Shown piece after piece: positions 1 to 61,917 of a DNA stretch of 61,917 bases. The stretch is from Lujinxingiaceae bacterium. Lineage in GTDB: Bacteria > Myxococcota_A > Bradymonadia > Bradymonadales > Bradymonadaceae. How positions within the stretch are numbered: position 1 is the first letter of the stretch; each line of letters starts with the position of its first letter. Made by a program: the position numbers and the translations under genes. The DNA lies in the NCBI GenBank assembly GCA_013697635.1, contig JACCWM010000007.1, positions 1 through 61,917 on the forward strand, in the 5' to 3' direction. The notes below the pieces were generated by a model, which made no database searches, was not told the DNA's origin, and saw only the letters and a program-made list of their open reading frames with translations.

Positions 1-1176
1 GGACAGCGCGTCGTCGATGCGCGCGCTGTCCGGCGAGCCGGTCGCATCGGCGATCGTCGAGACATCCCTACCGCCGGCATCGGACGGGTCGACCGGATCG
101 GGGTCGACCGGATCGGGGTCGACCGGATCGGGGTCGACCGGATCGGGGTCGACCGGCTTGGGCACGTAGACCAGGCGCACCGCGTCAAAGGCGAGCTTTC
201 GCTGCAATGCGATCGCCTCGCCGGTGTTGTCACCCAGAAATACGAAGCGATCGGCGCCGGCCGCAAAGGTGAACAGACCGAGGCTGATCCAGCCCTTTTG
301 CGTGGCCTGATTGATCACACCGGCCGCAGCGCGCGCGGCGTCGGTGGTCTTGATCTCGTAGCGCGCGCTCTGGCTGCTCGCCTCGGTGTTCGGGATGAAC
401 ACCTCGAGTCGGTAGTCACCGGCCACGTCGACGCCAAACTTCCACTTGCCGCTGGTCTCGGGGGCCGCAGCGTTCGAGGCGATCGTGAAATAATGATGGT
501 TGTTGTGACCCTCGGCCACCGGCCACCAGTAGCTGGTTTGTTGCTCGAAGCAGCCGCGGTCGACCTCGTCGATCAGCGTCGTCGTGCCGCTGAGCTTGGC
601 GTTGCAGGCGGGCGCAACCGGGCAGTTGTTACTCTTGATCCAGGTTCCCAGCGACGGGTCCCCGAAACCCTCAAAGGTCGCCGGGATGCTCTGGCAAAAC
701 GAGGAGTTGCAGGAGTTTTGCACGGCCATGTGCAGATGCGCCCCGCAAACCCAGCCGGTCAGGCCGACGCGGCCCACAAAATCGCCGCGCTTGACGTGAT
801 CGCCGACCTTGAGCGTGGAGCTGTTTGCTTGCAAGTGGGTGAGCGCCAACTCGGTGCCGTCGGGAAAGCCGATCACGACGTAGTTCGCATCGTTGATGTA
901 GGCCTGGTCGCAGCCGCCACGCGTCGAGCTCATGCGAATGAAGCGCACCACGCCGTCGGCTGGCGCAACGAGCGCGCCGCCCACGGGAATGCCCACATCC
1001 CACGACCAGCCGCCCATGCCCGTGTGGCTTCCCGTGTTGTGTCCTTGCGTGATCTTGTAGTTGTCGTTGCAAGGCCAGGGCACCCAGATCTTCGGCGTGG
1101 CAAAGGCCGCCGCGCTCGACAACCCCACGGACAAGGCGACGATTCCACACGTCAGCGAGCGGTAGAGCGTTTTCAT
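1..1176 (-). CDS. Secreted M23-family metallopeptidase with golvesin-type C-terminal domain (3' end outside window)
   Basis: Probable exported peptidoglycan endopeptidase. From the ATG at 1174-1176 the reverse strand stays open to base 1 (392 codons, no stop), so the C-terminus is cut by the window edge. Residues 1-26 form a signal peptide ending in AAAFA. The peptidase domain follows, with a possible zinc ligand pair H51 and D60 (spacing longer than usual), H114 in LTHLQ, and the diagnostic HxH in GAHLHM (H147, H149). Residues of about 185-320 read like the golvesin/Xly beta-sandwich domain (DYRLEVFIPN, then AFDAVRLVYV). This is followed by a Pro/Asp linker of VDPDP repeats and an Asp/Ala/Ser-rich tail. 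The divergent neighbour is mutH. The family call is firm; substrate and exact role are inferred. Confidence 0.8.
   Translation of the reverse strand, partial: MKTLYRSLTCGIVALSVGLSSAAAFATPKIWVPWPCNDNYKITQGHNTGSHTGMGGWSWDVGIPVGGALVAPADGVVRFIRMSSTRGGCDQAYINDANYVVIGFPDGTELALTHLQANSSTLKVGDHVKRGDFVGRVGLTGWVCGAHLHMAVQNSCNSSFCQSIPATFEGFGDPSLGTWIKSNNCPVAPACNAKLSGTTTLIDEVDRGCFEQQTSYWWPVAEGHNNHHYFTIASNAAAPETSGKWKFGVDVAGDYRLEVFIPNTEASSQSARYEIKTTDAARAAAGVINQATQKGWISLGLFTFAAGADRFVFLGDNTGEAIALQRKLAFDAVRLVYVPKPVDPDPVDPDPVDPDPVDPDPVDPSDAGGRDVSTIADATGSPDSARIDDALS
88..162. repeat. 15-bp tandem repeat encoding VDPDP linker
   Basis: Four exact copies of GTCGACCGGATCGGG followed by one variant copy. On the minus strand they encode repeated Val-Asp-Pro-Asp-Pro units in the linker of the M23 peptidase. 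The unit is a multiple of three, so copy-number change would alter linker length without breaking the frame. Confidence 0.9.
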
Positions 1177-1310
1177 GGCAGAATCCAGCGGCAGGAGCAG
1201 CGCAACATCTTACAATCCAGTAGAAAAAAGCTGCACTAGCGCCCTGGCATTGTCAATTGTGCCCGCTGGCGCTTAAGCTCGCCGTGTTCATCACGAGGTA
1301 AGAGGCTGCC

Positions 1311-2000
1311 GTGACCTTTGAGATAGCTCCCGAGTACACCCCGCAAAGCGAAGAAGAACTCATGGAGCGCGCCAACGCGCTCGCCGGCCACACGCTCGGC
1401 GAGCTTGCCTGCGCGCTGGGACTTGCGGTGCCGGCCTCGCTTCGCCGCCACAAGGGTTGGGTCGGCCAGCTCATCGAAACCTGCCTGGGCGCAATGGCCA
1501 CCAACCGACCCGTGCCCGATTTCGAGAATCTTGGGATCGAACTCAAGACGTTGCCCGTCGATCGCTTCGGCCAACCCCGCGAGACGACCTATCTGTGCAC
1601 CGTCGATCTCAGCGAGGTCGAGGAGCTGCAATGGGAGAGCAGCCGCGCCCGAAAAAAGCTCGCCCGCGTGCTCTTCATCCCCATCTTGGCCGAACCCGAC
1701 ATCGATCTGGGCGCGCGCATGGTCGGCTCGCCCATTTTGTGGAGCCCCAACGACGCCCAGGAGCAAGCGCTTCGCCGCGACTGGCAAGAGCACATGGACC
1801 TCATCGCTCAGGGCCTCGTCGAGACGATCACCGCCCGAGACGGCCGCTACCTGCAGATTCGCCCCAAGGCCGCCAACGCCCACGTCATGACCTGGGGCGT
1901 CGACGATCGCGGCGACGCGGTGATGACCACCCCGCGCGGATTCTATCTGCGCACGAGCTTCACCGGCGAGCTGCTGCGCGCCCACTTCGGTCTTATTTGA
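1311..2000 (+). CDS. mutH: DNA mismatch repair endonuclease MutH
   Basis: In Gammaproteobacteria MutH nicks the unmethylated strand at hemimethylated GATC after activation by MutS/MutL. The protein is 229 residues, the same length as the E. coli enzyme, and aligns end to end by eye: TLGELA near residue 28, KGWIG-like KGWVG at 48-52, ELKTLPV, the VGSPILWSPN block, YLQIRPKAANA and PRGFYL. The catalytic triad D70, E77 and K79 (D-x6-E-L-K) is present at identical numbering. The start is GTG at 1311 with AGAGG five bases upstream. It converges on a small membrane-protein gene with an 8-bp overlap. No dam, mutS or mutL lies in this window. MutH is rare outside Gammaproteobacteria, so this copy suggests horizontal transfer. 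Confidence 0.95.
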   Translation: MTFEIAPEYTPQSEEELMERANALAGHTLGELACALGLAVPASLRRHKGWVGQLIETCLGAMATNRPVPDFENLGIELKTLPVDRFGQPRETTYLCTVDLSEVEELQWESSRARKKLARVLFIPILAEPDIDLGARMVGSPILWSPNDAQEQALRRDWQEHMDLIAQGLVETITARDGRYLQIRPKAANAHVMTWGVDDRGDAVMTTPRGFYLRTSFTGELLRAHFGLI

Positions 2001-2352
2001 TCATGTTCTCGAGATTACGAGACTCTTCGGACCGCTTGTAGGCCTCGCGGCGAAACGCCGCGTCGCCCTCGGGCGTAAGTCGGGCACACTGCTCGTAGGC
2101 TTCCTGACTGACATTGTCGCCGCTGAACCGTCCTCCACTGCGGGCAATGCTCACGCGAAAGCAGGCTTTGTGGTGCTCCTTGATGCTTTGCGCGCAGGCC
2201 GTCGGATCTTCTCGATCGACGCACTTCTCAAGCGCGATCGTTCGCCTCTGGCGCGGCTGGCACTGGTCGAGGTAGAGCAGCGGCAAAAAGATCAAGAGCA
2301 CCAGAATGGCGAAGCCGAACCCAAAGAAATTTGAACGTTGCTCCTTTACCAT
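1993..2352 (-). CDS. Small single-pass membrane protein of unknown function
   Basis: 119 residues. A basic/polar N-terminus is followed by one strong membrane segment at about residues 9-28 (FFGFGFAILVLLIFLPLLYL). The hydrophilic remainder has three cysteines in a CVDRED...C...C pattern and a charged C-terminus. No family is recognised. It lies 18 bases downstream of the start side of nothing else on its strand except the TPR membrane protein at 2371, with which it probably forms a two-gene operon (gap 18 bp). Its 3' end overlaps the end of mutH by 8 bp. Confidence 0.6.
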   Translation of the reverse strand: MVKEQRSNFFGFGFAILVLLIFLPLLYLDQCQPRQRRTIALEKCVDREDPTACAQSIKEHHKACFRVSIARSGGRFSGDNVSQEAYEQCARLTPEGDAAFRREAYKRSEESRNLENMIK

Positions 2353-2370
2353 GACCCTCTTCCTCGTGTG

Positions 2371-3327
2371 TCAAAACTCCAATCTCAGTTGCATCGGGGT
2401 CGGATAGGCCAGCGGAAAGCGCGCCGGCCAGGGCTGCTCGTCGCGAAGACGTTCGACGTCGCGGCGAAGCCCGGACTCGACGATCTGCATCGCGTCGCGG
2501 TTGAAGCGCTGAGCGCCGGCGATCGCACCGAAGATCGTGCCGCCGTACCAGATCGATTCGATCAGCCCGATCAGCAAGGCCTGCCCGTAGCTGCCTGCCA
2601 GAATCGAGTCGACGATACCGTAAATGAACACGCCGTTCCAGATCATGGCGAGCATGCCGATGCCGTACTCCTCGATGTAGAGGTGGCCAAAGCCTGGCAC
2701 GATCGAGAGCAGGCCGGCGATCGCGGGGCTCTTGGAGGGGATCTTGAGCTCGAGCAGCTGGCGGGAGATGCGGGCGGCCTCCTCGGCAGCAGGCGCGTTG
2801 GGTGGCAGCTTTGCAAGCTCGCCGGCCGCGAGCACAAACTCGTGGCGCCCGGCGTAGTAGTCGGCCAGGCCCAGTTGGGTCTGAGCGGTGAGCTCGTCGC
2901 AGCGGCCTGTCTGCGCGCAGATGCTCAAGACCTCGTCGAAGGCGAGCTTGGCGATCTCGGGGCGGCCGGCGTTGAGGGCGACGTGGGCAAAATAATAGCG
3001 CGACCACCAGCCGAGCGGCTCCTCGGCGTTGGCCATTGCCACGGCGTCGAGCAGGCGCGCGGCGCTGCGGTGCTCGTTGGCCAGGCCGTAAAGCCAGGCG
3101 ATCTTGAGTCGCACGTGCGCGGCGCGCTCGTCGCCGGCGCGCTCGAACAAAAATGTCTGGTACTCGCTGATCGCGCGGTACAGGTCGCCTTGCAGATAGT
3201 GCATGTCGCCAAGCCACAGGTGACGCTCGCTCTCGACACCAAAGGTCATCGGCTGACCCGTTTGTGCGAAGCCCGGACTGGCAAAGAACAACGATGCGAG
3301 GACCAACAACAGGATTTTACGAAGCAT
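2371..3327 (-). CDS. Exported TPR protein with C-terminal membrane region
   Basis: 318 residues. The signal peptide covers residues 1-21 (cleavage after GFA). Helical repeats of TPR type occupy about residues 30-190 (LGDMHYLQGDLYRAISEYQTFLF and similar). The C-terminal third contains the motif PGFGHLYIEEYGIGM followed by two to three hydrophobic segments and a GAIAGAQRFNR end, similar to the TM2/DUF5683 type of 'PGxGxxY' membrane hairpins. The likely role is an envelope scaffold; no enzyme motif is present. It is divergent from deoB (about 100 bp between starts), so 3328-3428 must hold promoters for both directions. Confidence 0.65.
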   Translation of the reverse strand: MLRKILLLVLASLFFASPGFAQTGQPMTFGVESERHLWLGDMHYLQGDLYRAISEYQTFLFERAGDERAAHVRLKIAWLYGLANEHRSAARLLDAVAMANAEEPLGWWSRYYFAHVALNAGRPEIAKLAFDEVLSICAQTGRCDELTAQTQLGLADYYAGRHEFVLAAGELAKLPPNAPAAEEAARISRQLLELKIPSKSPAIAGLLSIVPGFGHLYIEEYGIGMLAMIWNGVFIYGIVDSILAGSYGQALLIGLIESIWYGGTIFGAIAGAQRFNRDAMQIVESGLRRDVERLRDEQPWPARFPLAYPTPMQLRLEF

Positions 3328-3428
3328 GACGGCTCGACTGCGACGGATTGTTTATTGCTGATTGCCACCTGCTTGCTTACAGTGCAACGAGCGACTGATA
3401 CCCCATTTATCGAGAGCAGGACAACCCC

Positions 3429-4625
3429 ATGACGACAAATCCAGACGGACAGGGCAAGCGCGCAGTGATCATCGTTTTGGACAGCGTGGGCATCGGCGAG
3501 CTGCCTGATGCCGCCGCCTACGGCGACACGGGCAGCGATACGCTCGGACACATCGCGGCGAGCATCGAGGGCTTCGACCTGCCCAACCTTCGCGCGCTGG
3601 GACTGGGCAACATCGAGGGTGTCGCTCAACTCGAGGCCGTCGAGCGACCGGCGGCAGGCTTTGGGCGCATGACCGAGGTCAGCCACGGCAAGGATACGGC
3701 CACCGGTCACTGGGAGTTTGTCGGGATCATCCTCGACGAGCCCTTCATGACCTTTCCCGAAGGCTTTGGCCCCGACATCCTCGATCCCTTCATCGAACAA
3801 ACCGGCGTAGGCGGCGTTTTGGGCAACAAAGCCTCGAGCGGCACGGTGATCTTGGACGAGCTCGGCGAGGAGCACATGCGAAGCGGCTACCCGATCGTCT
3901 ACACCTCAGCCGATCCTGTCTTTCAGATCGCCGCGCACGAGGACGTCGTGCCGCTCGAGACGCTTTATCGCTGGTGCGAGCTCGCCTACGACATCGTCAT
4001 TCCCAAGGGTCAGTCGCGCGTGATCGCGCGGCCCTTTGTCGGCACGCCGGGCAACTTCAAGCGCACTGCCAACCGCAAGGATTTCACCTTTCCGCCGCCG
4101 CGTGAGACCGTGCTCGACCGCATCAGCAAGGCCGGCGTGCGTGTGACCGGCGTGGGCAAGATCGGCAACATCTACGCCCAGCAGGGTATCGACGACGACA
4201 TCCACACCGACGACAACGACGACGGCGTCGCTCAGACCCTTGCCTGCATCGGCGATCGCACGGGGTTGATCTTCACCAACCTCGTCGACTTCGACGCATT
4301 GTTCGGCCACCGGCGCGACCCGCAGGGCTACGGTCGCGCCCTTGAGCGCTTCGACGCGCAGCTTCCCTCGATCCTCGACGCACTCGAGCCCGGCGATTTG
4401 TTGCTGATTACGGCCGACCACGGCAACGACCCCACCTACCGTGGCACCGATCACACCCGCGAATACGTGCCGATCTTGGCCTACGTCAAAGGCATGCCCG
4501 CCGGCGTCGCCCTGGGCACCCGCGCCACCTTCGCCGATGTCGGCGCCACGGTCGCCGCCTATTTTGGCGTCGACTGGGAGATCGGCGAGAGCTTCTTGGA
4601 GCTCATTGCGCATCGCGAAGACTAA
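3429..4625 (+). CDS. deoB: Phosphopentomutase DeoB
   Basis: Interconverts (deoxy)ribose 1-phosphate and 5-phosphate in nucleoside salvage; an Mn-dependent member of the alkaline phosphatase superfamily in the cytoplasm. 398 residues, normal for the family. Diagnostic motifs are present: D18 in LDSVGIGELPDA, YGDTGSDTLGHI, HGKDTATGHWEF (the segment carrying the phosphorylated Thr), FTNLVDFD.LFGHRRD and the C-terminal metal motif TADHGNDPTYRGTDHTRE. It stands alone, not in an operon with other salvage genes. Its last 23 bases overlap the end of a convergent secreted-protein gene. Confidence 0.97.
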   Translation: MTTNPDGQGKRAVIIVLDSVGIGELPDAAAYGDTGSDTLGHIAASIEGFDLPNLRALGLGNIEGVAQLEAVERPAAGFGRMTEVSHGKDTATGHWEFVGIILDEPFMTFPEGFGPDILDPFIEQTGVGGVLGNKASSGTVILDELGEEHMRSGYPIVYTSADPVFQIAAHEDVVPLETLYRWCELAYDIVIPKGQSRVIARPFVGTPGNFKRTANRKDFTFPPPRETVLDRISKAGVRVTGVGKIGNIYAQQGIDDDIHTDDNDDGVAQTLACIGDRTGLIFTNLVDFDALFGHRRDPQGYGRALERFDAQLPSILDALEPGDLLLITADHGNDPTYRGTDHTREYVPILAYVKGMPAGVALGTRATFADVGATVAAYFGVDWEIGESFLELIAHRED

Positions 4626-5190
4626 AGCCCATCAGCATACCCGCCCCCCAGGCCATCGTCGCCGAAGAGGGCAGAGCATTGCCGATAAGCTCGACGTTCC
4701 ACAGAATACGTTGGCCAAGCACCTCGCCAAACTGCGGGCCGCTCAAGCCCGCGCTCAGCTCGAATCCCGAACGATGCACCACGCCGCCGGCCGAGTCGCC
4801 GCCGATGTTGTGTCCTGGCGTGTGCCCCCAGCTGGCCCAGCTCGCGTGATGAACGTGCGACAGCCGCGGTGACAGGCGCCACTCCCAGCCATCAAAGTCC
4901 TCTCCGCTGCTCAGCCCCGGCCCCACAAGCATCGCCACATAGAATTGATCACTGCGATCGCGGGCTTCGATGATCGCGCCGCTTCGCCCGACGACGTCGA
5001 CGTACAAGTGCGCCGTCGGCCGGTAGCGCAAGCTGAGTTGCGTGGTTGGTCCAGCGCCCTGGCTATGAACCTGGGCGCCGGCCTCGACAAAAGCACGTAG
5101 GCTCGTCTTGGCGGGCTCGCTCGTGGCACAAGCCCAGCTCGAGCAGATCAACAACAGGCAGGTGGAGTATAAAAAGCGCGCGGGCGCCAT
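4603..5190 (-). CDS. Exported protein of unknown function, probable outer-membrane barrel
   Basis: 195 residues when started at the ATG at 5188-5190. That start places a signal peptide (MAPARFLYSTCLLLICSSWA) directly at the N-terminus; a longer in-frame start at 5223 would bury it. The mature part alternates hydrophobic and polar residues in a beta-strand pattern (LSLRYRPTAHLYVDVVGRSG, FYVAMLVGPGL, MAWGAGMLMGFSL), with conserved-looking HASWASWGHTPGHN in the middle. The pattern suggests a small barrel or lipocalin-like envelope protein, but no family is recognised. It ends inside the deoB 3' end (convergent overlap). Confidence 0.55.
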   Translation of the reverse strand: MAPARFLYSTCLLLICSSWACATSEPAKTSLRAFVEAGAQVHSQGAGPTTQLSLRYRPTAHLYVDVVGRSGAIIEARDRSDQFYVAMLVGPGLSSGEDFDGWEWRLSPRLSHVHHASWASWGHTPGHNIGGDSAGGVVHRSGFELSAGLSGPQFGEVLGQRILWNVELIGNALPSSATMAWGAGMLMGFSLRDAQ

Positions 5191-5318
5191 GGCATGGCCT
5201 CTGGGCAAAGGATGTGTGTGCACGGCTCGATCGATTCATTCAAGTGAGTCGACGGCGAGCTCGTTTTTTGTGCACACAATCTTTGCAGCCCCCCGGGCTG
5301 TTCGGCGGCTGTTGGGCC

Positions 5319-6923
5319 TCAGGGCACCAGGCGCAGCGTGTAGACCGGCGCCGTTGCCGCCTCGATCACGATCGTCGACGGCCCGACGTTGCGCGCGACG
5401 ACCTCCTTGAAAACGGGCTCGCCAGGCCCGCCCACCGCGTCGGCGGCGGCCACCTCGTACTCGCCAGAGGGCTTGAGCGAAGTCGTCTCGATGATGAGCG
5501 TGTTGCCCTCAAAGCGCAGGTGGTAGCGTCCCCAGGGTTTTGCCAGCGGCTCACCGACAAAAACGCCCTCTCCCGGCCAATGAACCGACTTCCAATACGC
5601 CTCGACCACGCTCTGGCCACGATAATAGTGCTCGAAAAAAGTGCTGAGCTCGGCGAACTTCGTCGGATAATTGCAGGGCTCGACCACCGTGCCATAGCTT
5701 GCCGTCGCGCCGGCTTCGAGCCAGCGCAGGATGCTCATCTGGCCGGCGCCCATCAAGTCTCCGCCAAAGCTCGTCAAGTGATCGGCGACCGCGCCGGGCA
5801 GGTAGGTGTTCGTCTCGATGCCCGCGACCGTAACCAGGCCCGTGAAATAGAACATCACGTCGCTCTTGTCCGTGATCAGGTTCTCGCCGCTGCCATCGGC
5901 GTTGTTGATATAGTTGAGCTTCAACCCGGAATCCGAGCTCCAGCGATTGGCGATGCTGAGCATATCGGGCCAGCGCACGCTGCGCGCCTCGTCGCTGGTG
6001 CGCACCATGTAGCCCTCGGCCTGGGGAAAAGTGTGGTCGGCCGCCACACCGCGATCGATCAAGTCGCGCGCATGCTCCTCGCTCGTGCCCGCAAGCATCA
6101 TCGTCGGCCGAAGGGCAAAGTCATCGAAGGGGCGCGTCGATTGCGAGCGAAAGTAGCCAACTGCAGCCGTTTCACTGCAGCCCTGATCCGAGGTGTTGCA
6201 ATAACGATCGGCATAGCCGCCCAGCGCAAAGGCGCTGGTGATCGACATGCAGCCCACCCGGTAGGGGCGAAGCCAGGCCAAGGCGAAGGCCTGAATCGCG
6301 TCGTCGCTCGCTGCTAACACCTGGTCATAAATCGGCGCAAAATCCTCCGGCGAGAGCACGTTCTGATCGGTTGGCAGCGCGACGCGGATGAGGTTTTTTG
6401 CCGGAATCTGGCGCTTCTCGAGATAGTACTCGCCAATCGCCACCGAGGTCGCGTCATTGGAGTTGACGATCACGGCCACCTCCCAGGCCTCGATGCCAAT
6501 GCGCGGCAGCACCACCATCGGCGCGCCAGCCTCGGCCACCTCGTAGATCGTGATGTGCAGCACGGCCTCAGCCTCGCCGCCTCGCGCGTCGGTCACGCGA
6601 TAGCGCAGCCGCTCGTAGCCGTTGTAGTTGGCAGGCGCCTCGTAGCCGATGCTGCCATCGGCCTCGATGTTCGCGGTGCCGCGCCTGGGCGCCTCGACGA
6701 TCGCGAGCATCTGCCCGGCCGCGCCCACCAGCACGGGTGTGCGCGCGCGGCTTGCCTGCGAGGCGACCAGGTGAATGTCCTGGGCCGTGGCGGCGACAAA
6801 AACATCCTGCTCGGATGCGTCCGGTGATTGGGTAGGATCGGGCTTGGGATCGAGGCAGGCGCCCAGCGAGAAACAAAGCCCAAACGCCACAACTGAGATC
6901 AAACGACGACCATTCAATTTCAA
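5319..6923 (-). CDS. TIGR03790-family lipoprotein with N-terminal cadherin-like domain
   Basis: 534 residues. Signal peptide with lipobox LGAC at residues 20-23. An Asp/Pro-rich stalk is followed by a small Ig/cadherin-like domain at about 45-125 (GTANIEADGSIGYEAPANYNG, YRVTDARGG). The main domain then begins with NSNDATSVAIGEYYLEKRQIP, the hallmark of the TIGR03790 family, and contains conserved DVMFYFTGLVT, GGDLMGAGQMS and ATASYGTVVEPC blocks. Function of the family is unknown to me; it is surface or periplasmic here. The gene is followed on the same strand, 7 bases away on its 5' side, by the Cys-rich lipoprotein gene, so the two are probably co-transcribed. Confidence 0.8.
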   Translation of the reverse strand: MKLNGRRLISVVAFGLCFSLGACLDPKPDPTQSPDASEQDVFVAATAQDIHLVASQASRARTPVLVGAAGQMLAIVEAPRRGTANIEADGSIGYEAPANYNGYERLRYRVTDARGGEAEAVLHITIYEVAEAGAPMVVLPRIGIEAWEVAVIVNSNDATSVAIGEYYLEKRQIPAKNLIRVALPTDQNVLSPEDFAPIYDQVLAASDDAIQAFALAWLRPYRVGCMSITSAFALGGYADRYCNTSDQGCSETAAVGYFRSQSTRPFDDFALRPTMMLAGTSEEHARDLIDRGVAADHTFPQAEGYMVRTSDEARSVRWPDMLSIANRWSSDSGLKLNYINNADGSGENLITDKSDVMFYFTGLVTVAGIETNTYLPGAVADHLTSFGGDLMGAGQMSILRWLEAGATASYGTVVEPCNYPTKFAELSTFFEHYYRGQSVVEAYWKSVHWPGEGVFVGEPLAKPWGRYHLRFEGNTLIIETTSLKPSGEYEVAAADAVGGPGEPVFKEVVARNVGPSTIVIEAATAPVYTLRLVP

Positions 6924-6930
6924 TCGCGAC

Positions 6931-8016
6931 TCACTCGCAGTAGCGAAGCCCGTTTGCGCCTCGAGGAGCCTGGCACCTCATGCTCGCCTCAATCGCGATG
7001 CACTTTGCATCGTTGGTGCAAGCCGTCACACAGCTCTGGCATTGAATCGGCTTACCTTGTGCATCCTCGGTGACGCAACCCGGTATAACTCTATCCTCTG
7101 GAAACACCGGATAGCACGTGCGCCCAGGCGTGCAGCCCAAGCCGTTGCCATGAAGAGATCTTGCCAGACACAATGAGTCGTAGTCCGTCGATGACGCCGT
7201 GCCATTTCTCAGGCAGCGAAACTGCGGATGACAGGTCAAAGCCGGGTGGTCGTAGTCCGCCGTACAGGCCTCACCGGCCTGGCACGAGCCTGCTGCGTAC
7301 GGATCACAGCGCGGTACACAAACACCGAGATCGGGGGTGTTCAAGAGTGCTGCCTGCCTGTTGCAATAGGCATCTGCGCTACAACCCTCGCCGGTCGACA
7401 ACAAGCAATACTTCGAACACATCGAGCCGCGCGGATCTGGCCACTGCCAGTTGATGCATCCCAGGCCTGGAATACACTTATCGTTACCACCGCACGACTC
7501 ATACAATTGGCGTACCCCAGCAGAGTTTGTACGCAACGCGCAAGTTATCGAGGGAGGCGGACCACCAGCCAGCCCACAGAAGCGGTCTGATGAGCAGCCG
7601 GTTTGATTGACAATATGGCAGACGGTGGTGACGTACGTGCCATGATCTACGGGACAAAGAGGCGGCGGCTCACTGACTTCGGCGTCGGGCCCGCTCGCAT
7701 CGGCGTCAGGCATGCTTGCATCGGCGTCGGGCATGCTTGAATCGGCGTCAGGCATGCTTGAATCGGCGTCGAGCCCGCTCGCATCCGAGACATCCAACAG
7801 CACGGCGGTATCCGCGTCATCGTTGACATCAAGAACCGGCGGCGCATCGGAGGTGTCCGAGACATCCCCTGGGCCATTGTTGACGTCGAAGACAATCGGA
7901 GCGCTCAAGCGGACTTCATCGACGTTGAAGAAAAGATCGCAGCCTCCCATCGCAGTGACGCCAAGCGCCACGAAGAAGCAGATAATTAGGTTTTTGAGCT
8001 TTGTAGAAGACGACAT
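6931..8016 (-). CDS. Cys-rich lipoprotein with Asp/Pro/Ser repeat stalk
   Basis: 361 residues from the ATG at 8014-8016; the earlier in-frame start at 8088 would precede the signal peptide. Lipobox MGGC follows a hydrophobic stretch (IICFFVALGVTA). A long acidic stalk with five 7-residue repeats of the type SMPDADS is followed by about 240 residues carrying over 25 cysteines in spaced pairs (CSSDRFCGL, CGGNDKCIPGLGCINW, CSADAYCNR, CQAGEACTAD). This is the disulfide-rich, lipid-anchored architecture common in Myxococcota. Ligand unknown. Base composition is lower in GC than the neighbours. Upstream gene of a probable operon with the TIGR03790 lipoprotein. Confidence 0.75.
   Translation of the reverse strand: MSSSTKLKNLIICFFVALGVTAMGGCDLFFNVDEVRLSAPIVFDVNNGPGDVSDTSDAPPVLDVNDDADTAVLLDVSDASGLDADSSMPDADSSMPDADASMPDADASGPDAEVSEPPPLCPVDHGTYVTTVCHIVNQTGCSSDRFCGLAGGPPPSITCALRTNSAGVRQLYESCGGNDKCIPGLGCINWQWPDPRGSMCSKYCLLSTGEGCSADAYCNRQAALLNTPDLGVCVPRCDPYAAGSCQAGEACTADYDHPALTCHPQFRCLRNGTASSTDYDSLCLARSLHGNGLGCTPGRTCYPVFPEDRVIPGCVTEDAQGKPIQCQSCVTACTNDAKCIAIEASMRCQAPRGANGLRYCE
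7681..7785. repeat. 21-bp tandem repeat, five copies
   Basis: Five consecutive 21-bp units, all beginning GGCGTC on the plus strand and differing at a few positions (GGGCCCGCTCGCATC versus AGGCATGCTTGAATC endings). They encode the Asp/Ala/Ser/Pro/Met stalk repeats of the minus-strand lipoprotein. Confidence 0.9.
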
Positions 8017-8239
8017 GTGATGGCGATTCCAAAGGTTGGTTAGCCTGATCAGCCCACTGAACCTGCACAGAATAGGTCCAGTGGCCATACAGTGTCAAAC
8101 ACTCAGGCGTTCTGAAGTCCGCGCCTTTGTCTGGCGCGTCAGGCGGTGGTAGATTGATTGCGCCAATCGAGCTCGCCCTTCGCAAGTTCCCCTGGATCTG
8201 CGCCAATGCCTTTTGCGTGACATCTTGATGAGTACTTGA

Positions 8240-11151
8240 ATGAAAAATTTCAATAAATTTCAACACCTTGCGGCCACACAGCTGGTCACACTGGCCTTAC
8301 TGACGTCCTGCTCCAAAGACGAGAAGACCAGTGAATTCCCCCCGATCAACGCGCCAGACATAGGCCTTTTCGACGTCGCAAGTGACAGTGCCCACGAGGA
8401 CGCACCGCCTTTCACCGAGCAGCCCGAGGTCTGGACCGTACTGCTCGCCGCGGACGCTCCAACTGCTATCGGTTGGACGGCCGACGATCTCCAAAGTTAC
8501 TTGAGTGCAATGGGCCTGCAGGCTAGCCAGCAGCAAGCGAGCGGTCCGATAAGCTGCGAGCCGGGCCATGGCCGCGTCGTGCTCATGGGTGACGGCCTCG
8601 GCGAGACCACCTTTGCCATGGCCGAGCCCACCGACCAGAGCTTTCGCATCCGCGAGACACGCTGCAAAAACGGCGTGCTCGTCGAGCTGCACGGCGGCGG
8701 TCTGCTCGGGCGCCAGTATGCGGCCTACGAGTGGCTTCATTATCTGGGCGTTCGCTTCTTTCACCCCGAGCAGGAGTTTGTCCCTCCCAGCCCGCGCTGG
8801 CACGACAAGGTGCTCGAGCGCGAGCTCACGCCGGCCTTTCGCTATCGCAGCGCCAGCGCGCATCTCACCCATCCACTCGAGATCGGCGACGCCCTGATCC
8901 TCAACGATCCCGAGTACGCCGGCGACGCGCGACGCTATGTCGACTGGCAGATCAAGAACCTGGCAAGCGTCGGCCACGAGGGTTTGTTTGGCGGCGAGAG
9001 CACCGAGCACGGTCTTGTGCGCGGGCTGCCTCGCCAGGCGGGCTTCGAGTTGCACAACCAGCAGCAAGGCCAGGCGGGGCTTATCAACCCTGACGACGAG
9101 CGCACCGAAGAGGTCCAGATGGCCGAGGCGATCGACGCCTTGATGGGCGACGAACCGGCGCGCCACCCCAAGATCGTCGACTTCACCTTCAACCCCAGCG
9201 AGTTCACCGAGATCGACGATCGCGACGCCGTGCGCCAGCTCAGCTTCATCGCCGACTACTTTGCCGAGCACTACCCGGACACGATCGTCACCACGATCAA
9301 CCACACCACGGCCGGCCCGCCCACCGAGCACTACAAGGTGCGCTACTACGACCTGTCCAAGTTCGCTCCGTCAAACCTCGGTGTTCGCGTGCATACGGTC
9401 ATGTTCTACGATCTGTTTCGCCCGGCCCCGGTCTATGGAAACACCGATTTCAATCACCTCTTCGACTTCATGGAAGAGGAGCATGAGAAGCGACGGATCT
9501 GGTTTTTCCCGGAGGCGGCCTGGTGGCTGACCTTCGACATCGCCATCCCGATGTATTTGCCGATCACGATCGAGGCGCGCCACCGCGACATCCAGGGCAT
9601 CGCCCACATGCTCGCCGGCAAACTCGACGGCCACCGCACCTTTGGCACCGGCCACGAGTGGGGCTACTGGCAAAACGAGTACTGCCCGTTTCGCATGACC
9701 GTCGATCTCGACTACTCCTACGCCAACTGCCTCGAGGACATCGCCTGGCCGTCCGGTCCAGCCGCGCCCGAGCTCCTGGCCGTGCTCGAAGACGCGATAA
9801 GCTTCCAGGAGCGCGACCTGATCTACGGCGAGATCATCGCCTACCTTGTGGGCAGCGACCCGGAGACCGAGATCGCCGCAAGCGTTGGCATCACTTTTCA
9901 CCCCCTGCCGCCCTCACCACGCGAGATCTTGCGTTGGTCGCTCGAGCAGGTCGAAGCCTGGGAGTCCACGATCTTGCCCGCTCTCATGGGCATGGACACC
10001 GACTACACCGAGCTCAACCGCCGCCTTCGCGCCGTTCGCAGCCAGGTTCCGGCAGCCGGCCTGCCCTGGTTTGCCGAAATCCTCGATGGCCTCGAGGCCA
10101 CCGGCCTGCGCGCGCGCCACGCCCACCAGGCGTTTGGCGCCGTCGTCGCATTTCGCCGCTACCAGCTCACGTTCGACACCGAAGCCGAACTGCTCACCCG
10201 CCAACTCTTGGATGCCGCCGAGGCCACCACCACCCAGGTCATCCGCGTCGTACGCCGCCGGGAGCTGGCTTATCGCTACAAGCCGCTGGATCGCGCCATC
10301 GCCGGCGGCGAGCACGGCACTGAGGACGACAACTGGACCGTCTATCGCTACCGCTACCTCAACCGCACCCACCACGGCTACTACTACAAACGCACAAACG
10401 ACCTCGTGCGCGAGGCCCTCGAGGGCGCCGCCGTAGCCGTCGATTTACCCAACGTGCTCGTTGGCCCCGATCAACCCATGGCGCTCACCATCACCGACGC
10501 CACCCTCATCGATCCCATCGTCGACTTCGGCGATGGCACGATCGCCCCCGGCACGACCTTCAGCCACCTCTACACGACCCCGGCAAGCTACCTCATCCAG
10601 GTCACCGCCACCGGCGATGACGAGCCTTTTGAGTTCTCCACCCGCGCCGCGCGCGTGCAAACCCGCTACACCACCGCCTTCTCCGGTCGCATCACCGCGC
10701 CCTCGGGCACGAGCCTTATCGAGCCTGCGATGCCCGCAATCTCACTGGGCTTTCTTGACGACGCGACCATTGCGCTTGGATTCTCTGCCGAAGAAAACGG
10801 CTACGTCCGCCCCGGCTACTGGACCCCCGTGCCCGCTACCCCGGGCACGGTGCTCGAAACCGCGCCCTCACGCATCGTCATCCCAATCGTCAATCGCGCC
10901 CAGGCCGAGGCCATGACCAGCATCGTCGTCGAACAAGGCGTCATCCGCCTCGACGCCGCCCCACCGACCAAGCTGCATTTGACCGGAAACCTCTCCACGT
11001 CCGCCGTCATCAGCGCTCTGGTCGCCATCGGCGGCTTCAACGAAACCGGCGCCCGTGCTTTGGTCGCCCAGACGCTTGGTTTCACCCCGGATACCTTGCC
11101 CAACTACGTTCCCTTCGAGGCCGAATACGCTATCCAACCCCAAGCGCAGGA

Positions 11152-11155
<4 letters not shown>
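8240..11155 (+). CDS. Large lipoprotein with DUF4838 (glucuronidase-like) region and PKD-like domain
   Basis: 971 residues. Lipobox LTSC near residue 24, then an acidic linker. The N-terminal region contains [27 protein letters not shown], the pattern seen where DUF4838 follows an alpha-glucuronidase-like N-terminal domain. The central region (about 200-560) carries aromatic-rich DUF4838 blocks ([56 protein letters not shown]). Near residue 735 is a PKD-type fold ([22 protein letters not shown]). A carbohydrate-active surface enzyme is the best guess, but no catalytic residue was proved. The final codons overlap by 4 bp with the convergent asnS stop. The ribosome site before the ATG is weak. 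Confidence 0.7.
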
Positions 11156-12558
<1,403 letters not shown>

Positions 12559-12667
12559 GGATTAAAGACCTCGTGTGGGGTTTACAAGACAGGGCGCGTT
12601 CTATCACCGTCTGGAGCAGGCGGCAATCCGCGCATGAGCCCAGGCGTCAATGACGACGCCAAAAGCC

Positions 12668-12926
12668 GGGGGGACAAGCCCCCAGGCTCCGTTTACAGAT
12701 ACAGCGCCCTCGTGGCAGGCAAGCCTGCCGGGCGCAATCAGGATAATAACGTCTCTGCCCGTACCCACGTGCACCGGCGCGCCTTGGCGCGAGAGCCGGT
12801 GCTGTATCTGCTCGACGAGCCTGGGGGCTTGTCCCCCCAGGCGGACGTGGTGTCGGTGAACGTTTTTGGCGGGCTGTCGGGGGGTCAGGGCAGCCGACGG
12901 GCCGCCTGGGGGCTTGTTCTCCCAGG
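12668..12926. repeat. REP-like GC-rich hairpin cluster in the 12559-12958 gap
   Basis: The 400-bp gap upstream of asnS holds no gene I believe. It contains three related hairpins with core GGGGGCTTGTCCCCC or its complement: 12668-12689 (reverse orientation), 12817-12838 and 12903-12926 (degenerate, GGGGGCTTGTTCTCC). The first two are perfect 22-bp inverted copies of one another, and each is also self-complementary, so both local hairpins and a large stem are possible. The core resembles the hairpins of the 70-bp repeats near 44 and 47 kb. Confidence 0.7.
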
Positions 12927-12958
12927 CTGGGCTGCGACTTCGCCGGCTGGAATCAGGC

Positions 12959-13840
12959 CTATTGGCCGCCGGCGAATTTGACGGTGATCTGGGTGCCAAA
13001 ATAGGGGCTGACGCCGTCGGGGTTGCGGTTGGGATGGCCGATGAAGACGCCGCCAAAGCCCGAGAGCACGGGCTCGCCCCAGCTGATCCAGTCCGAGGGG
13101 ATCTTCCAGACGTAGACCAGCCCGGCCGTGTCGCGCACGACCTCGGTGGTCGTGGCCACGGCGCGCTCCCAGCGAAGCGCGAGCAGCAGGTAGCTGTTCG
13201 AGGGGTTGCTGCCGAGCACGTAGCCCACCGTGGGGCGCGTGATCCAGAAGAACTCGTCGGGCGCAAACAACAGGTCGAAATAGGGCTCGTAGTAGTTTGC
13301 GTCGATGTCCATCGTCAGCTTGGTGAAGCGGGTCTCAGCGAGCGCGACGACGTTGCCGATCTTGATTTGAGGGGTGACGCGGCCCTCGAACATCCACCCC
13401 GTGCCGCTCACACCGCTGTTGTTCGTGGCGCCTTCGGCGAGCTTGTCCAGACCCCAGTCCTGGTCTGCTTCGGGTTTGTAGAGGTAGCCCAGGATGCCAA
13501 AGTAATTGACGTACTGCGCCGAGACACGCAGCTTGAGCACGGCCGCGGGCAAGATCTCGAGGTAGGGGCCAGCCCACAGATAGGCCGGGCTTATGCCGGT
13601 GGTCAGGCCGCTATCGATATAGGTATTCTTGAGCAGCGGATTCTCGCTGTCAAAGAGCCCTATGCGGTACCCCGTATCCGAGATGACGTTGAGGCCGACC
13701 GGCGTCGCACGGATGCCGAGCGTCGATTCGTGCTTGATCTGTGCGTCGGCAGGCGCCGGCGCCAGGCCGAGCGCACAAAATGCTGCGGCCAGTCCAACAA
13801 GATAGGGAATTCGACGGATCGGCGTGCTCAAATCAATCAT
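12959..13840 (-). CDS. Outer-membrane beta-barrel protein, unknown function
   Basis: 293 residues. Signal peptide to about residue 33 (cleavage after ADA). The mature protein shows regularly spaced amphipathic strands and aromatic girdle residues (YLEILPAAVLKLRVSAQYVNYFG, TGWMFEGRVTPQIKIG, YLLLALRWERAV) and ends in a strand (PYFGTQITVKF), as in outer-membrane barrels. It has no family match that I recognise. Single gene with its own upstream region (13841-14002). Confidence 0.65.
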   Translation of the reverse strand: MIDLSTPIRRIPYLVGLAAAFCALGLAPAPADAQIKHESTLGIRATPVGLNVISDTGYRIGLFDSENPLLKNTYIDSGLTTGISPAYLWAGPYLEILPAAVLKLRVSAQYVNYFGILGYLYKPEADQDWGLDKLAEGATNNSGVSGTGWMFEGRVTPQIKIGNVVALAETRFTKLTMDIDANYYEPYFDLLFAPDEFFWITRPTVGYVLGSNPSNSYLLLALRWERAVATTTEVVRDTAGLVYVWKIPSDWISWGEPVLSGFGGVFIGHPNRNPDGVSPYFGTQITVKFAGGQ

Positions 13841-14002
13841 GAAAGACCTCTACTCCAAAGCGGTGGCGAGGCGCTCGAGTGCGCCGGCTATTGTCTGACA
13901 AACCACGGAAAAACCAGCAAGTTGTGTGCACAACGTGGCACAGGCGCCTTGTTTGCACAAGCGCAATAGCAGGGCGGCGTGGACAATCGCTTTGGGTAGG
14001 TT

Positions 14003-14389
14003 TTAGAGCAAGGTGCCGGAGCTGAGCAAGAGGCCGAGCTCCTCGACGATCTCGCGCGGATCGAGAGGTTTGATGATGTAGGCCTCGCAACCCGCTTCGA
14101 TGCCCTCGGTGATCTGGTCGGGAAGGGCGTGACAGGTCAGCAAGACGATCGGGATCTGGCGTATGCTCTGGAAGCGCTCGTTTGTCTTGATCTGGCGCAG
14201 CGCCGAGATTCCGTCGAGTTCGGGCATCTCGATGTCCATGAGGATCAACTCCGGCCCCAGTTCGAGGGCCGCATCGATCGCTGCAGCGCCGTTGATCGCG
14301 GTTATGACGCGGTGGCCGGCATCCTCGAGATGTCGCTTATAGACCTCACGAAGCTCAGGCATGTCATCGGCGACGAGAATAAAGGCCAT
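14003..14389 (-). CDS. Single-domain response regulator (CheY-like)
   Basis: 128 residues from the ATG at 14387-14389, preceded by AAGGA nine bases upstream; an in-frame TTG at 14398 lies on top of that site and is unlikely. Complete receiver domain only: acidic pair D8/D9 (in VADDMPELREV), phosphoacceptor D52 in LILMDIEMPELDG, Thr in LLTCHA and Lys in IIKPLDP. No output domain and no adjacent histidine kinase. It probably acts through protein-protein contact, for example in a phosphorelay or motility control. Confidence 0.9.
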   Translation of the reverse strand: MAFILVADDMPELREVYKRHLEDAGHRVITAINGAAAIDAALELGPELILMDIEMPELDGISALRQIKTNERFQSIRQIPIVLLTCHALPDQITEGIEAGCEAYIIKPLDPREIVEELGLLLSSGTLL

Positions 14390-14475
14390 GGGCAGCAATC
14401 CTTACAAACCGTGCAATGGAGTCGTACTTGGTGCGCCTTCGCCTGAACCTGCTCACGCGCGGTCAAGGAGCAAGG

Positions 14476-15612
14476 CTACCAGCGCCAGGTGGCCGAGATA
14501 CTCGAAGGAGAAAAATCCAGATCCAGCCCCTCGCTCGAGGCCAGAGAGTCCGCGTTGCTTTCCAGTAGCAACCAGAGAACGCCCGAAGCCACACCCAGCA
14601 CGCCCACGCCCAGCAGCACGCGATGCGCCCACTGGTAGCTCTCGCCGCGGTCGACGAGTTCCTGAAAGCGTCGATCGGTGAGCTGGCCGCTGGTGCTCTC
14701 GTCTTGGATCTGCTGCTCAACGCCAATCATCTGCCAGCCCATCACGCCGCTACCGATCAGGGCCAGGCCACCGACGCTGATCGCGCTCCACGCGCCCCAG
14801 TTGATGGCCGAGGATACCTCGTCAGCCGGTGGCGGCTGCGAGCGCACCAACGGCTGCGCGTCGGGGTTGTTTTCGCTCTTGCTCGCCTGGTGGGCGGGCT
14901 GGGCGGCTTTCTCCAATTGGCGGGTCAGCGGAGCCCACAGCCTGACGTCGCCACCTTCGGGAAGCTCGACGACGGCCGTCCACTTGTTGTGATTGGGCGC
15001 CGAGACCTCCACCTTGTACTGGCCCGCGGGCAAGCCGGCGCGCTCAAAAGGGGCGGTGCCAACGACGACGTCCTCGATTTTTATCTCGGCGCCGTGAACG
15101 GTCGAGCCGATCTGCAGTCGGGTGGCGGGCAAGGCTTTTTGTGTGGAGAAGAATGCTTCGATCTCACGGCGAAAGGCGATCACCGGGTCCTGGGTTTCTT
15201 CGAGGTTTCGTCCCAACGAGTGAATGATGCGCCCATTGGCTGCATCGAAGATCTCGACGGTCACACGAAAACCGCCGGCGCGCTTGGCGACGGTGCCGTA
15301 GACCAAGACGCGTGCGTTGATATGCTCGGCGGCCTGGCGAAGACAAGAGATCGCATCGGGGTTGCAGCCGAGCACGACGACGATCTCCGAGAGGTTGATC
15401 GGGGCCTGATTGACCACGTCGTACTTTTCGTGTTGTTGGGCCTCGTTTCGAAGCACCGAGGTCAGCGTCGCCAAAAGCGTCGGCGCGATGTCGACGCCCT
15501 CCATGTTGAGCACAGCGACATTGAGCGATTCCTGCGCCGATGATGTGCGCGGCGCTGAGATGATCAACAGCAAGCCAAGGAAAAACCACCCGATTTTGGA
15601 AAAGCTCGTCAT
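14476..15612 (-). CDS. Exported PEGA-domain protein with two C-terminal membrane segments
   Basis: 378 residues from the ATG at 15610-15612, which puts the signal peptide (TSFSKIGWFFLGLLLIISAPRTSSA) at the N-terminus. Residues of about 30-160 resemble the CsgG/TolB-like fold (LNVAVLNMEGVDI, VNQAPINLSEIVVVLGCNPDAISCLRQ). A PEGA motif follows (STVHGAEIKIEDVVVGTAPFERAGLPAGQYKVEVSA). Two hydrophobic segments near residues 280 and 340 flank a short coiled segment. This architecture is frequent in Myxococcota secretomes; the role is unknown, probably a surface or periplasmic adaptor. Confidence 0.7.
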   Translation of the reverse strand: MTSFSKIGWFFLGLLLIISAPRTSSAQESLNVAVLNMEGVDIAPTLLATLTSVLRNEAQQHEKYDVVNQAPINLSEIVVVLGCNPDAISCLRQAAEHINARVLVYGTVAKRAGGFRVTVEIFDAANGRIIHSLGRNLEETQDPVIAFRREIEAFFSTQKALPATRLQIGSTVHGAEIKIEDVVVGTAPFERAGLPAGQYKVEVSAPNHNKWTAVVELPEGGDVRLWAPLTRQLEKAAQPAHQASKSENNPDAQPLVRSQPPPADEVSSAINWGAWSAISVGGLALIGSGVMGWQMIGVEQQIQDESTSGQLTDRRFQELVDRGESYQWAHRVLLGVGVLGVASGVLWLLLESNADSLASSEGLDLDFSPSSISATWRW

Positions 15613-15755
15613 AAACCACGATTGTTGCAGTGACACCAGGTTGCGGCTTTAAGCCCGGTGGGGCCAGCCGGCGAAACGTCCCCGAGTATAGGAATGCTGC
15701 TTGCGGAAGTAAAGACGCGCTGAGCATGCCAGCGACTCTCTTGGGTGCTGCTCTC

Positions 15756-16460
15756 TCAGGGCGTGATCCAGTCACCATAAGGACGCCCGAAGTTGGCCCG
15801 GTTGCGCTTGGTATGCAACGGAGAGCCTTGTGGTGGCACGTAGGGCTCACCCCAGCGGGCACCCGGCGCGATGAGAGCGCCCTCGGCGTTGCGATCGAGC
15901 ACGGGCATGCCTTTTTCGCGCCGGTTGGGCGAATCGATCGCGAGGTGATCGGGAGCAACCGGTTTCTCGACTTGTTGGGCGGCCCGGTATTCGATCACGC
16001 TGACGCCGCGGCGACCGCCCGAGCGAAAGGCGAAGACCTCGGGCATGTAGGCGCGAAGGCCTACGATGCGAAAGACAGCGGCGCTGGTGCGCAAGATCTC
16101 GAAGTCGACCAGGCGTGTCTTATAGAAGGCTTCGAGATCGGCGCTGGACATATGCGATTCGACGGTGACATAGCTCTCGGCGCGCTGAATGCTGATCACG
16201 TCAGGAGGCAGCGGCAGGCCAAAAGCTTCACGATCTTGGGCCAGATCGAGCTCCTCGGCAGTCTGCGTCGTGTCCGGTGGGCCGACATCGACCAACTTGA
16301 CCACAGGCTCTTGAGTCGAGCGTTTGCAACCAAGAGCAAACAGACACATACAAAGCGCCAGCAATGCGCGCTGCAAGCCGGCGCGCCGGCTGCTGGCCAT
16401 CAGGTGACGAGCAGCCGGCGCGGTGCATTGGCTCGTGGTGAGTCGGGGAGCAGTACTCAT
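15756..16460 (-). CDS. Lipoprotein translationally coupled to pilY1
   Basis: 234 residues if started at the ATG (16458-16460) that overlaps the pilY1 stop as TGATG. The lipobox ALGC then lies 45 residues in, so an internal ATG at 16398-16400 giving an ordinary 25-residue signal peptide (ending CMCLFALGC) is an equally good start. The mature part is a compact alpha/beta sequence (VISIQRAESYVTVESHMSSADLEAFYKTRLVDFEIL) without a recognised family, then a Pro/Gly/Arg-rich tail. Position as the last gene of the minor-pilin operon suggests a pilus-associated envelope role. Confidence 0.65.
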   Translation of the reverse strand: MSTAPRLTTSQCTAPAARHLMASSRRAGLQRALLALCMCLFALGCKRSTQEPVVKLVDVGPPDTTQTAEELDLAQDREAFGLPLPPDVISIQRAESYVTVESHMSSADLEAFYKTRLVDFEILRTSAAVFRIVGLRAYMPEVFAFRSGGRRGVSVIEYRAAQQVEKPVAPDHLAIDSPNRREKGMPVLDRNAEGALIAPGARWGEPYVPPQGSPLHTKRNRANFGRPYGDWITP

Positions 16461-19400
16461 CAGTTCGAAATCACCGTCCAACTCAGCGGAATGGCCTGAC
16501 CGCGCACCGGGTCGAGATCGACGGCGATACGTCCAATGTTCTCGCCATCGGCCGACTTGTCCTTGTGGGAGTCCTCACGGGCGCCCGGATCGGCGGATCC
16601 GGTTTGGGCAACCAGCTGCGGTTTGCGCGTGCTGTCGGTCTCGTGGAATTTGTTGATCCCACCTTCGACGCCAACACTGCAAGCAGGGCCCATCGTGACG
16701 CTTACGCCGCGAATCAGGGTAGGCTCCTTGGGGCCAAACCACAGCGCCTTCTCTGAGGTGGTGCCCTCGACCAGAATACTGGAAGGATCCTGAACGGCTG
16801 TGCGCGTCCAGAGGCCGACCGGATCAACGGTGTTGTCTTGCTTCAAAAAGCTCAAGCCGTAGATGCGCGCCGTGCCGGCCTCGCAGGCATCGCTCATGTT
16901 GGCGATATTGTAGGAGGTAAAGTAGACGCCGTTGTTGAAGACGACCGGCTCCCCGGTGAGCTTCTCGCCCACACCAAAGCGGTAGCGCCAGCTCAGCACG
17001 GGTACGACCTTGCCATTGCCATCGAAGGTCTCCTCAACGGCGATCATGAATTGGGTCTGACCGGCCGGCGAGGTGTCGCCGCGCTCGCCAAGTCCGTAGA
17101 CGACGACCAAATTGCGCTTTGGTCCCATGGCGACGGCCGGTCGAAACGAGGCCGGTCCAAAGCTGGTGTTGGACGCATGGGGCGCGAATTTGCCGGTATT
17201 ACCGCTGTCTGCGCTGGGATCGAAGAACAGACTCATCTCCCAGTCGGCGGCATCGGGCTTGGAGACGTCGATGCGGTACAGCTTGCCCGATGCGTCGCCA
17301 ACAAATCCGCGCGTGGCCACGCTGCCCGGGAAATCGTCGAACAGCACCGGTGTTCCGATCAGGTCATGATCGAAGCTCTTGAACGTGTCGTCGGCTTGTT
17401 TGAAGTCGACGAAGCGGCGCAACATCGTGCCGCTTTGCAAATCCACAATGTAGAGCGCGCGGCCAAAGCGGTTTGTTGAACAGCCCAGGGTGTCGCTGAC
17501 GTCGCTGCTCGAGCCGGCCGAGAACATCGCGATCGGGCGGCGAATGGCGTTGCCATCTGCCGTGGGTTTAAAGGCCACCGTCCCGATGGCCGCCTCGCCG
17601 ACGCTGCGGCCCATATAGGGAAGACGCCACTGATTGACCGAGTTCGACTCCAAGTCGATCAGGTTCGTGATCAGGTTGGTGCTGCATGTGCTCGAGCCAT
17701 TGGGACCAAAAAGGGTCTTGGAGGAGGAGAGTGCATCGAGTTGGCCAAGCTCCCAGGTCGGGTCGAACTCCCAGAGGGGAATGGGGTCGGGCGGGTTATT
17801 CTTGTCGCCGGGGCGCGTGACGTCGAGCGCGAAGTAGCCGCGTCCGGCATCGCCAAGGCCCTGGACGAGCACGGTACGCCATTGCTCGGCCGGCGGCACG
17901 TTGTCCGTCCAGGCATTGCAGGCCTGGTCGTTGGCATTAAGCAACGGGTTGCCATGGCAGAGCCGGACGTCGGTGACCACAGGCGAGCCGTCGAGCAAGC
18001 GCGGCTGGCTGCCGGAGTGCCAGGCCAGCGTGCGATGGAGCATGTGCGGGATGTAGGACCACGCTTCGCGCTGCTTGAATGCGCCGGGAATCGAGGCGCA
18101 ATCGGCGTAGGGGTCGTCGTTGCTCGTTGCTACGCCACCCGAGTTGGCCGGTTTGGTCGGTTTGCGACAGCGTACATCAGGGTGACCGGTGTAGAGCGCA
18201 TGGAGTTGACCATCGAGGGTGCCCACATAGAGCATTGTGGGTCGATCGGCAAAGCGTGCGCGAAAGGCTCGATAGCTGTCGATCGGAAGATCGAGATCAG
18301 GCGGTCCGACGGCCACCGGGTTCGACTGGAAGATGCCGCCGAGCACACGGTCGAGCTTTTCGGGGATGCGTCCACGCATCTCGTCGACGAGACTTTTGAA
18401 CTCCTGGGGGCCTTCATTCGGATCGCTGGCGGTCGAGAGCGAGAAATAGTTGCGAAAGTCCTCATCTTGCTTTTCTGCAGCTCCGGACGAAAATGGCTTG
18501 CCGTCGCCGACGTAGGCCGCTCTGAGTCGATTGTATTCAAAGGGAATACGCGTGCCCACCAGGTTGGATGAGATATCGCCCGTGCCGCCGCCGGCGTGGA
18601 TGTAGGTGCCGCCAAACTCGTCGATGTTGGTGAGCTTGACTGGCGCAAAGCGCGTGACATAGGGCGCGGCCAAGCCCGGTGAGAGCGCGCGATGTTGGTA
18701 GTGATTGTAGTTGAGCGGGCTTGGCACGGAGGTAAAGACGCGCCGGCTGTCATCTTCGGTGAGCGTGGCTTCATTGGTCGTTCGTACACCGCGCAGCAGG
18801 TTGACGTCCTCGTGCATGCGCACCATGTCTTTCCACACTTCGAGTCCTGTGGGCTTTTGAAGCGCGGAGGACTCGGCCTTGCACTCGAGCAATTGGCGAT
18901 TAATGATGCCCTTCCAGTAGGGGCTGCGGCTGTCCATGCGCACGCCGGAGTACATGCGGTACTGTCCACGGGTGCCGACGACGTCGAGATAGCTCGTCAT
19001 CGCCGGGCGTGTACGCGCGGCCAAGCCGGAGGCGCCGATGATCTCGTTGAAGACCAGGTCAAAGGCCTTGCGAATGGTCGTTTTGTCGTTGCGGGTAAAG
19101 ATCATCGCCGGGTGCTTGCATGTGAAGGCCGCGGTACCGTCCGGCGGAGAGAATTGATAGCTGGTGAAGGTCGACGAGGGGCCGCCAACGCCGCTCTGGT
19201 AGGCCAGACACGACTTTGTGGCGCTCGGAACGCATGTCCCAATCAGTCCCGCCGGCGTCGCCATGCCCGTTTGCAAGTAATCAACTCCCAAATAGTACTG
19301 GGCGCAGGTCTTTCCCTTGGCAGCCATCGTTGCAATCTTGTCCAGGACTTGCACCTGATTGGCAGCACCGTCCTCAACAACGTTGATGCCCACAATGTGA

Positions 19401-21001
19401 ACGCGCGGCACGTTCATCCAATACGTTGGGCTCGCCGAGTCGACGCCCAGGCTCGCGTCATTGACGAAATTCGAGATCAAGGTCTCCGTGACGTCGTATT
19501 TGTAGCGCGCAGGGTCGTAGTTATAGGATAAATTGAGGTTATCACTTCCCAACCCAGAGCCCGCGCCACCGGGTGCCTCAGGCTCAGGAAAGCCGTCGGT
19601 GAGCATGATCACATGCTTGGGTCGGCAGCCCCGATAGGGATCGTTCTCCACGACAAAGGGATTGAGCACTTGCGTTGTGGTGCGACTCTTTCCGCGCTCC
19701 CAGAAATCGGAGTTGTTCTCGCGAAACTGGCCATATTTAAAATATTGGTGGATGTCGTGAACGGTGCCGCCAAAGGGCGTCGCCCGAGCCATAGGCTGCT
19801 TGCCCAGGGTGTAGGGCTCCATGTAGTTGTCGAATCCTTGCGGTAGGTTGAGGTAGGGCCAGTTTTTCTGCTTATCGGCCAGAGACCCATCGCTCTTCTT
19901 GCCGGACTTTTTCTTGGGCTTGGACTGGAGCAGATAGGATTGGCGCATATCGCCGCTGCCTCCCTGGTGAACGTAGCCTGCATCGGCCAGCGCCAACTGG
20001 GTATAGGCCGAAATAGACTGCAAATAGCTCAAGGGAAGATCGAGGCGCGTGGGGCCCACGACACGGTAGATGCCCAGATTGTAGTTCTTCAGCGGATCGT
20101 TATTTGGGTTGTTGCTGTAATAATCTTCCTTGGCCGTGTTGGTGCTGTCGACTAAAGGCGAGGCGATGATGTCGTTCATACCCCAGCCCTTGTCATCGGG
20201 GCCTCGGCCGTCGAACTGGAAGCCGTCGAACATGGTCACCGCCACGATCGCGCGTCCCGACATGCTGTCGAGCAGACCGTTGGGAATCTGGTAGTCGTAG
20301 ACCTCTTGGATGTGTGGGCGAGGGTCGTCGTAGTCGAGCAGACGCTCAAATCCGTTACTACCGACGCAGATTGGCTCTTCGAGCGTGGCGTGGCGAAAAC
20401 GCGGTATGAACCAGCAGCCCGGGCCGCTGTCGGCGCGCGAGCCGGTGGTTGAGGCGCCGCGCTCCAGGATCATGTCACCGCTCAAGATCTCCTTGACCAT
20501 GACGTGGCGAGGTAAGTTGTTCTCGGCCAGGCGATGGGTCGTCGAGTCGCGCATCGCGGTCATGCGATTTTTCATCGCGGTGGTATAGCCCGGGCCCGAA
20601 AGCCAGGGGCATTCATCGGCGGCGCACCAGGCTGGCCGCTCGTAGAGGCTACAAGGCGGCGCCCAGACATAGCAGGGACCGACCGTGCTGATCGAGTTGG
20701 CGTCGCTGGTGCCGTCGGCCTTGAGCTTCAGATCGGAGCCGGCCACCCACTTGCTGAGGTGCGTACCCGCGGTGGTGCCAAACGTGCTGTATTCTTCGTC
20801 GCCCTGATCGGTCCATTGCATGCTGGCCGATGTGTCCATCATGATCATGACGTAGGGCATCTGGGCGGCGCCAAATTCCACCGGGTTGGACTGGGCCTGG
20901 GCCGAAGTCGCCAGAAAAGTCACAGCCGTAGACAAAAGCAGACTCGCAAAGCCGGCCGAACGGGCAAAGGATCGAGAAGCTAAAAAAGTGCGCCGTGTCA
21001 T
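16460..21001 (-). CDS. pilY1: PilY1-type pilus tip adhesin / assembly protein
   Basis: 1513 residues from the ATG at 20999-21001, preceded by GAGG seven bases upstream; the reading frame is open further (to 21250), but that extension has no export signal. The signal peptide ends at AQA (residue 36). A von Willebrand A-like region begins with MIMMDTSASM (MIDAS motif DxSxS from D56). The C-terminal half contains PilC/PilY1 beta-propeller blocks (ALDVTRPGDKNN, PLWEFDPTWELG, YIVDLQSGTMLRRF, GFVGDASGKLYRIDVS). In characterised systems PilY1 sits at the tip of type IV pili with minor pilins and modulates retraction and adhesion. Last large gene of the pilin operon here. Confidence 0.92.
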   Translation of the reverse strand: MTRRTFLASRSFARSAGFASLLLSTAVTFLATSAQAQSNPVEFGAAQMPYVMIMMDTSASMQWTDQGDEEYSTFGTTAGTHLSKWVAGSDLKLKADGTSDANSISTVGPCYVWAPPCSLYERPAWCAADECPWLSGPGYTTAMKNRMTAMRDSTTHRLAENNLPRHVMVKEILSGDMILERGASTTGSRADSGPGCWFIPRFRHATLEEPICVGSNGFERLLDYDDPRPHIQEVYDYQIPNGLLDSMSGRAIVAVTMFDGFQFDGRGPDDKGWGMNDIIASPLVDSTNTAKEDYYSNNPNNDPLKNYNLGIYRVVGPTRLDLPLSYLQSISAYTQLALADAGYVHQGGSGDMRQSYLLQSKPKKKSGKKSDGSLADKQKNWPYLNLPQGFDNYMEPYTLGKQPMARATPFGGTVHDIHQYFKYGQFRENNSDFWERGKSRTTTQVLNPFVVENDPYRGCRPKHVIMLTDGFPEPEAPGGAGSGLGSDNLNLSYNYDPARYKYDVTETLISNFVNDASLGVDSASPTYWMNVPRVHIVGINVVEDGAANQVQVLDKIATMAAKGKTCAQYYLGVDYLQTGMATPAGLIGTCVPSATKSCLAYQSGVGGPSSTFTSYQFSPPDGTAAFTCKHPAMIFTRNDKTTIRKAFDLVFNEIIGASGLAARTRPAMTSYLDVVGTRGQYRMYSGVRMDSRSPYWKGIINRQLLECKAESSALQKPTGLEVWKDMVRMHEDVNLLRGVRTTNEATLTEDDSRRVFTSVPSPLNYNHYQHRALSPGLAAPYVTRFAPVKLTNIDEFGGTYIHAGGGTGDISSNLVGTRIPFEYNRLRAAYVGDGKPFSSGAAEKQDEDFRNYFSLSTASDPNEGPQEFKSLVDEMRGRIPEKLDRVLGGIFQSNPVAVGPPDLDLPIDSYRAFRARFADRPTMLYVGTLDGQLHALYTGHPDVRCRKPTKPANSGGVATSNDDPYADCASIPGAFKQREAWSYIPHMLHRTLAWHSGSQPRLLDGSPVVTDVRLCHGNPLLNANDQACNAWTDNVPPAEQWRTVLVQGLGDAGRGYFALDVTRPGDKNNPPDPIPLWEFDPTWELGQLDALSSSKTLFGPNGSSTCSTNLITNLIDLESNSVNQWRLPYMGRSVGEAAIGTVAFKPTADGNAIRRPIAMFSAGSSSDVSDTLGCSTNRFGRALYIVDLQSGTMLRRFVDFKQADDTFKSFDHDLIGTPVLFDDFPGSVATRGFVGDASGKLYRIDVSKPDAADWEMSLFFDPSADSGNTGKFAPHASNTSFGPASFRPAVAMGPKRNLVVVYGLGERGDTSPAGQTQFMIAVEETFDGNGKVVPVLSWRYRFGVGEKLTGEPVVFNNGVYFTSYNIANMSDACEAGTARIYGLSFLKQDNTVDPVGLWTRTAVQDPSSILVEGTTSEKALWFGPKEPTLIRGVSVTMGPACSVGVEGGINKFHETDSTRKPQLVAQTGSADPGAREDSHKDKSADGENIGRIAVDLDPVRGQAIPLSWTVISN

Positions 21002-21111
21002 CGAAAACCTCGTTGAGCCAGTTCCGGGCTGATTGCTTGGGTGTAGAACATCGCCATCATCATCATTGAATTGAAAAAAGCAGTTGAGCATCTCTCGTGC
21101 TCTGGTCCGGC

Positions 21112-21795
21112 TCACTTGGTGCCACAAGGTACGGGCCCGACCATGGCCTCGATTACGTTTCTGGACATCGCCACGTTGTGGCGCACGTCCCAATTCTCCG
21201 AGGGATTGCCGACTTGACCATGGGCTGCCACCGTCACCTTCTTGAAGCAATGGCTGCGGTCAAAGCCTGGGGCCGGGGGGCCGTCGAGCGGATCACGGAT
21301 GATGAACTCGTAGTTGGTAGGCAGCCCGCCGACCTGGTCTTCGAACGATTTGGCCGTCGTGGCGTTATGAAAAATGCCTTTTCCCATGGGAAAGAGGTGC
21401 TCCATGCTCAAAACGGAACTGCCCGCAGCCGTCGGAGGGATCTTGGTGAAGATGCGGTAGCCTCCACGGCGCACGAGATCATGGCGCTCTTGGGCATCGG
21501 TCTTGGCGCTTAACTCGGTGGCAAGAGCCGACTGCATCGAATCCAGATAGGATTGACCATGGTCACTGAGGCGATAGATCGCCAGGTTGGCCACCGAGTC
21601 GGAGAGCTGATTGGACTGCTGGCGGATGCGATGGTTGCCCGACTTCCAGACGCTGTCGTTGACCGAGTTGAGCGCGACGATGCCAAGGCCGGAGAGCACC
21701 AGCATGACAAGCAAAGCCGTGATCAGCGCGGCACCACGTCGCGTTGAGCGTCGCGCTCTTGCGTCCCAGAGGAGCTTATCGCCAAAGTATTTCAT
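21112..21795 (-). CDS. pilX: PilX-like minor pilin assembly protein
   Basis: 227 residues. After a basic N-terminus comes the PilX_N signature RRGAALITALLVMLVLSGLGIVALNSV (residues about 19-45), a single membrane helix without the GFTLxE of classical prepilins. The periplasmic part is predicted alpha/beta with two cysteines. Third-but-last in the fimU-pilV-pilW-pilX-pilY1 order known from Pseudomonas-type clusters, where the product is part of the pilus-initiating complex. Gap to pilW is 23 bp. Confidence 0.85.
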   Translation of the reverse strand: MKYFGDKLLWDARARRSTRRGAALITALLVMLVLSGLGIVALNSVNDSVWKSGNHRIRQQSNQLSDSVANLAIYRLSDHGQSYLDSMQSALATELSAKTDAQERHDLVRRGGYRIFTKIPPTAAGSSVLSMEHLFPMGKGIFHNATTAKSFEDQVGGLPTNYEFIIRDPLDGPPAPGFDRSHCFKKVTVAAHGQVGNPSENWDVRHNVAMSRNVIEAMVGPVPCGTK

Positions 21796-21818
21796 GGTCT
21801 TCCTGATCGGGGCTTGGG

Positions 21819-23156
21819 TTAAAAAATGTTGCGCATGGCGAAATTGGTAAGTTCCACGGTCGCTTGCACCGTCACGACGCTGGCCGAGCCGATCGCGTTC
21901 GGTTCGATGTCGTAGCTTCGCATCGGACCATTGACGGCTTCAAAACCGCGCCAGCTCGCGTCGTTGGTCACGGTGAGATGCGGGCGATTGGGTCGTTCGT
22001 GCTCGGTACGAACCGACAAGCGGATGTGAGCCACGCGCGCCAGATGAGGCACCTTGTTCGCGCCCTCCATACAGCTGCTCGCCGGTGTGGTCCATCCCTG
22101 ATTCCAGGCGATGTCGGTGACGATACCGTTGGTGGTTTCGCCGCAGTCAAACCACAGACGAAAGTCGACCACACGGTTGGCGATGACCACCCGATCCGAG
22201 ACCAGCGAACTGGCCGGCGCCCAGGTGGCCAGAGCCGGCTCGAGCGTCGTTTGGTGCAGAGTCGAGATGTCGACGCGCTCTCGCACGAGCTGCAAATTGG
22301 ATCGATCGAAGGGATCGGGGACCACGCGGTACCAAAAACCGTCGAGAAAAGCCGCGTCGTATTCGACGTCAACCTCGGCTACCGATTCGATGCCATAAGG
22401 CGCGCCGCCGGTTGCCACCTTGAGCGAGGGATCAAACTCCAATGCCATGCCCGTGCCGTCGGCCACCGCGGTCTTGATGCCCGTAAAGTGAAAGAAGCCC
22501 TGGCGGTCGGTGAGGCGTACAAGTCGCGTCGCCATTTTCTGCTCAACCGCAGCCTTCGTACTGGGCGTCGTGATGTCAAAGCCCGAGGGCGTGGAGACCT
22601 CAGTGCGAAAGGGGTCACTGAGTACGATGCGGTGCAGACCGCGCACATGCGTGTTGATCCGGGCCGAGCCGGCGGCCACGTTGCCGAGCATCACGCTTTG
22701 CGGGATATCATAGGCGCCCACGATCACCATGCCGTCAAAGCGCGATTGGGGATTGGCCGTGCTCAGCGCAGCGCCATCGGTCCCGCCCATGAGGTCACCG
22801 ATCGTCTTTCCTCTCCAGCCAGAGTAGGGCAGCAGGCCGCGCACCTGCACGGTGCTCGGCTTGGGCTGCGACCAGGAATCGAGCTTGCTGTCGGGTGTGG
22901 CCTGTGAGCCGGCGGCTTGCAGATCGTTTCGCACATGCTCGAGGGCAAAGCGGGCGATGTCGGTCGTCTCGGCCAGGCTGTCCACCTCGGTCAGCGTCTC
23001 GGCCGTAGTGTGAAACAAGCCGTAGATGATCGAGGTCAAGAGCCCCAAGATCATCATCGAGATCATCAACTCGACGAGCGTAAAGCCCGCGCGAAGCGCG
23101 GGGCGCCGGCGTCGGTTCGCTGAGAAAGACCGTATGTTCAGATGAGCGGTGAGCAT
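21819..23156 (-). CDS. pilW: PilW-like minor pilin
   Basis: 445 residues. Type III prepilin signal: basic leader with ANRRRRPALRAG, then FTLVELMISMMILGLLTSIIYGLF, cleaved by the prepilin peptidase before Phe with the conserved Glu at +5. The large periplasmic domain (over 400 residues) is long, as is usual for PilW. The gene follows pilV by three bases and precedes pilX, which fits the conserved operon order. Confidence 0.88.
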   Translation of the reverse strand: MLTAHLNIRSFSANRRRRPALRAGFTLVELMISMMILGLLTSIIYGLFHTTAETLTEVDSLAETTDIARFALEHVRNDLQAAGSQATPDSKLDSWSQPKPSTVQVRGLLPYSGWRGKTIGDLMGGTDGAALSTANPQSRFDGMVIVGAYDIPQSVMLGNVAAGSARINTHVRGLHRIVLSDPFRTEVSTPSGFDITTPSTKAAVEQKMATRLVRLTDRQGFFHFTGIKTAVADGTGMALEFDPSLKVATGGAPYGIESVAEVDVEYDAAFLDGFWYRVVPDPFDRSNLQLVRERVDISTLHQTTLEPALATWAPASSLVSDRVVIANRVVDFRLWFDCGETTNGIVTDIAWNQGWTTPASSCMEGANKVPHLARVAHIRLSVRTEHERPNRPHLTVTNDASWRGFEAVNGPMRSYDIEPNAIGSASVVTVQATVELTNFAMRNIF

Positions 23157-23159
23157 AAT

Positions 23160-23807
23160 CTACGGCATCCTCGGAAAGATTTGTGTGGCGAAATACGACG
23201 CGCGAAGGCCCAAAAGCTCGAGGGTCTCGCTGTTGGACGGGTCGAGCAAGACATCGATGTCCGTATCGGTCAAAGCACAGGTGCCATGCGGGGCACCAGC
23301 CCCAGTAAAGGGAAAAGTGGCCCTGGCCGCAGGATAGACCACCACAATCTGGGCGATCCTCACCGTGGCGTCGGTTTCCATCGTCCCGCCACGCACGAAG
23401 CTGCAAAAGCGAAGCGCGCCCGTGGTGCCAAAATGCTGGTCGGTCGGCAGGGTCGTGAGCGTTTGCCACTTCCAGGGATTGGCACTGATGATTCCCAGCA
23501 CCGAAACATCAAGAAAGGGCGTCCCAGTGGCCGTGTACAAGGTCGGCGTGCCTGTCGTGGTGCGCGACAATGAGCTCGACTCGGCCTTGAGCACGTGCTC
23601 GATCGAGCGCGCAAGCTCCGCGGCTGCCGTGCCGTCACGCGCCGCCGTGTAGCCGGCGAGCGCGGTGATTTGCATCGCCATGGTCGCCAGGATGCCGATG
23701 ATCAACACCACCATTCCGATCATCAGCTCCATGAGCGTGAAGCCGCGGCGATCACCTCGCCCAAGGGCCCGACGCAGTGCCATTGTGGCCGCCAGAAAGC
23801 GCGTCAT
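23160..23807 (-). CDS. pilV: PilV-like minor pilin
   Basis: 215 residues. Leader with GDRRG followed by FTLMELMIGMVVLIIGILATMAMQ, the PilV-type prepilin helix (Glu at +5 present). The ATG overlaps the fimU stop as ATGA, indicating translational coupling. The middle contains two cysteines that could form a disulfide. Second gene of the minor-pilin operon. Confidence 0.88.
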   Translation of the reverse strand: MTRFLAATMALRRALGRGDRRGFTLMELMIGMVVLIIGILATMAMQITALAGYTAARDGTAAAELARSIEHVLKAESSSLSRTTTGTPTLYTATGTPFLDVSVLGIISANPWKWQTLTTLPTDQHFGTTGALRFCSFVRGGTMETDATVRIAQIVVVYPAARATFPFTGAGAPHGTCALTDTDIDVLLDPSNSETLELLGLRASYFATQIFPRMP

Positions 23808-24493
23808 TGAATCACCTCAACGTTGCCGTTATAGGGCACGTGGATCATAAAGAAATTTTTCATATCACGGTTGTCCTTCTGGGTTCTGCGCTCTGCTTCA
23901 TTGGCGGCTGCGACGCACTTGCTCAAATCGGCGTCGACGGTCTCACCCTTTCGCACGATCCACATCCGGTAGTTCATGCCCGTGCAGCTGCTGTCCCCGG
24001 CAAAGGGCACACCCGTCCCCGTGACCAGCGCTCGCCCGCTTGGCGAGAAGCAAATAGGGCTGGTCGCCGTCGCAAACCCGGCGCCGGCGTTGGTGGAGCC
24101 GATCAGCGCGTCCGCGTAGCGCGAGCCCGCCGTGTAGGAGTGCAGCAGATTCGTGGCGTTGATCGAGGCCGTGAGCACGGTCGAGGTGATCGTCGTACAA
24201 CTCGTGAGCGCGGTGGGCGTGCGGTAAAGATTGACCAGACCCGTGTTCGGAGTCACGGTGACCAGGACCACCTGGCCGCGACTGGCAGCCTGGTTGCGCG
24301 CCATGCGAATGGCGTTGGCGATGTTGCGCGCTTCGCCGCGCGCGTTGTTGCGCTCAATGCCGCGCATCACCGACGGCGCCGAGAGCGTCGCCAAGAGGCC
24401 CAAAATGCTGACCACGATCATCAGCTCGACGAGCGAAAACGCTGCTAGTGAGCGGGCGCCCCGGGCGCGTGGTTTGGAGTGTGGGCGTGTCAT
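23804..24493 (-). CDS. fimU: FimU/GspH-like minor pilin
   Basis: 229 residues from the ATG at 24491-24493; an upstream in-frame start at 24583 would extend an already adequate leader. Prepilin signal: SLAAFSLVELMIVVSILGLLATLSAP, where the residue at -1 appears to be Ala rather than the usual Gly (AAF), a notable deviation. The periplasmic part has the GspH/FimT pattern (NNARGEARNIANAIRMARNQAASRGQVVLVTV). It heads the operon, so 24494-24780 should contain the operon promoter as well as that of the divergent barrel gene. Confidence 0.82.
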   Translation of the reverse strand: MTRPHSKPRARGARSLAAFSLVELMIVVSILGLLATLSAPSVMRGIERNNARGEARNIANAIRMARNQAASRGQVVLVTVTPNTGLVNLYRTPTALTSCTTITSTVLTASINATNLLHSYTAGSRYADALIGSTNAGAGFATATSPICFSPSGRALVTGTGVPFAGDSSCTGMNYRMWIVRKGETVDADLSKCVAAANEAERRTQKDNRDMKNFFMIHVPYNGNVEVIQ

Positions 24494-24780
24494 GGCTACC
24501 GTGGTTTCTGCAGTGAGTGAGTTAAGGGATTGCTTCACGGCGCTAGATGAGCAAGATTCGTTCCAGATCGCGATCATCAGCAAAATCAGCCGCTCGAGCG
24601 CATGCTGAAAGCGCGAGCGGGTTGTGCCCGGCGCCCGGGCACGCCGAAATGGCTATGAAATCTTTTCATAGTTGTGAACAATTTGCGCGATCTCGTATAG
24701 TGCGCTCCCGGTTTGAACGCCCTGCCACTTTCTCGTGAACTGCCGTGAGCTCGCCGCCTTTGAAGCCTCGACCCACTCTA

Positions 24781-26197
24781 ATGCGTCAACTCACACGCAC
24801 GCTGTGTCTGGGCTTGCTGCTCGAGTTGCTCTTGTTTGGCGTTGGCGCTTCTCCCGAAGCTTGGGCGACGACCTACCGTTTGCGCACCCTGACGGTGGGT
24901 CGGGCCACGCAGTATTTTCGAGCCGACGCTACGGTGGTCGCGCCCAGGCGTCTGACCCAGGCGCTGGCGCTGTCGGCCTTCGATCTGGGCGATGATAACA
25001 GTGGCTCGCTCAACGCCCACCTGTCGGTGCGCTACTTCAGCGACTTTGGGCTCGAGCAGCGCCTGCGAAGTGAGCCCCTCTTCGCCGACCAGTGGAATGC
25101 GACCACGCTCGATCTGGCCTACCTCGATTGGCGCCCGCTCGATGCGCTCACGCTTCGCCTGGGGCGCCAGTGGGCGATGGGCTCTCTGGGGGTTCGCGAC
25201 TTTGATGGCGCCTGGGTGCGTTTTGCGCCGACCACCGGGGCGCTGGTGCCCTACGTTGAGCTCTACGGCGGGCGCGACGTGCAGCTCGGGCTGAGCGCGT
25301 GGGATCCATCGAGCTGGGACGTGCAGGGCCTGCCGCCCAATGACGACGGCATCGAAGGCGCGCCCTGGCACTGGCTGGCCGGCACCCACCTGGGCGCACG
25401 CTACAAGCGTCTGGCCAGCCTCGATCTGGGCTACCGGCGACGCTTTCGAGGCGGCGCTGACGGCGCCCAGATCGTGGGCGACGAGCGACTCGGCGCGGCC
25501 GTCTCCGGCTCGCCGGCTCACCGTGCATACCAGCGCCTCGTATCACACCCTTGTCGGCGCGCTCGATGCCGCCAGCGTGCAGGCCGCCTGGCAGCTCGCA
25601 GTGGCAGACGCCGCGCTCGGCGCCGGTGTCGAGCATCGCCGCCCGATCTTTGATAGCGCGAGCATCTTCAATCTCTTTGGCGCCCAGCCCTACCAGAGCG
25701 TTTTTGCCAGTGTTTCTCTGCCCGTGAGCGCGATCGCCACGGACTTCGATCTGCGCGCCTGGGGCCGCATCTACAGCAGCGAAGAGAGCACACCGGGGAT
25801 CGACCCGTTTGCAAGCGATGCCCAGGCCGTCGGTTTGGCCGTGGGCCATCGCAGCGTGCTTCAGATCGGTCAACGCGTGTTGCAGTGGAGCTCGCAGCTT
25901 AGCCATCAGACAGGCACCGGCGAGCGCTATGGCGGCGATCAGTTTCTAGGCGAGTCACGTGTTCGCGTGCCGCTTGGCTGGCAGCGCCTGTTTCTGTCAG
26001 GGCGCGCCTTGCTCTTGCTGGCCTGGCCCGACCACCACCGCCATGAGCCCGGCTATGCGACCACCGGTGTCTTGGGCGTCGATCTACCGCTGGGCGACAT
26101 CGCGCTGCTCAGCGTCGCCACCGAGACGAGCCTGGGCAGCTTTTATCCGGCCAATTCGAGCCTGTTCGTCACCTTTGAACTCGAGGCATGGCCATGA
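24781..26197 (+). pseudogene. Outer-membrane beta-barrel protein, frameshifted
   Basis: The product is split over two frames. From the ATG at 24781 the first frame gives a signal peptide (cleavage after EAWA) and barrel strands to about residue 240 (YFSDFGLEQRL, LDLAYLDWRPLDALTLRLGRQW, ASLDLGYRRRF). Between about 25490 and 25515 the barrel pattern passes to the next frame (LTVHTSASYHTLVGAL) and continues to a natural C-terminal strand (SLFVTFELEAWP) at 26197. One surplus base, or two missing, explains the break; no slippery heptamer is visible. The end overlaps the next gene as ATGA, so the two products were probably partners. Either a recent pseudogene or a sequencing error. Confidence 0.7.
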
Positions 26198-26856
26198 TTT
26201 TTCGCGTTGTCTCAACGCTGTTCATCGTAGCGCTGGCTTTTGGCTGTCACGCCGGCGGCGGTGGCGATGAGCTGCAACCGAGCGCCTCGGACAGCGCCAT
26301 CGGCGCGCGATCGCGCCTGCTTCCGACCAGCCACACGATCGACTGGATCGCGCGCCATGGCAAGGTCTCGCTCTCCAATGCCCAGGAGTGCGCGAGCTGT
26401 CACATGGAGCAAGACTGTGCCAGCTGCCACGTCGAGCAATTGGCCGCGCCTTATCAGGTCCATCCGCCCAATTTCCTCACGATCCACAGCATCGACGCGC
26501 GCGCCAACCTCGCCCACTGCACCGATTGCCACCGCGCCGACGTTTTTTGTCATCAATGCCATATCCAAACGAATTTCTCGCCCACGCCGGTAGGCCAGGC
26601 GCCGCCCAGGCTGGATTTTCATCCGCCCGGCTGGCTAGATGCCCGACAGCCGGGCAACCACGGCGTGATGGCCCGGCGTAACATCAACGACTGTGCGAGC
26701 TGCCACTCCGAGCAGGACTGCGTGAGCTGTCATATCGGCATCAGTCCCCATCCTTCCGAGTTTCGCTTCGAGTGTCGTCGCTGGCTCGAGGCCAACGCGC
26801 GCCCTTGCGCCCAGTGCCACGGCGACCTCTCAGCGCTGCGCATGCTCTGCCCTTGA
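26188..26856 (+). CDS. Heptaheme c-type cytochrome lipoprotein
   Basis: 222 residues from ATG 26188; a second ATG at 26194, overlapping the upstream stop as ATGA, gives a more compact signal peptide. Lipobox AFGC at residues 17-20. Seven CxxCH heme-binding motifs are visible: 68-72, 77-81, 111-115, 121-125, 169-173, 178-182 and 207-211, mostly CASCH-like in close pairs, with extra His residues that could act as distal ligands. A lipid-anchored multiheme electron carrier of the envelope. Coupling to a barrel gene recalls porin-cytochrome pairs that move electrons across the outer membrane, but heme number and sequence are not those of MtrA as I know it. Confidence 0.85.
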   Translation: MAMIFRVVSTLFIVALAFGCHAGGGGDELQPSASDSAIGARSRLLPTSHTIDWIARHGKVSLSNAQECASCHMEQDCASCHVEQLAAPYQVHPPNFLTIHSIDARANLAHCTDCHRADVFCHQCHIQTNFSPTPVGQAPPRLDFHPPGWLDARQPGNHGVMARRNINDCASCHSEQDCVSCHIGISPHPSEFRFECRRWLEANARPCAQCHGDLSALRMLCP

Positions 26857-26936
26857 GAGTGGTTCCGAGTGGCTCCGAGCGTGAGCACCGCGCTTGATCG
26901 TTTGCAGATCGCGGTCGACCAAGTAAAGTGCTCGCC

Positions 26937-28478
26937 ATGTTGATTTTACATCCGAAAATCTATCTCGCTGCATCGCCCACGGCCACAACCGACGCCTTGC
27001 TGATCCGCGATGGCCACGTGCTCGCTGTTGGCGACCAGGCGCGCCGGCTGGGCCATGGCGAGGCGCTCGTCGAGCCCGGGGGCGCATGCTTGTTTCCGGC
27101 GCTGGCCGATGCCCACATCCACCTCTGGGGGCTGGGACTTCGCGAGGACACGGTGAATTTGCGGGGCATGTCGCCCGAGGCGATCTATGTGGCGCTCTCT
27201 GCTGCCTCGCCAGGGCCACACGGTTGGGTCTTTGGCACCCACTGGGATGACAACCTGTGGCCCGAAGGTGAGACTCTGGCGCTTGGCGAGCTCGACAGGC
27301 TGTTTGCCGATACACCGGTGAGTTTGCGGCGCGTCGATGGCCACGCGCTCTGGGTCAATTCGGCGGCGTTGCGCCGTGCAAACATCACGCGCGAATCTCA
27401 GTGTGGTGAGGGAGGTCGCATCGATCGCGACGCGAGCGGTGCGCTCAGTGGTCTGCTCGTCGATCACGGCATGGATCGGGTGCTCGCGGCCATTGAGCCC
27501 CCCTCTCAGGACGAGGATTTAGCTGTGTTCGAGCGCAGCGCGCGCATGCTGCGCGGCTTCGGCGTGGCGAGCGCACACATGGCCTGGATGCAGATCGACC
27601 GTTTGGCGATGTTGCAGGCGATGCACGGCGCCGGCACACTGCCGCTTCGCGTCTACTTGATGATCGACGGCGAAGATCCCGGCCTCGCTGGGCTTTTGGC
27701 CGCTGGTCCGCAACACGACGAGCAGGCCTGGCTGTCATGGCGCGCCGTCAAGTTCTTTGCCGACGGGGCGATGGGCTCGCGCGGCGCGCGCATGCTCGAG
27801 CCCTATCGCGGCGGCGGACAAGGCCTGCGCATCTACGGCGCCGGCGAGCTTGCCAAGAGCAGCGCGGCATTGATGGCTGCGGGCTGGCAGGTGGCCGTTC
27901 ACGCCATTGGAGACGCCGCTGTGCGCGAGGTGCTCGACGCGTTCGCTGGCGTCGATGGCGAGGTGCGCGCGCGGCTTCGCCCGCGCCTCGAGCACGCCCA
28001 GATCGTCAGCGAGCAGGACTTTGCGCGCTTTGGAGAGCTGTCGACGATCGCGAGCATTCAGCCGATTCATATGCGAAGCGACGCGCCCTGGGCCGCAAGA
28101 ATGCTGCATGCCGAGCAGCTCGCTGGCCTCTACGCCTGGCGAAAGCTCGCGGCCCACACCGGCTTTGCCGGTGGGAGCGACTATCCCATCGACGATCCCA
28201 ACCCCTGGCACGCGATCGCCACGGCGATCTCGCGGCGCGACGCCAACGAGCAAGTCTTTGCCGAGGACCAGGCCTTGAGCCGCACCGAGGCCCTGGGTGC
28301 CTACACCGAGGGCGCAGCCTTTGCCGCCCACTGGGAGCAGGTCTTGGGCAAACTCGAGGCGGGATTTGCCGCCGATGTGATCGCGCTCGATCGCGATCCT
28401 TTTTTGGAACCACCCGAATCGATCTGGAATACACAGGTTGTCGACATGTGGATCGCTGGCAAACGCCAGGATCTCTAG
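26937..28478 (+). CDS. Amidohydrolase family 3 protein (YtcJ-like)
   Basis: 513 residues from ATG 26937; an in-frame GTG at 26928 is possible. TIM-barrel metal-dependent hydrolase: DAHIHLWG near residue 59 (first metal His pair), HALWVNSAALRRANI, VKFFADGAMGSRGA, HAIGDAAVREVLDAF, RLEHAQIV and FAGGSDYPIDDPNPW, all typical of the amidohydrolase_3 subgroup, plus the C-terminal beta-sandwich motif GFAADVIALDRDPF. Cytoplasmic; substrate not predictable. Followed by a small lipoprotein gene 18 bases downstream. Confidence 0.88.
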   Translation: MLILHPKIYLAASPTATTDALLIRDGHVLAVGDQARRLGHGEALVEPGGACLFPALADAHIHLWGLGLREDTVNLRGMSPEAIYVALSAASPGPHGWVFGTHWDDNLWPEGETLALGELDRLFADTPVSLRRVDGHALWVNSAALRRANITRESQCGEGGRIDRDASGALSGLLVDHGMDRVLAAIEPPSQDEDLAVFERSARMLRGFGVASAHMAWMQIDRLAMLQAMHGAGTLPLRVYLMIDGEDPGLAGLLAAGPQHDEQAWLSWRAVKFFADGAMGSRGARMLEPYRGGGQGLRIYGAGELAKSSAALMAAGWQVAVHAIGDAAVREVLDAFAGVDGEVRARLRPRLEHAQIVSEQDFARFGELSTIASIQPIHMRSDAPWAARMLHAEQLAGLYAWRKLAAHTGFAGGSDYPIDDPNPWHAIATAISRRDANEQVFAEDQALSRTEALGAYTEGAAFAAHWEQVLGKLEAGFAADVIALDRDPFLEPPESIWNTQVVDMWIAGKRQDL

Positions 28479-28496
28479 CCGTTCAGGAGCTCGAGG

Positions 28497-28811
28497 ATGA
28501 TGAAGTACATTGTAATGGTGGCCGCTGGCCTTTTGATGGGGGTCTTGCTTTTGGGTTGTACCAGCATGGGTGCAAGCGATGCTCAGCTTCGAAAGCGCGC
28601 CGCCTTCGATCTGGACTGCGAGGAGGGCAACCTCGAGCTCGTCGAACTCGACGAACGCACTAAAGGTGTTCGCGGATGCGAGCAGCGCGCCACCTACGTC
28701 GAGATGTGCAAGCCGTGCGCAAACGGCTACCAGGGCTGCGAGTGCAGCTGGGTGCTCAACACGGACGGGCGCAAGCAAGGAAGCACGATCAAGGTCGACG
28801 AGCGCGAGTAA
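28497..28811 (+). CDS. Small Cys-rich lipoprotein
   Basis: 104 residues. Signal peptide with lipobox LLGC (residues 18-21). The mature domain is about 80 residues with six further cysteines (DLDCEEGNLELVELDERTKGVRGCEQRATYVEMCKPC region), suggesting three disulfides. The motif 'AAFDLDC...ELDERTKGVRGCEQRATYVEMC' recurs in small secreted proteins of Myxococcota; function unknown. AGGAG lies seven bases upstream of the first ATG. It is in line with the amidohydrolase and converges with astA, leaving 13 bases between the stops. Confidence 0.7.
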   Translation: MMKYIVMVAAGLLMGVLLLGCTSMGASDAQLRKRAAFDLDCEEGNLELVELDERTKGVRGCEQRATYVEMCKPCANGYQGCECSWVLNTDGRKQGSTIKVDERE

Positions 28812-28824
28812 ATGCGGGCTGCGC

Positions 28825-29880
28825 TCAGTACAAGCTTGCCATGCCTGGTCCGCTCAGCACCAGAAGCGCGATGATCGCGTCCTGTTCGAGAAGCAGACTG
28901 TGCAGGCCTGGGGAGCGCAGCAAGTAGCCGTTTTCAACCTGCTTGTAGTCCGCGAGCACCGCGCGAAAGCGCACGGAGTCGTGCGCATGCTCGTGGCCGA
29001 CCAGCGCCTGACCATCGGCCTGCTCGTCGTCCAAGAGCAGGCCGGCAAAGCTTGAGCGATGCGTGCGCTTGATCAATTCGCACTGATCGGTGGGTACGCC
29101 AAAGGTCGGCCCGCCGTCGAAGGGGTCGATGCTGTTCTCGTACTGAAAGCCAATGCTCTTGAGCATCTTTTCGACCGGTTTGGTGGGCGCGCCGACCTGG
29201 CCTATCATCGAGCGCACGCGCTCGGGCAAGAGCGAGGTGTAGATCGGCGTTTGCGGAAAGAGGCTGCGGATGAACTCGACGTTCTCACGGCTGAGCTTGT
29301 CAGCCGTGGTGTAGTCTAGCCCGGTGAAATTGGCGCCCAGGCAATCCCACAAGTCGCTGGTGCCGTCGGCATTGAGCGGGGGCAATAGTTCGGCGATGAT
29401 CGCCTCGCGAAACCAGTCGCGATGCACGCCGATGAACAAAAAGCGCACGAAGCTCAAGAGCTTGCCAAGGCGTTGCGGGTGGCCCTGGCTGTCGGGATGC
29501 AGGATCAAACCGCCGATTTCGGTGGGGCCTTCGTAGTTGAAGTTGAGCTGGAGCACCTGGTGTACGAAGTACTTATTGAGCGTCTCTGAATATTTTTGTT
29601 CCTTTCGAACGTTAAAATACACGGAAGGTCGTCGGTAGGTCCCATGTTGGGCGATGATCATGGCGGTGCCGATGATGCGGTCGGCCTCTTCGTCACAGAG
29701 CACGAAGACGTATTCGCGCTCTTTGATGTCCTCGATGCGCTCGCTAAAGCTCGCCTGGCTGACCTCGATGATCTTTTCGAGTTGGGCGCGGTCGGCGGGC
29801 AGATTGAGGGTGTTGAGATGGCGCGCGAGCTCTTCGAGCGCGTCGAGATCGTCGTGATGCACTTCGCGAAGCAAGAACAT
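28825..29880 (-). CDS. astA: Arginine N-succinyltransferase family protein
   Basis: 351 residues from the ATG at 29878-29880 (MFLLREVHHDDLDALEELA), which matches the family start; a 55-residue upstream extension is rejected. The AstA family (GNAT fold) transfers succinyl from succinyl-CoA to arginine, the first step of the AST catabolic pathway. Family blocks are visible: VREVHHxDL-like start, IIGTAMIIAQHGTYRRPSVYFNV, EIGGLILHPDSQGHPQRLGKLLSFVRFLFI, PPLNADGTSDLWDCLGANFTGLDYTTADKLS and KMLKSIGFQYENSIDPFDGGPTFG. No astB-E genes are in the window, so the arginine-pathway role is inferred from family membership. Confidence 0.9.
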   Translation of the reverse strand: MFLLREVHHDDLDALEELARHLNTLNLPADRAQLEKIIEVSQASFSERIEDIKEREYVFVLCDEEADRIIGTAMIIAQHGTYRRPSVYFNVRKEQKYSETLNKYFVHQVLQLNFNYEGPTEIGGLILHPDSQGHPQRLGKLLSFVRFLFIGVHRDWFREAIIAELLPPLNADGTSDLWDCLGANFTGLDYTTADKLSRENVEFIRSLFPQTPIYTSLLPERVRSMIGQVGAPTKPVEKMLKSIGFQYENSIDPFDGGPTFGVPTDQCELIKRTHRSSFAGLLLDDEQADGQALVGHEHAHDSVRFRAVLADYKQVENGYLLRSPGLHSLLLEQDAIIALLVLSGPGMASLY

Positions 29881-30107
29881 GAACCATCCAACGCTGCGTG
29901 GTATCGATTTTGGTGCAGGTAGCAGCGCGGTGTTTGCACAACACCCATTGTCACGCTGCCTCGACTTGCTTACTGTTATAACACAGAAACGTCCAATGAC
30001 CTGGACCTCTGGATCACACCGTCGCCCTCTTTGTGAAGGGGCCAACTCGCACCAAAGTAGTCGGATTCGATGCCTTGAGCAACCATCCTAATGCGCAGGA
30101 AAACGCC

Positions 30108-30701
30108 ATGAACAATCTCCTCAAGAGTGGGCTGAACGAACTCTCCAGGCTGGGTCGAAAAGCCGCTGCCGAGGCGACGAGCGAGTCATCGATCCGAGCG
30201 CTTCGCCATGCGATCACGCGCGGGCGCACCTCGGCCGGCGACACGGCAAGCGTCGTCGTGCAGTCGCAGACGGTGCAAAAGGCCGCCGTGGTCGCGCGCG
30301 TCGCGATCAGCTCCGGTCCGGTGCGCGAGGTGGCGCTGATCTGCGGGCGTGCCGGCGTGGCCGGCGCCGTGGTCGACGGCGCCATGGGCGGCGTGCAGGC
30401 CTTCAAGTTCATGCGCGATGGCAAGATTGACGGCAAGCAGGCCGCCATGCACGTGGGTGCCGAGGCCGGCTGCGGCTTTATCACCTCCTCGGCTGGCACC
30501 GCCGGCACGCTGGCCGCTTACATGATCACCGGTACGATGGGACCTGCCGCCCTGGCCGCCGGCATGGGCGCCTCGCTGGGAAGTCGCTTCATCTACCGCA
30601 AGATTATCGGCGAGACGCTGCCCGAGCCCGAGGCCGCGACCAAGGAGAAGAGCAAGGACGACGCCGATTTGATGGAAGATATCGGTCCCAAACCCCAGTA
30701 A
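30108..30701 (+). CDS. Ala/Gly-rich protein with glycine-zipper membrane-like segments
   Basis: 197 residues from ATG 30108, with GCAGGA seven bases upstream. The N-terminal third is helical and charged (LNELSRLGRKAAAEATSESSIRALRHAI). The centre has glycine-zipper-like hydrophobic stretches (ICGRAGVAGAVVDGAMGGVQAF and SAGTAGTLAAYMITGTMGPAALAAGMGASLG), and the C-terminus is charged. It may associate with membranes; no family recognised. A strong intrinsic terminator follows 36 bases after the stop, so it is monocistronic. Confidence 0.6.
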   Translation: MNNLLKSGLNELSRLGRKAAAEATSESSIRALRHAITRGRTSAGDTASVVVQSQTVQKAAVVARVAISSGPVREVALICGRAGVAGAVVDGAMGGVQAFKFMRDGKIDGKQAAMHVGAEAGCGFITSSAGTAGTLAAYMITGTMGPAALAAGMGASLGSRFIYRKIIGETLPEPEAATKEKSKDDADLMEDIGPKPQ

Positions 30702-30736
30702 TTCTTTGCTCGGGATGGCCGAAGCTGTTAGCAATT

Positions 30737-30774
30737 GAGCGCGTGGGCGAGGCTGCCCACGCGCTCTTTTTTTT
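30737..30774 (+). terminator. Intrinsic terminator
   Basis: Perfect 12-bp stem GAGCGCGTGGGC (30737-30748) with GCCCACGCGCTC (30755-30766), six-base loop, followed by eight T residues. Ends transcription from the gene ending at 30701. Confidence 0.93.
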
Positions 30775-30797
30775 GCCCAGTCTCGAATGGGGTTCTT

Positions 30798-31478
30798 ATG
30801 CAAAAATGGTGTTTGATTCTCTCAATTCTCGCGGCCGCGCTGCTCATGAGCGCAACCGCCGTCGCCACGGACTACGATGAAGACGACGCTGAGGTCGCTG
30901 TCGAGGCGCCCTTTGGTGCGGGCACGCTCGACATCACCCTGGCTGCCGGCCTGGGTAATCTGCTCTACCCACACATCGAGCCCGGCGTTGATTTGGGCCT
31001 AGTCAACCTGGGCGCAAGCGTTGCGCTCAGCCTGGGCGGCGTGGTCGATCTGGGCTACTGCCTGCTGTGTGGGTTTGTATCGAGCTTTTCGGGCTATGAC
31101 ATCTCGTCTTGGTACATCAACCCGATGGGCCGCGCGCTCTTGCACTTTGGTTCGGTGGCCCAGATGCTCGATGAGCCAGGCTTCGATGTCTACATCGGGG
31201 CGATGGCCGGGCCGGCCTTCTACACGCTCTCGTCGAGCGACGGCGCCAATAGCTTCACGGCAAGCGTGACGACCTTCTTGCTCGGCCCGCTGGTTGGCCT
31301 TCGCTACTCGCTCGACGATACCAACTCGTGGTTCATCTTCGGCGAGGGCCGTCTGCTGCTCGAATTCGGTTTCTCCGAGATTACGCTGCGCTCGAGCGAC
31401 GGCCAAAGTCGCACCTACGAGAACAACTTTGGGCGCGGCGGCAACGACGCCGTCTTCGGGCTCGGCCGGCGCTACTGA
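30798..31478 (+). CDS. Exported outer-membrane-like protein
   Basis: 226 residues from ATG 30798; the longer open frame starts inside the terminator and is rejected. Signal peptide MQKWCLILSILAAALLMSATAVA, then an acidic patch (DYDEDDAEVAVE) and beta-strand pattern (LDITLAAGLGNLLYPHI, GVDLGLVNLGASVALSLGGVVDLGY, FIFGEGRLLLEFGFSEITL). Two cysteines CLLC lie mid-protein. Probable small barrel; no family recognised. It converges with the RCC1 lipoprotein gene, 11 bp between stops. Confidence 0.6.
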   Translation: MQKWCLILSILAAALLMSATAVATDYDEDDAEVAVEAPFGAGTLDITLAAGLGNLLYPHIEPGVDLGLVNLGASVALSLGGVVDLGYCLLCGFVSSFSGYDISSWYINPMGRALLHFGSVAQMLDEPGFDVYIGAMAGPAFYTLSSSDGANSFTASVTTFLLGPLVGLRYSLDDTNSWFIFGEGRLLLEFGFSEITLRSSDGQSRTYENNFGRGGNDAVFGLGRRY

Positions 31479-31489
31479 CTCTCGAGCGA

Positions 31490-33550
31490 TCATGGCACCG
31501 TGCGCTGGCCCTCGTCGTTTCTGCCCCAGCAAATGACTTCACTATCGAAGCGCAGCCCGCAGCTATGGTAGCCGCCGGCGCTGACCTGGGTGAACGTGCC
31601 GTTTGGCGAGTTGGACTGGTTACTCGAATTGCTGCCCCAGCACGCCAGAGTGCCGTCGGTGTCGACCGCACAAGCGTGGCGCCGGCCAGTGCTCACGTCG
31701 AGGTAGGTCCCACCGGGCGCCGAGGTGCGTGCGGTCGTGCCGGCATTGCCCCAGCAGTGAAGCGTGTCGTTTGCTCGGATGCTGCAGGTGTGCTCGTCAC
31801 CGGCGCTGATCCGTTGGAAGACGGTGCTGCCCGGCACGGTGCTTCGTCCGTCACCGGAATTTCCCCAGCAAACGCCCGCGCCGGCTTCGCTGACCGAGCA
31901 ATTGTGCTCATTGCCCGTACTCACGTCCATGAACGGCCCTGTGCGCACCGCGCCATTTCCGGTCTGACCACTGGTGTTGTAGCCCCAGCACTGGATATTC
32001 TTGGCGGCATTGATTGCGCAGCCGTGGCGGCCTCCCGCGCTGACTTTGGTGAAGGTGCCGGTCGGCGCATTGAGGCGGTTGTCGTTGGGCCTGCCCCAGC
32101 AGCGCAAGGCGCCCGCTCGGGTGATCGCGCAGGTGTGGTAATTGCCGGCGCTGATGTCGAGATAGCGCGTCGCGTCGGCCGGCACGGCCCGCTGCCCTTC
32201 GCTGTTGTCGCCCCAGCACACAACGGAGCCGTCGGTGCGCCGAGCACAGCTATGATAGAGCCCGGCGCTGACCTGGGCAAAGGGGCAGGGCGCACACGTG
32301 GCGCCGCCGCAGTCCAGGCCGGTCTCGTCGCCGTTTTGCACCCCATCCTCGCAGGTGGGAGCAGCGCAGAGGCCGTTGCCGGCGCAAACGCGGCTCGAAC
32401 AGTCGCGATTTTCGATGCACGTATCGCCGTCAGCGCATGTGGTGGTGCAGGTGGGGCCGCCACAGTCGACGTCGGACTCGTCGCCGTTTTGCACAGTGTC
32501 CTCGCAGCTTGGCTCGGCGCAAAGACTGTCGACACCGCACACACCGCTGGAGCAGTCTCGCGCCAGAAGGCAGGCCAGGCCGGGCGCGCACGGCCCACAG
32601 CTGGGACCGCCGCAATCCAGGCCGGTCTCTTCGCCGTTTTTCACGTTGTCGTTACAGCTTGGCGCAGCACAACGGTTCTGAGCGCTGCAGACGCCGCTCT
32701 CGCAGTCTGCGGCCAGCGTGCAGCCCAGATCGAAGCCACATTTTGTTGCACAGGAGCCGCCACAATCGACGTCGGTCTCGTCGCCATTTCTGACCTGATC
32801 GTTGCAATTCGGAGAGGTGCAGACGAGCTCATCACAGATCTTGCTGGTGCAGTCGCTATTCTCGATGCACGACTGCTGCGGCGCACAGGCCGGGCAAGGG
32901 CCGCCGCAGTCGACATCGGACTCGCCAGGGCCATGGATCTGGTCGTCGCAGCTTGCGGCCACACAGAGGTTTGCTATGCACACATCTTCAAGATCCGGGC
33001 AGGCCAGGCAATTGATCGGACGCAATGTGCCACAGCGGTCGACGACCGAGCGTTCACCGCACTCGAATGCTCCCGCAACGCAAAACGAAGAATCAAGTGG
33101 GGGATCGCAGACGCATTGGCTCAACTCGCAGCGCTCGCCAGCACCACAGCCATCGCACTCGATCGATCGCGCATGCCCGCAACCATCGACGACGTCGAGC
33201 GGGCCGCAGGCTGCCTCGTGCTGTATACACAGGGTAAGGTCGTCCTCGCCCTGGCAGGCGTCGGCGTCCGACGTGTCCGATGCATCGGCATCAACGTCTT
33301 CCAGGACATCGGGTTGCGTGGGATCGGTGTCGATCTGGGCATCGGCATCGGCATCAGGGGTCCCGATGTCGTCGAGTTGCACCCAGACGCCGCCCTGGCA
33401 CACTCTATCGCCAATCAGGGCACCCTCATTGGTGCATTGAATCGTGCTCAGGCTGTTCGACTCGAAGGTGCATCCCGACAAGGCGATCAAACCGGCGACG
33501 ACCAAGGCAAGCTTGCTTAACCGTATAAAATCTAAAGAAATCGGAAACAT
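31490..33550 (-). CDS. Lipoprotein with five Cys-rich repeats and RCC1-like beta-propeller
   Basis: 686 residues from the ATG at 33548-33550, preceded by AGAGGT. Lipobox LSGC. An Asp/Ala-rich stalk (DADADAQID, DVDADASDTSDADAC) is followed by a Cys-rich module and five repeats of about 53 residues, each containing a version of C.D.V.NGDETDVDCGG and a C..C....DC.S.VC core. The C-terminal 270 residues hold seven RCC1-type blades, each with a CWG motif (VCWGDNSEGQ, QCWGYNTSGQ, ICWGRNDEGQ) and an upstream HxCA/HSC. Cysteines in adjacent blades could be disulfide-linked. A surface-exposed adhesive or ligand-binding protein is inferred. Confidence 0.85.
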   Translation of the reverse strand: MFPISLDFIRLSKLALVVAGLIALSGCTFESNSLSTIQCTNEGALIGDRVCQGGVWVQLDDIGTPDADADAQIDTDPTQPDVLEDVDADASDTSDADACQGEDDLTLCIQHEAACGPLDVVDGCGHARSIECDGCGAGERCELSQCVCDPPLDSSFCVAGAFECGERSVVDRCGTLRPINCLACPDLEDVCIANLCVAASCDDQIHGPGESDVDCGGPCPACAPQQSCIENSDCTSKICDELVCTSPNCNDQVRNGDETDVDCGGSCATKCGFDLGCTLAADCESGVCSAQNRCAAPSCNDNVKNGEETGLDCGGPSCGPCAPGLACLLARDCSSGVCGVDSLCAEPSCEDTVQNGDESDVDCGGPTCTTTCADGDTCIENRDCSSRVCAGNGLCAAPTCEDGVQNGDETGLDCGGATCAPCPFAQVSAGLYHSCARRTDGSVVCWGDNSEGQRAVPADATRYLDISAGNYHTCAITRAGALRCWGRPNDNRLNAPTGTFTKVSAGGRHGCAINAAKNIQCWGYNTSGQTGNGAVRTGPFMDVSTGNEHNCSVSEAGAGVCWGNSGDGRSTVPGSTVFQRISAGDEHTCSIRANDTLHCWGNAGTTARTSAPGGTYLDVSTGRRHACAVDTDGTLACWGSNSSNQSNSPNGTFTQVSAGGYHSCGLRFDSEVICWGRNDEGQRTVP

Positions 33551-33641
33551 GATCGTACCTCTTTGACTACCCAAAGGCGTAATGGCTTTCTCTACTATAG
33601 AGCAAAGTCGTCAGCCCAGCTACGTACCAGGCTTGGATAGT

Positions 33642-34448
33642 TCATCGCTTTTTCCACATCATCGCCTCACGAAGCGCCTCAATCACGCCGTCTTGGCTGA
33701 TGCTCGCAAGGGTCGCAAAGCGTCGGGTCAGCTCGCCGGGCGCGTCGCCCATTACCCGTGGGTGGCCGACGATCTCGAGCACCGGCAGGTCTCCGTGGCT
33801 GTCGCCTATCGCCATGGTGTGCTCGAGCGCGACACCGAGCGCATCGGCGACAAAGCGCGCCGCGCTGCCCTTGGAGACGCCAGCGCGCGTCACACTGGCA
33901 AAGACGCTCTCGGGAAGTGCCGGCGAGCTCGCCGTGCCGATCTGGCAGCCCGCAAGGTGCAGGGCGAGGGCGGCTTCGAGCTGCTCGGGTGCCACGATCC
34001 AGTGGGCGCGGAGCACGTCCTCGCTTTGGGCGACGTCGTCGAGATCGCGGCGCGTAAGCTCGATCTGCAGCACCTCGGCGTGATGCTCGCATCGCCAGTC
34101 GAGCTGCTCAACGTAGATCGCATCGGCCGTGTAAAACTCGATCGTCGCGCCGATCGTGCGCGCGTGCTCGACGAGCCGGGCGAGCTCCGCGCGCTCCAGC
34201 GTATGCGATTGCAGGATGTGGCCATCGGCGTTGGCCACGAGCGCGCCGTTGTGAAAGACGTGTGCGGTGTGCGGGGCCAGGCGTTGGGCGATCTGTTGGG
34301 CGACGCCCTGGCAGGCGCGACCGGTGCAGGCCGCGAGGATGATGCCCGCCGCATGGGCCACCTCGATCGCCTGCCAGACGGCATCGGAGACACCGCCGTC
34401 GGTGCCGATGATCGTGCCGTCGAGATCGAGGAAGACCAGCGGGAGCAT
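33642..34448 (-). CDS. Cof-type HAD-superfamily phosphatase
   Basis: 268 residues from the ATG at 34446-34448, one base after the dnaB stop codon; the upstream frame extension reads through dnaB and is rejected. HAD motifs: DLDGTIIGTDGGVSD (motif I, nucleophile D8), CTGRA (motif II), SKGSAARFVADAL with the Lys of motif III, and GDSHGDLPVLEIVG (motif IV). The cap between motifs II and III places it in the IIB/Cof group, whose members dephosphorylate sugar phosphates or FMN-like substrates. Third gene of an operon with the FHA protein and dnaB. Confidence 0.88.
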   Translation of the reverse strand: MLPLVFLDLDGTIIGTDGGVSDAVWQAIEVAHAAGIILAACTGRACQGVAQQIAQRLAPHTAHVFHNGALVANADGHILQSHTLERAELARLVEHARTIGATIEFYTADAIYVEQLDWRCEHHAEVLQIELTRRDLDDVAQSEDVLRAHWIVAPEQLEAALALHLAGCQIGTASSPALPESVFASVTRAGVSKGSAARFVADALGVALEHTMAIGDSHGDLPVLEIVGHPRVMGDAPGELTRRFATLASISQDGVIEALREAMMWKKR

Positions 34449-34449
34449 G

Positions 34450-35790
34450 TTACATCTCGACGTGGGCCAGGTTCTCAAAGCGGGTGTGAGCGCCAAAGAA
34501 GCGAAGGTTGATCGTGCCGATCGAGCCGTTTCGGTGCTTGCCGACGATGAATTCGGCCAGGCCCTTGTGCTCGGACTCCGGGTTATAGACCTCATCGCGG
34601 TAGATGAAGCCGATCAGATCGGCGTCTTGCTCGATGGCGCCCGATTCGCGCAGATCGCTCATCATCGGACGCTTGTCGGCGCGCGATTCCAGCCCGCGGT
34701 TGAGTTGGGAGAGCGCCACGATCGGGATGTCGAGCTCCTTGGCTACGCCCTTGAGGCCGCGCGAGATCTCGCTGATCTCTTGCTCGCGGCTGCCGCTGCT
34801 CGAGCGCGCCGAGCCGCTCATCAGCTGCAAGTAGTCGACAAAGACGATGCCTATATCGTGCTCGGCCTTCAAGCGCCGGCACTTGGAGCGAAACTCCATG
34901 ATCGGAAGCGAGGGCGTGTCGTCCAAAAATATCTTCGCCTCGCTCAGCGATCCGGCGGCCTTGATCAGCCGGCTCCACTCTTGCTCGGTGAGCCGGCCGC
35001 GGCGCAGGTTGCCCTGGTCGATGCGCCCCTCGCTGCAGAGCATGCGGATGGCCAGCTGCTCGTTGGACATCTCGAGGCTGAAAAAGGCCGTGGGGATCTT
35101 GCGCTCGATCGCGGAGTGCGTGGCCATATTGAGCGTAAAGCTGGTCTTTCCCATCGCCGGGCGCGCGGCGATGATGATCAGATCGGAGCGCTGCCAGCCG
35201 GCCGTGATCGTGTCCAGATCGATGAAGCCACTGGGCACGCCGGTGATCATCTCGCTCTTCTGGTAGAGCGCCTCGATCTGGGTGAAGGCCTTCTTGACGA
35301 CCTCGCGGATCGTCGAATAGCTGCGCTCCTGGCCCGACTGGGTGATCTCGAAGAGGCGGCGCTCGGCCTCGTCCAAGAAAAGCTCGACGTCGGGCACATC
35401 GGCATAGCAGGTGTTGACCAGCTCGTCGCCGGTGCTGATGAAGCGGCGCAGCGTGGATTTGCGGCGCACAATATTGGCGTAGTGGTTGACGTTGGCCGCC
35501 GAGGGCACCTCGTTGGAGAGGCGCGCCAGGTAGTTGGGCCCGCCCACGGCTTCGAGCAGATCTTCGGCGCCGAGGTGGTCGGCCAGGGTGATCACGTCGA
35601 CCGCCTCGGAGCGCGCGTGCAGCGTACACATCGTGCGAAAGATGTGGCGGTGGGCTTCGCGGTAGAAGTCCTCGTGGCCGAGCAGCGTCATCAGCTCGTC
35701 GAGCACACGGTTGTCGAGCAGGATCGAGCCGAGGACGCTGCGCTCAGCGTCCTCGTTGCGAGGTGGAACGCGGATGGGCTCGTCGGCCAT
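34450..35790 (-). CDS. dnaB: Replicative DNA helicase DnaB
   Basis: 446 residues. Hexameric 5'-3' helicase of the replication fork. N-terminal DnaB_N domain (NEDAERSVLGSILLDNRVLDEL), linker, then a RecA-like core with Walker A PAMGKT at 211-216, FSLEMSNEQLAIRMLC, Walker B-type IVFVDYLQLM, the H4-like ALSQLNRGLESRADKRPMMSDLRESGAIEQDADLIGFIYRDE and the C-terminal KHRNGSIGTINLRFF. All core motifs are intact and no intein is present. It follows the FHA-PATAN gene by four bases and precedes the HAD gene by one base, an unusual operon for dnaB. Confidence 0.97.
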   Translation of the reverse strand: MADEPIRVPPRNEDAERSVLGSILLDNRVLDELMTLLGHEDFYREAHRHIFRTMCTLHARSEAVDVITLADHLGAEDLLEAVGGPNYLARLSNEVPSAANVNHYANIVRRKSTLRRFISTGDELVNTCYADVPDVELFLDEAERRLFEITQSGQERSYSTIREVVKKAFTQIEALYQKSEMITGVPSGFIDLDTITAGWQRSDLIIIAARPAMGKTSFTLNMATHSAIERKIPTAFFSLEMSNEQLAIRMLCSEGRIDQGNLRRGRLTEQEWSRLIKAAGSLSEAKIFLDDTPSLPIMEFRSKCRRLKAEHDIGIVFVDYLQLMSGSARSSSGSREQEISEISRGLKGVAKELDIPIVALSQLNRGLESRADKRPMMSDLRESGAIEQDADLIGFIYRDEVYNPESEHKGLAEFIVGKHRNGSIGTINLRFFGAHTRFENLAHVEM

Positions 35791-35794
35791 GGGA

Positions 35795-36781
35795 TCAACC
35801 CGCGCTGATGAAGTCGTTTCGGATCAAGTGCAAGAGGGACTGCATCGTGTCGAGATCGCTCTCCAAACTCTTGTTGAGGATGTTCGAGACGCTGGGGTAG
35901 TTGAGCGCGAGCTGGAAGGTGTCGAGCAGCTCGGGGGTGAGGCTGCGAATCGGCGCGACCAGCGGCTTCTTGACCGCGATCGGCGCGCTCATGTGGGGCA
36001 CGTCCGGGCCGAGGTTCTCCATCTCGTCGAACAGGCGCATGCCCTCCATCATCAAAGACTCGATCGACTCGTCGATCTCGTTTTCAAAGACGTCGTCGAC
36101 GGGCTGCTCGAGCGAGAAGGTGCCCGTTCGCCAACTGATCAGGCGATAAAAGGCTTTGTAGGGGTCGAGCTCTTTGTCGTCGTTGATCGTGGCATAGTAG
36201 GTGCGGCCCTGGCGCAAGAAGATCTTACCGATGTCATGCTCGGTCATGATCACGAGCACGCCGGACTTGCGACTCGTCGAGAAGAGTTGGAGCAGATCGG
36301 GCAGCGGAACCTCCTCGATCAGACCCGAGATCGAGCCGGTCAAGGTCGCGCCGGTCGTGCGCCCAACGACGGCCGTCGTGGTGCGCCCGTTGGGCTCGTT
36401 GGCAGCCAGGCGCGTGGCCGGGGCGTTGACGCCGGGCGCCAGGTTGACGCCGGACTCCTCGAGCGTGCGATCGCGATGCACGAGCTTGATGATGTTCGTG
36501 CCGATCAGGATCCGGTCGCCCTCTTTGATGCGCGCCTTGCTGATCTTCTCGCCGTTGACGAAGGTGCCGTTGGTGCTTCCGAAGTCCTCGATCTGCAGCT
36601 CGCCGCCGTAAGTCGTGATCCGGGCATGCTTTCTGGATACCATGTCCTCAACGAGGACCATGTCCAGTTCGCTTCCACGGCCGATCTCGACTTCCGTCTC
36701 GAGCTCCAGTGGAAATTCACCTCCTTGATACTTGCCGGAGATGAATTTCAGAACATATCCGCCTGTCTGAGTTCGATTCAA
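35795..36781 (-). CDS. FHA domain plus DUF4388 (PATAN) signalling protein
   Basis: 328 residues. N-terminal FHA phosphothreonine-binding domain at about 20-100 (IGRGSELDMVLVEDMVSRKHARIT and DFGSTNGTFVNGEKI, the conserved SRKH and GSTNGT residues). A Thr/Gly linker follows, then a DUF4388/PATAN domain at about 150-260 (GSISGLIEEVPLPDLLQLFSTSRKSGVLVIM, GRTYYATINDDKELDPYKAFYRLISWRTGTFSLE), common in Myxococcota signalling proteins, and a helical tail. First gene of the operon with dnaB, so Ser/Thr-kinase signalling may be linked to replication; that link is inference. Confidence 0.88.
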   Translation of the reverse strand: MNRTQTGGYVLKFISGKYQGGEFPLELETEVEIGRGSELDMVLVEDMVSRKHARITTYGGELQIEDFGSTNGTFVNGEKISKARIKEGDRILIGTNIIKLVHRDRTLEESGVNLAPGVNAPATRLAANEPNGRTTTAVVGRTTGATLTGSISGLIEEVPLPDLLQLFSTSRKSGVLVIMTEHDIGKIFLRQGRTYYATINDDKELDPYKAFYRLISWRTGTFSLEQPVDDVFENEIDESIESLMMEGMRLFDEMENLGPDVPHMSAPIAVKKPLVAPIRSLTPELLDTFQLALNYPSVSNILNKSLESDLDTMQSLLHLIRNDFISAG

Positions 36782-37049
36782 TTTTACCTCTCCTCAATCA
36801 CGGTGAATCGAGGACCAAGCCGCTCAACATTGTGTCCAGGAATCCACTTCCAGGACGCTCCGATGGATTACGTTACGCAATGGCCCCAATAGCGTCAAGA
36901 TAACAGACCGATGCCTGTGCGCTATTTGTGACCAGAGCCTGCGATCGTTCAAAGAGCTTTTTTGAGGACTTGCCCTGTGGCTATGTTAGGGTTTGTTTTT
37001 CGATCCGACAACGCACTTTTCGCAACGTGTGCCGAAGGTTTGACAGCGC

Positions 37050-37568
37050 ATGAGCCTCGACCCCTGGATCTTTGCCTTGCCGACGTGGTTGATCATCGCG
37101 CTGGCAGCGCTGCTGGCGTTGGTTGGCCTGGCGCTGGTGGTGGCGCTAACGCTTTTCTGGCGCGCGCAGCGTGATGCCGAGCAAAGCCGTGGCGCCGAGA
37201 TCGATCGGCTCTACCAGCAAATGCTGCCCATGCTCGCTGGGAGCGTGGTCCTGCCCCAGATTCGACGTGTGCACTTGCGAAGCCTGCTGCTCGATGCGAC
37301 GGTGGCCGAGGCCGATCCCTTGAGCGCGTGGAGCGTGGCCAGCCGTGAGGCGCGCAGACTCATGCTGGCTCTGCAGGCCGCGTGGGCCGGCGGCGGCTGG
37401 GAGCAAAGCCAGATCGAGTCGGTCGTCGCAGAGATCGACGCCAGGCTCGACGAAGCCTTCGCTCTGGTGGCCGAGCGCCGGCTCGTCGACCCCAAATGGG
37501 ACGAGCTCTGCGAAGGGTTTCGCAGAGCTCGCGGGCGCATCGAAAAAGTCGGTAACGCTCAGAAGTAG
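37050..37568 (+). CDS. Single-pass membrane protein, unknown function
   Basis: 172 residues. One transmembrane helix at about residues 8-37 (FALPTWLIIALAALLALVGLALVVALTLFW), then a cytoplasmic helical, charged domain (QRDAEQSRGAEIDRLYQQML, EIDARLDEAFALVAERRL). No family recognised. Its last 10 bases overlap the convergent barrel gene. The 268-bp region upstream (36782-37049) separates it from the divergent FHA gene and shows no other gene. Confidence 0.6.
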   Translation: MSLDPWIFALPTWLIIALAALLALVGLALVVALTLFWRAQRDAEQSRGAEIDRLYQQMLPMLAGSVVLPQIRRVHLRSLLLDATVAEADPLSAWSVASREARRLMLALQAAWAGGGWEQSQIESVVAEIDARLDEAFALVAERRLVDPKWDELCEGFRRARGRIEKVGNAQK

Positions 37569-38620
37569 AAGGTCAGGTTGACGCCGAGTGACTCGGTCTG
37601 GGCGGCCAGGCTGGGGTAGAGCGAGTCGTTGCCAAAGGCGTAGGAGCTGAACAGGTAGCGCGCGCTCACGGCGATGTCGCCAAAGCGAAGGTCGGCGCCC
37701 AGGCCAAGGCGCAGCGCGCCGCCAAGCGCGCTCTCTTGCATGATGCCGTCTTGGAAGAGGTAGCCGCCAAGGCCGGCCAGGATGTAGGGCTCAAAAATCC
37801 AGAGCGAAGGTTGCAACTTGACGTCGACGCTGACGCCCATGATCGAGAGGTCCGTGCCGCCGTTGGCCGTATCGAAGGTGTAGCCACCGCCGTTGAAACC
37901 CAGCTCAGCGCCCCACAGCTTGCCCTTGCCGCCCAGGCCCAGGTTGAAGTGGGCGCCCGGCAGCGCCAGGTCGGTGATCTGTCCGGCGGCAAAGCCGCCC
38001 AGGCCCAGGCCCAGGGTCAAGTAACCGTCGATGGTGCTGCGCGCAGGCTGCGCCCGGGTCGCGACGTGGCTGCTCGAGTGGTCGTCGTCATAGTGGTGGT
38101 GGTGATGGTGTGTCGTGCTGCTGTGGCGCGTGTGCACCGTGCTGCGCTGGGTCCTGGTGGTGCGGGTAGTGCGCGTCGTCGGTTGTTGGGTTGGGCGCAC
38201 ACGGCCCGTTGTGCGGGCATTGCCCTGGGGCTGGGGCTGGCGCGAGGTCGAGCGTGTCGGGGCGGGCTGTGTGGTGGCGTTGGTGGGGCGGGTGCGCCCG
38301 GTGGCGGTCGCATTGCCCTGGGGTCGGGCCTGGGGTTGGGCCTGGGGTTGAGCCTGCTGCACAGGCGCACTGCTGCTCTGGGTGGCGCTCTGTTGGCCGC
38401 TCGGAGCGTTGGTGGTGTTGGGACGCACGTTCTTTTTCTTGTCGTCGTCCTCTTCCTTCTTGGCCTGCATCTTGTGAACGCGTTTGCCCGACGTCCTGGA
38501 CTGTCCCAGCGTGCTGCCGGGGCGAGCGTCGGCTTCGGCGATCGAGGTGGCTTGCACGGTGCCAACGCTGAGCGCCAGGGCGATTGCGAAGGTCAGCAGG
38601 TTGGGGATGCGGGTGTTCAT
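37559..38620 (-). CDS. Outer-membrane barrel protein with low-complexity N-terminal region
   Basis: 353 residues. Signal peptide to about residue 24 (VQA/TS). Residues of about 45-190 are low complexity: KKEEDDDKKK, Gln/Pro/Ala tracts (QAQPQAQPQARPQ), Thr/Arg tracts (TTRTTRTTRT) and a natural run of six histidines followed by YDDDH. Residues 195-353 form a regular small barrel (YLTLGLGLGGFAAG, FNLGLGGKGKLWGAELGFNGGGYTF, SLGVNLTFYF with terminal Phe), like OmpA/OmpW-sized barrels. The His/Asp patch could bind metal. No family recognised. Confidence 0.7.
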   Translation of the reverse strand: MNTRIPNLLTFAIALALSVGTVQATSIAEADARPGSTLGQSRTSGKRVHKMQAKKEEDDDKKKNVRPNTTNAPSGQQSATQSSSAPVQQAQPQAQPQARPQGNATATGRTRPTNATTQPAPTRSTSRQPQPQGNARTTGRVRPTQQPTTRTTRTTRTQRSTVHTRHSSTTHHHHHHYDDDHSSSHVATRAQPARSTIDGYLTLGLGLGGFAAGQITDLALPGAHFNLGLGGKGKLWGAELGFNGGGYTFDTANGGTDLSIMGVSVDVKLQPSLWIFEPYILAGLGGYLFQDGIMQESALGGALRLGLGADLRFGDIAVSARYLFSSYAFGNDSLYPSLAAQTESLGVNLTFYF

Positions 38621-39158
38621 GGCCTTCTCCGGTTTGGTGCAAATTCAGCTCAATCAGGTGTGGGTCATCGCGTCATCACCACCTCAGACCTGAGCTGGTC
38701 GCGCTTTATTCAAAAAATGATCGCGAGCAGCGATCTGTGACCAACCCTGGACCGTGTCCCCGAAGGGAAAAAACTGGCGAAAACCAGTGGAGCAGAGTTG
38801 CACCAGGTGGAGCACGACTTATCCAGTGTAACAGCGGTGATCGACGACGTAAACGCCACGGATTGCATGGAGTTTGGCTCGAATGCGCCTGCTTTGGGTC
38901 AAAGGCGCGCGCTGGTTTCGATCTTGCATAGACCCGTTGCGGCCGTTCGTCAGTACGGTGCCCCAAGGCCTGAGATACGAAAATGTTGTGTGTATCGACT
39001 TCCCGTTAAACAATGCAGAAGCGGCTCAACGCCTGGTAGTCGTCTTGACGGATATGTCGTCGTATGCCATACGACCGCAGTTTTATTGTTATTGTGTGGC
39101 GCTGGAAAGTCGTTGGGAGCCCAACTGGATGGGCTCACCGGCGAAAATTGAGGGATGT
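38621..39158. other. 538-bp intergenic region with a 17-bp palindrome
   Basis: No convincing gene: the plus-strand open frame running through it is an extension of the downstream aminotransferase frame with atypical composition. At 39059-39075 lies a perfect 8-bp inverted repeat with one central base, GTCGTATGCCATACGAC, 84 bases before the aminotransferase start, and TTGACG at 39045-39050 could be a -35 element just upstream. The palindrome is a candidate operator. Confidence 0.45.
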
Positions 39159-40334
39159 ATGTCAACTGCCAATTATAATCTGTGCTACATGGATCCACCG
39201 CAGGGCGACGCGATCACGCGCCAGCCCAGCCTGTGGTCGGTTCCAACCCCTGCTCCCATCCAAGTCTCAGCGTCGATCCAGGCGCTGACCCCGTATGAAG
39301 CGGTGAGCAGCCAGGCCGTCATCGAGGCGCGCCCAGATCATAAGACCTCTTTTAAATTGGATTGGAACGAGTCGACGATCGCGCCCAGCCCGCGCGTCAA
39401 CGAGGCGATCGCGCGTGCTTTGACCGATGGTCGCGGCCTGAACTGGTATCCGCGCCTTGGCAGCTCGGAGCTCGTCGAGGCGCTCGTTGGCTACACCGGG
39501 GTCATCGCGGACTGCATCTTGACGACCAACGGCAGCGACGACGCCCTCAACCTGATCTGCACGAGCTTCTTGGACCGTGGCGATGACGTGGTCATCCCGG
39601 TGCCGACCTACAACCACTTCATGGTGTTCGCTCAGAGCCGCGGCGCGGTGATTCGCACCACGCAGGGCACGGATCCCTTTGAGAACAACCTCGACGGTAT
39701 CCGCTCCACGCTTCGCCCGACGACGCGTCTGCTCTATCTGGTCAGCCCGAACAATCCCACCGGGGTGGTTTATCGCGCCGCCGAGATCGAGGCGCTTTGC
39801 CAGGAGTTTCCCCAGACGTTGATCGTGCTCGACGAGGCTTATTTCGAGTTTGCTCAGGAGACCGGCATCGATCTGGTCGAGCGCTACGGCAACTTGATCG
39901 TGACGCGCACCTTCTCCAAGGCCTTTGGCCTGGCCGGCCTGCGCGTGGGTTATTTGGCCGCCCACCCCGAGATCGTGGCCGGGCTTCGCCGCCTCTACAA
40001 TCCCAAGAGCGTCAACACGCTGGGACAAATTGGCGCCGTGGCAGCCCTTGGAGACCTCGACTATCTCAACGATTATCTGAGCGAAGTGACGCAGGCCAAA
40101 GAGATCTTGCGCCGCTATTTCGAGCACCGCGAGGTCGAGGCCCACATCACGCCAGCAAACTTCGTGGTCGTTCGCGTGGCCAACGTCGCCGACACCCTGG
40201 CCACACTCGAGAGCCGCGGCGTGCACGTGCGCGATCGCTCCGGATACCCCGGGCTGGAAGGCTGTCTGCGCATGACCGTGGGCACGGTCGAGCAGACCCT
40301 GCGCCTGATCGAGCGGCTGCAGTCGGTTTTCTAA
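39159..40334 (+). CDS. Histidinol-phosphate aminotransferase family (fold type I PLP enzyme)
   Basis: 391 residues from the ATG at 39159, preceded by GAGGG; an ATG at 39189 is the next alternative. Class I/II aminotransferase of HisC type: LDWNESTIAPSPRVNEAI, YPRLGSSELVEAL, TTNGSDDALNLIC, PTYNHF, LVSPNNPTG, LDEAYFEF (PLP-binding Asp and Tyr), the Schiff-base Lys in TFSKAFGLAGLRVGY, and a C-terminal RVANVADTLATLESRGVHVRDRSGYPGLEGCLRMTVG typical of HisC. No other his genes are nearby, so it may serve histidine, phenylalanine/tyrosine or another amino-phosphonate pathway. Confidence 0.85.
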   Translation: MSTANYNLCYMDPPQGDAITRQPSLWSVPTPAPIQVSASIQALTPYEAVSSQAVIEARPDHKTSFKLDWNESTIAPSPRVNEAIARALTDGRGLNWYPRLGSSELVEALVGYTGVIADCILTTNGSDDALNLICTSFLDRGDDVVIPVPTYNHFMVFAQSRGAVIRTTQGTDPFENNLDGIRSTLRPTTRLLYLVSPNNPTGVVYRAAEIEALCQEFPQTLIVLDEAYFEFAQETGIDLVERYGNLIVTRTFSKAFGLAGLRVGYLAAHPEIVAGLRRLYNPKSVNTLGQIGAVAALGDLDYLNDYLSEVTQAKEILRRYFEHREVEAHITPANFVVVRVANVADTLATLESRGVHVRDRSGYPGLEGCLRMTVGTVEQTLRLIERLQSVF

Positions 40335-40365
40335 AGCCTATTTTTATTTCCCCATCCCCCATCGA

Positions 40366-42972
40366 TCAGATCAGCTTCTCGGAGAGCGTGGTGGCGCGGG
40401 GTTTGACGATCGAGACGAGCATGGTGTCGAGGTCGAAATAGGTGTCGACGAGCTGCTGGATGTCGTCAGGGGTGACCGATGCGATGTAATCGCCGTATTT
40501 GAGGGTGCGCTTGTAGCCAAGGCCGTAGAGCTCGTCGAGGCCGAAGGTCATGGCGCGCGAAGAGTTCTTCTGCAGGCCGATGTCGTGGTTGCCGATCAGG
40601 TAGCGCTTGGCGCGCTCGATCTCGTCGGTGGTGACGGCAGTCTCGTGGAGCTTTCGCACCTCGAGGATCATGGCGGCCAGAGCCTGCTCGATCTTTTCGG
40701 GGCTGGTGCCGATGTTGAGCGTGAAGGCGCTGGTGTCGAGGCCGGGGATCATGTCGGCATAGACACTGTAGGCCAGGCTCTGGCGGTCGCGCAGCTCGAA
40801 GAAGAGCCGGCCGCCCTGGCCGGAGAGCACGGCGTAGAGCACCTCGAGGGCGTAGTTCTGGCTTGATTTGAGCGGGGGGGCGGCAAAGCCGACGGTGACG
40901 TGGGCTTGCTGCTTTTCGAGATCGCTGACGACAAGCTCGGCCTTGGTGCGCGCGGGCGGATCGGCCAGGCGCAGCTCAGCGGCCTGGGTGCCCTCGGGGC
41001 GAACGAAATAGCGCTCGACGCGCTCGACGACCTCGCTCGTGGTGACGTCGCCCACGGCGACGAGCACGAGATCGCGCGGGTGGATCGTGCGGGCCAGGGC
41101 CTGGCGAGCGTCTTCGGGGCGAAGGGCGGCCAGGGTGGCCTCGGTGCCAAGGGTAGGCATGCCGTAGGGGTGCGGGGAGAAGAAGGCCTTGCAGAACTGC
41201 TCGTGGTTGACCGCGCCAAGCTGGTCCTGGCGGCTCTTGATGCTCTGGAGCTGCAGCTTGCGCTCGCGCACGAACTCGTCGTCGGGGATCGTGGCGTTGA
41301 GCAGGCAATCGGCAAACAAGTCGAAGGAGGCGTCAAAGGAGCGCGACAGGCCGGTGAGCGCAAGCCCCAGCGAATTGCGCCCCGAGATGCCACCAAGGCT
41401 CGTGGCCATCGACTCGCCCTCGCGCGCGATCTCGACGGCGGTGCGCCGGTGGGTGCCGGCCGTGAGCAGGCTGCCGAGCATGCGGGTGATGCCGTTGTTT
41501 TCGGGGTTTTCGACGCGAAGCCCGCCCAGCGCCAGGGCGCGAAGGGCAAAGGTCGCCACGCTGCGCGCCTCTTGCACGATAAGCGTTGGGCCGTCGGGCA
41601 GCTCGACGCGAGCAAAGCCCTCGGCGTCAGGGCGAATGGCGCCGGCGTCGATCGCCTCGGCCGCGATCAGCTCAAAGGCTGCTCGCGTCTGGGCCTCGAG
41701 GGCGTTTTCGGCCAGGGCCGGGCCTTTGTCCGGGTGGAGCACGATCAGCGTGGCGTTATCGGGCGTCAGATACTTGCGGGCGACCTCCTGGATCTGGCGC
41801 GCGCTGACCTTGGCGAGCGCCTCGTAGTATTTGGTCTCGAAGAGCGGATCGCCTGTGACCATCTGGTAGTGGCCAAGCTTCATCGCCAGGCCCTCGATCG
41901 TCTGCTTGCCGTAGATCGCCTGGCTCTCCAGGATCGTGCGCGCGCGCTGCAGGTCGACCTCGCTTGGGCGCATTTCGCGAAAGCGGAAGGTCTCCTCGAG
42001 CACCTGGCGCACGACGTCTTCGTGGTTGTGGGCGCCGTCCTCGGGCAGCTGGTAGTCGGCCGAGACCATGAAGAGGCCGGCGTCTTTGGGCGAGTAGGCG
42101 ACCGAGTAGATGTCGGTGACGAGCTCGCGGTCGCGCTGAATCGTCTGGTAGAGGTGCGAAGCCTCGCCAAAGCCCATCACGGCGCTGAGCAGATCGAGCG
42201 CGGCGATGTCCTCGTGCATGGCGTCGGGGATGTGAAAGCCCACGCGAAAATGGGTCTGCTGGATGTCGCGCCCCTCGCTCCAGGCGCGAAGCGCGCCCTG
42301 AGGCGGCTCGCTCTCTCGGCGAGCGCTGGTGTAGGCCGCGCCCTCGAAATCGCCAAAGTACTGGTCGATCTTCTGGCGCGCCTCGGCCAGATCGAAGTCG
42401 CCCACGAGCACCACGGCCATGTTCGCCGGCACGTAGTGTTTCTTGTAGAAATTGAAGACGTCGTCGCGTCCAAAGGAGGCGACCGACTCGGAGGTGCCGA
42501 TCACGGGCAGCCGGTAGGGGTGCTTGTCGTAGGCGGTCTGAAAGAGCTTGAGGCTTGCCACGCGCCCGGGGCTGTCCTCGCTGCGCTTGATCTCCTCCTG
42601 GATCACCTCGAGCTCGCGGCCGAGCTCCTCGGCGTCAAACGACGAGCGCCGGATCGCATCGGAGAGGATGTCGAGGCCGGCATCAAAGAAGCGGCTGCTC
42701 ATCACGACGTAGTAGCAGGTCTGATCAAAGGAGGTAAACGCGTTGATGTGCCCACCGGCGGCCTCCACGTCGCGCGCCAGCTCGCCGACGCCGCGCCGCT
42801 CCGTGCCCTTGAAGAGCATGTGCTCGTGCACGTGGGCCAGGCCGGCCTCAAAGGGCTCCTCGTCCGCGCTGCCCACGCCCACCCAGACGTTGCAAGCGAC
42901 AACGGGCGCGGTCGAGGAAGGGTGCAAGAGGACGGTCAGGCCGTTGTCGAGTTGGTATCGGGTCAATTCCAC
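40366..42972 (-). CDS. M16-family zinc metallopeptidase (two tandem M16 units)
   Basis: 868 residues. Inverted zinc motif HxxEH at H47, E50, H51 (HVHEHMLFKG) with the third ligand in EVIQEEIKR (E126 or E127). The second half (from about residue 440) repeats the fold without the zinc motif (RVELPDGPTLIVQEARSVATFALRALALGG; HVTVGFAAPPLKSSQNYALEVLYAVLSGQGGRLFFELRDRQSLAYSVYA, with the R/Y substrate-binding pattern), giving an active plus inactive pair in one chain. No signal peptide is obvious, so cytoplasmic or non-classical location. Divergent from the orphan at 43137. Confidence 0.9.
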   Translation of the reverse strand: MELTRYQLDNGLTVLLHPSSTAPVVACNVWVGVGSADEEPFEAGLAHVHEHMLFKGTERRGVGELARDVEAAGGHINAFTSFDQTCYYVVMSSRFFDAGLDILSDAIRRSSFDAEELGRELEVIQEEIKRSEDSPGRVASLKLFQTAYDKHPYRLPVIGTSESVASFGRDDVFNFYKKHYVPANMAVVLVGDFDLAEARQKIDQYFGDFEGAAYTSARRESEPPQGALRAWSEGRDIQQTHFRVGFHIPDAMHEDIAALDLLSAVMGFGEASHLYQTIQRDRELVTDIYSVAYSPKDAGLFMVSADYQLPEDGAHNHEDVVRQVLEETFRFREMRPSEVDLQRARTILESQAIYGKQTIEGLAMKLGHYQMVTGDPLFETKYYEALAKVSARQIQEVARKYLTPDNATLIVLHPDKGPALAENALEAQTRAAFELIAAEAIDAGAIRPDAEGFARVELPDGPTLIVQEARSVATFALRALALGGLRVENPENNGITRMLGSLLTAGTHRRTAVEIAREGESMATSLGGISGRNSLGLALTGLSRSFDASFDLFADCLLNATIPDDEFVRERKLQLQSIKSRQDQLGAVNHEQFCKAFFSPHPYGMPTLGTEATLAALRPEDARQALARTIHPRDLVLVAVGDVTTSEVVERVERYFVRPEGTQAAELRLADPPARTKAELVVSDLEKQQAHVTVGFAAPPLKSSQNYALEVLYAVLSGQGGRLFFELRDRQSLAYSVYADMIPGLDTSAFTLNIGTSPEKIEQALAAMILEVRKLHETAVTTDEIERAKRYLIGNHDIGLQKNSSRAMTFGLDELYGLGYKRTLKYGDYIASVTPDDIQQLVDTYFDLDTMLVSIVKPRATTLSEKLI

Positions 42973-43136
42973 GTGTACTCTCCAGAGTCATTCGGATCAG
43001 ATAAGGATTTTCGAGGTCGGCGACTGTGCAAGTTCTAAACACCCGTGCACCTCTTGGCAATGGTGTTCGAAGTGATTAGCTTGGCCGCTCGCTCGTGCAA
43101 AAGCATCGCAGCCCACCGTTTGCCCGGATAAAGAAC

Positions 43137-43886
43137 ATGGAGATCGCGGCAATACATTTCCCGCCAACGCCCGACGACACCCAGTGCGCGCGTCTGATCG
43201 AGCTCTTTGGCCGCGTCGCCGACCTGCTCGCGGCCAGCGACGTGCAGGGCGTGGCGACGACTTCGCTGCTCATGGGCATGCTCTGCGCGCCCGGCGAGCC
43301 AACCGGCGTGCTGTTTACGAACACCGATGCCCGCGCTCAGGTTGTGGCTCGCCAGGCCGACATTCTGGCGCCGCTTGGCTACACCTCGCTTCTTTTCTGC
43401 GCGGCCGACGAGCTCGGCGTCGGCGAGCATCTGCAGCCCGAAGATCTGGGCCAGCTCGGCGGCTGGGGCGTGCTGGTGGGAAGCGTCGGGCTAAGCGGCA
43501 AGCCGCTGATTGGCATGCGTGTCGATGCGCTACGCCGCGAGCTCACCGAGAGCCGCGCCCTGTTGAGCGCGGCCTGTGGCTATCCGGTGATGGCGCTGTG
43601 TCCGCGCGCCGATGAGCGAGGCCACAGCGTGGACGGCCTGGTGCTGAGCGAGGCGCGCCGGGCGGGCTATACGTTGGTTTTCCAGGAGGGCGCGCAGGTG
43701 ATCGACGCGCGGTTTTTCGAGGCCGGCGCAGCGGCTGTGGCGCTGCCGCAGCGCACCTTGATGGTCGATGACCATCCGTTCGAGGTGCGCAAGTGGGTGC
43801 TTGGCGAGGGGATTGCCAGGAAGGTGGCCGCGGCGCGGTATTATGCCGAGGGGCCGATGCGCTTGTTGCGGATGCTGCGCACTTAG
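43137..43886 (+). CDS. Unknown protein with polysaccharide-deacetylase-like C-terminal part
   Basis: 249 residues from the ATG at 43137; the open frame starts 14 codons earlier, but there is no better signal there. No export signal. The C-terminal half (RRELTESRALLSAACGYPVMALCPRADERGHSVDGLVLSEARRAGYTLVFQEG) resembles the late part of NodB-type deacetylases, where a similar 'LE..TG.PV..FAYP.G' segment is followed by a 'agGY..a' motif, but the metal-binding Asp and His residues of that family are not evident. It may therefore be a catalytically dead relative. Last core gene before the accessory island. Confidence 0.5.
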   Translation: MEIAAIHFPPTPDDTQCARLIELFGRVADLLAASDVQGVATTSLLMGMLCAPGEPTGVLFTNTDARAQVVARQADILAPLGYTSLLFCAADELGVGEHLQPEDLGQLGGWGVLVGSVGLSGKPLIGMRVDALRRELTESRALLSAACGYPVMALCPRADERGHSVDGLVLSEARRAGYTLVFQEGAQVIDARFFEAGAAAVALPQRTLMVDDHPFEVRKWVLGEGIARKVAAARYYAEGPMRLLRMLRT

Positions 43887-43916
43887 GACCTTGACTCCCC
43901 ACGCGGCCGATCCCTG

Positions 43917-43937
43917 TGCGCATCTCTCGGGCGGTTT
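43917..43937 (-). repeat. Dispersed repeat, left island copy
   Basis: Reverse complement reads AAACCGCCCGAGAGA plus six further bases, matching 20 of 21 bases of the sequence at 57001-57021 and 57807-57827. Orientation is opposite to those copies. It sits 31 bases after the last gene left of the accessory island. Confidence 0.75.
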
Positions 43938-44034
43938 CTTTTTAAGATCTAAGAACCCTTCGAGCAGTACACCACCGAAAACGAAGGCGACGCCCGCTAA
44001 TTTTTTCACATCGCCCCATTGCCCCACACCCAGG

Positions 44035-44104
44035 TCCGCCAGGGCTTGCCCTGGTCAGCGGACCCACGTCCTTGCACGAGCCTCGGGCCTTGTCGCCCCG
44101 GGTG
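44035..44104 (-). repeat. 70-bp multi-hairpin repeat, inverted copy left of the PLD-helicase gene
   Basis: By eye 64 of 70 bases match the reverse complement of the repeats at 47011-47080 and 47142-47211. It contains the self-complementary CCAGGGCTTGCCCTGG and a second hairpin around GGGCCTTGTCGCCCC. It lies 49 bases beyond the stop codon of the helicase gene. Confidence 0.88.
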
Positions 44105-44152
44105 GGCGTCGAATGCGTCCGCCTGGCCGGTGATGGCTGGCCTGACATAGCC

Positions 44153-46921
44153 CTACGTCAACGATTCCATGACCGCATCCGGAACCGAAAACTGCAGACC
44201 AAACGTCACGTTCATCGGCCCGCTCCCTTGCACAGCGATGACCCTCACCGGCCCAAGATAAGTCGGCGAAGCGTGCGAGCGTGGCTGCACGAATAGCCGC
44301 AAGGTCTTTTGGGATTGCTCATGATCCAAGATCATCCGCCCGCCTACATTATCTTGGCGTTGATTGTTCTGGCTCTGCCAGTGAAATCGGTCCGCGCCCT
44401 CAAAACGGTTGGCATATTGAAACTCCGTCTTCGCCCCGCTGGTGTCGATCTTGGTGATCAAGACGATCTCGTCAGGACACGGCGCCTCCGCCCTGAACTT
44501 GATCACGCCGATATTGTGCAGGGCCGGATCGTACTGCAGCCCGAAGTGATTGATGATCTCCGGCCGCTCGTAAGCGCGATGGAGCACCAGCGCCGATGGC
44601 GAACGCAGCGTGCCACCGTGCCGCGTCCGGTAGTTTCGCTCGAGATGATACTGGATGCGCCGCTCCACCTGCATGCACAGCACATCCCCTGACGGGAAGG
44701 CCGCATAAATCTCCGCCCGCAGCGTCCCCCCCACCACCAAGCGCCCCAGCTTCTTACCCAAAGTTTGCCAAACCTTGGTGCTCTCCAACGGTGCGTACTC
44801 GACCATCCAACGCGGAAAACGCCTAAAGAACTGCTCATACCCCTCGTTGACGTCCTCCGGCGAGCGACATAGCGCCCAAAGCAGCGCATAGGCGTACACC
44901 CGCGACTGCTGCCAATCGCGCTCGCAGGCCATCAACAAGTCGTGGGCCGCAGAGCCTGCATCGATCCGCTGCTCCCAATCCTGAGCGTCGCCCATCGCCA
45001 CCCGACAATCCAACCACGAACCGAACGCCGCCCGAAAGTCCCCCAGCTCCGGCACATCCGCTCGCCCCAAAAGGTCGACCGGAAACGGAGGCCCAATCTC
45101 CGAGCGCAGCACCCGATAGGACTCCGCGCACCACTCCTTCTTCTTTCGTCCCTGGGCCCGAACCTTGACCAAGATCTCGCGCGTCAAGTCGTCGAGCATG
45201 ACCTCACAATGCTTGGGCGGCGTGAAATCCAGATCCTGAACGGTCGATGGTCCCGGCGGCGCGTTCTGGTCCATCAGCGTCGCCACCGTCAACCAGGCGT
45301 TTCGATGATGCCCCACGAAGTCGAGCACCGTCAGCACTTCGCAATCCGGGCTCAACCGCAAGCCGCGGCCAAGCTGTTGGATAAAGATCGTGGCCGATTC
45401 CGTCGGCCGCAAAAACAGCAGCGAGTTGATACCCGGAATGTCCACGCCTTCGTTGAGCAGGTCGGCCACAAAAAGCCACTCCAGTGGATCGTTTGGGTCT
45501 TGCAGCGCCTCGTAAACCTCGATTCGACACGCGAGCGAATCCTCACCCGTGAGCGCCCGCGCGCAAAAACCACGGCGCACCAAAACATCCGCCATGAACC
45601 GCGCGTGCCGACGCCCCGCACAAAAACCCACCGTCGCACGCCGCCGCCCATCAAACCCTTTTTCCAGCGCATGCTCCAACACATGGTCGACCCGTGCCTC
45701 CAGCATCAGCGCGTTTTCTACCTTGTTGATATCGAGCTTCGCGCTGCGCCAGAACGACGCCCCATAGTCGACCGTCGTGTCCGCGATCCCGAAATAATGA
45801 AACGGCACGAGCCACGACCGATTGATCGCCTCGATCAGCCGAATCTCGTACGCGATATTGAAATCACACAGCGCCAGTACATCGTGCCCGTCCTGTCGCT
45901 CCGGCGTCGCCGTCAGACCGAGCAGAAAACGTGGCTGAAGCTGGTCCAACAATCGCCGATAGCTCGGAGCGGCAGCGTGGTGGAACTCATCGACGATCAC
46001 GTAGTCGAATCGCCGCTCCAACAGCTTCGAGTCGACGGCCGATTGCACCGTCGCGAACACCAAGTCAGCGCTGACCTCTCGGCTGTCACCATAGACAAGT
46101 CTTGTCTTCGCACCGAGCCCGTACACCTTGCGAAAAGTCTCTCGCGCCTGCGTCAAATGCTCGAGCCGATGAGACAAGAATAGCACCGTTTTTGCCCCGG
46201 CCGCCCGCGCATCAAACGCCGCCAAAAAGGTCTTTCCCACGCCCGGCGCCGCAATCACCACCGCCTTGGATTCCCCAACGTTTCGCAGTCTCTCCAGTTG
46301 ACCCAGCGCTTCGATCTGCGCCGGATTCGGCGTCGCGACCCTCGCCACCCCAGCAGGCAACCTGGGAACGTCCATGGCCCCAGGAAACGCGAAGTACGCC
46401 TCCAACAGAGCCTGCGCATAGGCATCGGTCAGCGCCTCGTCCAACCGGAACACATCAGGCCGCTCCCACATCGCCTCAAACGCCGCCAGCGTTTGTTGAA
46501 CCGCCTGCGGATCGCGCTGCAAAAGGTTGGCCTCGATATTCGTCGTCAGCCCCCCCTTCGACAAGTTGGAAGACCCCACCCAACACTCCATCGTGTCCCC
46601 ACTGAACACGAAGAACTTCGGATGAAACCCGACCTGCTGAAACCCCACTTGCCGCGCCACATGAACCCGAACCGCCACCCCCTCCAACGTCGCCAACACC
46701 CGCAACGCCGCCGGCTGCGTAATCCCCATATACGTCGACGTCAAAATCCGCGCCCTACCCCCCCGCGCCACCAACGCCTTGAGGTCGTCCACCAGCAACT
46801 GCAACCCACTAAACCGCACAAACGACACCGACAACGCCACCTCGTCAGCGCGCCGCAATCCCGACCGCACCACATCCAGCATCCGGGCCTGACCAGCCAT
46901 GTTTGTTACGAGCAGATTCAT
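44153..46921 (-). CDS. PLD nuclease - SF2 helicase fusion (DUF3427-type)
   Basis: 922 residues. N-terminal phospholipase-D-like nuclease domain with H100-x-K102 and GSSN at 116-119 (HKD-type half site). SF2 helicase follows: Walker A APGVGKT ending at T231, DEFH box at 311-314, TATP at 337-340, FVADLLNEGVDIP and motif VI QQLGRGLR. The last 300 residues match the DUF3427 type (C-terminal restriction/modification-associated region: FPSGDVLCMQVERRIQYH, SPSALVLHRAYERPEIINHFGLQYDP, FQYANRF). Such fusions are known as components of restriction-like or phage-defence loci; here it is a stand-alone gene bracketed by inverted repeats, next to the SMC operon. A DNA-targeting defence role is inferred. 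Confidence 0.85.
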   Translation of the reverse strand: MNLLVTNMAGQARMLDVVRSGLRRADEVALSVSFVRFSGLQLLVDDLKALVARGGRARILTSTYMGITQPAALRVLATLEGVAVRVHVARQVGFQQVGFHPKFFVFSGDTMECWVGSSNLSKGGLTTNIEANLLQRDPQAVQQTLAAFEAMWERPDVFRLDEALTDAYAQALLEAYFAFPGAMDVPRLPAGVARVATPNPAQIEALGQLERLRNVGESKAVVIAAPGVGKTFLAAFDARAAGAKTVLFLSHRLEHLTQARETFRKVYGLGAKTRLVYGDSREVSADLVFATVQSAVDSKLLERRFDYVIVDEFHHAAAPSYRRLLDQLQPRFLLGLTATPERQDGHDVLALCDFNIAYEIRLIEAINRSWLVPFHYFGIADTTVDYGASFWRSAKLDINKVENALMLEARVDHVLEHALEKGFDGRRRATVGFCAGRRHARFMADVLVRRGFCARALTGEDSLACRIEVYEALQDPNDPLEWLFVADLLNEGVDIPGINSLLFLRPTESATIFIQQLGRGLRLSPDCEVLTVLDFVGHHRNAWLTVATLMDQNAPPGPSTVQDLDFTPPKHCEVMLDDLTREILVKVRAQGRKKKEWCAESYRVLRSEIGPPFPVDLLGRADVPELGDFRAAFGSWLDCRVAMGDAQDWEQRIDAGSAAHDLLMACERDWQQSRVYAYALLWALCRSPEDVNEGYEQFFRRFPRWMVEYAPLESTKVWQTLGKKLGRLVVGGTLRAEIYAAFPSGDVLCMQVERRIQYHLERNYRTRHGGTLRSPSALVLHRAYERPEIINHFGLQYDPALHNIGVIKFRAEAPCPDEIVLITKIDTSGAKTEFQYANRFEGADRFHWQSQNNQRQDNVGGRMILDHEQSQKTLRLFVQPRSHASPTYLGPVRVIAVQGSGPMNVTFGLQFSVPDAVMESLT

Positions 46922-47010
46922 AACGCCAGCCTGCCAGGCGGCCGATGGATTGGCAATGTGGGGTTTGTTTTTGGGAGGTCGGGTGCTTGAGGTGTTGATG
47001 CACGCACACC

Positions 47011-47080
47011 CACCCGGGGCGACAAGGCCCCGGGCTCGTGCAAGGACCTGGGTCCGCTTTTCAGGGCAAGCCCTGGCGGA
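47011..47080 (+). repeat. 70-bp multi-hairpin repeat, first right copy
   Basis: Identical to 47142-47211 and inverted relative to 44035-44104. It carries three self-complementary parts: CCCGGGGCGACAAGGCCCCG, GGACCTGGGTCC and CAGGGCAAGCCCTG. It lies in the 399-bp gap 46922-47320, which has no gene. Confidence 0.92.
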
Positions 47081-47141
47081 CTTGCGTCGAGCTTGCCGGA
47101 CACTCGGGGCGACAAGGTCGACGGCGCACGCAATCGACGTG

Positions 47142-47211
47142 CACCCGGGGCGACAAGGCCCCGGGCTCGTGCAAGGACCTGGGTCCGCTTTTCAGGGCAA
47201 GCCCTGGCGGA
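47142..47211 (+). repeat. 70-bp multi-hairpin repeat, second right copy
   Basis: Exact duplicate of 47011-47080, offset 131 bases. Between the two is a partial degenerate copy of the first hairpin (47101-47118, CACTCGGGGCGACAAGGT). The rest of the 46922-47320 gap shows nothing else. Confidence 0.92.
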
Positions 47212-47320
47212 CCTGGAGGCTCCTTCTTGTCTCTTGCGAGCGAGAGCTTCGCCTTGTACGGCCTGGTCTGCCCGCCGGGAGCCCAGATAAGGTTTGGTCG
47301 AGAGTAGCTCGTGATGCGCA

Positions 47321-48310
47321 TCAAGCGCTGGCCTCGAGGCTGGCTTCCAGGGCGGTGGTGAGGCGAGGGTCGAGGGCGGGGAGTTCTTGTTCGAGCCAGA
47401 GGTTGCGGGTGATGAGGGTTTGGACGAGGGGTGGGAGGTCGTGGGTGGGGAAGTCGGGGGGCCAGTGGCGCGGTTGGGCGTGGGTTTCGAGGTAGTCGGT
47501 CCAGAATTCGGGGACGAACCAGCGCAGGGTCGGGTGCAGGGTGCGCAGGTGGCGGGTGATCTGGACGCCCATGGGGTCGAGGTCGCCGAAGTGGAGGACG
47601 GGGATGGCGGGGTAGTGGTTGAGGAGCTGGGCGATGGTGCGGGTGTCCCAGCCGGGGACGTGGGCGATGAGCCAGCCGGGGGGGTGGGGCAGGTCGATGA
47701 AGGGGCCGCGGTTCTCGACGAGGAGCAGGGCGCGGGGTGAAGGGCCGCAGAGGCGCGTGCCGTCGGCCAGGGCGCGCTCGGTTATGGTGAGCTCGCCGGT
47801 GAGCGTGGCGACCTGGTGGGCGTCGAGGGTGAGCTCGGCGCGGCGAAGCTCCATGCCGGGGTGGGGGCGCAGGCGGACGAGGCCGTCGTAGGTGAGCTCG
47901 AGGCTGCCGAGGGTTTCGCGGTGGGCGGGGGTGAGCGTGGATTTGGAGTGGCGCGCCACCATGGCGGTGGCCGAGCGGCGGTTGAGGCGCTCGGGTAGCG
48001 CGTCGAGGTCAATCTCGGCGGCGCGGCGACGGCGCTCGAACTCGCGCCAGCCGCGCTCGTCGGGGGTGAGGCCCTCGTGATCGAGCATGGCGAGGGTGGT
48101 GGACCAGTCGGGCCAGACGCGGTCGAGCAGCGCTTCGATGTAGAGGCGGCGCGCTTCGTCGATCTGGAGCTCGTCCTGGCGGGTGGCGCGACGGCCCCAG
48201 CCCAGGCGCAGGAGCTCGTCGAAGGCCTCGCTCTGGGATTTGCGGCGCGGGAGCAGGCCGGTTGACCAGAGCTCGAGCAGGGCGAAGCGATGGGGGGTGG
48301 ACGACCACAT
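47321..48310 (-). CDS. jetD: JetD/MksG-type Toprim nuclease subunit of the SMC operon
   Basis: 329 residues. In Wadjet/MksBEFG systems JetD (MksG) is the Toprim-fold nuclease that cleaves DNA after loop extrusion by the SMC complex. The C-terminal half has the expected motif order: LLLVENRGPF (E199) and VLHFGDLDPMGVQITRHL (D243, D245), with IAHVPGWDTRTIAQLL between. The N-terminal DUF3322-like arm is short (about 190 residues) compared with the usual JetD of nearly 400 residues. The ATG overlaps the mukB stop by one base (TGATG), so it is the last gene of the operon and translationally coupled. Canonical MukBEF operons of Enterobacteria lack such a gene. Confidence 0.85.
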   Translation of the reverse strand: MWSSTPHRFALLELWSTGLLPRRKSQSEAFDELLRLGWGRRATRQDELQIDEARRLYIEALLDRVWPDWSTTLAMLDHEGLTPDERGWREFERRRRAAEIDLDALPERLNRRSATAMVARHSKSTLTPAHRETLGSLELTYDGLVRLRPHPGMELRRAELTLDAHQVATLTGELTITERALADGTRLCGPSPRALLLVENRGPFIDLPHPPGWLIAHVPGWDTRTIAQLLNHYPAIPVLHFGDLDPMGVQITRHLRTLHPTLRWFVPEFWTDYLETHAQPRHWPPDFPTHDLPPLVQTLITRNLWLEQELPALDPRLTTALEASLEASA

Positions 48311-51300
48311 CAGGCCGGCTCCGGGTCAGCGATGGTGCGCCGGCCGGTGACCTCGACGCGCTCGCGGCCCTCGGCGTCGAGTGTGCGCACCAGCCGGTAG
48401 GTCGTATTACCCACGGCCTGGGCGACCTCGGGGGCGGCGATCAAGAGCTGGAGCTCGAGGCTCTGGCACAGGTCGAAGAGCACGGTGAGGCTGTCCTGGC
48501 TGAGGCGCGTGGCCTCGTCGAGAAACAACAGGCGCAGGGTGCCGCCGGCCGAGCTGCTGCGAAAGAGGTTGGCGTCGCGCTCCCAGGCCGTGAGCACGAT
48601 CATCATCACGGCCGCGCCCACGCCGATCGCCTCGCCGGTGGACATGCGGTTGGGGTTGGCGCGCTCCCAGGTGACGGCGGCCTGGCGGTGCACCTCGACC
48701 TCGAGCTGCATGTACTCGCGGTAGTCGAGCATGCGGTCGCCGCCGGTGCGACCACCGCCGTAGCGGCGAAAGAGCTCGTCGAGGGCCTGTTCGATCGGCA
48801 CGTCCGTCTGGAAGAGCAGTTGCTGGGCCGAGCCGTCGCGCAGGGCGCGCAGCACCTGCTCCATGCGCTCGACGCGCTCGACGCGGATGCGCACCGAGCG
48901 GATGCTGCCGAAGCTGACTTGTTCGAGATCTTTGCTCAAGCGACGCACGACGCGGTGGGCCTTGCGGATCTGGGTATCGATATTGCGGGCGATGTCGGAG
49001 GACTGGCCGCGAAGCTCGTGCTCCTGGCGGCCGAGGCGCTCTTCGAGCTCCATGAGGTGGCTGCGCAGGCGGCGCAGGGCCTCGAGGGGATCGTCGACCT
49101 CGGAGATCTGGGCGGGCACGCGGCGGCGAAGCCAAGCCTGCACGGCGAGCCAGGCCTCGAGGTAGGCCTCGCCACGCTCCTGCTCGCCGTCGTGGGCGAT
49201 GAGCGCGTCGATCGCGGCGATGAGCTCGGCGCCGTCGCGTGTCGATTCGAGCCGCGCGCGCAAGGTGGCGTGCTTGTTCTGGGCCTGCGGCCACAGGTGC
49301 ACGCCGGCCTTGTCGGCGACGGCTGCGAGGCTCGCCACGTTCGTGGCGTTGGCGAGCACGCCTTCTTGCTCGGCGCGGGCGCGCAGGCGCTGCCAGCGCT
49401 CTTCGGACGGGCGCCACATGTTCTCCTCGTTCTCGACGAGCCGGCGTCGTGTGTCGAGGCGTTCCCCTTCGGCGCGCAGGCGCTCGTCGAGCGTGGCGAG
49501 CGCTACCTCGAGCGCGCGGCCCTCGCGATCGAGGCGGGCGGCCTCGTCGCTCGCTTTGTCGAAGGCCGCCTCGACGCCCTGCACGGCCGCGGCGCTCGGG
49601 TCGTCGATCGCCAGGCCGGCGAGCTCTTCGCGCTCGCGGGCGAGCGTCGAATCGCGGGCATTCAGCTCGGCGGTGTGATTGGCCGCCGTGCTGCGGGCGT
49701 CTTCGAGGCGGTGTCCGGCCGTCGATTCGGCCTGGCGAGCGTTGGTGCAGCCCTGCTCGGCGCGCTCGAGGTTTTCCTGGAGCGCGGGTGCCAGGCGTTC
49801 TTCGCGGGCGAGCTGTTCGTGAGCGCTGTGCCAGGCAAAGGCGTGGGTGTGAGCTGCGACGTGGGCCAACCACTGTGTCGCCTGAGAGAGGCGGTCGCGC
49901 TCGGCGGTGGCGTTGTGCAAGGCGACGCTGTGGCCGGCGAGCTCTTCGTCGCGCGGGGGCAAGGTGCGAAGCACTTCGATCTCGGCGGCGAGCCGGCGGC
50001 GATCTTCAGTGCATGCCGTAATGCGAGCGGCGGCTTTATGGGCCTGGTCGAGGCGTGTGCGCGAGGCCTCGAGGCGACTGGCGACGTCGGGCTCGTCGAG
50101 CAACCAGGCCAGCTCGAGCAGGCGGCCGAGGGCGGCGCGTCGAGGTTCGAGCTCGGCCAACTGCTGGCGGTGGTGGTGCTCGAGGCGCGTGTGTTCCTGC
50201 CGCTCGCGCTCGGCGCCTTCGAGCTCGGCGCGGGTTGCCTCGAGCGCCGCGCGCGGGTCGTCGCGCTCGAGCAGATGCGCGGCTCCGAGCAGCTCCCGGG
50301 CGCTCTTGAGATCTGCGTCGAGGGTATGCAGCCGCTGGCGCAGGCCGTCGCGCTCGGCTTCGACGGCCGAGGCCTCGGCGTCGAGCTGGGCGATGCGTTT
50401 GGCGCGCGCCGAGCGTCCGATCGTCGGCTGTTTGGGGATGCGCGACAGCCGCCAGGCCGCGCGATCTTCGACGAGCACGTCGTCTACGATGCGTTCGCCG
50501 GGAGGCCGGCCGCCGTCGTCGAGCCCGAGGGTCTGGCCTTCGCCGACGAGCCAGACGGTGGACGGGCGCAGCTCGGTGGCGGCGAGCTTGCGGGCGGCGG
50601 CGGCGACATCTTCGACGAGGATCGCCTGGTGCAGGGCGCCGAGGCGGGCCTCGATTTCGGCGGCGTGCTCGATCTCGACGTCCTCGAAGCGCACAGCGAG
50701 CAGCTCGCCGTCGACCACATCGCGGGCGCGGACCAGGGCGTCGTCGAAGTGGCCGCCCATCTGCTCGAGCTGGCGCGCTTCGGTGCGAAGCGCGTCGTAT
50801 TGGCCGTCGGACTTGCGCAAGGTGGCGGCGAGGGTTTCGCGGCTGGCGCTCGCGGCATCGATCATGGCGAGGACGTCGGCGTTGGTTCGCAGTTGGAGAT
50901 CCCACCGTGCAGCGAGCCTGGTGGCGACGTGCTGCGTCGCTTGCCAGGGACCGACGAGGGCGTCGAGCTCGGTGGCGCGCCGGGTGAGCTCGTCGGCGCG
51001 TGCGCGGGCGTCGCGGGCGCCATTGGCGTGCTCGGCTAACCGGACTTCGTGCTGCGATCGAAGCGCGTCGGCCGCGTCAAAGGCCTCGCGAACGGCGGCG
51101 GCGTCGAGCAGCGGACGCTCGAGCGTGGAGAGTTGCCGGGCCGTATCAAAGGCCTTTTGCTGGCGGCCGGCCTGCTCGTCAAGGCGCGCGATCTCCTCGC
51201 CGAGCTGGCCGCGCTCTTTGGCCAGCGCGTCGAGCTCGCGCAGCGCTTCGAGCGCCGCGCCGGCCTGGGTGTAAGCCGTCTCAGGCCGTAGCTCGGCGTC

Positions 51301-52737
51301 GAGCAGTCGGGCGAGCACTTCGAAGACGGCACCAAACTGGCGGGCGTGTTCGTGGGCGGTGGAGAGCTCGCGCTCGAGGCGCACGATCGTCGCGTCAAAG
51401 GTTGCGATCTCTTCGCGCAACAAGGCCTCGCGAGCGTCGGCGTCCTCGGGCGCGAGCTCTTCGCCGAGAGCATCGCGTGCTTGAGCCAGGCGGCGGGTGA
51501 CGAGCGCGTAGGCGGCGGCCTGGAGGTTGAGCTCTTCGAAGCCGGCGTTGAAGTCGGCCAGGCCGCGGGCGGCGCGGTCGCGCTCTTGATCGGCGCGGGA
51601 CACCTCCTGGCGCGCGCGATCGAAGGCGTCTTGCGCGATGTCGCGGGCGCGGACGGCCCCTTCGAGCTCGAGCGCGAGGCCGCGGCGCTGCTCCTCGAGC
51701 GCCAGGATTCGCTGGTCGATCCCGAAGGCTTTGCGCGTGCGCTCGCGCAGCTCGCGCAGGCGCTCGACGCTCTGGCGAGCTGTGTCGAGCGAGGCGGTCA
51801 GCGCCTCGGCCTCGCTGCGGCGCTGTTCGACGACGGTCTGCAATTCGTCGAAGTCCGCCTGGACCCGCTCGAGCTCCTTTCGGGCATCGTCGAGGCGCAC
51901 GGCGAGCTCCTGGGCGCGCCGGGCGGTGGCGTGAAAGGCGGCGACGAACATGGCGCTGCCGGCCTCGTAGACGCCGTGAATCTCTTCTTCGAGGCGGCGC
52001 GCCTCGTGGACCTGCTGGCGGGTGCGCTGGCAGGCAACGAGGTTGGCCTTCATGCGCTTGAGCGTGTCGGCCAGGGTGTTCTCCTCGCGCAGCAGGAAGT
52101 CGCGCAGGCCGCCGGTCAGCGTCTTGGAGATACCGCCGACCATGCTGGTGCGAAGCATCTCGTTGAACTTGGTGAGCTCCTCGGGGCTGGAGAGGCGCAG
52201 CGGCGTGATGCCGCGGTCGAAGAGCGCCGCGAAGTAGTCTTTGGTCGCGCGAAAGGCCGTCAGCTTGCCGCCGCACAGCGCCACGAGCTCGCGCACCCGG
52301 GCGAGCTCGGCGACGGCGTCGACCTCGCCGCGCTCGAGCAGGACGTCTTGAAGGGAGTGGCGCGCGTCGAGATCCGTGATGATGAAGGGCGTGAGCTCGA
52401 CGGTGGGCTCGGTGCGCCGCTCGAGGTGCACTCCGGCGACGAGGCGTTCACCGCGCGCCGTCTTCAGATCGAGCAGCGCATACGAAGGCGCGCCCGGCTC
52501 GCCGAGTCGCCCGTAAATGCCGCGGTCGCCACCGCTCGAGCCCGACTCGCCGAGGTTGGTGAAGCGAAGGCGCTGCAGGTCGGGCAACAGCACGATGTAG
52601 GCGCCGATCATGACCGTGGTCTTGCCCGCGCCGTTGGCCCCTTCCAGCGCCGTGACGTGCGAATCCAGATCATAGCGTGCGTAGAAGACGCCTCGCCAGT
52701 TGACGAGCACGAGGCCTTGGACGCGGGTGCGATTCAC
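48310..52737 (-). CDS. mukB: MukB-like SMC ATPase
   Basis: 1475 residues, close to the 1486 of E. coli MukB and much longer than usual JetC/MksB. The start (GTG at 52735-52737, AGGA six bases upstream) gives RVQGLVLVNWRGVFYARYDLD, matching the MukB N-terminus (LTLVNWNGFFARTFDLDE). Walker A GANGAGKT at 33-40; PDLQRLRFTNLGESG...RGIYGRL aligns with the MukB head. Most of residues 230-1300 is Arg/Glu/Ala-rich coiled coil with a central break (about 620-780) for the hinge. ABC signature STGEAIG at 1366 and Walker B LLFLDEA (D1407, E1408), then LIAAPE as in MukB. DNA-loop-extruding motor with MukF/MukE; coupled to JetD. Separated from mukE by an inserted cassette. Confidence 0.9.
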   Translation of the reverse strand: MNRTRVQGLVLVNWRGVFYARYDLDSHVTALEGANGAGKTTVMIGAYIVLLPDLQRLRFTNLGESGSSGGDRGIYGRLGEPGAPSYALLDLKTARGERLVAGVHLERRTEPTVELTPFIITDLDARHSLQDVLLERGEVDAVAELARVRELVALCGGKLTAFRATKDYFAALFDRGITPLRLSSPEELTKFNEMLRTSMVGGISKTLTGGLRDFLLREENTLADTLKRMKANLVACQRTRQQVHEARRLEEEIHGVYEAGSAMFVAAFHATARRAQELAVRLDDARKELERVQADFDELQTVVEQRRSEAEALTASLDTARQSVERLRELRERTRKAFGIDQRILALEEQRRGLALELEGAVRARDIAQDAFDRARQEVSRADQERDRAARGLADFNAGFEELNLQAAAYALVTRRLAQARDALGEELAPEDADAREALLREEIATFDATIVRLERELSTAHEHARQFGAVFEVLARLLDAELRPETAYTQAGAALEALRELDALAKERGQLGEEIARLDEQAGRQQKAFDTARQLSTLERPLLDAAAVREAFDAADALRSQHEVRLAEHANGARDARARADELTRRATELDALVGPWQATQHVATRLAARWDLQLRTNADVLAMIDAASASRETLAATLRKSDGQYDALRTEARQLEQMGGHFDDALVRARDVVDGELLAVRFEDVEIEHAAEIEARLGALHQAILVEDVAAAARKLAATELRPSTVWLVGEGQTLGLDDGGRPPGERIVDDVLVEDRAAWRLSRIPKQPTIGRSARAKRIAQLDAEASAVEAERDGLRQRLHTLDADLKSARELLGAAHLLERDDPRAALEATRAELEGAERERQEHTRLEHHHRQQLAELEPRRAALGRLLELAWLLDEPDVASRLEASRTRLDQAHKAAARITACTEDRRRLAAEIEVLRTLPPRDEELAGHSVALHNATAERDRLSQATQWLAHVAAHTHAFAWHSAHEQLAREERLAPALQENLERAEQGCTNARQAESTAGHRLEDARSTAANHTAELNARDSTLAREREELAGLAIDDPSAAAVQGVEAAFDKASDEAARLDREGRALEVALATLDERLRAEGERLDTRRRLVENEENMWRPSEERWQRLRARAEQEGVLANATNVASLAAVADKAGVHLWPQAQNKHATLRARLESTRDGAELIAAIDALIAHDGEQERGEAYLEAWLAVQAWLRRRVPAQISEVDDPLEALRRLRSHLMELEERLGRQEHELRGQSSDIARNIDTQIRKAHRVVRRLSKDLEQVSFGSIRSVRIRVERVERMEQVLRALRDGSAQQLLFQTDVPIEQALDELFRRYGGGRTGGDRMLDYREYMQLEVEVHRQAAVTWERANPNRMSTGEAIGVGAAVMMIVLTAWERDANLFRSSSAGGTLRLLFLDEATRLSQDSLTVLFDLCQSLELQLLIAAPEVAQAVGNTTYRLVRTLDAEGRERVEVTGRRTIADPEPA

Positions 52738-52747
52738 GATTCGTCCT
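52729..52747 (-). repeat. 19-bp direct repeat at the mukB start (cassette right boundary)
   Basis: On the minus strand AGGACGAATCGTGAATCGC, spanning the SD, start codon (GTG) and first codons of mukB. 18 of 19 bases match 54944-54962. Confidence 0.9.
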
Positions 52748-52773
52748 GGTGGTCATCGACGACCAAGGCCGCA

Positions 52774-53310
52774 TTACTTAGTTGCGGCATCAACGATGTC
52801 ACGCGCCCAGGCTTGGACGATCTCAGTTTCATATTGGCGGCTTCCAACGGAGTTGCGACAACTCTTGTCGAGCTCGAGAATGTGGGGCGCAATGCTTGTT
52901 CGACGGATCGTGACGAGCATTGCGCTGTCGCTTAGGAGCTTTGCCTGAACAGACAGCGCCAAGGCGGACAGCTTCGCTTGATCGAAAGGTATTTCATAAT
53001 GCGCGTTCTGGATGCAACGGAAGGCCTCGATGTCGGGCTCTTTCTTAACCGTGAGTCCCGCCTGATGCAATAGATCCTCGGGGATGCGGAGATACCTCAA
53101 GTGATCTTGTTTGCGTCGGGTGTACGCGGCCACCGCCGTCGGAACATCAACATTCGAAGCTTCGTCGAGCAGCCACAGTGACAGAGTTTGCTCCGCAGAC
53201 CGCAATTGAAAATGACGCAGAAAGTCCTCGATGAAGTGGTCGGACTCCGGGGTTTCCAGGATTGATGGGCTCCTGCTGATAAGCCGGATATAGACGCGGC
53301 CTGCAGTCAT
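52774..53310 (-). CDS. Insert gene C: unknown protein
   Basis: 178 residues. No signal or membrane segment. A mixed alpha/beta protein with a helical middle (TAVAAYTRRKQDHLRYLRIPEDLLHQAG) and a region resembling a regulatory or nucleic-acid-binding beta fold (LSALALSVQAKLLSDSAMLVTIRRTSIAPHILELDKSCRNSVGSRQYETEIVQAWARDIV). No family recognised. Third gene of the three-gene cassette between mukE and mukB; it starts three bases after the upstream gene and stops 36 bases before mukB. The GC content of the cassette is visibly lower than its flanks. Confidence 0.7.
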   Translation of the reverse strand: MTAGRVYIRLISRSPSILETPESDHFIEDFLRHFQLRSAEQTLSLWLLDEASNVDVPTAVAAYTRRKQDHLRYLRIPEDLLHQAGLTVKKEPDIEAFRCIQNAHYEIPFDQAKLSALALSVQAKLLSDSAMLVTIRRTSIAPHILELDKSCRNSVGSRQYETEIVQAWARDIVDAATK

Positions 53311-53313
53311 CGC

Positions 53314-53979
53314 TTACGCCAGCACGGTTTCCACAGCATATTTGACGCGAGGATCTGGATCGTCCCGCAATAATTTACCTAAGGTCTCCAAATCCGAAAC
53401 CACGTCCAGGCCCTCGACCACGCCCAATCGAATCAAAACCGGCGCTGTCGTCAATAGCTCCTTAATGGAGCGAAATGCCGCAGCATCAAGTTGGTGAGTC
53501 GTTTGCTCCCGCGGTGTGGCAAGAGCTGGCTGTGTGCGCGGATAAAGACTCTGAACGTAGAGGCGTGCGGCGGTCGCGCGCAGCTCCATGCTGATGTCCT
53601 CTCGAATTACGAGATTTCGGAGTGCGTAGACATCGCGCTCTGGACCCCAGGCCAACTCTTCGAGCAGCTCGTACGCTTCATCGAAGTCGAGCGAATAGCT
53701 TTGCTCCAACTCGTTCAGGATCACCTCTTCAGCTCGGCGTGTACCGCGACTCAAGCCGGTGTACAAAGAATGACTGTCTCCATGCCAGACAAACTGTTGC
53801 GTTTCTAGTGAGGAAGATCCCAGCGCTGCACGCGCGATACTCTTGAAATCTCTGGCAACAGTAGCAGGTCCTCGAATCACGGCCCTCACGTGTTCTCGTA
53901 CGCTGGCCGATGGGAGTTTGTCTCGCGCGGTCACTTTGTTGTCCAGTAGCGTTGCCCATTGAAGACTTTCCATCGTCAT
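53314..53979 (-). CDS. Insert gene B: unknown protein with HEAT-like helical C-terminus
   Basis: 221 residues from the ATG at 53977-53979, which overlaps the stop of the preceding gene as ATGA; a second ATG follows at 53971-53973. Helical throughout. The C-terminal half reads like HEAT/ARM-type repeats (VYALRNLVIREDISMELRATAARLYVQSL and LIRLGVVEGLDVVSDLETLGKLLRDDPDPRVKYAVETVLA). No enzymatic motif. Middle gene of the inserted cassette, tightly coupled on both sides, so the three products probably act together. Confidence 0.7.
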   Translation of the reverse strand: MTMESLQWATLLDNKVTARDKLPSASVREHVRAVIRGPATVARDFKSIARAALGSSSLETQQFVWHGDSHSLYTGLSRGTRRAEEVILNELEQSYSLDFDEAYELLEELAWGPERDVYALRNLVIREDISMELRATAARLYVQSLYPRTQPALATPREQTTHQLDAAAFRSIKELLTTAPVLIRLGVVEGLDVVSDLETLGKLLRDDPDPRVKYAVETVLA

Positions 53980-54743
53980 AGCTCCGCTTGTGAGAACTGC
54001 TCGACCTCTTCTTCGTCGAAGAGACGCAGTCCTGACTCTTTTTTGTATTCCTCGGTCAGAGCGTTCCACAGCAGGCGCTTTTGCCGACGATGGGCGTCAT
54101 CAAACCATGACAACTTGGACGGCTCCGACCACTGTTTGGCTGTGATGGGCCGTTCGCCCAAGACGTCGAAGCGAACGACTGCAATATAATTCGATGGCAC
54201 GTTGTCGGCATCTGCGCGCTCCAGACCCATTGAATAGCGAATCGTCGTCTGGGTATCGACCTCTCCCAAGCAGGTTTCTTCGTGAAAAGTCGCCGTCATG
54301 TCACAGAGGTTGGTAGCGGAACGGACCAACGGTTCGATCGTGCGCAAAACACCTGCCAAATCAACAAGGGTGGGAGCTTGAAAAACATCGACATAACGTA
54401 GCAAAAACGCTTCGAAGGGCCGGTCGCCGTAGGCCTTCTGACAAAGAACCAAGTCGTCCAATGCGCGCTTTTTGAAAGAAGGCCAGCTCTGGTAGTTGAG
54501 CGCGCTCACTCCAACCGCGTTATGACCAGCAAATATAACGTGTGACTCGTCGTCCTCATTCACCAGGCCGTATAGAGGCCCGATCTCTCCGGAATTCAAG
54601 CGTTCACCGATCTCGGAGACCGGCTGAACCGCGCGATTCGGGAAGAGGTTGCTGAGCCGGTACAACGGCAGATCGACATAGTCGACCGCTTCAAAAAAAC
54701 CGACCAAGCTGCATTCCGTTAATGGAACCGGAGAGTGGCTCAA
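53976..54743 (-). CDS. Insert gene A: TIGR04255-like protein
   Basis: 255 residues from a TTG at 54741-54743 with GAGGG five bases upstream; another TTG at 54801-54803 opens the same frame but has no site. The layout resembles the sporadically distributed TIGR04255 family: a hydrophobic opening (PLTECSLVGFFEAVDYVDLPLYRL), a central SALNYQSWPSFKKRALDDL, a FEAFLLRYVDVFQAP strand and a C-terminal LSWFDDAHRRQKRLLWNALTEEYKKESG helix. Biochemical function of that family is unknown to me. First gene of the cassette. The 145 bases between it and mukE (54804-54948) hold no other gene and should include its expression signals. Confidence 0.65.
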   Translation of the reverse strand: MSHSPVPLTECSLVGFFEAVDYVDLPLYRLSNLFPNRAVQPVSEIGERLNSGEIGPLYGLVNEDDESHVIFAGHNAVGVSALNYQSWPSFKKRALDDLVLCQKAYGDRPFEAFLLRYVDVFQAPTLVDLAGVLRTIEPLVRSATNLCDMTATFHEETCLGEVDTQTTIRYSMGLERADADNVPSNYIAVVRFDVLGERPITAKQWSEPSKLSWFDDAHRRQKRLLWNALTEEYKKESGLRLFDEEEVEQFSQAEL

Positions 54744-54943
54744 GTTAACCCTCTTCAAAAGCAAACGTGTTCGGACATTGCAGCGCCGTTTCGAAGCACC
54801 CAAGCGCTTTTGGGCATGGGCGATTACGCGGTTCTATGCAGATATAACAAAAGTTAATAACCAAAGCGATCACGGCGCCCTACATAATTGATAGCCAGAG
54901 TCATAATAGAGCAGCGAACTTGTCGGTCCCATCATGGCGCAGC

Positions 54944-54962
54944 GCGATTCATGATTCGTCCT
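54944..54962 (-). repeat. 19-bp direct repeat at the mukE end (cassette left boundary) with mukB start remnant
   Basis: On the minus strand AGGACGAATCATGAATCGC. It contains the last codons of mukE and, overlapping its TGA stop as ATGA, an ATG followed by AAT CGC, the first codons of mukB; this stub ORF ends after six codons (MNRAAP). It looks like the original mukE/mukB junction. Confidence 0.9.
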
Positions 54963-55611
54963 CCTCAGGTTCGTGCTCGTCGTGGTCTTGGTCGACGTCG
55001 GCCTCGCCGCGGCCGATCATGCGCTCGAGGGCGCGGGCGGGCTCGTCGGTGGCGCGCACGGCCTCGGCGAAGCGCAGGAGCGCGGCGCGAAGGCGCAGGT
55101 TTTCGGGGTCGACGACGTCGATGAAGCCGAGCTTGTTGAGGGTGCGAAGGGCGCGATCGACCTCCTTTCTGGCGAGTTCTTGTTCGACGCGCTCGTCGCG
55201 GCGGCTGCGGCGAGGATTGAGGGCCTGGAGCAGGCGCTCCTCGCCGACGAGGCTGACGAGCAGCTCGACGAGCTGGGCCTTCTTGACGCTGCCGCCGGCC
55301 TGCACCGTCGAGGGGTCGAGCAGCATCAGCGCCAGGGCCTGGCCGACGAGCATCTCGGCGATCGAGAGGCGCTGGCGGCCCGTCGTCTCACGCAGCGGCA
55401 CCAGGAAAAAGTAGCCATCGGCGGCGCGGGTGAGCACGAGGCCGTAGCGCTCGTATAAGGGCTCCAAAAATTCCAGCGCGTCTTCGAGGAAGCCGTACCA
55501 CTGCATGGTCTCCTGGTCGACGTGCACGCCCTCGCGCAGGGCCTGGTCGACCTCGGGGAAGAGCTCGTCGAGCACGACATCCTCGAGCCGGTTATAAGTC
55601 GGGTGGCTCAT
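54949..55611 (-). CDS. mukE: MukE-like subunit
   Basis: 220 residues from the ATG at 55609-55611, overlapping the mukF stop as ATGA. It matches MukE (E. coli 234 residues) in order and sequence: LFPEVDQALREGVHVDQETMQWYGFLEDALEFLEPLYERYGLVLTRAADGYFFLVP corresponds to LFPALDSALRSGRHI.....[32 protein letters not shown], followed by RLSIAEMLVGQALALMLLDPSTV, EERLLQALNPR, and RTLNKLGFIDVVDPENLRLRAALLRFAEAVRA. The acidic C-terminus (DEHEPEEDES) is also MukE-like. Two winged-helix domains are expected; the protein bridges MukF and the MukB head. Confidence 0.88.
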   Translation of the reverse strand: MSHPTYNRLEDVVLDELFPEVDQALREGVHVDQETMQWYGFLEDALEFLEPLYERYGLVLTRAADGYFFLVPLRETTGRQRLSIAEMLVGQALALMLLDPSTVQAGGSVKKAQLVELLVSLVGEERLLQALNPRRSRRDERVEQELARKEVDRALRTLNKLGFIDVVDPENLRLRAALLRFAEAVRATDEPARALERMIGRGEADVDQDHDEHEPEEDES

Positions 55612-56906
55612 CGTCGTTCGCCTGCGTCGACGGTCCATTCTTCGACCTCCAGCTCGGTGCCGACGGGCACCCAGGAACGCTCCCAGGGGCTGGAGATGCG
55701 CGTCGTGCGCGCGAGCAGCTCGGCGATGCGTCCGGCGGCGCGAAAGCGCTCGTTGGCGCCGAGCTCGGGGAGCACCCACTCGAGCACCTCGGAGAGCGAG
55801 AGCGCGCCGGCATCGAGCGCGGCCTGCACGCGGTCTTCGAGGCTGACCGGCCCGCGATCGAGCGGGACTTGTTCGAGCGGGCGCTCGTGCTGCTGGCTTT
55901 GGCGCTTGACGATCGCTTGCACCGGCCGCGTCTCGGGCTCGCGCAAGACGCGCAGCCTCGGCCCGCGGGCGTAGACGAGGAAGTAGGGGTTGTCCGGGAA
56001 GACGGCGAGCTGCTCGCGCAGGCGTTGGCTCAGGGCGCGGTCGGGGTCGAGGCGCACGACCGAGCGCAGGTAGCGTTGCACGAACTGGTAGTAGTCGCTC
56101 CAGGCGCCCTGGCGGTTGGCGCTCCAGGCGACCACGCGGTCGATCTGACCCATGACCTTTTGCGCAGCGTCCTCGGCCTCTTCGGCCCCGGCTTGCCCGG
56201 CAAAATCCTCGATCTCCTGGAGCAGCGCCTGCAGGTGCGCCGTATCACGCAGCAGCACGTCGGTGAGCTCCTTGAGCGTCGCGGTCGTCTCCTCGAGCAG
56301 GGCCTCGCAGGCGTCGACCGAGGCAAACCAGTCCTTTTGCAACAGCCCGGCGATCTGCTCGCGCACCGACTCCTGGTGCGCGTCGAGGCCGCGCGCGCGC
56401 CGCTCGATGCCGCCGACCAGATCTCCGACGGCGACTCGCAAGGGCTCGATCACCTCCTCGCGCCACTGGGCGATGGTCTCGGCTCGGCTCGCGCAAAGCC
56501 GAACCTGCGCGAGCTGCGAGAGCAGCGTCTTGGTCAAGACCGTCAGGCTCTCCCGCGTGAGCGCCTCGTCCTCCAGGAAGAACTCCACGATCGCGCTCGC
56601 CAGCCGCGTCAGCGCGTAGTCACCGGCCCGCACCAGCCCTGCCCCATCGACGCGCCCAAGCAGCCGCTGCTCCCGCAAGCGCTGCAAGGCGTGGGTGGCC
56701 CGCTTGCGCGGATTACCCACCGCGCCCTCGGTCAAATCGCAGATCTGCTCGTAGACGTCGAAGAGCACTTCCTCCTCGAACGCCGTCAACCCCAGACGCG
56801 TTCCCCGCTCGCGCAGCGCGATCAGAAAGCACAGCTCCGTGGTCTCCAGCGTAAGCGCCGCGTTGGCCTGAGCCAGAGCGCCGATGAGGCGATGAACGTC
56901 GGTCAT
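55608..56906 (-). CDS. mukF: MukF-like kleisin
   Basis: 432 residues (E. coli MukF 440) from the ATG at 56904-56906, with GGAAG seven bases upstream; the 24-residue longer frame is rejected. N-terminal winged helix (LTLETTELCFLIALRERGTRLGLTAFEEEVLFDVYEQICD, KRATHALQRLREQRLLGRV). The middle segment 183-214 (REQIAGLLQKDWFASVDACEALLEETTATLKEL) parallels the MukF segment KDDIAQLLNKDW..AISSCELLLSETSGTLREL. The C-terminus is a second winged helix that should bind the MukB head. Kleisin that dimerises and recruits MukE. First gene of the operon; 56907-57247 upstream should hold the promoter. Confidence 0.88.
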   Translation of the reverse strand: MTDVHRLIGALAQANAALTLETTELCFLIALRERGTRLGLTAFEEEVLFDVYEQICDLTEGAVGNPRKRATHALQRLREQRLLGRVDGAGLVRAGDYALTRLASAIVEFFLEDEALTRESLTVLTKTLLSQLAQVRLCASRAETIAQWREEVIEPLRVAVGDLVGGIERRARGLDAHQESVREQIAGLLQKDWFASVDACEALLEETTATLKELTDVLLRDTAHLQALLQEIEDFAGQAGAEEAEDAAQKVMGQIDRVVAWSANRQGAWSDYYQFVQRYLRSVVRLDPDRALSQRLREQLAVFPDNPYFLVYARGPRLRVLREPETRPVQAIVKRQSQQHERPLEQVPLDRGPVSLEDRVQAALDAGALSLSEVLEWVLPELGANERFRAAGRIAELLARTTRISSPWERSWVPVGTELEVEEWTVDAGERR

Positions 56907-57000
56907 GGTCGAACTTCCAGGGAGCAAGAGACTGATACGCAGCCGGGGATGGTAGTGCTTTGGAGCGCTTGTGCGCAAGCTGCGAAAAACCGCCCGCGAA

Positions 57001-57062
57001 AAACCGCCCGAGAGACGCGCAAAGTCATTTATTCATGCGCCCGAGAGCTGATCTACGCCGTC
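57001..57062 (+). repeat. 62-bp dispersed repeat, copy 1
   Basis: Begins AAACCGCCCGAGAGA; 56 of 62 bases match 57807-57868 in direct orientation. Just before it (56986-57000) a degenerate copy of its first bases is present. It lies in the 341-bp gap 56907-57247, in which I see no gene. Confidence 0.85.
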
Positions 57063-57247
57063 GGGTATCGCCCGGCCGGCTCGGGCTCGAGCTCGCGCGG
57101 ATCTATTCGGTTGATATGGGGTGAGATGGCTGGGGTGATCGCCGAAAGCTGAAAAAAGTGCACTGCCACCTTTCCCAGACCGGCACCGACGATGATACGC
57201 TGCGGCGAGCTTGTTCCTTACAATGTCCAAACGCCGTGTGGAGACGT

Positions 57248-57772
57248 ATGAAGGCTCGTGCCTGTTTATTGATGATCTTGTTGTTCGCGAGCGCCGATGC
57301 CTTTGCGAGTTCCCCCGAGGAGGCCGCGCCCGATGCGGTCTCCTGGACCGTGCAGGTCGACCCCCTGACCACGGCGCTGGGCTTCGTCCACGTCCAACTC
57401 GAGTACGCCTGGAGCGACAGCATCTCGACCTACGTCGGCCCGCACCTGCGTCTGTATTCCGGCATCTTGCCCGGCGAGAGAGACGAGTTTTTGGGGCTCG
57501 GCGCCGAGTTTGGGCTCCGCTATTTTCTGCTCGGCAAGGCGCCCGAGGGGCTTTGGCTCAGCGCTCGCGCCGTGGGCGCCCACCTCTCGGTCGCAGACGA
57601 GACGGCGTTGGGCGGCTATGCCAGCGGGCTCGTCGGCCACACGTGGATTTTTGCGAGCCGCTGGGTGCTCTCGGGCGGCGCGGGCGTGCAGTACCTCCAC
57701 TATGCGATCGGTGACCTCGGAAGCAAAGGGATTTTCCCGGCGCTACACACGACCTTCGGCGTGGCGTGGTGA
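57248..57772 (+). CDS. Exported small outer-membrane barrel protein
   Basis: 174 residues from ATG 57248, preceded by GGAGA; the longer frame from 57158 would bury the signal peptide. Signal peptide MKARACLLMILLFASADAFA. The mature protein shows regular strands (VSWTVQVDPLTTALGFVHVQLEYAWSDSISTYVGPHLRLYSG, AEFGLRYFLLG, WLSARAVGAHLSV, WVLSGGAGVQYLHYAIGDLG) resembling the DUF3575/OmpA-sized barrels, ending in FGVAW. Lies between two direct 62-bp repeats, which makes mobility or duplication of the segment conceivable. Confidence 0.65.
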   Translation: MKARACLLMILLFASADAFASSPEEAAPDAVSWTVQVDPLTTALGFVHVQLEYAWSDSISTYVGPHLRLYSGILPGERDEFLGLGAEFGLRYFLLGKAPEGLWLSARAVGAHLSVADETALGGYASGLVGHTWIFASRWVLSGGAGVQYLHYAIGDLGSKGIFPALHTTFGVAW

Positions 57773-57806
57773 AGAATCTGCAAAACCGGAATCTGCAAAA
57801 ACCGCA

Positions 57807-57868
57807 AAACCGCCCGAGAGACGCGCAAAGTCGTTTGTTCATGCGCTCGTGAGGTGATCTACCCCGTC
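57807..57868 (+). repeat. 62-bp dispersed repeat, copy 2
   Basis: Direct copy of 57001-57062 (six mismatches), 35 bases after the stop of the barrel gene. Its right end overlaps the end of the fragment at 57859-58158. Confidence 0.85.
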
Positions 57869-58158
57869 ACTTGTCGCTCGACGTCGTCGTACGGAGCCCT
57901 GTTCCAGCGGCCGAGCGGGTGGAGGTAGTGCAGATCGACGTCGGTGCCGAGACCCTGGGTCGGCTCGGGCACGTCGGGCGTGGCCCAAATGAGCTGAATG
58001 TAGATATCGTCGTCGGAGACGGCATGAATGGTGGCGGCGAGGTCGGGTGCCCTGAGGGGCCGACATGCCATCACGGTCTGCTCATCGGTCTTCAATGATC
58101 TGTTGAAGGATGAGGCCAAGGCCCCAGGTGGACGTCGATTGCGCGTTTCACTGAACAC
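57859..58158 (-). pseudogene. Fragment of a large secreted protein (LHYLHPLGRWN type)
   Basis: An open frame of 99 codons without signal peptide. Its second half (DDDIYIQLIWATPDVPEPTQGLGTDVDLHYLHPLGRWNRAPYDD) matches the style of a domain I recognise from large Myxococcota lipoproteins, in which 'VQLxWxTPxDPxxxxxxGxDxDLHFLHP' precedes further sequence. Here it stops soon after and merges with the 62-bp repeat, so it is probably a relic. The family has no function known to me. Confidence 0.4.
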
Positions 58159-58350
58159 ACGAATCTGGTTCTTAGCTTAAGCCCAGCAGTAGGCAGGGAT
58201 GAGCGGAGGACTCGCATGCGGTGGGACCTCCGGGTACCCCAAAAGCGTGTGAGTCGTACCGATGAGTCAGAGCACAGAACAAGACACGATGAAGGCCATG
58301 ATAATCGACCATTTCGGGGGTGTTCTATCAGTTTTTCGTGACCGGGTGTT

Positions 58351-58403
58351 CCAAAACGCTCGTTTTGGCGCCGTTTAGCGCTCTTAAAGCGATGAAGAGC
58401 GCT
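58351..58403. promoter_or_regulatory. Two adjacent inverted repeats in the gap upstream of a lipoprotein gene
   Basis: 58351-58368 is a perfect palindrome CCAAAACGCTCGTTTTGG (8-bp arms). 58377-58385 and 58395-58403 are 9-bp arms AGCGCTCTT/AAGAGCGCT around nine bases. They lie 70-125 bases before the lipoprotein start; operators or a termination signal for the left side are both possible. Otherwise the gap 58159-58475 shows no gene. Confidence 0.4.
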
Positions 58404-58475
58404 GGCACGCATCGTGAATAGCCTATGCGGAGCGCGTGACCTAAATTTCAATGATAATCGATGGACGAGGCAATG

Positions 58476-59168
58476 ATGGCAAGTCGCTGGGTAGTAGGGG
58501 CAATCATGGTGTGCTTCATGGCGTTGGGATGCTCCGAGGAAATCGATGCGGACCGCTCTCAAGATGACGGCGGCTGGGACGTTCTCAAAGATGACGTCGG
58601 CCACGACGCGGTTTCTGAACAAGACATCGGCCCTGGCCAAGACACCGGCTCACCGGACATCGGCTCACCGGACATCGGCTCACCGGACGCCTCCGAGGCC
58701 GACGCCACCGAGCCTTTGTGCGCTCATCCAGAGCCCGACACCCTTTATGTAGGCTCGCCGGAGAGCTGTCTGAGCATTTTCTATACGTGTGAACCGGGAT
58801 GGCAACCCTTCGAAGATCAATGCGGCTGCGGCTGCAAGCGCAATGAGCGCGGCGAGCTGTGCCGGGCCATGGACGCAAAAGCGCAGGGGCTCTGCGAGGC
58901 CGAGATCGGCGTGATCTTCGATGGTACACGCTGCTATATGAGCAGCGGCTGCTCGTGCGAGGGCGCAGACTGCGATCGTCTCTACGAGAGCGTCGAGCAG
59001 TGCGAGAGCGCTACCGGCGACTGCGACTTGAAGTGCGGAGACCCGGATAGCTACGTGTGCGATGTCCACGCCTCCATCGATCCCCAGTGCTGCCCGGACG
59101 GCTCGGTCTACACCATCATCAACTGTGAGCCGCTCTGCGTGGACAAGGCTACTTGCAGCCGAGACTGA
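58476..59168 (+). CDS. Cys-rich lipoprotein with SPDIG repeats
   Basis: 230 residues from the ATG at 58476 (GAGG five bases upstream; alternatives at 58461 and 58473). Lipobox ALGC. An acidic stalk includes three 15-bp repeats (58641-58685) encoding DTGSP/DIGSP/DIGSP. The mature domain has about 20 cysteines in pairs (CLSIFYTCEPGWQPFEDQCGCGCKRN, CYMSSGCSCEGADC, CDLKCGDPDSYVCD, CCPDG), suggesting many disulfides. Similar in architecture to the lipoproteins at 6931 and 31490. Function unknown. Confidence 0.75.
   Translation: MASRWVVGAIMVCFMALGCSEEIDADRSQDDGGWDVLKDDVGHDAVSEQDIGPGQDTGSPDIGSPDIGSPDASEADATEPLCAHPEPDTLYVGSPESCLSIFYTCEPGWQPFEDQCGCGCKRNERGELCRAMDAKAQGLCEAEIGVIFDGTRCYMSSGCSCEGADCDRLYESVEQCESATGDCDLKCGDPDSYVCDVHASIDPQCCPDGSVYTIINCEPLCVDKATCSRD
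58641..58685. repeat. 15-bp tandem repeat, three copies
   Basis: GACAYCGGCTCACCG three times in frame within the stalk of the Cys-rich lipoprotein. Confidence 0.9.
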
Positions 59169-59196
59169 TCGACAGCCTGGAGGGGGGCCAGACGCA

Positions 59197-59868
59197 TTAC
59201 TTCTTGGTCGCGAACCAGATCACATGGCGGCGGCCGCGCGTGCCGCTGGCGTAAATGGACTTCGTCTCAACCCGAAATCCCGTCTTCTCGAGACGGCGCG
59301 AGAAGGTCTTTTCTTCGGACACAGACCACACGGCGAACATGCCGCCGGGCTTGAGCGCGGCGTGGGCCGTGGCCAGGCCCTCGGGTCCGTAGAGCGCGTT
59401 GTTGGACTTCTTGGTCAGCGCCTCGGGGCCGTTGTCGACGTCGAGCAAGATGGCGTCCCAGCGGGCTTTGTGCAGGGCGATGCAGTCGACCACGTCGCCG
59501 TCGTAGATCTCGACGCGCGCGTCGTCCATCGGCCGGCCGGCCGCGTCTCCCAGCGGGCCACGGTTCCATCTGACGACCGCCGGCACGAGCTCGGCCACCA
59601 CGACCTTTGCGTCGGCCTTGAGCGCTTTGAGCGCCGCGGCCAGCGTAAAGCCCAGACCCAGCCCGCCGATCATCACCTGGGCCCCTGTGCGGTTCGCGAT
59701 CGGCGCGCAGCCCACCTCCCCGAGCGCGTCCTCGGACGCATGCCAGCGCGTGCTCATCAGCTCTTGGCCGTTGATGCGGATGACCATGTCGCGGTCGTGG
59801 CGGTGCAGCGTAAGCTGGCCTTGTTGGCCGGGAATTTCGGATTGGTCGAGCAGTTCCCAGGGTTTCAT
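59197..59868 (-). CDS. Spermidine-synthase-like methyltransferase-fold protein
   Basis: 223 residues from the ATG at 59866-59868, overlapping the stop of the upstream gene as ATGA. Rossmann-type core with MIGGLGLGFTLAAALKAL (nucleotide-binding Gly loop), VVVAELVPAVVRWNRGPLG, RVEIYDGDVVDCI, ILLDVDNGPEAL and the C-terminal GGMFAVWSVSEEKTFSRRLEKTGF. This is the spermidine/spermine synthase superfamily arrangement, but shorter than SpeE and without the full DGxxQ-type catalytic set, so it may act on another substrate. Substrate not predicted. Coupled to an orphan of unknown function. Confidence 0.75.
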   Translation of the reverse strand: MKPWELLDQSEIPGQQGQLTLHRHDRDMVIRINGQELMSTRWHASEDALGEVGCAPIANRTGAQVMIGGLGLGFTLAAALKALKADAKVVVAELVPAVVRWNRGPLGDAAGRPMDDARVEIYDGDVVDCIALHKARWDAILLDVDNGPEALTKKSNNALYGPEGLATAHAALKPGGMFAVWSVSEEKTFSRRLEKTGFRVETKSIYASGTRGRRHVIWFATKK

Positions 59869-60401
59869 CTCTTTAGCCTTTCGGGGGAAGTAGAGGGGAC
59901 TATCGCGGCGGCGATGTTGGCCTCTTGGCGGCGCCCGGTCAAGGCGGCTGGCGGCAAAGGGTAGCGGCGCTTGCCGTGAAAGTAGAGCACGGTCGCGCGG
60001 CTGTCGCCGGGCGCGCGCGACCAGATCGCGTTGAGGCGTTCGCCGTCGAAGATCGTCGAGGCGATGTGGCTGAGCATGGCGATCGAGAGGCCGATCGAGA
60101 CGGCCTGGGAGACGCGCCCCAGGGCTGGCGAGGTGGTCTCGAGCAGGTTGACCTCCGGGTTCTGGCTGCCGGTAAAGGGCCACTCTGGGGAGATTTCCCG
60201 ATGGCGTCGATAGCCCCGCAGCAGCGCTTTGCCGAAGTATTCGGCGAAAGCATTTTGCCCGGGGCCGTCGCCTTCAACGTTCCACCAACACACGGAGTAC
60301 AAGACGGTGGCCCCCCTCGGCTTGAAAGTGATCGTTGACACACCAAAACACCGAAAGGTCTGGCCGAGATGGGCCTTGACGGCGCTATTTCCCCGCTTCA
60401 T
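59865..60401 (-). CDS. Unknown protein coupled to the spermidine-synthase-like gene
   Basis: 178 residues. No signal peptide. An N-terminal basic region (MKRGNSAVKAHLGQTFRCFGVSTITFKPRG) leads to a Trp-rich part (YSVCWWNVEGDGPGQNAFAEYFGKALLRGYRRHR) and one moderately hydrophobic stretch (VSQAVSIGLSIAMLSHIASTIF). Not recognised. First gene of a two-gene unit, divergent from cas3 with 127 bases between starts; these must contain promoters for both. Confidence 0.55.
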   Translation of the reverse strand: MKRGNSAVKAHLGQTFRCFGVSTITFKPRGATVLYSVCWWNVEGDGPGQNAFAEYFGKALLRGYRRHREISPEWPFTGSQNPEVNLLETTSPALGRVSQAVSIGLSIAMLSHIASTIFDGERLNAIWSRAPGDSRATVLYFHGKRRYPLPPAALTGRRQEANIAAAIVPSTSPERLKR

Positions 60402-60528
60402 AGTGCCGTCATTGACAATTCACATCTCTACCGCGTCCGGCCACCTTGGTCATGCTCGGGGGAAGATGCTCTGAGCGCGCATTCAGCGGCTGCTGCTTGT
60501 TTGGCGCTACCTCACGAGGACGGGGACG

Positions 60529-61917
60529 ATGAAATACGACGATTTTTTCAACCAGGCCACGGGGCGAGCCCCCTATCCTTATCAACGGATATTGGCTGAG
60601 AATCCCTGGCCCGATCTCGTCGACGTCCCCACCGGCCTTGGCAAGACCGCGGCCATCGGCCTGGCCTGGCTTTACCGTCGATCGATCAGCGAGGCGACCA
60701 CGCCCAGACGCTTGATCTGGTGCCTGCCGATGCGCTCGCTGGTCGAGCAAACCTACGACGAGTTCAACGCCTGGATCGCCGCCTGTGGCGATCACTTCAA
60801 AACGCCGCCCTCGGTCAACATGCTCATGGGCGGCTTCAAAGAGCTCGCCTGGGCCGAACACCCCGAACGCGACGCCGTGGTCATCGGCACACAGGACATG
60901 CTGATCTCGCGCGCGCTCATGCGCGGCTATGGCATGAGCCGCTACGCCTGGCCGATGCACTACGCCTGGTTGCATAACGACTCGCTCTGGGTCTTCGACG
61001 AGACACAACTCATGGGCGTGACTGTGCCCACCAGCGCCCAACTCGCCGGGCTGCGCGACACCCTGGGCACGGCCGCGCCGAGCCACTCGATCTGGATGAG
61101 CGCGACCTTGAGCGACGAACACCTCAAGACCGTCGATCACAAAGCGCCCAACGCCGGCTGGCAGGTCCAACGCCTCTCCGATCTCGACCACAACGAAGAG
61201 CCCGTAAAAGCACGCGTGCACGCGCAAAAAGAGCTGTCGCGCTGCGAAGTCGCGCTTGATCGCGAGGCCGTCAAAAAAGGCAGCGGGCTCGACGCGCTCG
61301 CCGACGCCATCATCGGCTGTCATCGCGATGACAGCCTGACCCTGGTCGTCGTCAATCGCGTCGTTCGCGCGCAGGCCCTCTTTAGCCGGCTTCAAGAGCG
61401 CGCGGGTACGATCCCAGTGGCCCTGCTGCATTCTCGCTTTCGATCAGCTGACCGCCGCGAACACTTCGCGATGCTCCAACAAAACGGCAATCGCATCATC
61501 GTCGCAACCCAGGTCGTCGAGGCCGGCATCGACGTCTCGGCGCGCACGCTCTTCACAGAGCTCGCGCCCTGGCCATCGCTGGTGCAGCGCTTCGGCCGCT
61601 GTAACCGCAACGGCGAGTTTGATGACGCCCGCGCGATCTGGATCGACCTCGAGGCCAATGACGACAAAGACGGCGATGTGCTCTTGCCCTACACGCTCGA
61701 AGAGCTCGAACACGCCCGCAGCGTGCTGAACACGCTCACCGACGTCGGCCCGGCCAGCGTGCGCGACGTCGCCTGGGAGCCGCCCGTGGCCGACTGGCCC
61801 GTCTTGCGCCGGCGCGACTTGCTCGAGCTCTTCGACACCACGCCCGACCTCTCGGGAAACGATCTCGACATCTCGCGCTACATTCGCGACAGCGACAACA
61901 CCGACGTGGCCTTTTAC
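60529..61917 (+). CDS. cas3: CRISPR-associated helicase Cas3, type I-G (I-U) kind, 3' end outside window
   Basis: 463 codons open to the last base; the C-terminus is beyond the window. GAGGA lies eight bases before the ATG. The N-terminus (FFNQATGRAPYPYQRILAENP) and Walker A VPTGLGKT (34-40) are typical of Cas3 in type I-G systems. Other SF2 motifs are LIWCLPMRSLVEQTYDEF, IGTQDMLISRALMRGYG, the DETQ box at 157-160, SATLSDEHL, ATQVVEAGIDVSARTLFTELAP (from 326) and QRFGRCNRNG (353-362). No HD nuclease domain precedes the helicase; in type I-G it is expected at the C-terminus, off-window. Cas3 unwinds and degrades target DNA for Cascade. No other cas gene or repeat array is within view. Confidence 0.9.
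   Translation, partial: MKYDDFFNQATGRAPYPYQRILAENPWPDLVDVPTGLGKTAAIGLAWLYRRSISEATTPRRLIWCLPMRSLVEQTYDEFNAWIAACGDHFKTPPSVNMLMGGFKELAWAEHPERDAVVIGTQDMLISRALMRGYGMSRYAWPMHYAWLHNDSLWVFDETQLMGVTVPTSAQLAGLRDTLGTAAPSHSIWMSATLSDEHLKTVDHKAPNAGWQVQRLSDLDHNEEPVKARVHAQKELSRCEVALDREAVKKGSGLDALADAIIGCHRDDSLTLVVVNRVVRAQALFSRLQERAGTIPVALLHSRFRSADRREHFAMLQQNGNRIIVATQVVEAGIDVSARTLFTELAPWPSLVQRFGRCNRNGEFDDARAIWIDLEANDDKDGDVLLPYTLEELEHARSVLNTLTDVGPASVRDVAWEPPVADWPVLRRRDLLELFDTTPDLSGNDLDISRYIRDSDNTDVAFY

Follow-up and report, generated by a model that had tools for sequence, protein, structure and literature searches.

We propose, with a probability of roughly 0.55, that the bacterium carrying this DNA uses a hybrid form of mismatch repair, in which a DpnA-like methyltransferase would mark GATC sites, a resident MutH would nick, and MutL could also nick. 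The proposal starts from a mutH gene in the window (the whole stretch of 61,917 nucleotides analyzed here) and draws on the identity of the genes and their intact residues, on which genes occur together, on their places in trees and on purifying selection. MutH itself is ordinary for the phylum in its presence and unusual in its partners. What is probably new, judging from the genes, is the combination and not the protein: Dam is apparently replaced by an enzyme that is probably of the DpnA type, and the endonuclease motif of MutL is retained. Within the literature searched, we did not find this combination of MutH, DpnA-type enzyme and motif-bearing MutL in print; passages of a 2021 review (PMC8744996) describe methyl-directed repair for only a few gammaproteobacteria.

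The host genome (G000) is 6.21 Mb in 213 contigs, is 99.45% complete and encodes one MutH. The phylum sample consisted of 377 Myxococcota genomes, in which the window's family is designated f1 (21 genomes; probably Bradymonadaceae) and its sister family f2. Genomes with and without MutH are denoted MutH+ and MutH−. Features are listed in Table 1.

Table 1. Features of the window, with the methyltransferase gene located elsewhere in the same genome (last line).
Feature	Position	Strand	Evidence or remark
mutH, 229 aa, GTG start; MutH-family GATC nicking endonuclease (activity predicted)	1311..2000	+	ORF; NF003458, TIGR02248, PDB 1azo
Codon of D70	1518..1520	+	Invariant in 67/67 aligned MutHs
Codon of E77	1539..1541	+	Invariant in 67/67 aligned MutHs
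Codon of K79	1545..1547	+	Invariant in 67/67 aligned MutHs
Large protein, weakly matching PilY1; adjacent genes resemble PilX/GspK and type IV pilins	16460-23156	-	
PLD-nuclease + helicase + DUF3427 protein beside the MukBEF operon	44153-46921	-	PADLOC type IV methyl-directed restriction model, 310 bits
MukBEF operon, in which MukB is immediately followed by a gene resembling JetD_C (Wadjet nuclease)	47321-56978	-	MukB 900 bits
Three additional ORFs separating MukE from MukB, one of them TIGR04255	52774-54803	-	Unmatched in four further MukBEF loci retrieved
Beta-class adenine methyltransferase, probably of the DpnA type, 267 aa	G000:C15:143522-144322	-	PF01555 192 bits; DPPY motif

MutH in the window and in the phylum

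The window gene is a true member of the MutH family, its product scoring above both curated equivalog cut-offs (NF003458, 302.3 bits against 243; TIGR02248, 264.1 bits against 229.9). It also matches Pfam MutH (PF02976, 97.4 bits, cut-off 23) and gives a gapless alignment with the E. coli MutH structure 1azo (E 2.8e-74). Residues E56, D70, E77, K79, K116, R184, P185, K186 and Y212 are all kept, and are invariant both in the 67 aligned MutHs and in the 11 aligned MutHs from f1 (numbers are those of E. coli MutH in UniProt; the 1azo chain is numbered +3). We take D70, E77 and K79, together with E56 and K116, to be the catalytic residues, and R184, P185, K186 and Y212 to be those that read GATC and its methylation. 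The earlier note had described a full-length protein with intact D70, E77 and K79, and this description is upheld. The window MutH is predicted to nick the unmethylated strand at hemimethylated GATC when activated by MutL. None of the neighbours of the gene has a match beside MutH in 12 other loci (11 from f1, and that of G334, from outside the order), so that genomic context gives no function.

MutH and Sau3AI share a fold, and the alternative had been raised that the window protein is a GATC restriction or defence nickase of the Sau3AI kind. A weak match to the Sau3AI model NF040973 is present (59.9 bits), with distant homology over MutH residues 13–225. However, the cut-off of that model is 300, and the protein has 229 residues, half the length, against 475 model positions; identity with Sau3AI was rejected on these grounds. 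In addition, PADLOC gave no hit for the protein, no neighbour is conserved, no methylase gene adjoins, and the methyltransferase described below is encoded on a different contig, next to a helicase gene. The chance that MutH serves in restriction is therefore very remote.

Matches to TIGR02248 occur in 126 of the 377 phylum genomes, 49 of them above the curated cut-off. Leaving out 10 weak matches of 31–51 bits, from family f4, gives 116 MutH+ genomes (G067, G077 and G336 have MutH on fragments). The earlier note had named many known MutH copies in the phylum as a finding that would refute it, and these counts do show many, though the literature searched yielded no paper stating that MutH is common in Myxococcota, nor any joining MutH, Myxococcota and mismatch repair. 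Two of the sampled MutHs, those of G163:C6 and G313:C2, are identical to those of CANJMI010000006.1 (a Polyangiaceae MAG) and VGRJ01000002.1 (a Myxococcota MAG) respectively, which puts the sampled phylum in Myxococcota and the own genome outside the Gammaproteobacteria. We note separately that the divergent MutH-like proteins of f4 (G033, G052, G072, G103 and six more), again of 31–51 bits and some of them in long frames, are possibly Sau3AI-like or a new branch.

Within f1, MutH is found in 13 of the 21 genomes, spread over 8 genera, and is absent from the other 8. A tree of 67 MutH rows places 11 f1 sequences in one clade (98/91), with 16 gammaproteobacterial rows outside. This single clade, together with the commonness of MutH in the phylum, argues that MutH is a resident that f1 has retained, having been lost or patchily gained in places, and no stray import. 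The earlier note was right to place this MutH outside the Gammaproteobacteria, in a genome that is indeed from Myxococcota. Its suggestion of shared import is not supported, nor is a recent import. Between f1 genomes, dN/dS for MutH is 0.13–0.19 (NG86, five pairs; distant pairs are near saturation).

The note had also remarked that MukBEF shares the window with MutH, and MukB, MukE and MukF were all matched there. Passages of a 2013 review (PMC4255302) tie MukBEF to dam, seqA and mutH in some Gamma- and Deltaproteobacteria, and thus already mention mutH together with MukBEF in some of the latter. Joint import from Gammaproteobacteria as a package would fit with the presence of both on one 62 kb contig. 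However, the two lie 46 kb apart, and the f1 MutH clade excludes the gammaproteobacterial rows. Full MukB matches occur in 5 of 80 genomes (G000, G006, G007, G051 and G178; three MutH+ and two MutH−), the same scan giving three further short weak matches, and SeqA (PF03925) was matched in 0 of 80, own genome included, while the E. coli control matched. As the own genome also has no match to Dam or PF02086, the Dam/SeqA/MutH/MukBEF package envisaged earlier is not supported, and the probability of an imported package is negligible. The JetD-like gene is also found after MukB in G007 (47% identity) and G051 (49%); a search around MukB in G006 did not reveal it, and in G178 the contig ends. Paired with a nuclease, MukBEF could act in defence against plasmids.

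Dam and the orphan DpnA-like methyltransferase

The own genome has no match to TIGR00571 or PF02086, that is, no Dam (alpha-class) methyltransferase. Matches to TIGR00571 were found in 226 of the 377 phylum genomes. Outside f1, Dam is present in 97/103 MutH+ genomes against 125/253 MutH− genomes (Fisher 1e-17, a p-value that is too small since related genomes are counted as independent). Within f1 it is present in 2 of the 13 MutH+ genomes and absent from 11; PF02086 agrees with TIGR00571 here, both matching the same four of the 21 genomes. The usual partner of MutH is therefore missing precisely in f1. Dam occurs together with the DpnA-like gene described next in G090 and G140, and G077 (f1, MutH+, 87% complete) has neither.

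The scan of the own genome with PF01555 gave one match only, the DpnA-type methyltransferase of Table 1. A direct search found this enzyme at full length in 16 of the 21 f1 genomes (67–78% identity, own copy 100%), comprising 12 of the 13 MutH+ and 4 of the 8 MutH− members. It is also present in 5/5 genomes of f2 (63–68% identity), a family without MutH. Its occurrence without MutH, in f2 and in half of the MutH− members of f1, indicates that MutH is not its primary role. Of the 16 f1 loci, 11 have a helicase gene directly alongside, and two more have it approximately 7 kb away. The neighbours of the own copy are this helicase gene and an esterase-like gene, with no restriction gene beside it. 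Its dN/dS is 0–0.07.

Outside the order, 29 genomes were tested, of which only G334 has the DpnA-like gene (65% identity). G334 is MutH+, lacks Dam and has no MutL motif pattern, which makes the DpnA-like gene the only candidate found there for a GATC mark. Its methyltransferase groups among the f2 sequences and its MutH does not belong to the clade of f1, which suggests that the two have separate origins and were brought together. The gene is absent from G019, G024, G136, G151 and G165, all outside f1, which are five of the six such genomes that are MutH+ and lack Dam.

The closest homologues among the plasmid sequences examined are from Lactococcus pSRQ700 (56.6%), Staphylococcus (52.8%) and Lactiplantibacillus (46.4%). 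All three are encoded in dam-DpnA-DpnII operons, flanked on one side by the gene for a Dam-type methylase and on the other by that for a DpnII nuclease, and the neighbouring DpnII proteins match PF04556 with 289, 344 and 268 bits respectively. In the methyltransferase tree, from which we used the main split alone because of very long branches and short fragments, the enzymes of the order and that of G334 form one clade (98/93), which is joined with a support of 100/99 to the three plasmid homologues and one sequence from Neisseria; four CcrM-like proteins fall outside. By its sequence, the orphan methyltransferase thus groups with the DpnII-operon methylases and not with CcrM, and we infer that its target is GATC.

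A different reading is that some other, unrecognised methyltransferase marks GATC, and that the DpnA-like enzyme acts on a different target or serves a different purpose. The scans covered TIGR00571, PF02086 and PF01555 among adenine methylase families, and the presence of the enzyme in f2 without MutH fits with a separate role. The nearest NCBIfam model for it is CcrM (241 of 830 bits, far below the cut-off), and CcrM-like plasmid homologues are approximately 41–45% identical to it. However, the tree places the CcrM-like rows outside, and the own enzyme is 267 residues long as compared to 362–379 in those rows, so that approximately 100 CcrM-like residues are missing; in addition, no second PF01555 protein is present in the genome. 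We consider this reading unlikely. Pneumococcal DpnA is described as unusual in that it methylates single-stranded DNA (PMC3573125). By analogy, such a preference, if shared by the DpnA-like enzyme, might not serve a duplex strand mark.

MutL and MutS

The earlier note had named dam, seqA, mutS and mutL as the genes to look for. The first two are missing from the own genome, as described above, and the other two are present: MutL on the minus strand of G000:C97 (531.1 bits), with its endonuclease motif kept, and MutS1 on G000:C156 (980.8 bits). MutL was found in 30/30 genomes examined (in G140 and G183 as fragments only) and MutS1 in 22/22 tested, 20 of them above the cut-off. The own MutL carries DQHAAHERIAFE and CPHGR, and a Q..L.P stretch that constitutes a clamp-binding-like motif. 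In the alignment, DQHA(x)2E(x)4E and CPHGR are present in all f1 MutLs that are long enough, 9 from MutH+ genomes (own included) and 7 from MutH− genomes. The MutLs of G051, G102 and G177, MutH+ genomes from other families, have both CPHGR and a DQHA motif whose final position is D; that of G117 keeps DQHA and has CPHGRP broken; and those of G012, G022 and G163 have lost the endonuclease motif.

A DNA-pattern scan for the MutL motif matched 206 of the 377 phylum genomes, a number in which further off-target matches may remain, the matches having been read only in part, and in which variant MutL motifs count as negative; the reversed control pattern occurred in one of the listed genomes. Five off-target matches (G022, G207, G231, G305 and G246) were left out before the counts. 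On this basis, the motif is present in 13/13 MutH+ genomes of f1, and outside f1 in 27/103 MutH+ against 154/253 MutH− genomes. MutH thus accompanies loss of the MutL motif in most of the phylum, and does not do so in f1. Among gammaproteobacterial genomes with MutH, the motif is in MutL in 0/40, the sole match being a 156-residue frame in G390 that does not look like MutL. The pattern was not found in the six named Myxococcota scanned. Families f26, f31 and f33 have no MutL endonuclease pattern and mostly no MutH.

The 2021 review (PMC8744996) describes the MutL of MutH-bearing organisms as being without endonuclease activity. According to the same source, the motif-bearing MutL of Pseudomonas is able to interact in vitro with MutH from E. 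coli; a coupling of MutL to MutH is therefore plausible.

The MutL C-terminal domain has dN/dS of 0.01–0.02 in three close MutH+ f1 genomes, and is as constrained as the ATPase domain. MutH changes faster than MutL in the same genomes, its constraint being about tenfold weaker; this, and its absence from 8 of the 21 f1 genomes, means that MutH may be secondary. Both observations would also fit with MutH being a remnant of little role, with the MutL endonuclease carrying repair as it does in MutH-less bacteria. However, the dN/dS of MutH is well below 1, the nine residues to which we presumptively assign functions are invariant throughout the aligned f1 MutHs, and MutH persists as one clade in 8 genera; we consider a remnant clearly improbable. 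It could also be that MutH acts without any methyl mark, nicking unmethylated GATC on the call of MutL, while MutL and the clamp choose the strand. This would be consistent with the absence of Dam and with a MutL that has both an endonuclease site and the Q..L.P stretch. It would, however, leave unmethylated GATC exposed to nicks on both strands, and it fits poorly with the close tie of MutH to Dam outside f1 and with the DpnA-like enzyme in all but one of the MutH+ f1 genomes. We regard mark-free action as highly improbable.

The proposed repair and known systems

We therefore return to hybrid repair, in which the methylation step, the coupling of MutL to MutH, the division of labour and the use in strand discrimination are predicted parts. 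The DpnA-like enzyme, whose gene is kept in most of the order, would probably write the strand mark in the place of Dam. Newly made GATC would stay briefly hemimethylated after replication, because, we propose, this enzyme lags behind the fork. Once MutS had detected a mismatch, two courses would be open to MutL: activation of MutH at the closest hemimethylated GATC, or a nick of its own. Most likely, MutH would make the methyl-directed first nick, marking the new strand, and MutL, held by the clamp, may add further nicks near the mismatch. MutH would be dispensable in some members because MutL would suffice.

The window contains 543 GATC sites, a density that is enough for MutH: the median distance from one site to the next is 77 bp, and the longest stretch free of them is 1048 bp. 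A 216 kb sample of the own genome, which includes the window, has 8.5 GATC per kb, with an observed/expected ratio of 1.08. In samples of 20–80 kb this ratio is 0.67–0.85 in G145, G007 and G081, 0.91 in G334 and 1.00 in G102. We also note a short tandem run of a GATC-containing unit at positions 90–160 of the window, in the region of the first ORF.

For Bradymonadaceae as a family, repair with two nickases, namely a MutH guided by a DpnA-type methyltransferase unrelated to Dam and an endonuclease-active MutL, is a tentative reading to which we give slightly less than an even chance. The phylum contains the MutL endonuclease motif alone, both enzymes together, and MutH with a decayed MutL; if the two-nickase reading is true, these states would preserve the whole path by which methyl-directed repair emerges and becomes fixed. 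A phylum in which MutH is common, usually with Dam, and in which f1 is the exception, having another methylase and an apparently intact MutL nuclease, offers natural intermediates for the evolution of strand discrimination. Some relatives can probably be cultured, Persicimonas caeni among them if G145 belongs to that species, which makes f1 open to test.

Comparison with described systems places the components as follows. The methyltransferase has its closest relatives in DpnA (M2.DpnII), the second methylase of DpnII-like GATC systems such as that of pSRQ700 (56.6%; tree support 100/99), and differs in that no DpnII or Dam-type methylase gene lies alongside, in being adjacent to a helicase gene in most of f1, and in that its specificity is predicted. 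The window MutH resembles those of E. coli and H. influenzae (NF003458, 1azo, 2aoq) in being full length and colinear with the key residues kept, and in having MutS and MutL in the genome. Thus MutS1 and MutL are shared with methyl-directed repair of the E. coli type, whereas Dam, a SeqA match and a motif-free MutL are not. Finally, the f1 MutL resembles the MutL endonucleases of the Aquifex, Bacillus, Neisseria and Pseudomonas type, with DQHA(x)2E(x)4E, CPHGR and a clamp-binding-like motif, and, unlike the described pattern, it coexists with MutH.

Follow-up and report, generated by a model that had tools for sequence, protein, structure and literature searches.

REP and BIME elements are mosaic in habit, and lie chiefly in intergenic regions downstream of genes (PMC3733652; PMC2817692; PMC3116915). 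REPINs consist of two inverted copies of one REP, and a REPtron places a Y1 transposase gene between two inverted copies. A further class of palindromic sequences, the non-autonomous elements of IS200/IS605 type, have transposon ends and cleavage sites, and movement of this type leaves no target duplication. SauUSI (PDB 7clg), a type IV restriction enzyme from S. aureus, has been described as comprising nuclease, ATPase, coupler and SRA target-recognition domain (PMC7913695).

The window considered here, a stretch of 61,917 nucleotides from the genome of a Lujinxingiaceae bacterium (contig JACCWM010000007.1), brings these subjects together: a SauUSI-like gene stands between inverted copies of a palindromic repeat, and a preliminary description had suggested that gene and repeats might form a mobile defence cassette or a REP-mediated capture unit.

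The SauUSI-like gene and its defence island

Analysis of the region between the repeats confirmed that its sole gene (44153-46921, reverse strand) codes for a 922-residue PLD-SF2 helicase-DUF3427 protein, and that its reading as a defence gene was sound: the best PADLOC match was to a type IV restriction enzyme profile, and the best PDB match by sequence was to 7clg (E 8.8e-87). The domains recognised were PLDc_2 (PF13091), ResIII (PF04851) and DUF3427; the nuclease motif H100xK102 (H100-P-K102) and the ATPase motifs GVGKT (227), DEFH (311) and QQLGRGLR (515) were all intact, and residues H100, K102, D311, E312 and H314 were invariant in 20 homologues. A 20-homologue profile aligned with residues 16-918 of 7clg (E 9.4e-187), across the nuclease, the ATPase, the coupler and most of the target-recognition domain (806-953), and 7clg was likewise ranked first by Foldseek over the whole length of the predicted structure (E 8e-46), a model of medium confidence (pTM 0.52).

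Like SauUSI, the protein unites in a single chain a PLD nuclease, an SF2 ATPase, a coupler and a C-terminal target-recognition domain, here a DUF3427/SRA-like region, and the HxK and DExH motifs are common to both; the two differ in that they exhibit only ~24% identity in structural alignment, and in that the nuclease motif H-x-K-x4-E of SauUSI is represented by H-P-K-FFVF-S. Since a PLD nuclease with HxK, an SF2 DExH ATPase, a coupler and an SRA-fold C-terminal domain are the features by which the SauUSI family of modified-cytosine-dependent type IV restriction enzymes is recognised, and all are present, the protein belongs to that family, by analogy with which it would function as a stand-alone, modified-cytosine-dependent, ATP-driven nuclease.

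The gene lies in a defence island that spans at least 13 kb and also contains jetD-like, mukB, mukE and mukF genes and a Cas3-like helicase. The muk operon occupies 47321-56978 on the reverse strand (jetD-like, 47321-48310; mukB, 48310-52737; mukE, 54949-55779; mukF, 55608-56978), and its MukB product clears the relevant NCBIfam cut-off (899.8 vs 699 bits). A full MukBEF operon with a terminal JetD-like gene looks like a MukBEF-based Wadjet-like system. Within it, also on the reverse strand, mukE and mukB, which in relatives adjoin one another, are separated by three genes (52774-54803) whose GC content is low (0.54-0.55, the muk and jetD genes having 0.69-0.71), one of which is TIGR04255, the others matching no Pfam, PADLOC or NCBIfam family. 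Contiguous mukF-mukE-mukB-jetD genes in the related genome G007, and mukF-mukE-mukB genes in G021, were each recorded without the three extra genes and with no SauUSI-like gene alongside; the three are possibly a nested insertion. The Cas3-like helicase (PF22590; 60529-61917, forward strand) runs off the end of the contig, and a CRISPR-Cas locus may therefore lie beyond it. Direct repeats of 209-365 bp with 66-69% identity were recorded elsewhere in the window, at 32285-32806 inside ORF 31490-33574.

The repeats as members of a dispersed hairpin family

The ~70-bp repeats reported at either side of the gene were confirmed in both position and orientation, with cores at 44034-44104 (reverse strand), 47011-47081 and 47142-47212 (both forward strand). 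The two on the right are identical over 71 bp and stand in tandem with a period of 131 bp; the left core matches them on the opposite strand with 91.5% identity over 71 bp (E ~1e-25 within the window), and the inverted match reaches 94 nt (44030-44123 vs 47123-47216, 89%). Folding indicated two robust hairpins in each unit in place of the three originally proposed, within an element of ~80-95 nt. All three copies are of the B subtype: the left element (44027-44121, reverse strand; 92% to the right copies) is located where ORF 43095-43886 (forward strand) and the SauUSI-like gene converge with their 3' ends, the first right element (46995-47088, forward strand) is 74 bp upstream of the start of that gene, and its tandem partner (47125-47219, forward strand) is ~100 bp downstream of jetD. 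An Rfam search of 40000-61917 returned no family up to E 1.

Copy number was established by searches of the 6.21-Mb draft genome, which comprises 213 contigs. The 74-bp unit was present as seven full-length copies, three in the window and one each on contigs C176, C34, C158 and C67, and a covariance model made from these seven, deployed with a match threshold of E <= 1, gave 25 matches, nearly all across the full model, at ~14 intergenic places, a count that is a lower bound since members of the family occur at the ends of several contigs (C68, C119, C110, C73, C158). The hundreds of intergenic copies that, according to the preliminary description, would have made the bracketing accidental were thus not found. 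A second repeat set, obtained independently by DNA search and including two repeats that adjoin a Y1 transposase gene on C73, was also recovered by the model, and two further intergenic members lie in the same window, one of A2 subtype (12644-12742, forward strand) and one of A1 subtype (12765-12860, reverse strand). Tandem arrays are common (C68, C119, C73), and members were intergenic wherever gene calls were confident. A search of 56 relatives yielded marginal partial matches and no full-length copy. Tandem GAGAACGTGATC repeats at ~11300-11460 of C158 (L019) immediately precede the family copy with which that contig closes.

Almost all members have in common a first hairpin of the form CCYGGGGN-RACAAG-NCCCCRGG, after which the spacer starts CTCGT or CTCCGT; the second hairpin is of three interchangeable types (B, A1 and A2), each combined with the same hairpin 1. 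The motif CAAG was present in hairpin 1 in 23 and in hairpin 2 in 22 of 24 full copies. An alignment of 29 rows placed 91.6% of cells in standard pairs, with compensatory change in 17 of 25 pairs and a covariation score of 0.389 (shuffled, 0.111; structure slid, <=0.082), values to be read with the qualification that the alignment had been fitted to the covariance model and was hence biased towards the modelled structure. RNAalifold applied to the same alignment returned the same two hairpins, 12 of 17 pairs being compensated. The covariation, the intergenic sites and the tandem arrays bore out the initial view of the repeats as palindromic and REP-like, and we conclude with considerable confidence that they constitute one dispersed intergenic two-hairpin family of REP/BIME-like character.

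A role as functional RNA hairpins, selected at the ends of jetD and of the restriction gene for 3'-end protection or transcription attenuation, is suggested by the placement of one copy between convergent gene ends and two downstream of jetD, placement of a kind that is usual for REPs (PMC3733652), and by the strong folding of the right copies (z from -1.8 down to -4.1 vs shuffles). However, only ~14 places are occupied, and the fold of the left copy scarcely surpasses those of its shuffles (z -0.4 and -1.0); selection of this kind is considered an unlikely explanation.

The Y1 transposase and the described relatives of the family

A Y1 transposase, which it had been proposed to seek in the genome, is indeed present: an IS200-like gene on contig C73 has two family copies immediately upstream in the same orientation. 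A search conducted with filters off detected no copy downstream of this gene, and the contig begins inside the repeat array. The protein matches PF01797; a TnpA of ISDra2 type is the closest match to it in the PDB, and the eight solved relatives found were IS200/IS605-type TnpA chains, with no TnpA-REP chain among them. Near the other seven Y1 genes of the genome, marginal BLAST matches to the repeat were the only ones recorded.

A second dispersed family is also present. The 20-bp repeat GCGCRTCTCTCGGGCGGTTT gave 25 matches genome-wide with <=2 mismatches, on contigs that include C67, C123, C182 and C208, and in four places two copies of it, inverted with respect to each other, bound a miniature element of 214-217 bp. 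Its three occurrences in the window, at 43918-43937 (forward strand), adjoining the left copy of the two-hairpin element, 57001-57020 and 57807-57826, were considered as the ends of the island and rejected, each being a solo end of this separate element. One end of the same repeat lies downstream of the C73 transposase.

Comparison of the two-hairpin family with REP/BIME/REPIN elements and their RAYT transposases revealed a number of likenesses: short, GC-rich, imperfect palindromes in intergenic positions, often in tandem arrays; mosaic modules with compensatory changes; and copies beside a resident Y1 transposase. There were also differences. Some 25 copies were found against the usual >100, and the unpaired GTAG or CGTC tag at the palindrome end by which REPs are recognised was lacking: GTAG was found in none of 24 copies, and CGTC was only sporadic (<=10 nt before hairpin 1 in four of 24, and in the spacer in nine of 24). 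Whereas a REPIN is built from two inverted copies of one REP, the present unit has two non-identical hairpins in fixed order. Copies were found only 5' of the Y1 gene, the best solved relative of which is of ISDra2 type; where a REPtron would have an inverted copy on either side, the two found at the C73 gene lie upstream in one orientation, on a contig that starts within the array. Because GTAG is absent and the Y1 gene is without a downstream copy, the family is called REP-like and is not filed as a REP member. Non-autonomous palindromic elements of IS200/IS605 type offer a further parallel, in their hairpins, a resident Y1 transposase and the expected lack of target duplication, and by their hairpin structure the repeats may be likened to such elements.

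Origin of the bracketing arrangement

The explanation that best accommodates a dispersed family is that a Y1 (IS200/IS605-like) transposase, for example that of C73, probably copied single-stranded hairpin DNA to generate new copies, which would have built up wherever insertion was tolerated, chiefly past the ends of genes, and could there serve as mRNA 3'-end hairpins. With a single copy beyond the 3' end of the SauUSI-like gene and the tandem pair beyond jetD, the gene looks bracketed. Weighing against this account are the confinement of the C73 copies to the 5' side of the transposase gene, the ISDra2-type best match of its product, the missing GTAG tag, and a share of B copies at one gene that somewhat exceeds independent scatter. 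The repeats are probably dispensable for its function.

A special case of this dispersed-family explanation is local spread, whereby a copy reached the far side of a gene already present, either through inverted duplication or through a local move, making the bracket real but secondary and without cargo function. Three of the seven B copies lie at one gene, and by a rough hand estimate, in which 6 places for B or 14 for the whole family are scattered independently over 6.2 Mb, ~0.01-0.1 pairs of places would be expected within 3 kb; that estimate, more closely 0.015 to 0.09, is post hoc, and halves if opposite orientation is required. The two right copies are a tandem duplication, and the three window copies alone have a spacer with one A more (AAGGA, elsewhere AAGG), an insertion on account of which the arms may be non-independent. 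The clustering of B copies and the common extra A are hints of local spread. Nevertheless, the left arm is not overall the nearest relative of the right arms, and a lone 1-nt insertion may recur or be lost; local spread is accordingly a tenable reading to which we accord somewhat less than an even chance.

The remaining proposal, in which the inverted repeats serve as ends for a non-autonomous defence cassette moved in trans by a Y1 transposase, draws on the enclosure of exactly one gene by inverted arms, the location of three of the seven B copies at that gene, the presence of Y1 transposases in the genome, the 1-nt insertion common to the arms, and the GC3 of the gene (0.75), which is lower than that of its neighbours (0.82-0.92). 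Against this, a search for target duplication flanking either the composite or any single copy revealed nothing above random background, an argument of limited weight as IS200/IS605 elements make none. The closest homologues in same-family genomes, those of G005 (65%) and G009 (52%), stand in other gene contexts without the repeats, the inverted repeats sought around them amounting to matches of 13-19 nt only. The right arm at 47142 is nearer to the C176 copy (0/74 substitutions and a 1-nt gap) than to the left arm (6/75), the first hairpin of which is partly degraded. A second bracketed gene was not seen, and the other full copies adjoin unrelated genes (a T2SSE/pilB-type ATPase, an AAA ATPase gene beside recC, a phosphoesterase and unassigned genes). 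G010, G007 and G003 share the block of hisC, M16 peptidase and ORF 43095, which stops at the point where the island starts; in same-family genomes the region past ORF 43095-43886 differs wholesale, and a clean empty site lacking just this gene was not found. The suggestion of a mobile cassette or REP-mediated capture unit for the SauUSI-like gene is consequently not supported, and ends of this kind are considered very unlikely. Also very unlikely is the proposition that the family, with its swappable hairpin 2 and CAAG in each hairpin, represents a class of miniature element that lacks GTAG and is mobilised by Y1 transposases, and whose inverted copies can carry a restriction gene as cargo.

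Taken as a dispersed family, the repeats show in a concrete case how palindromes scattered through a genome can mimic the ends of a gene cassette. The hairpin family is itself of modest interest, having no GTAG tag and two members that adjoin a Y1 transposase gene, and the analysis assigns a SauUSI-type enzyme to a defence island, beside a MukBEF-JetD operon.
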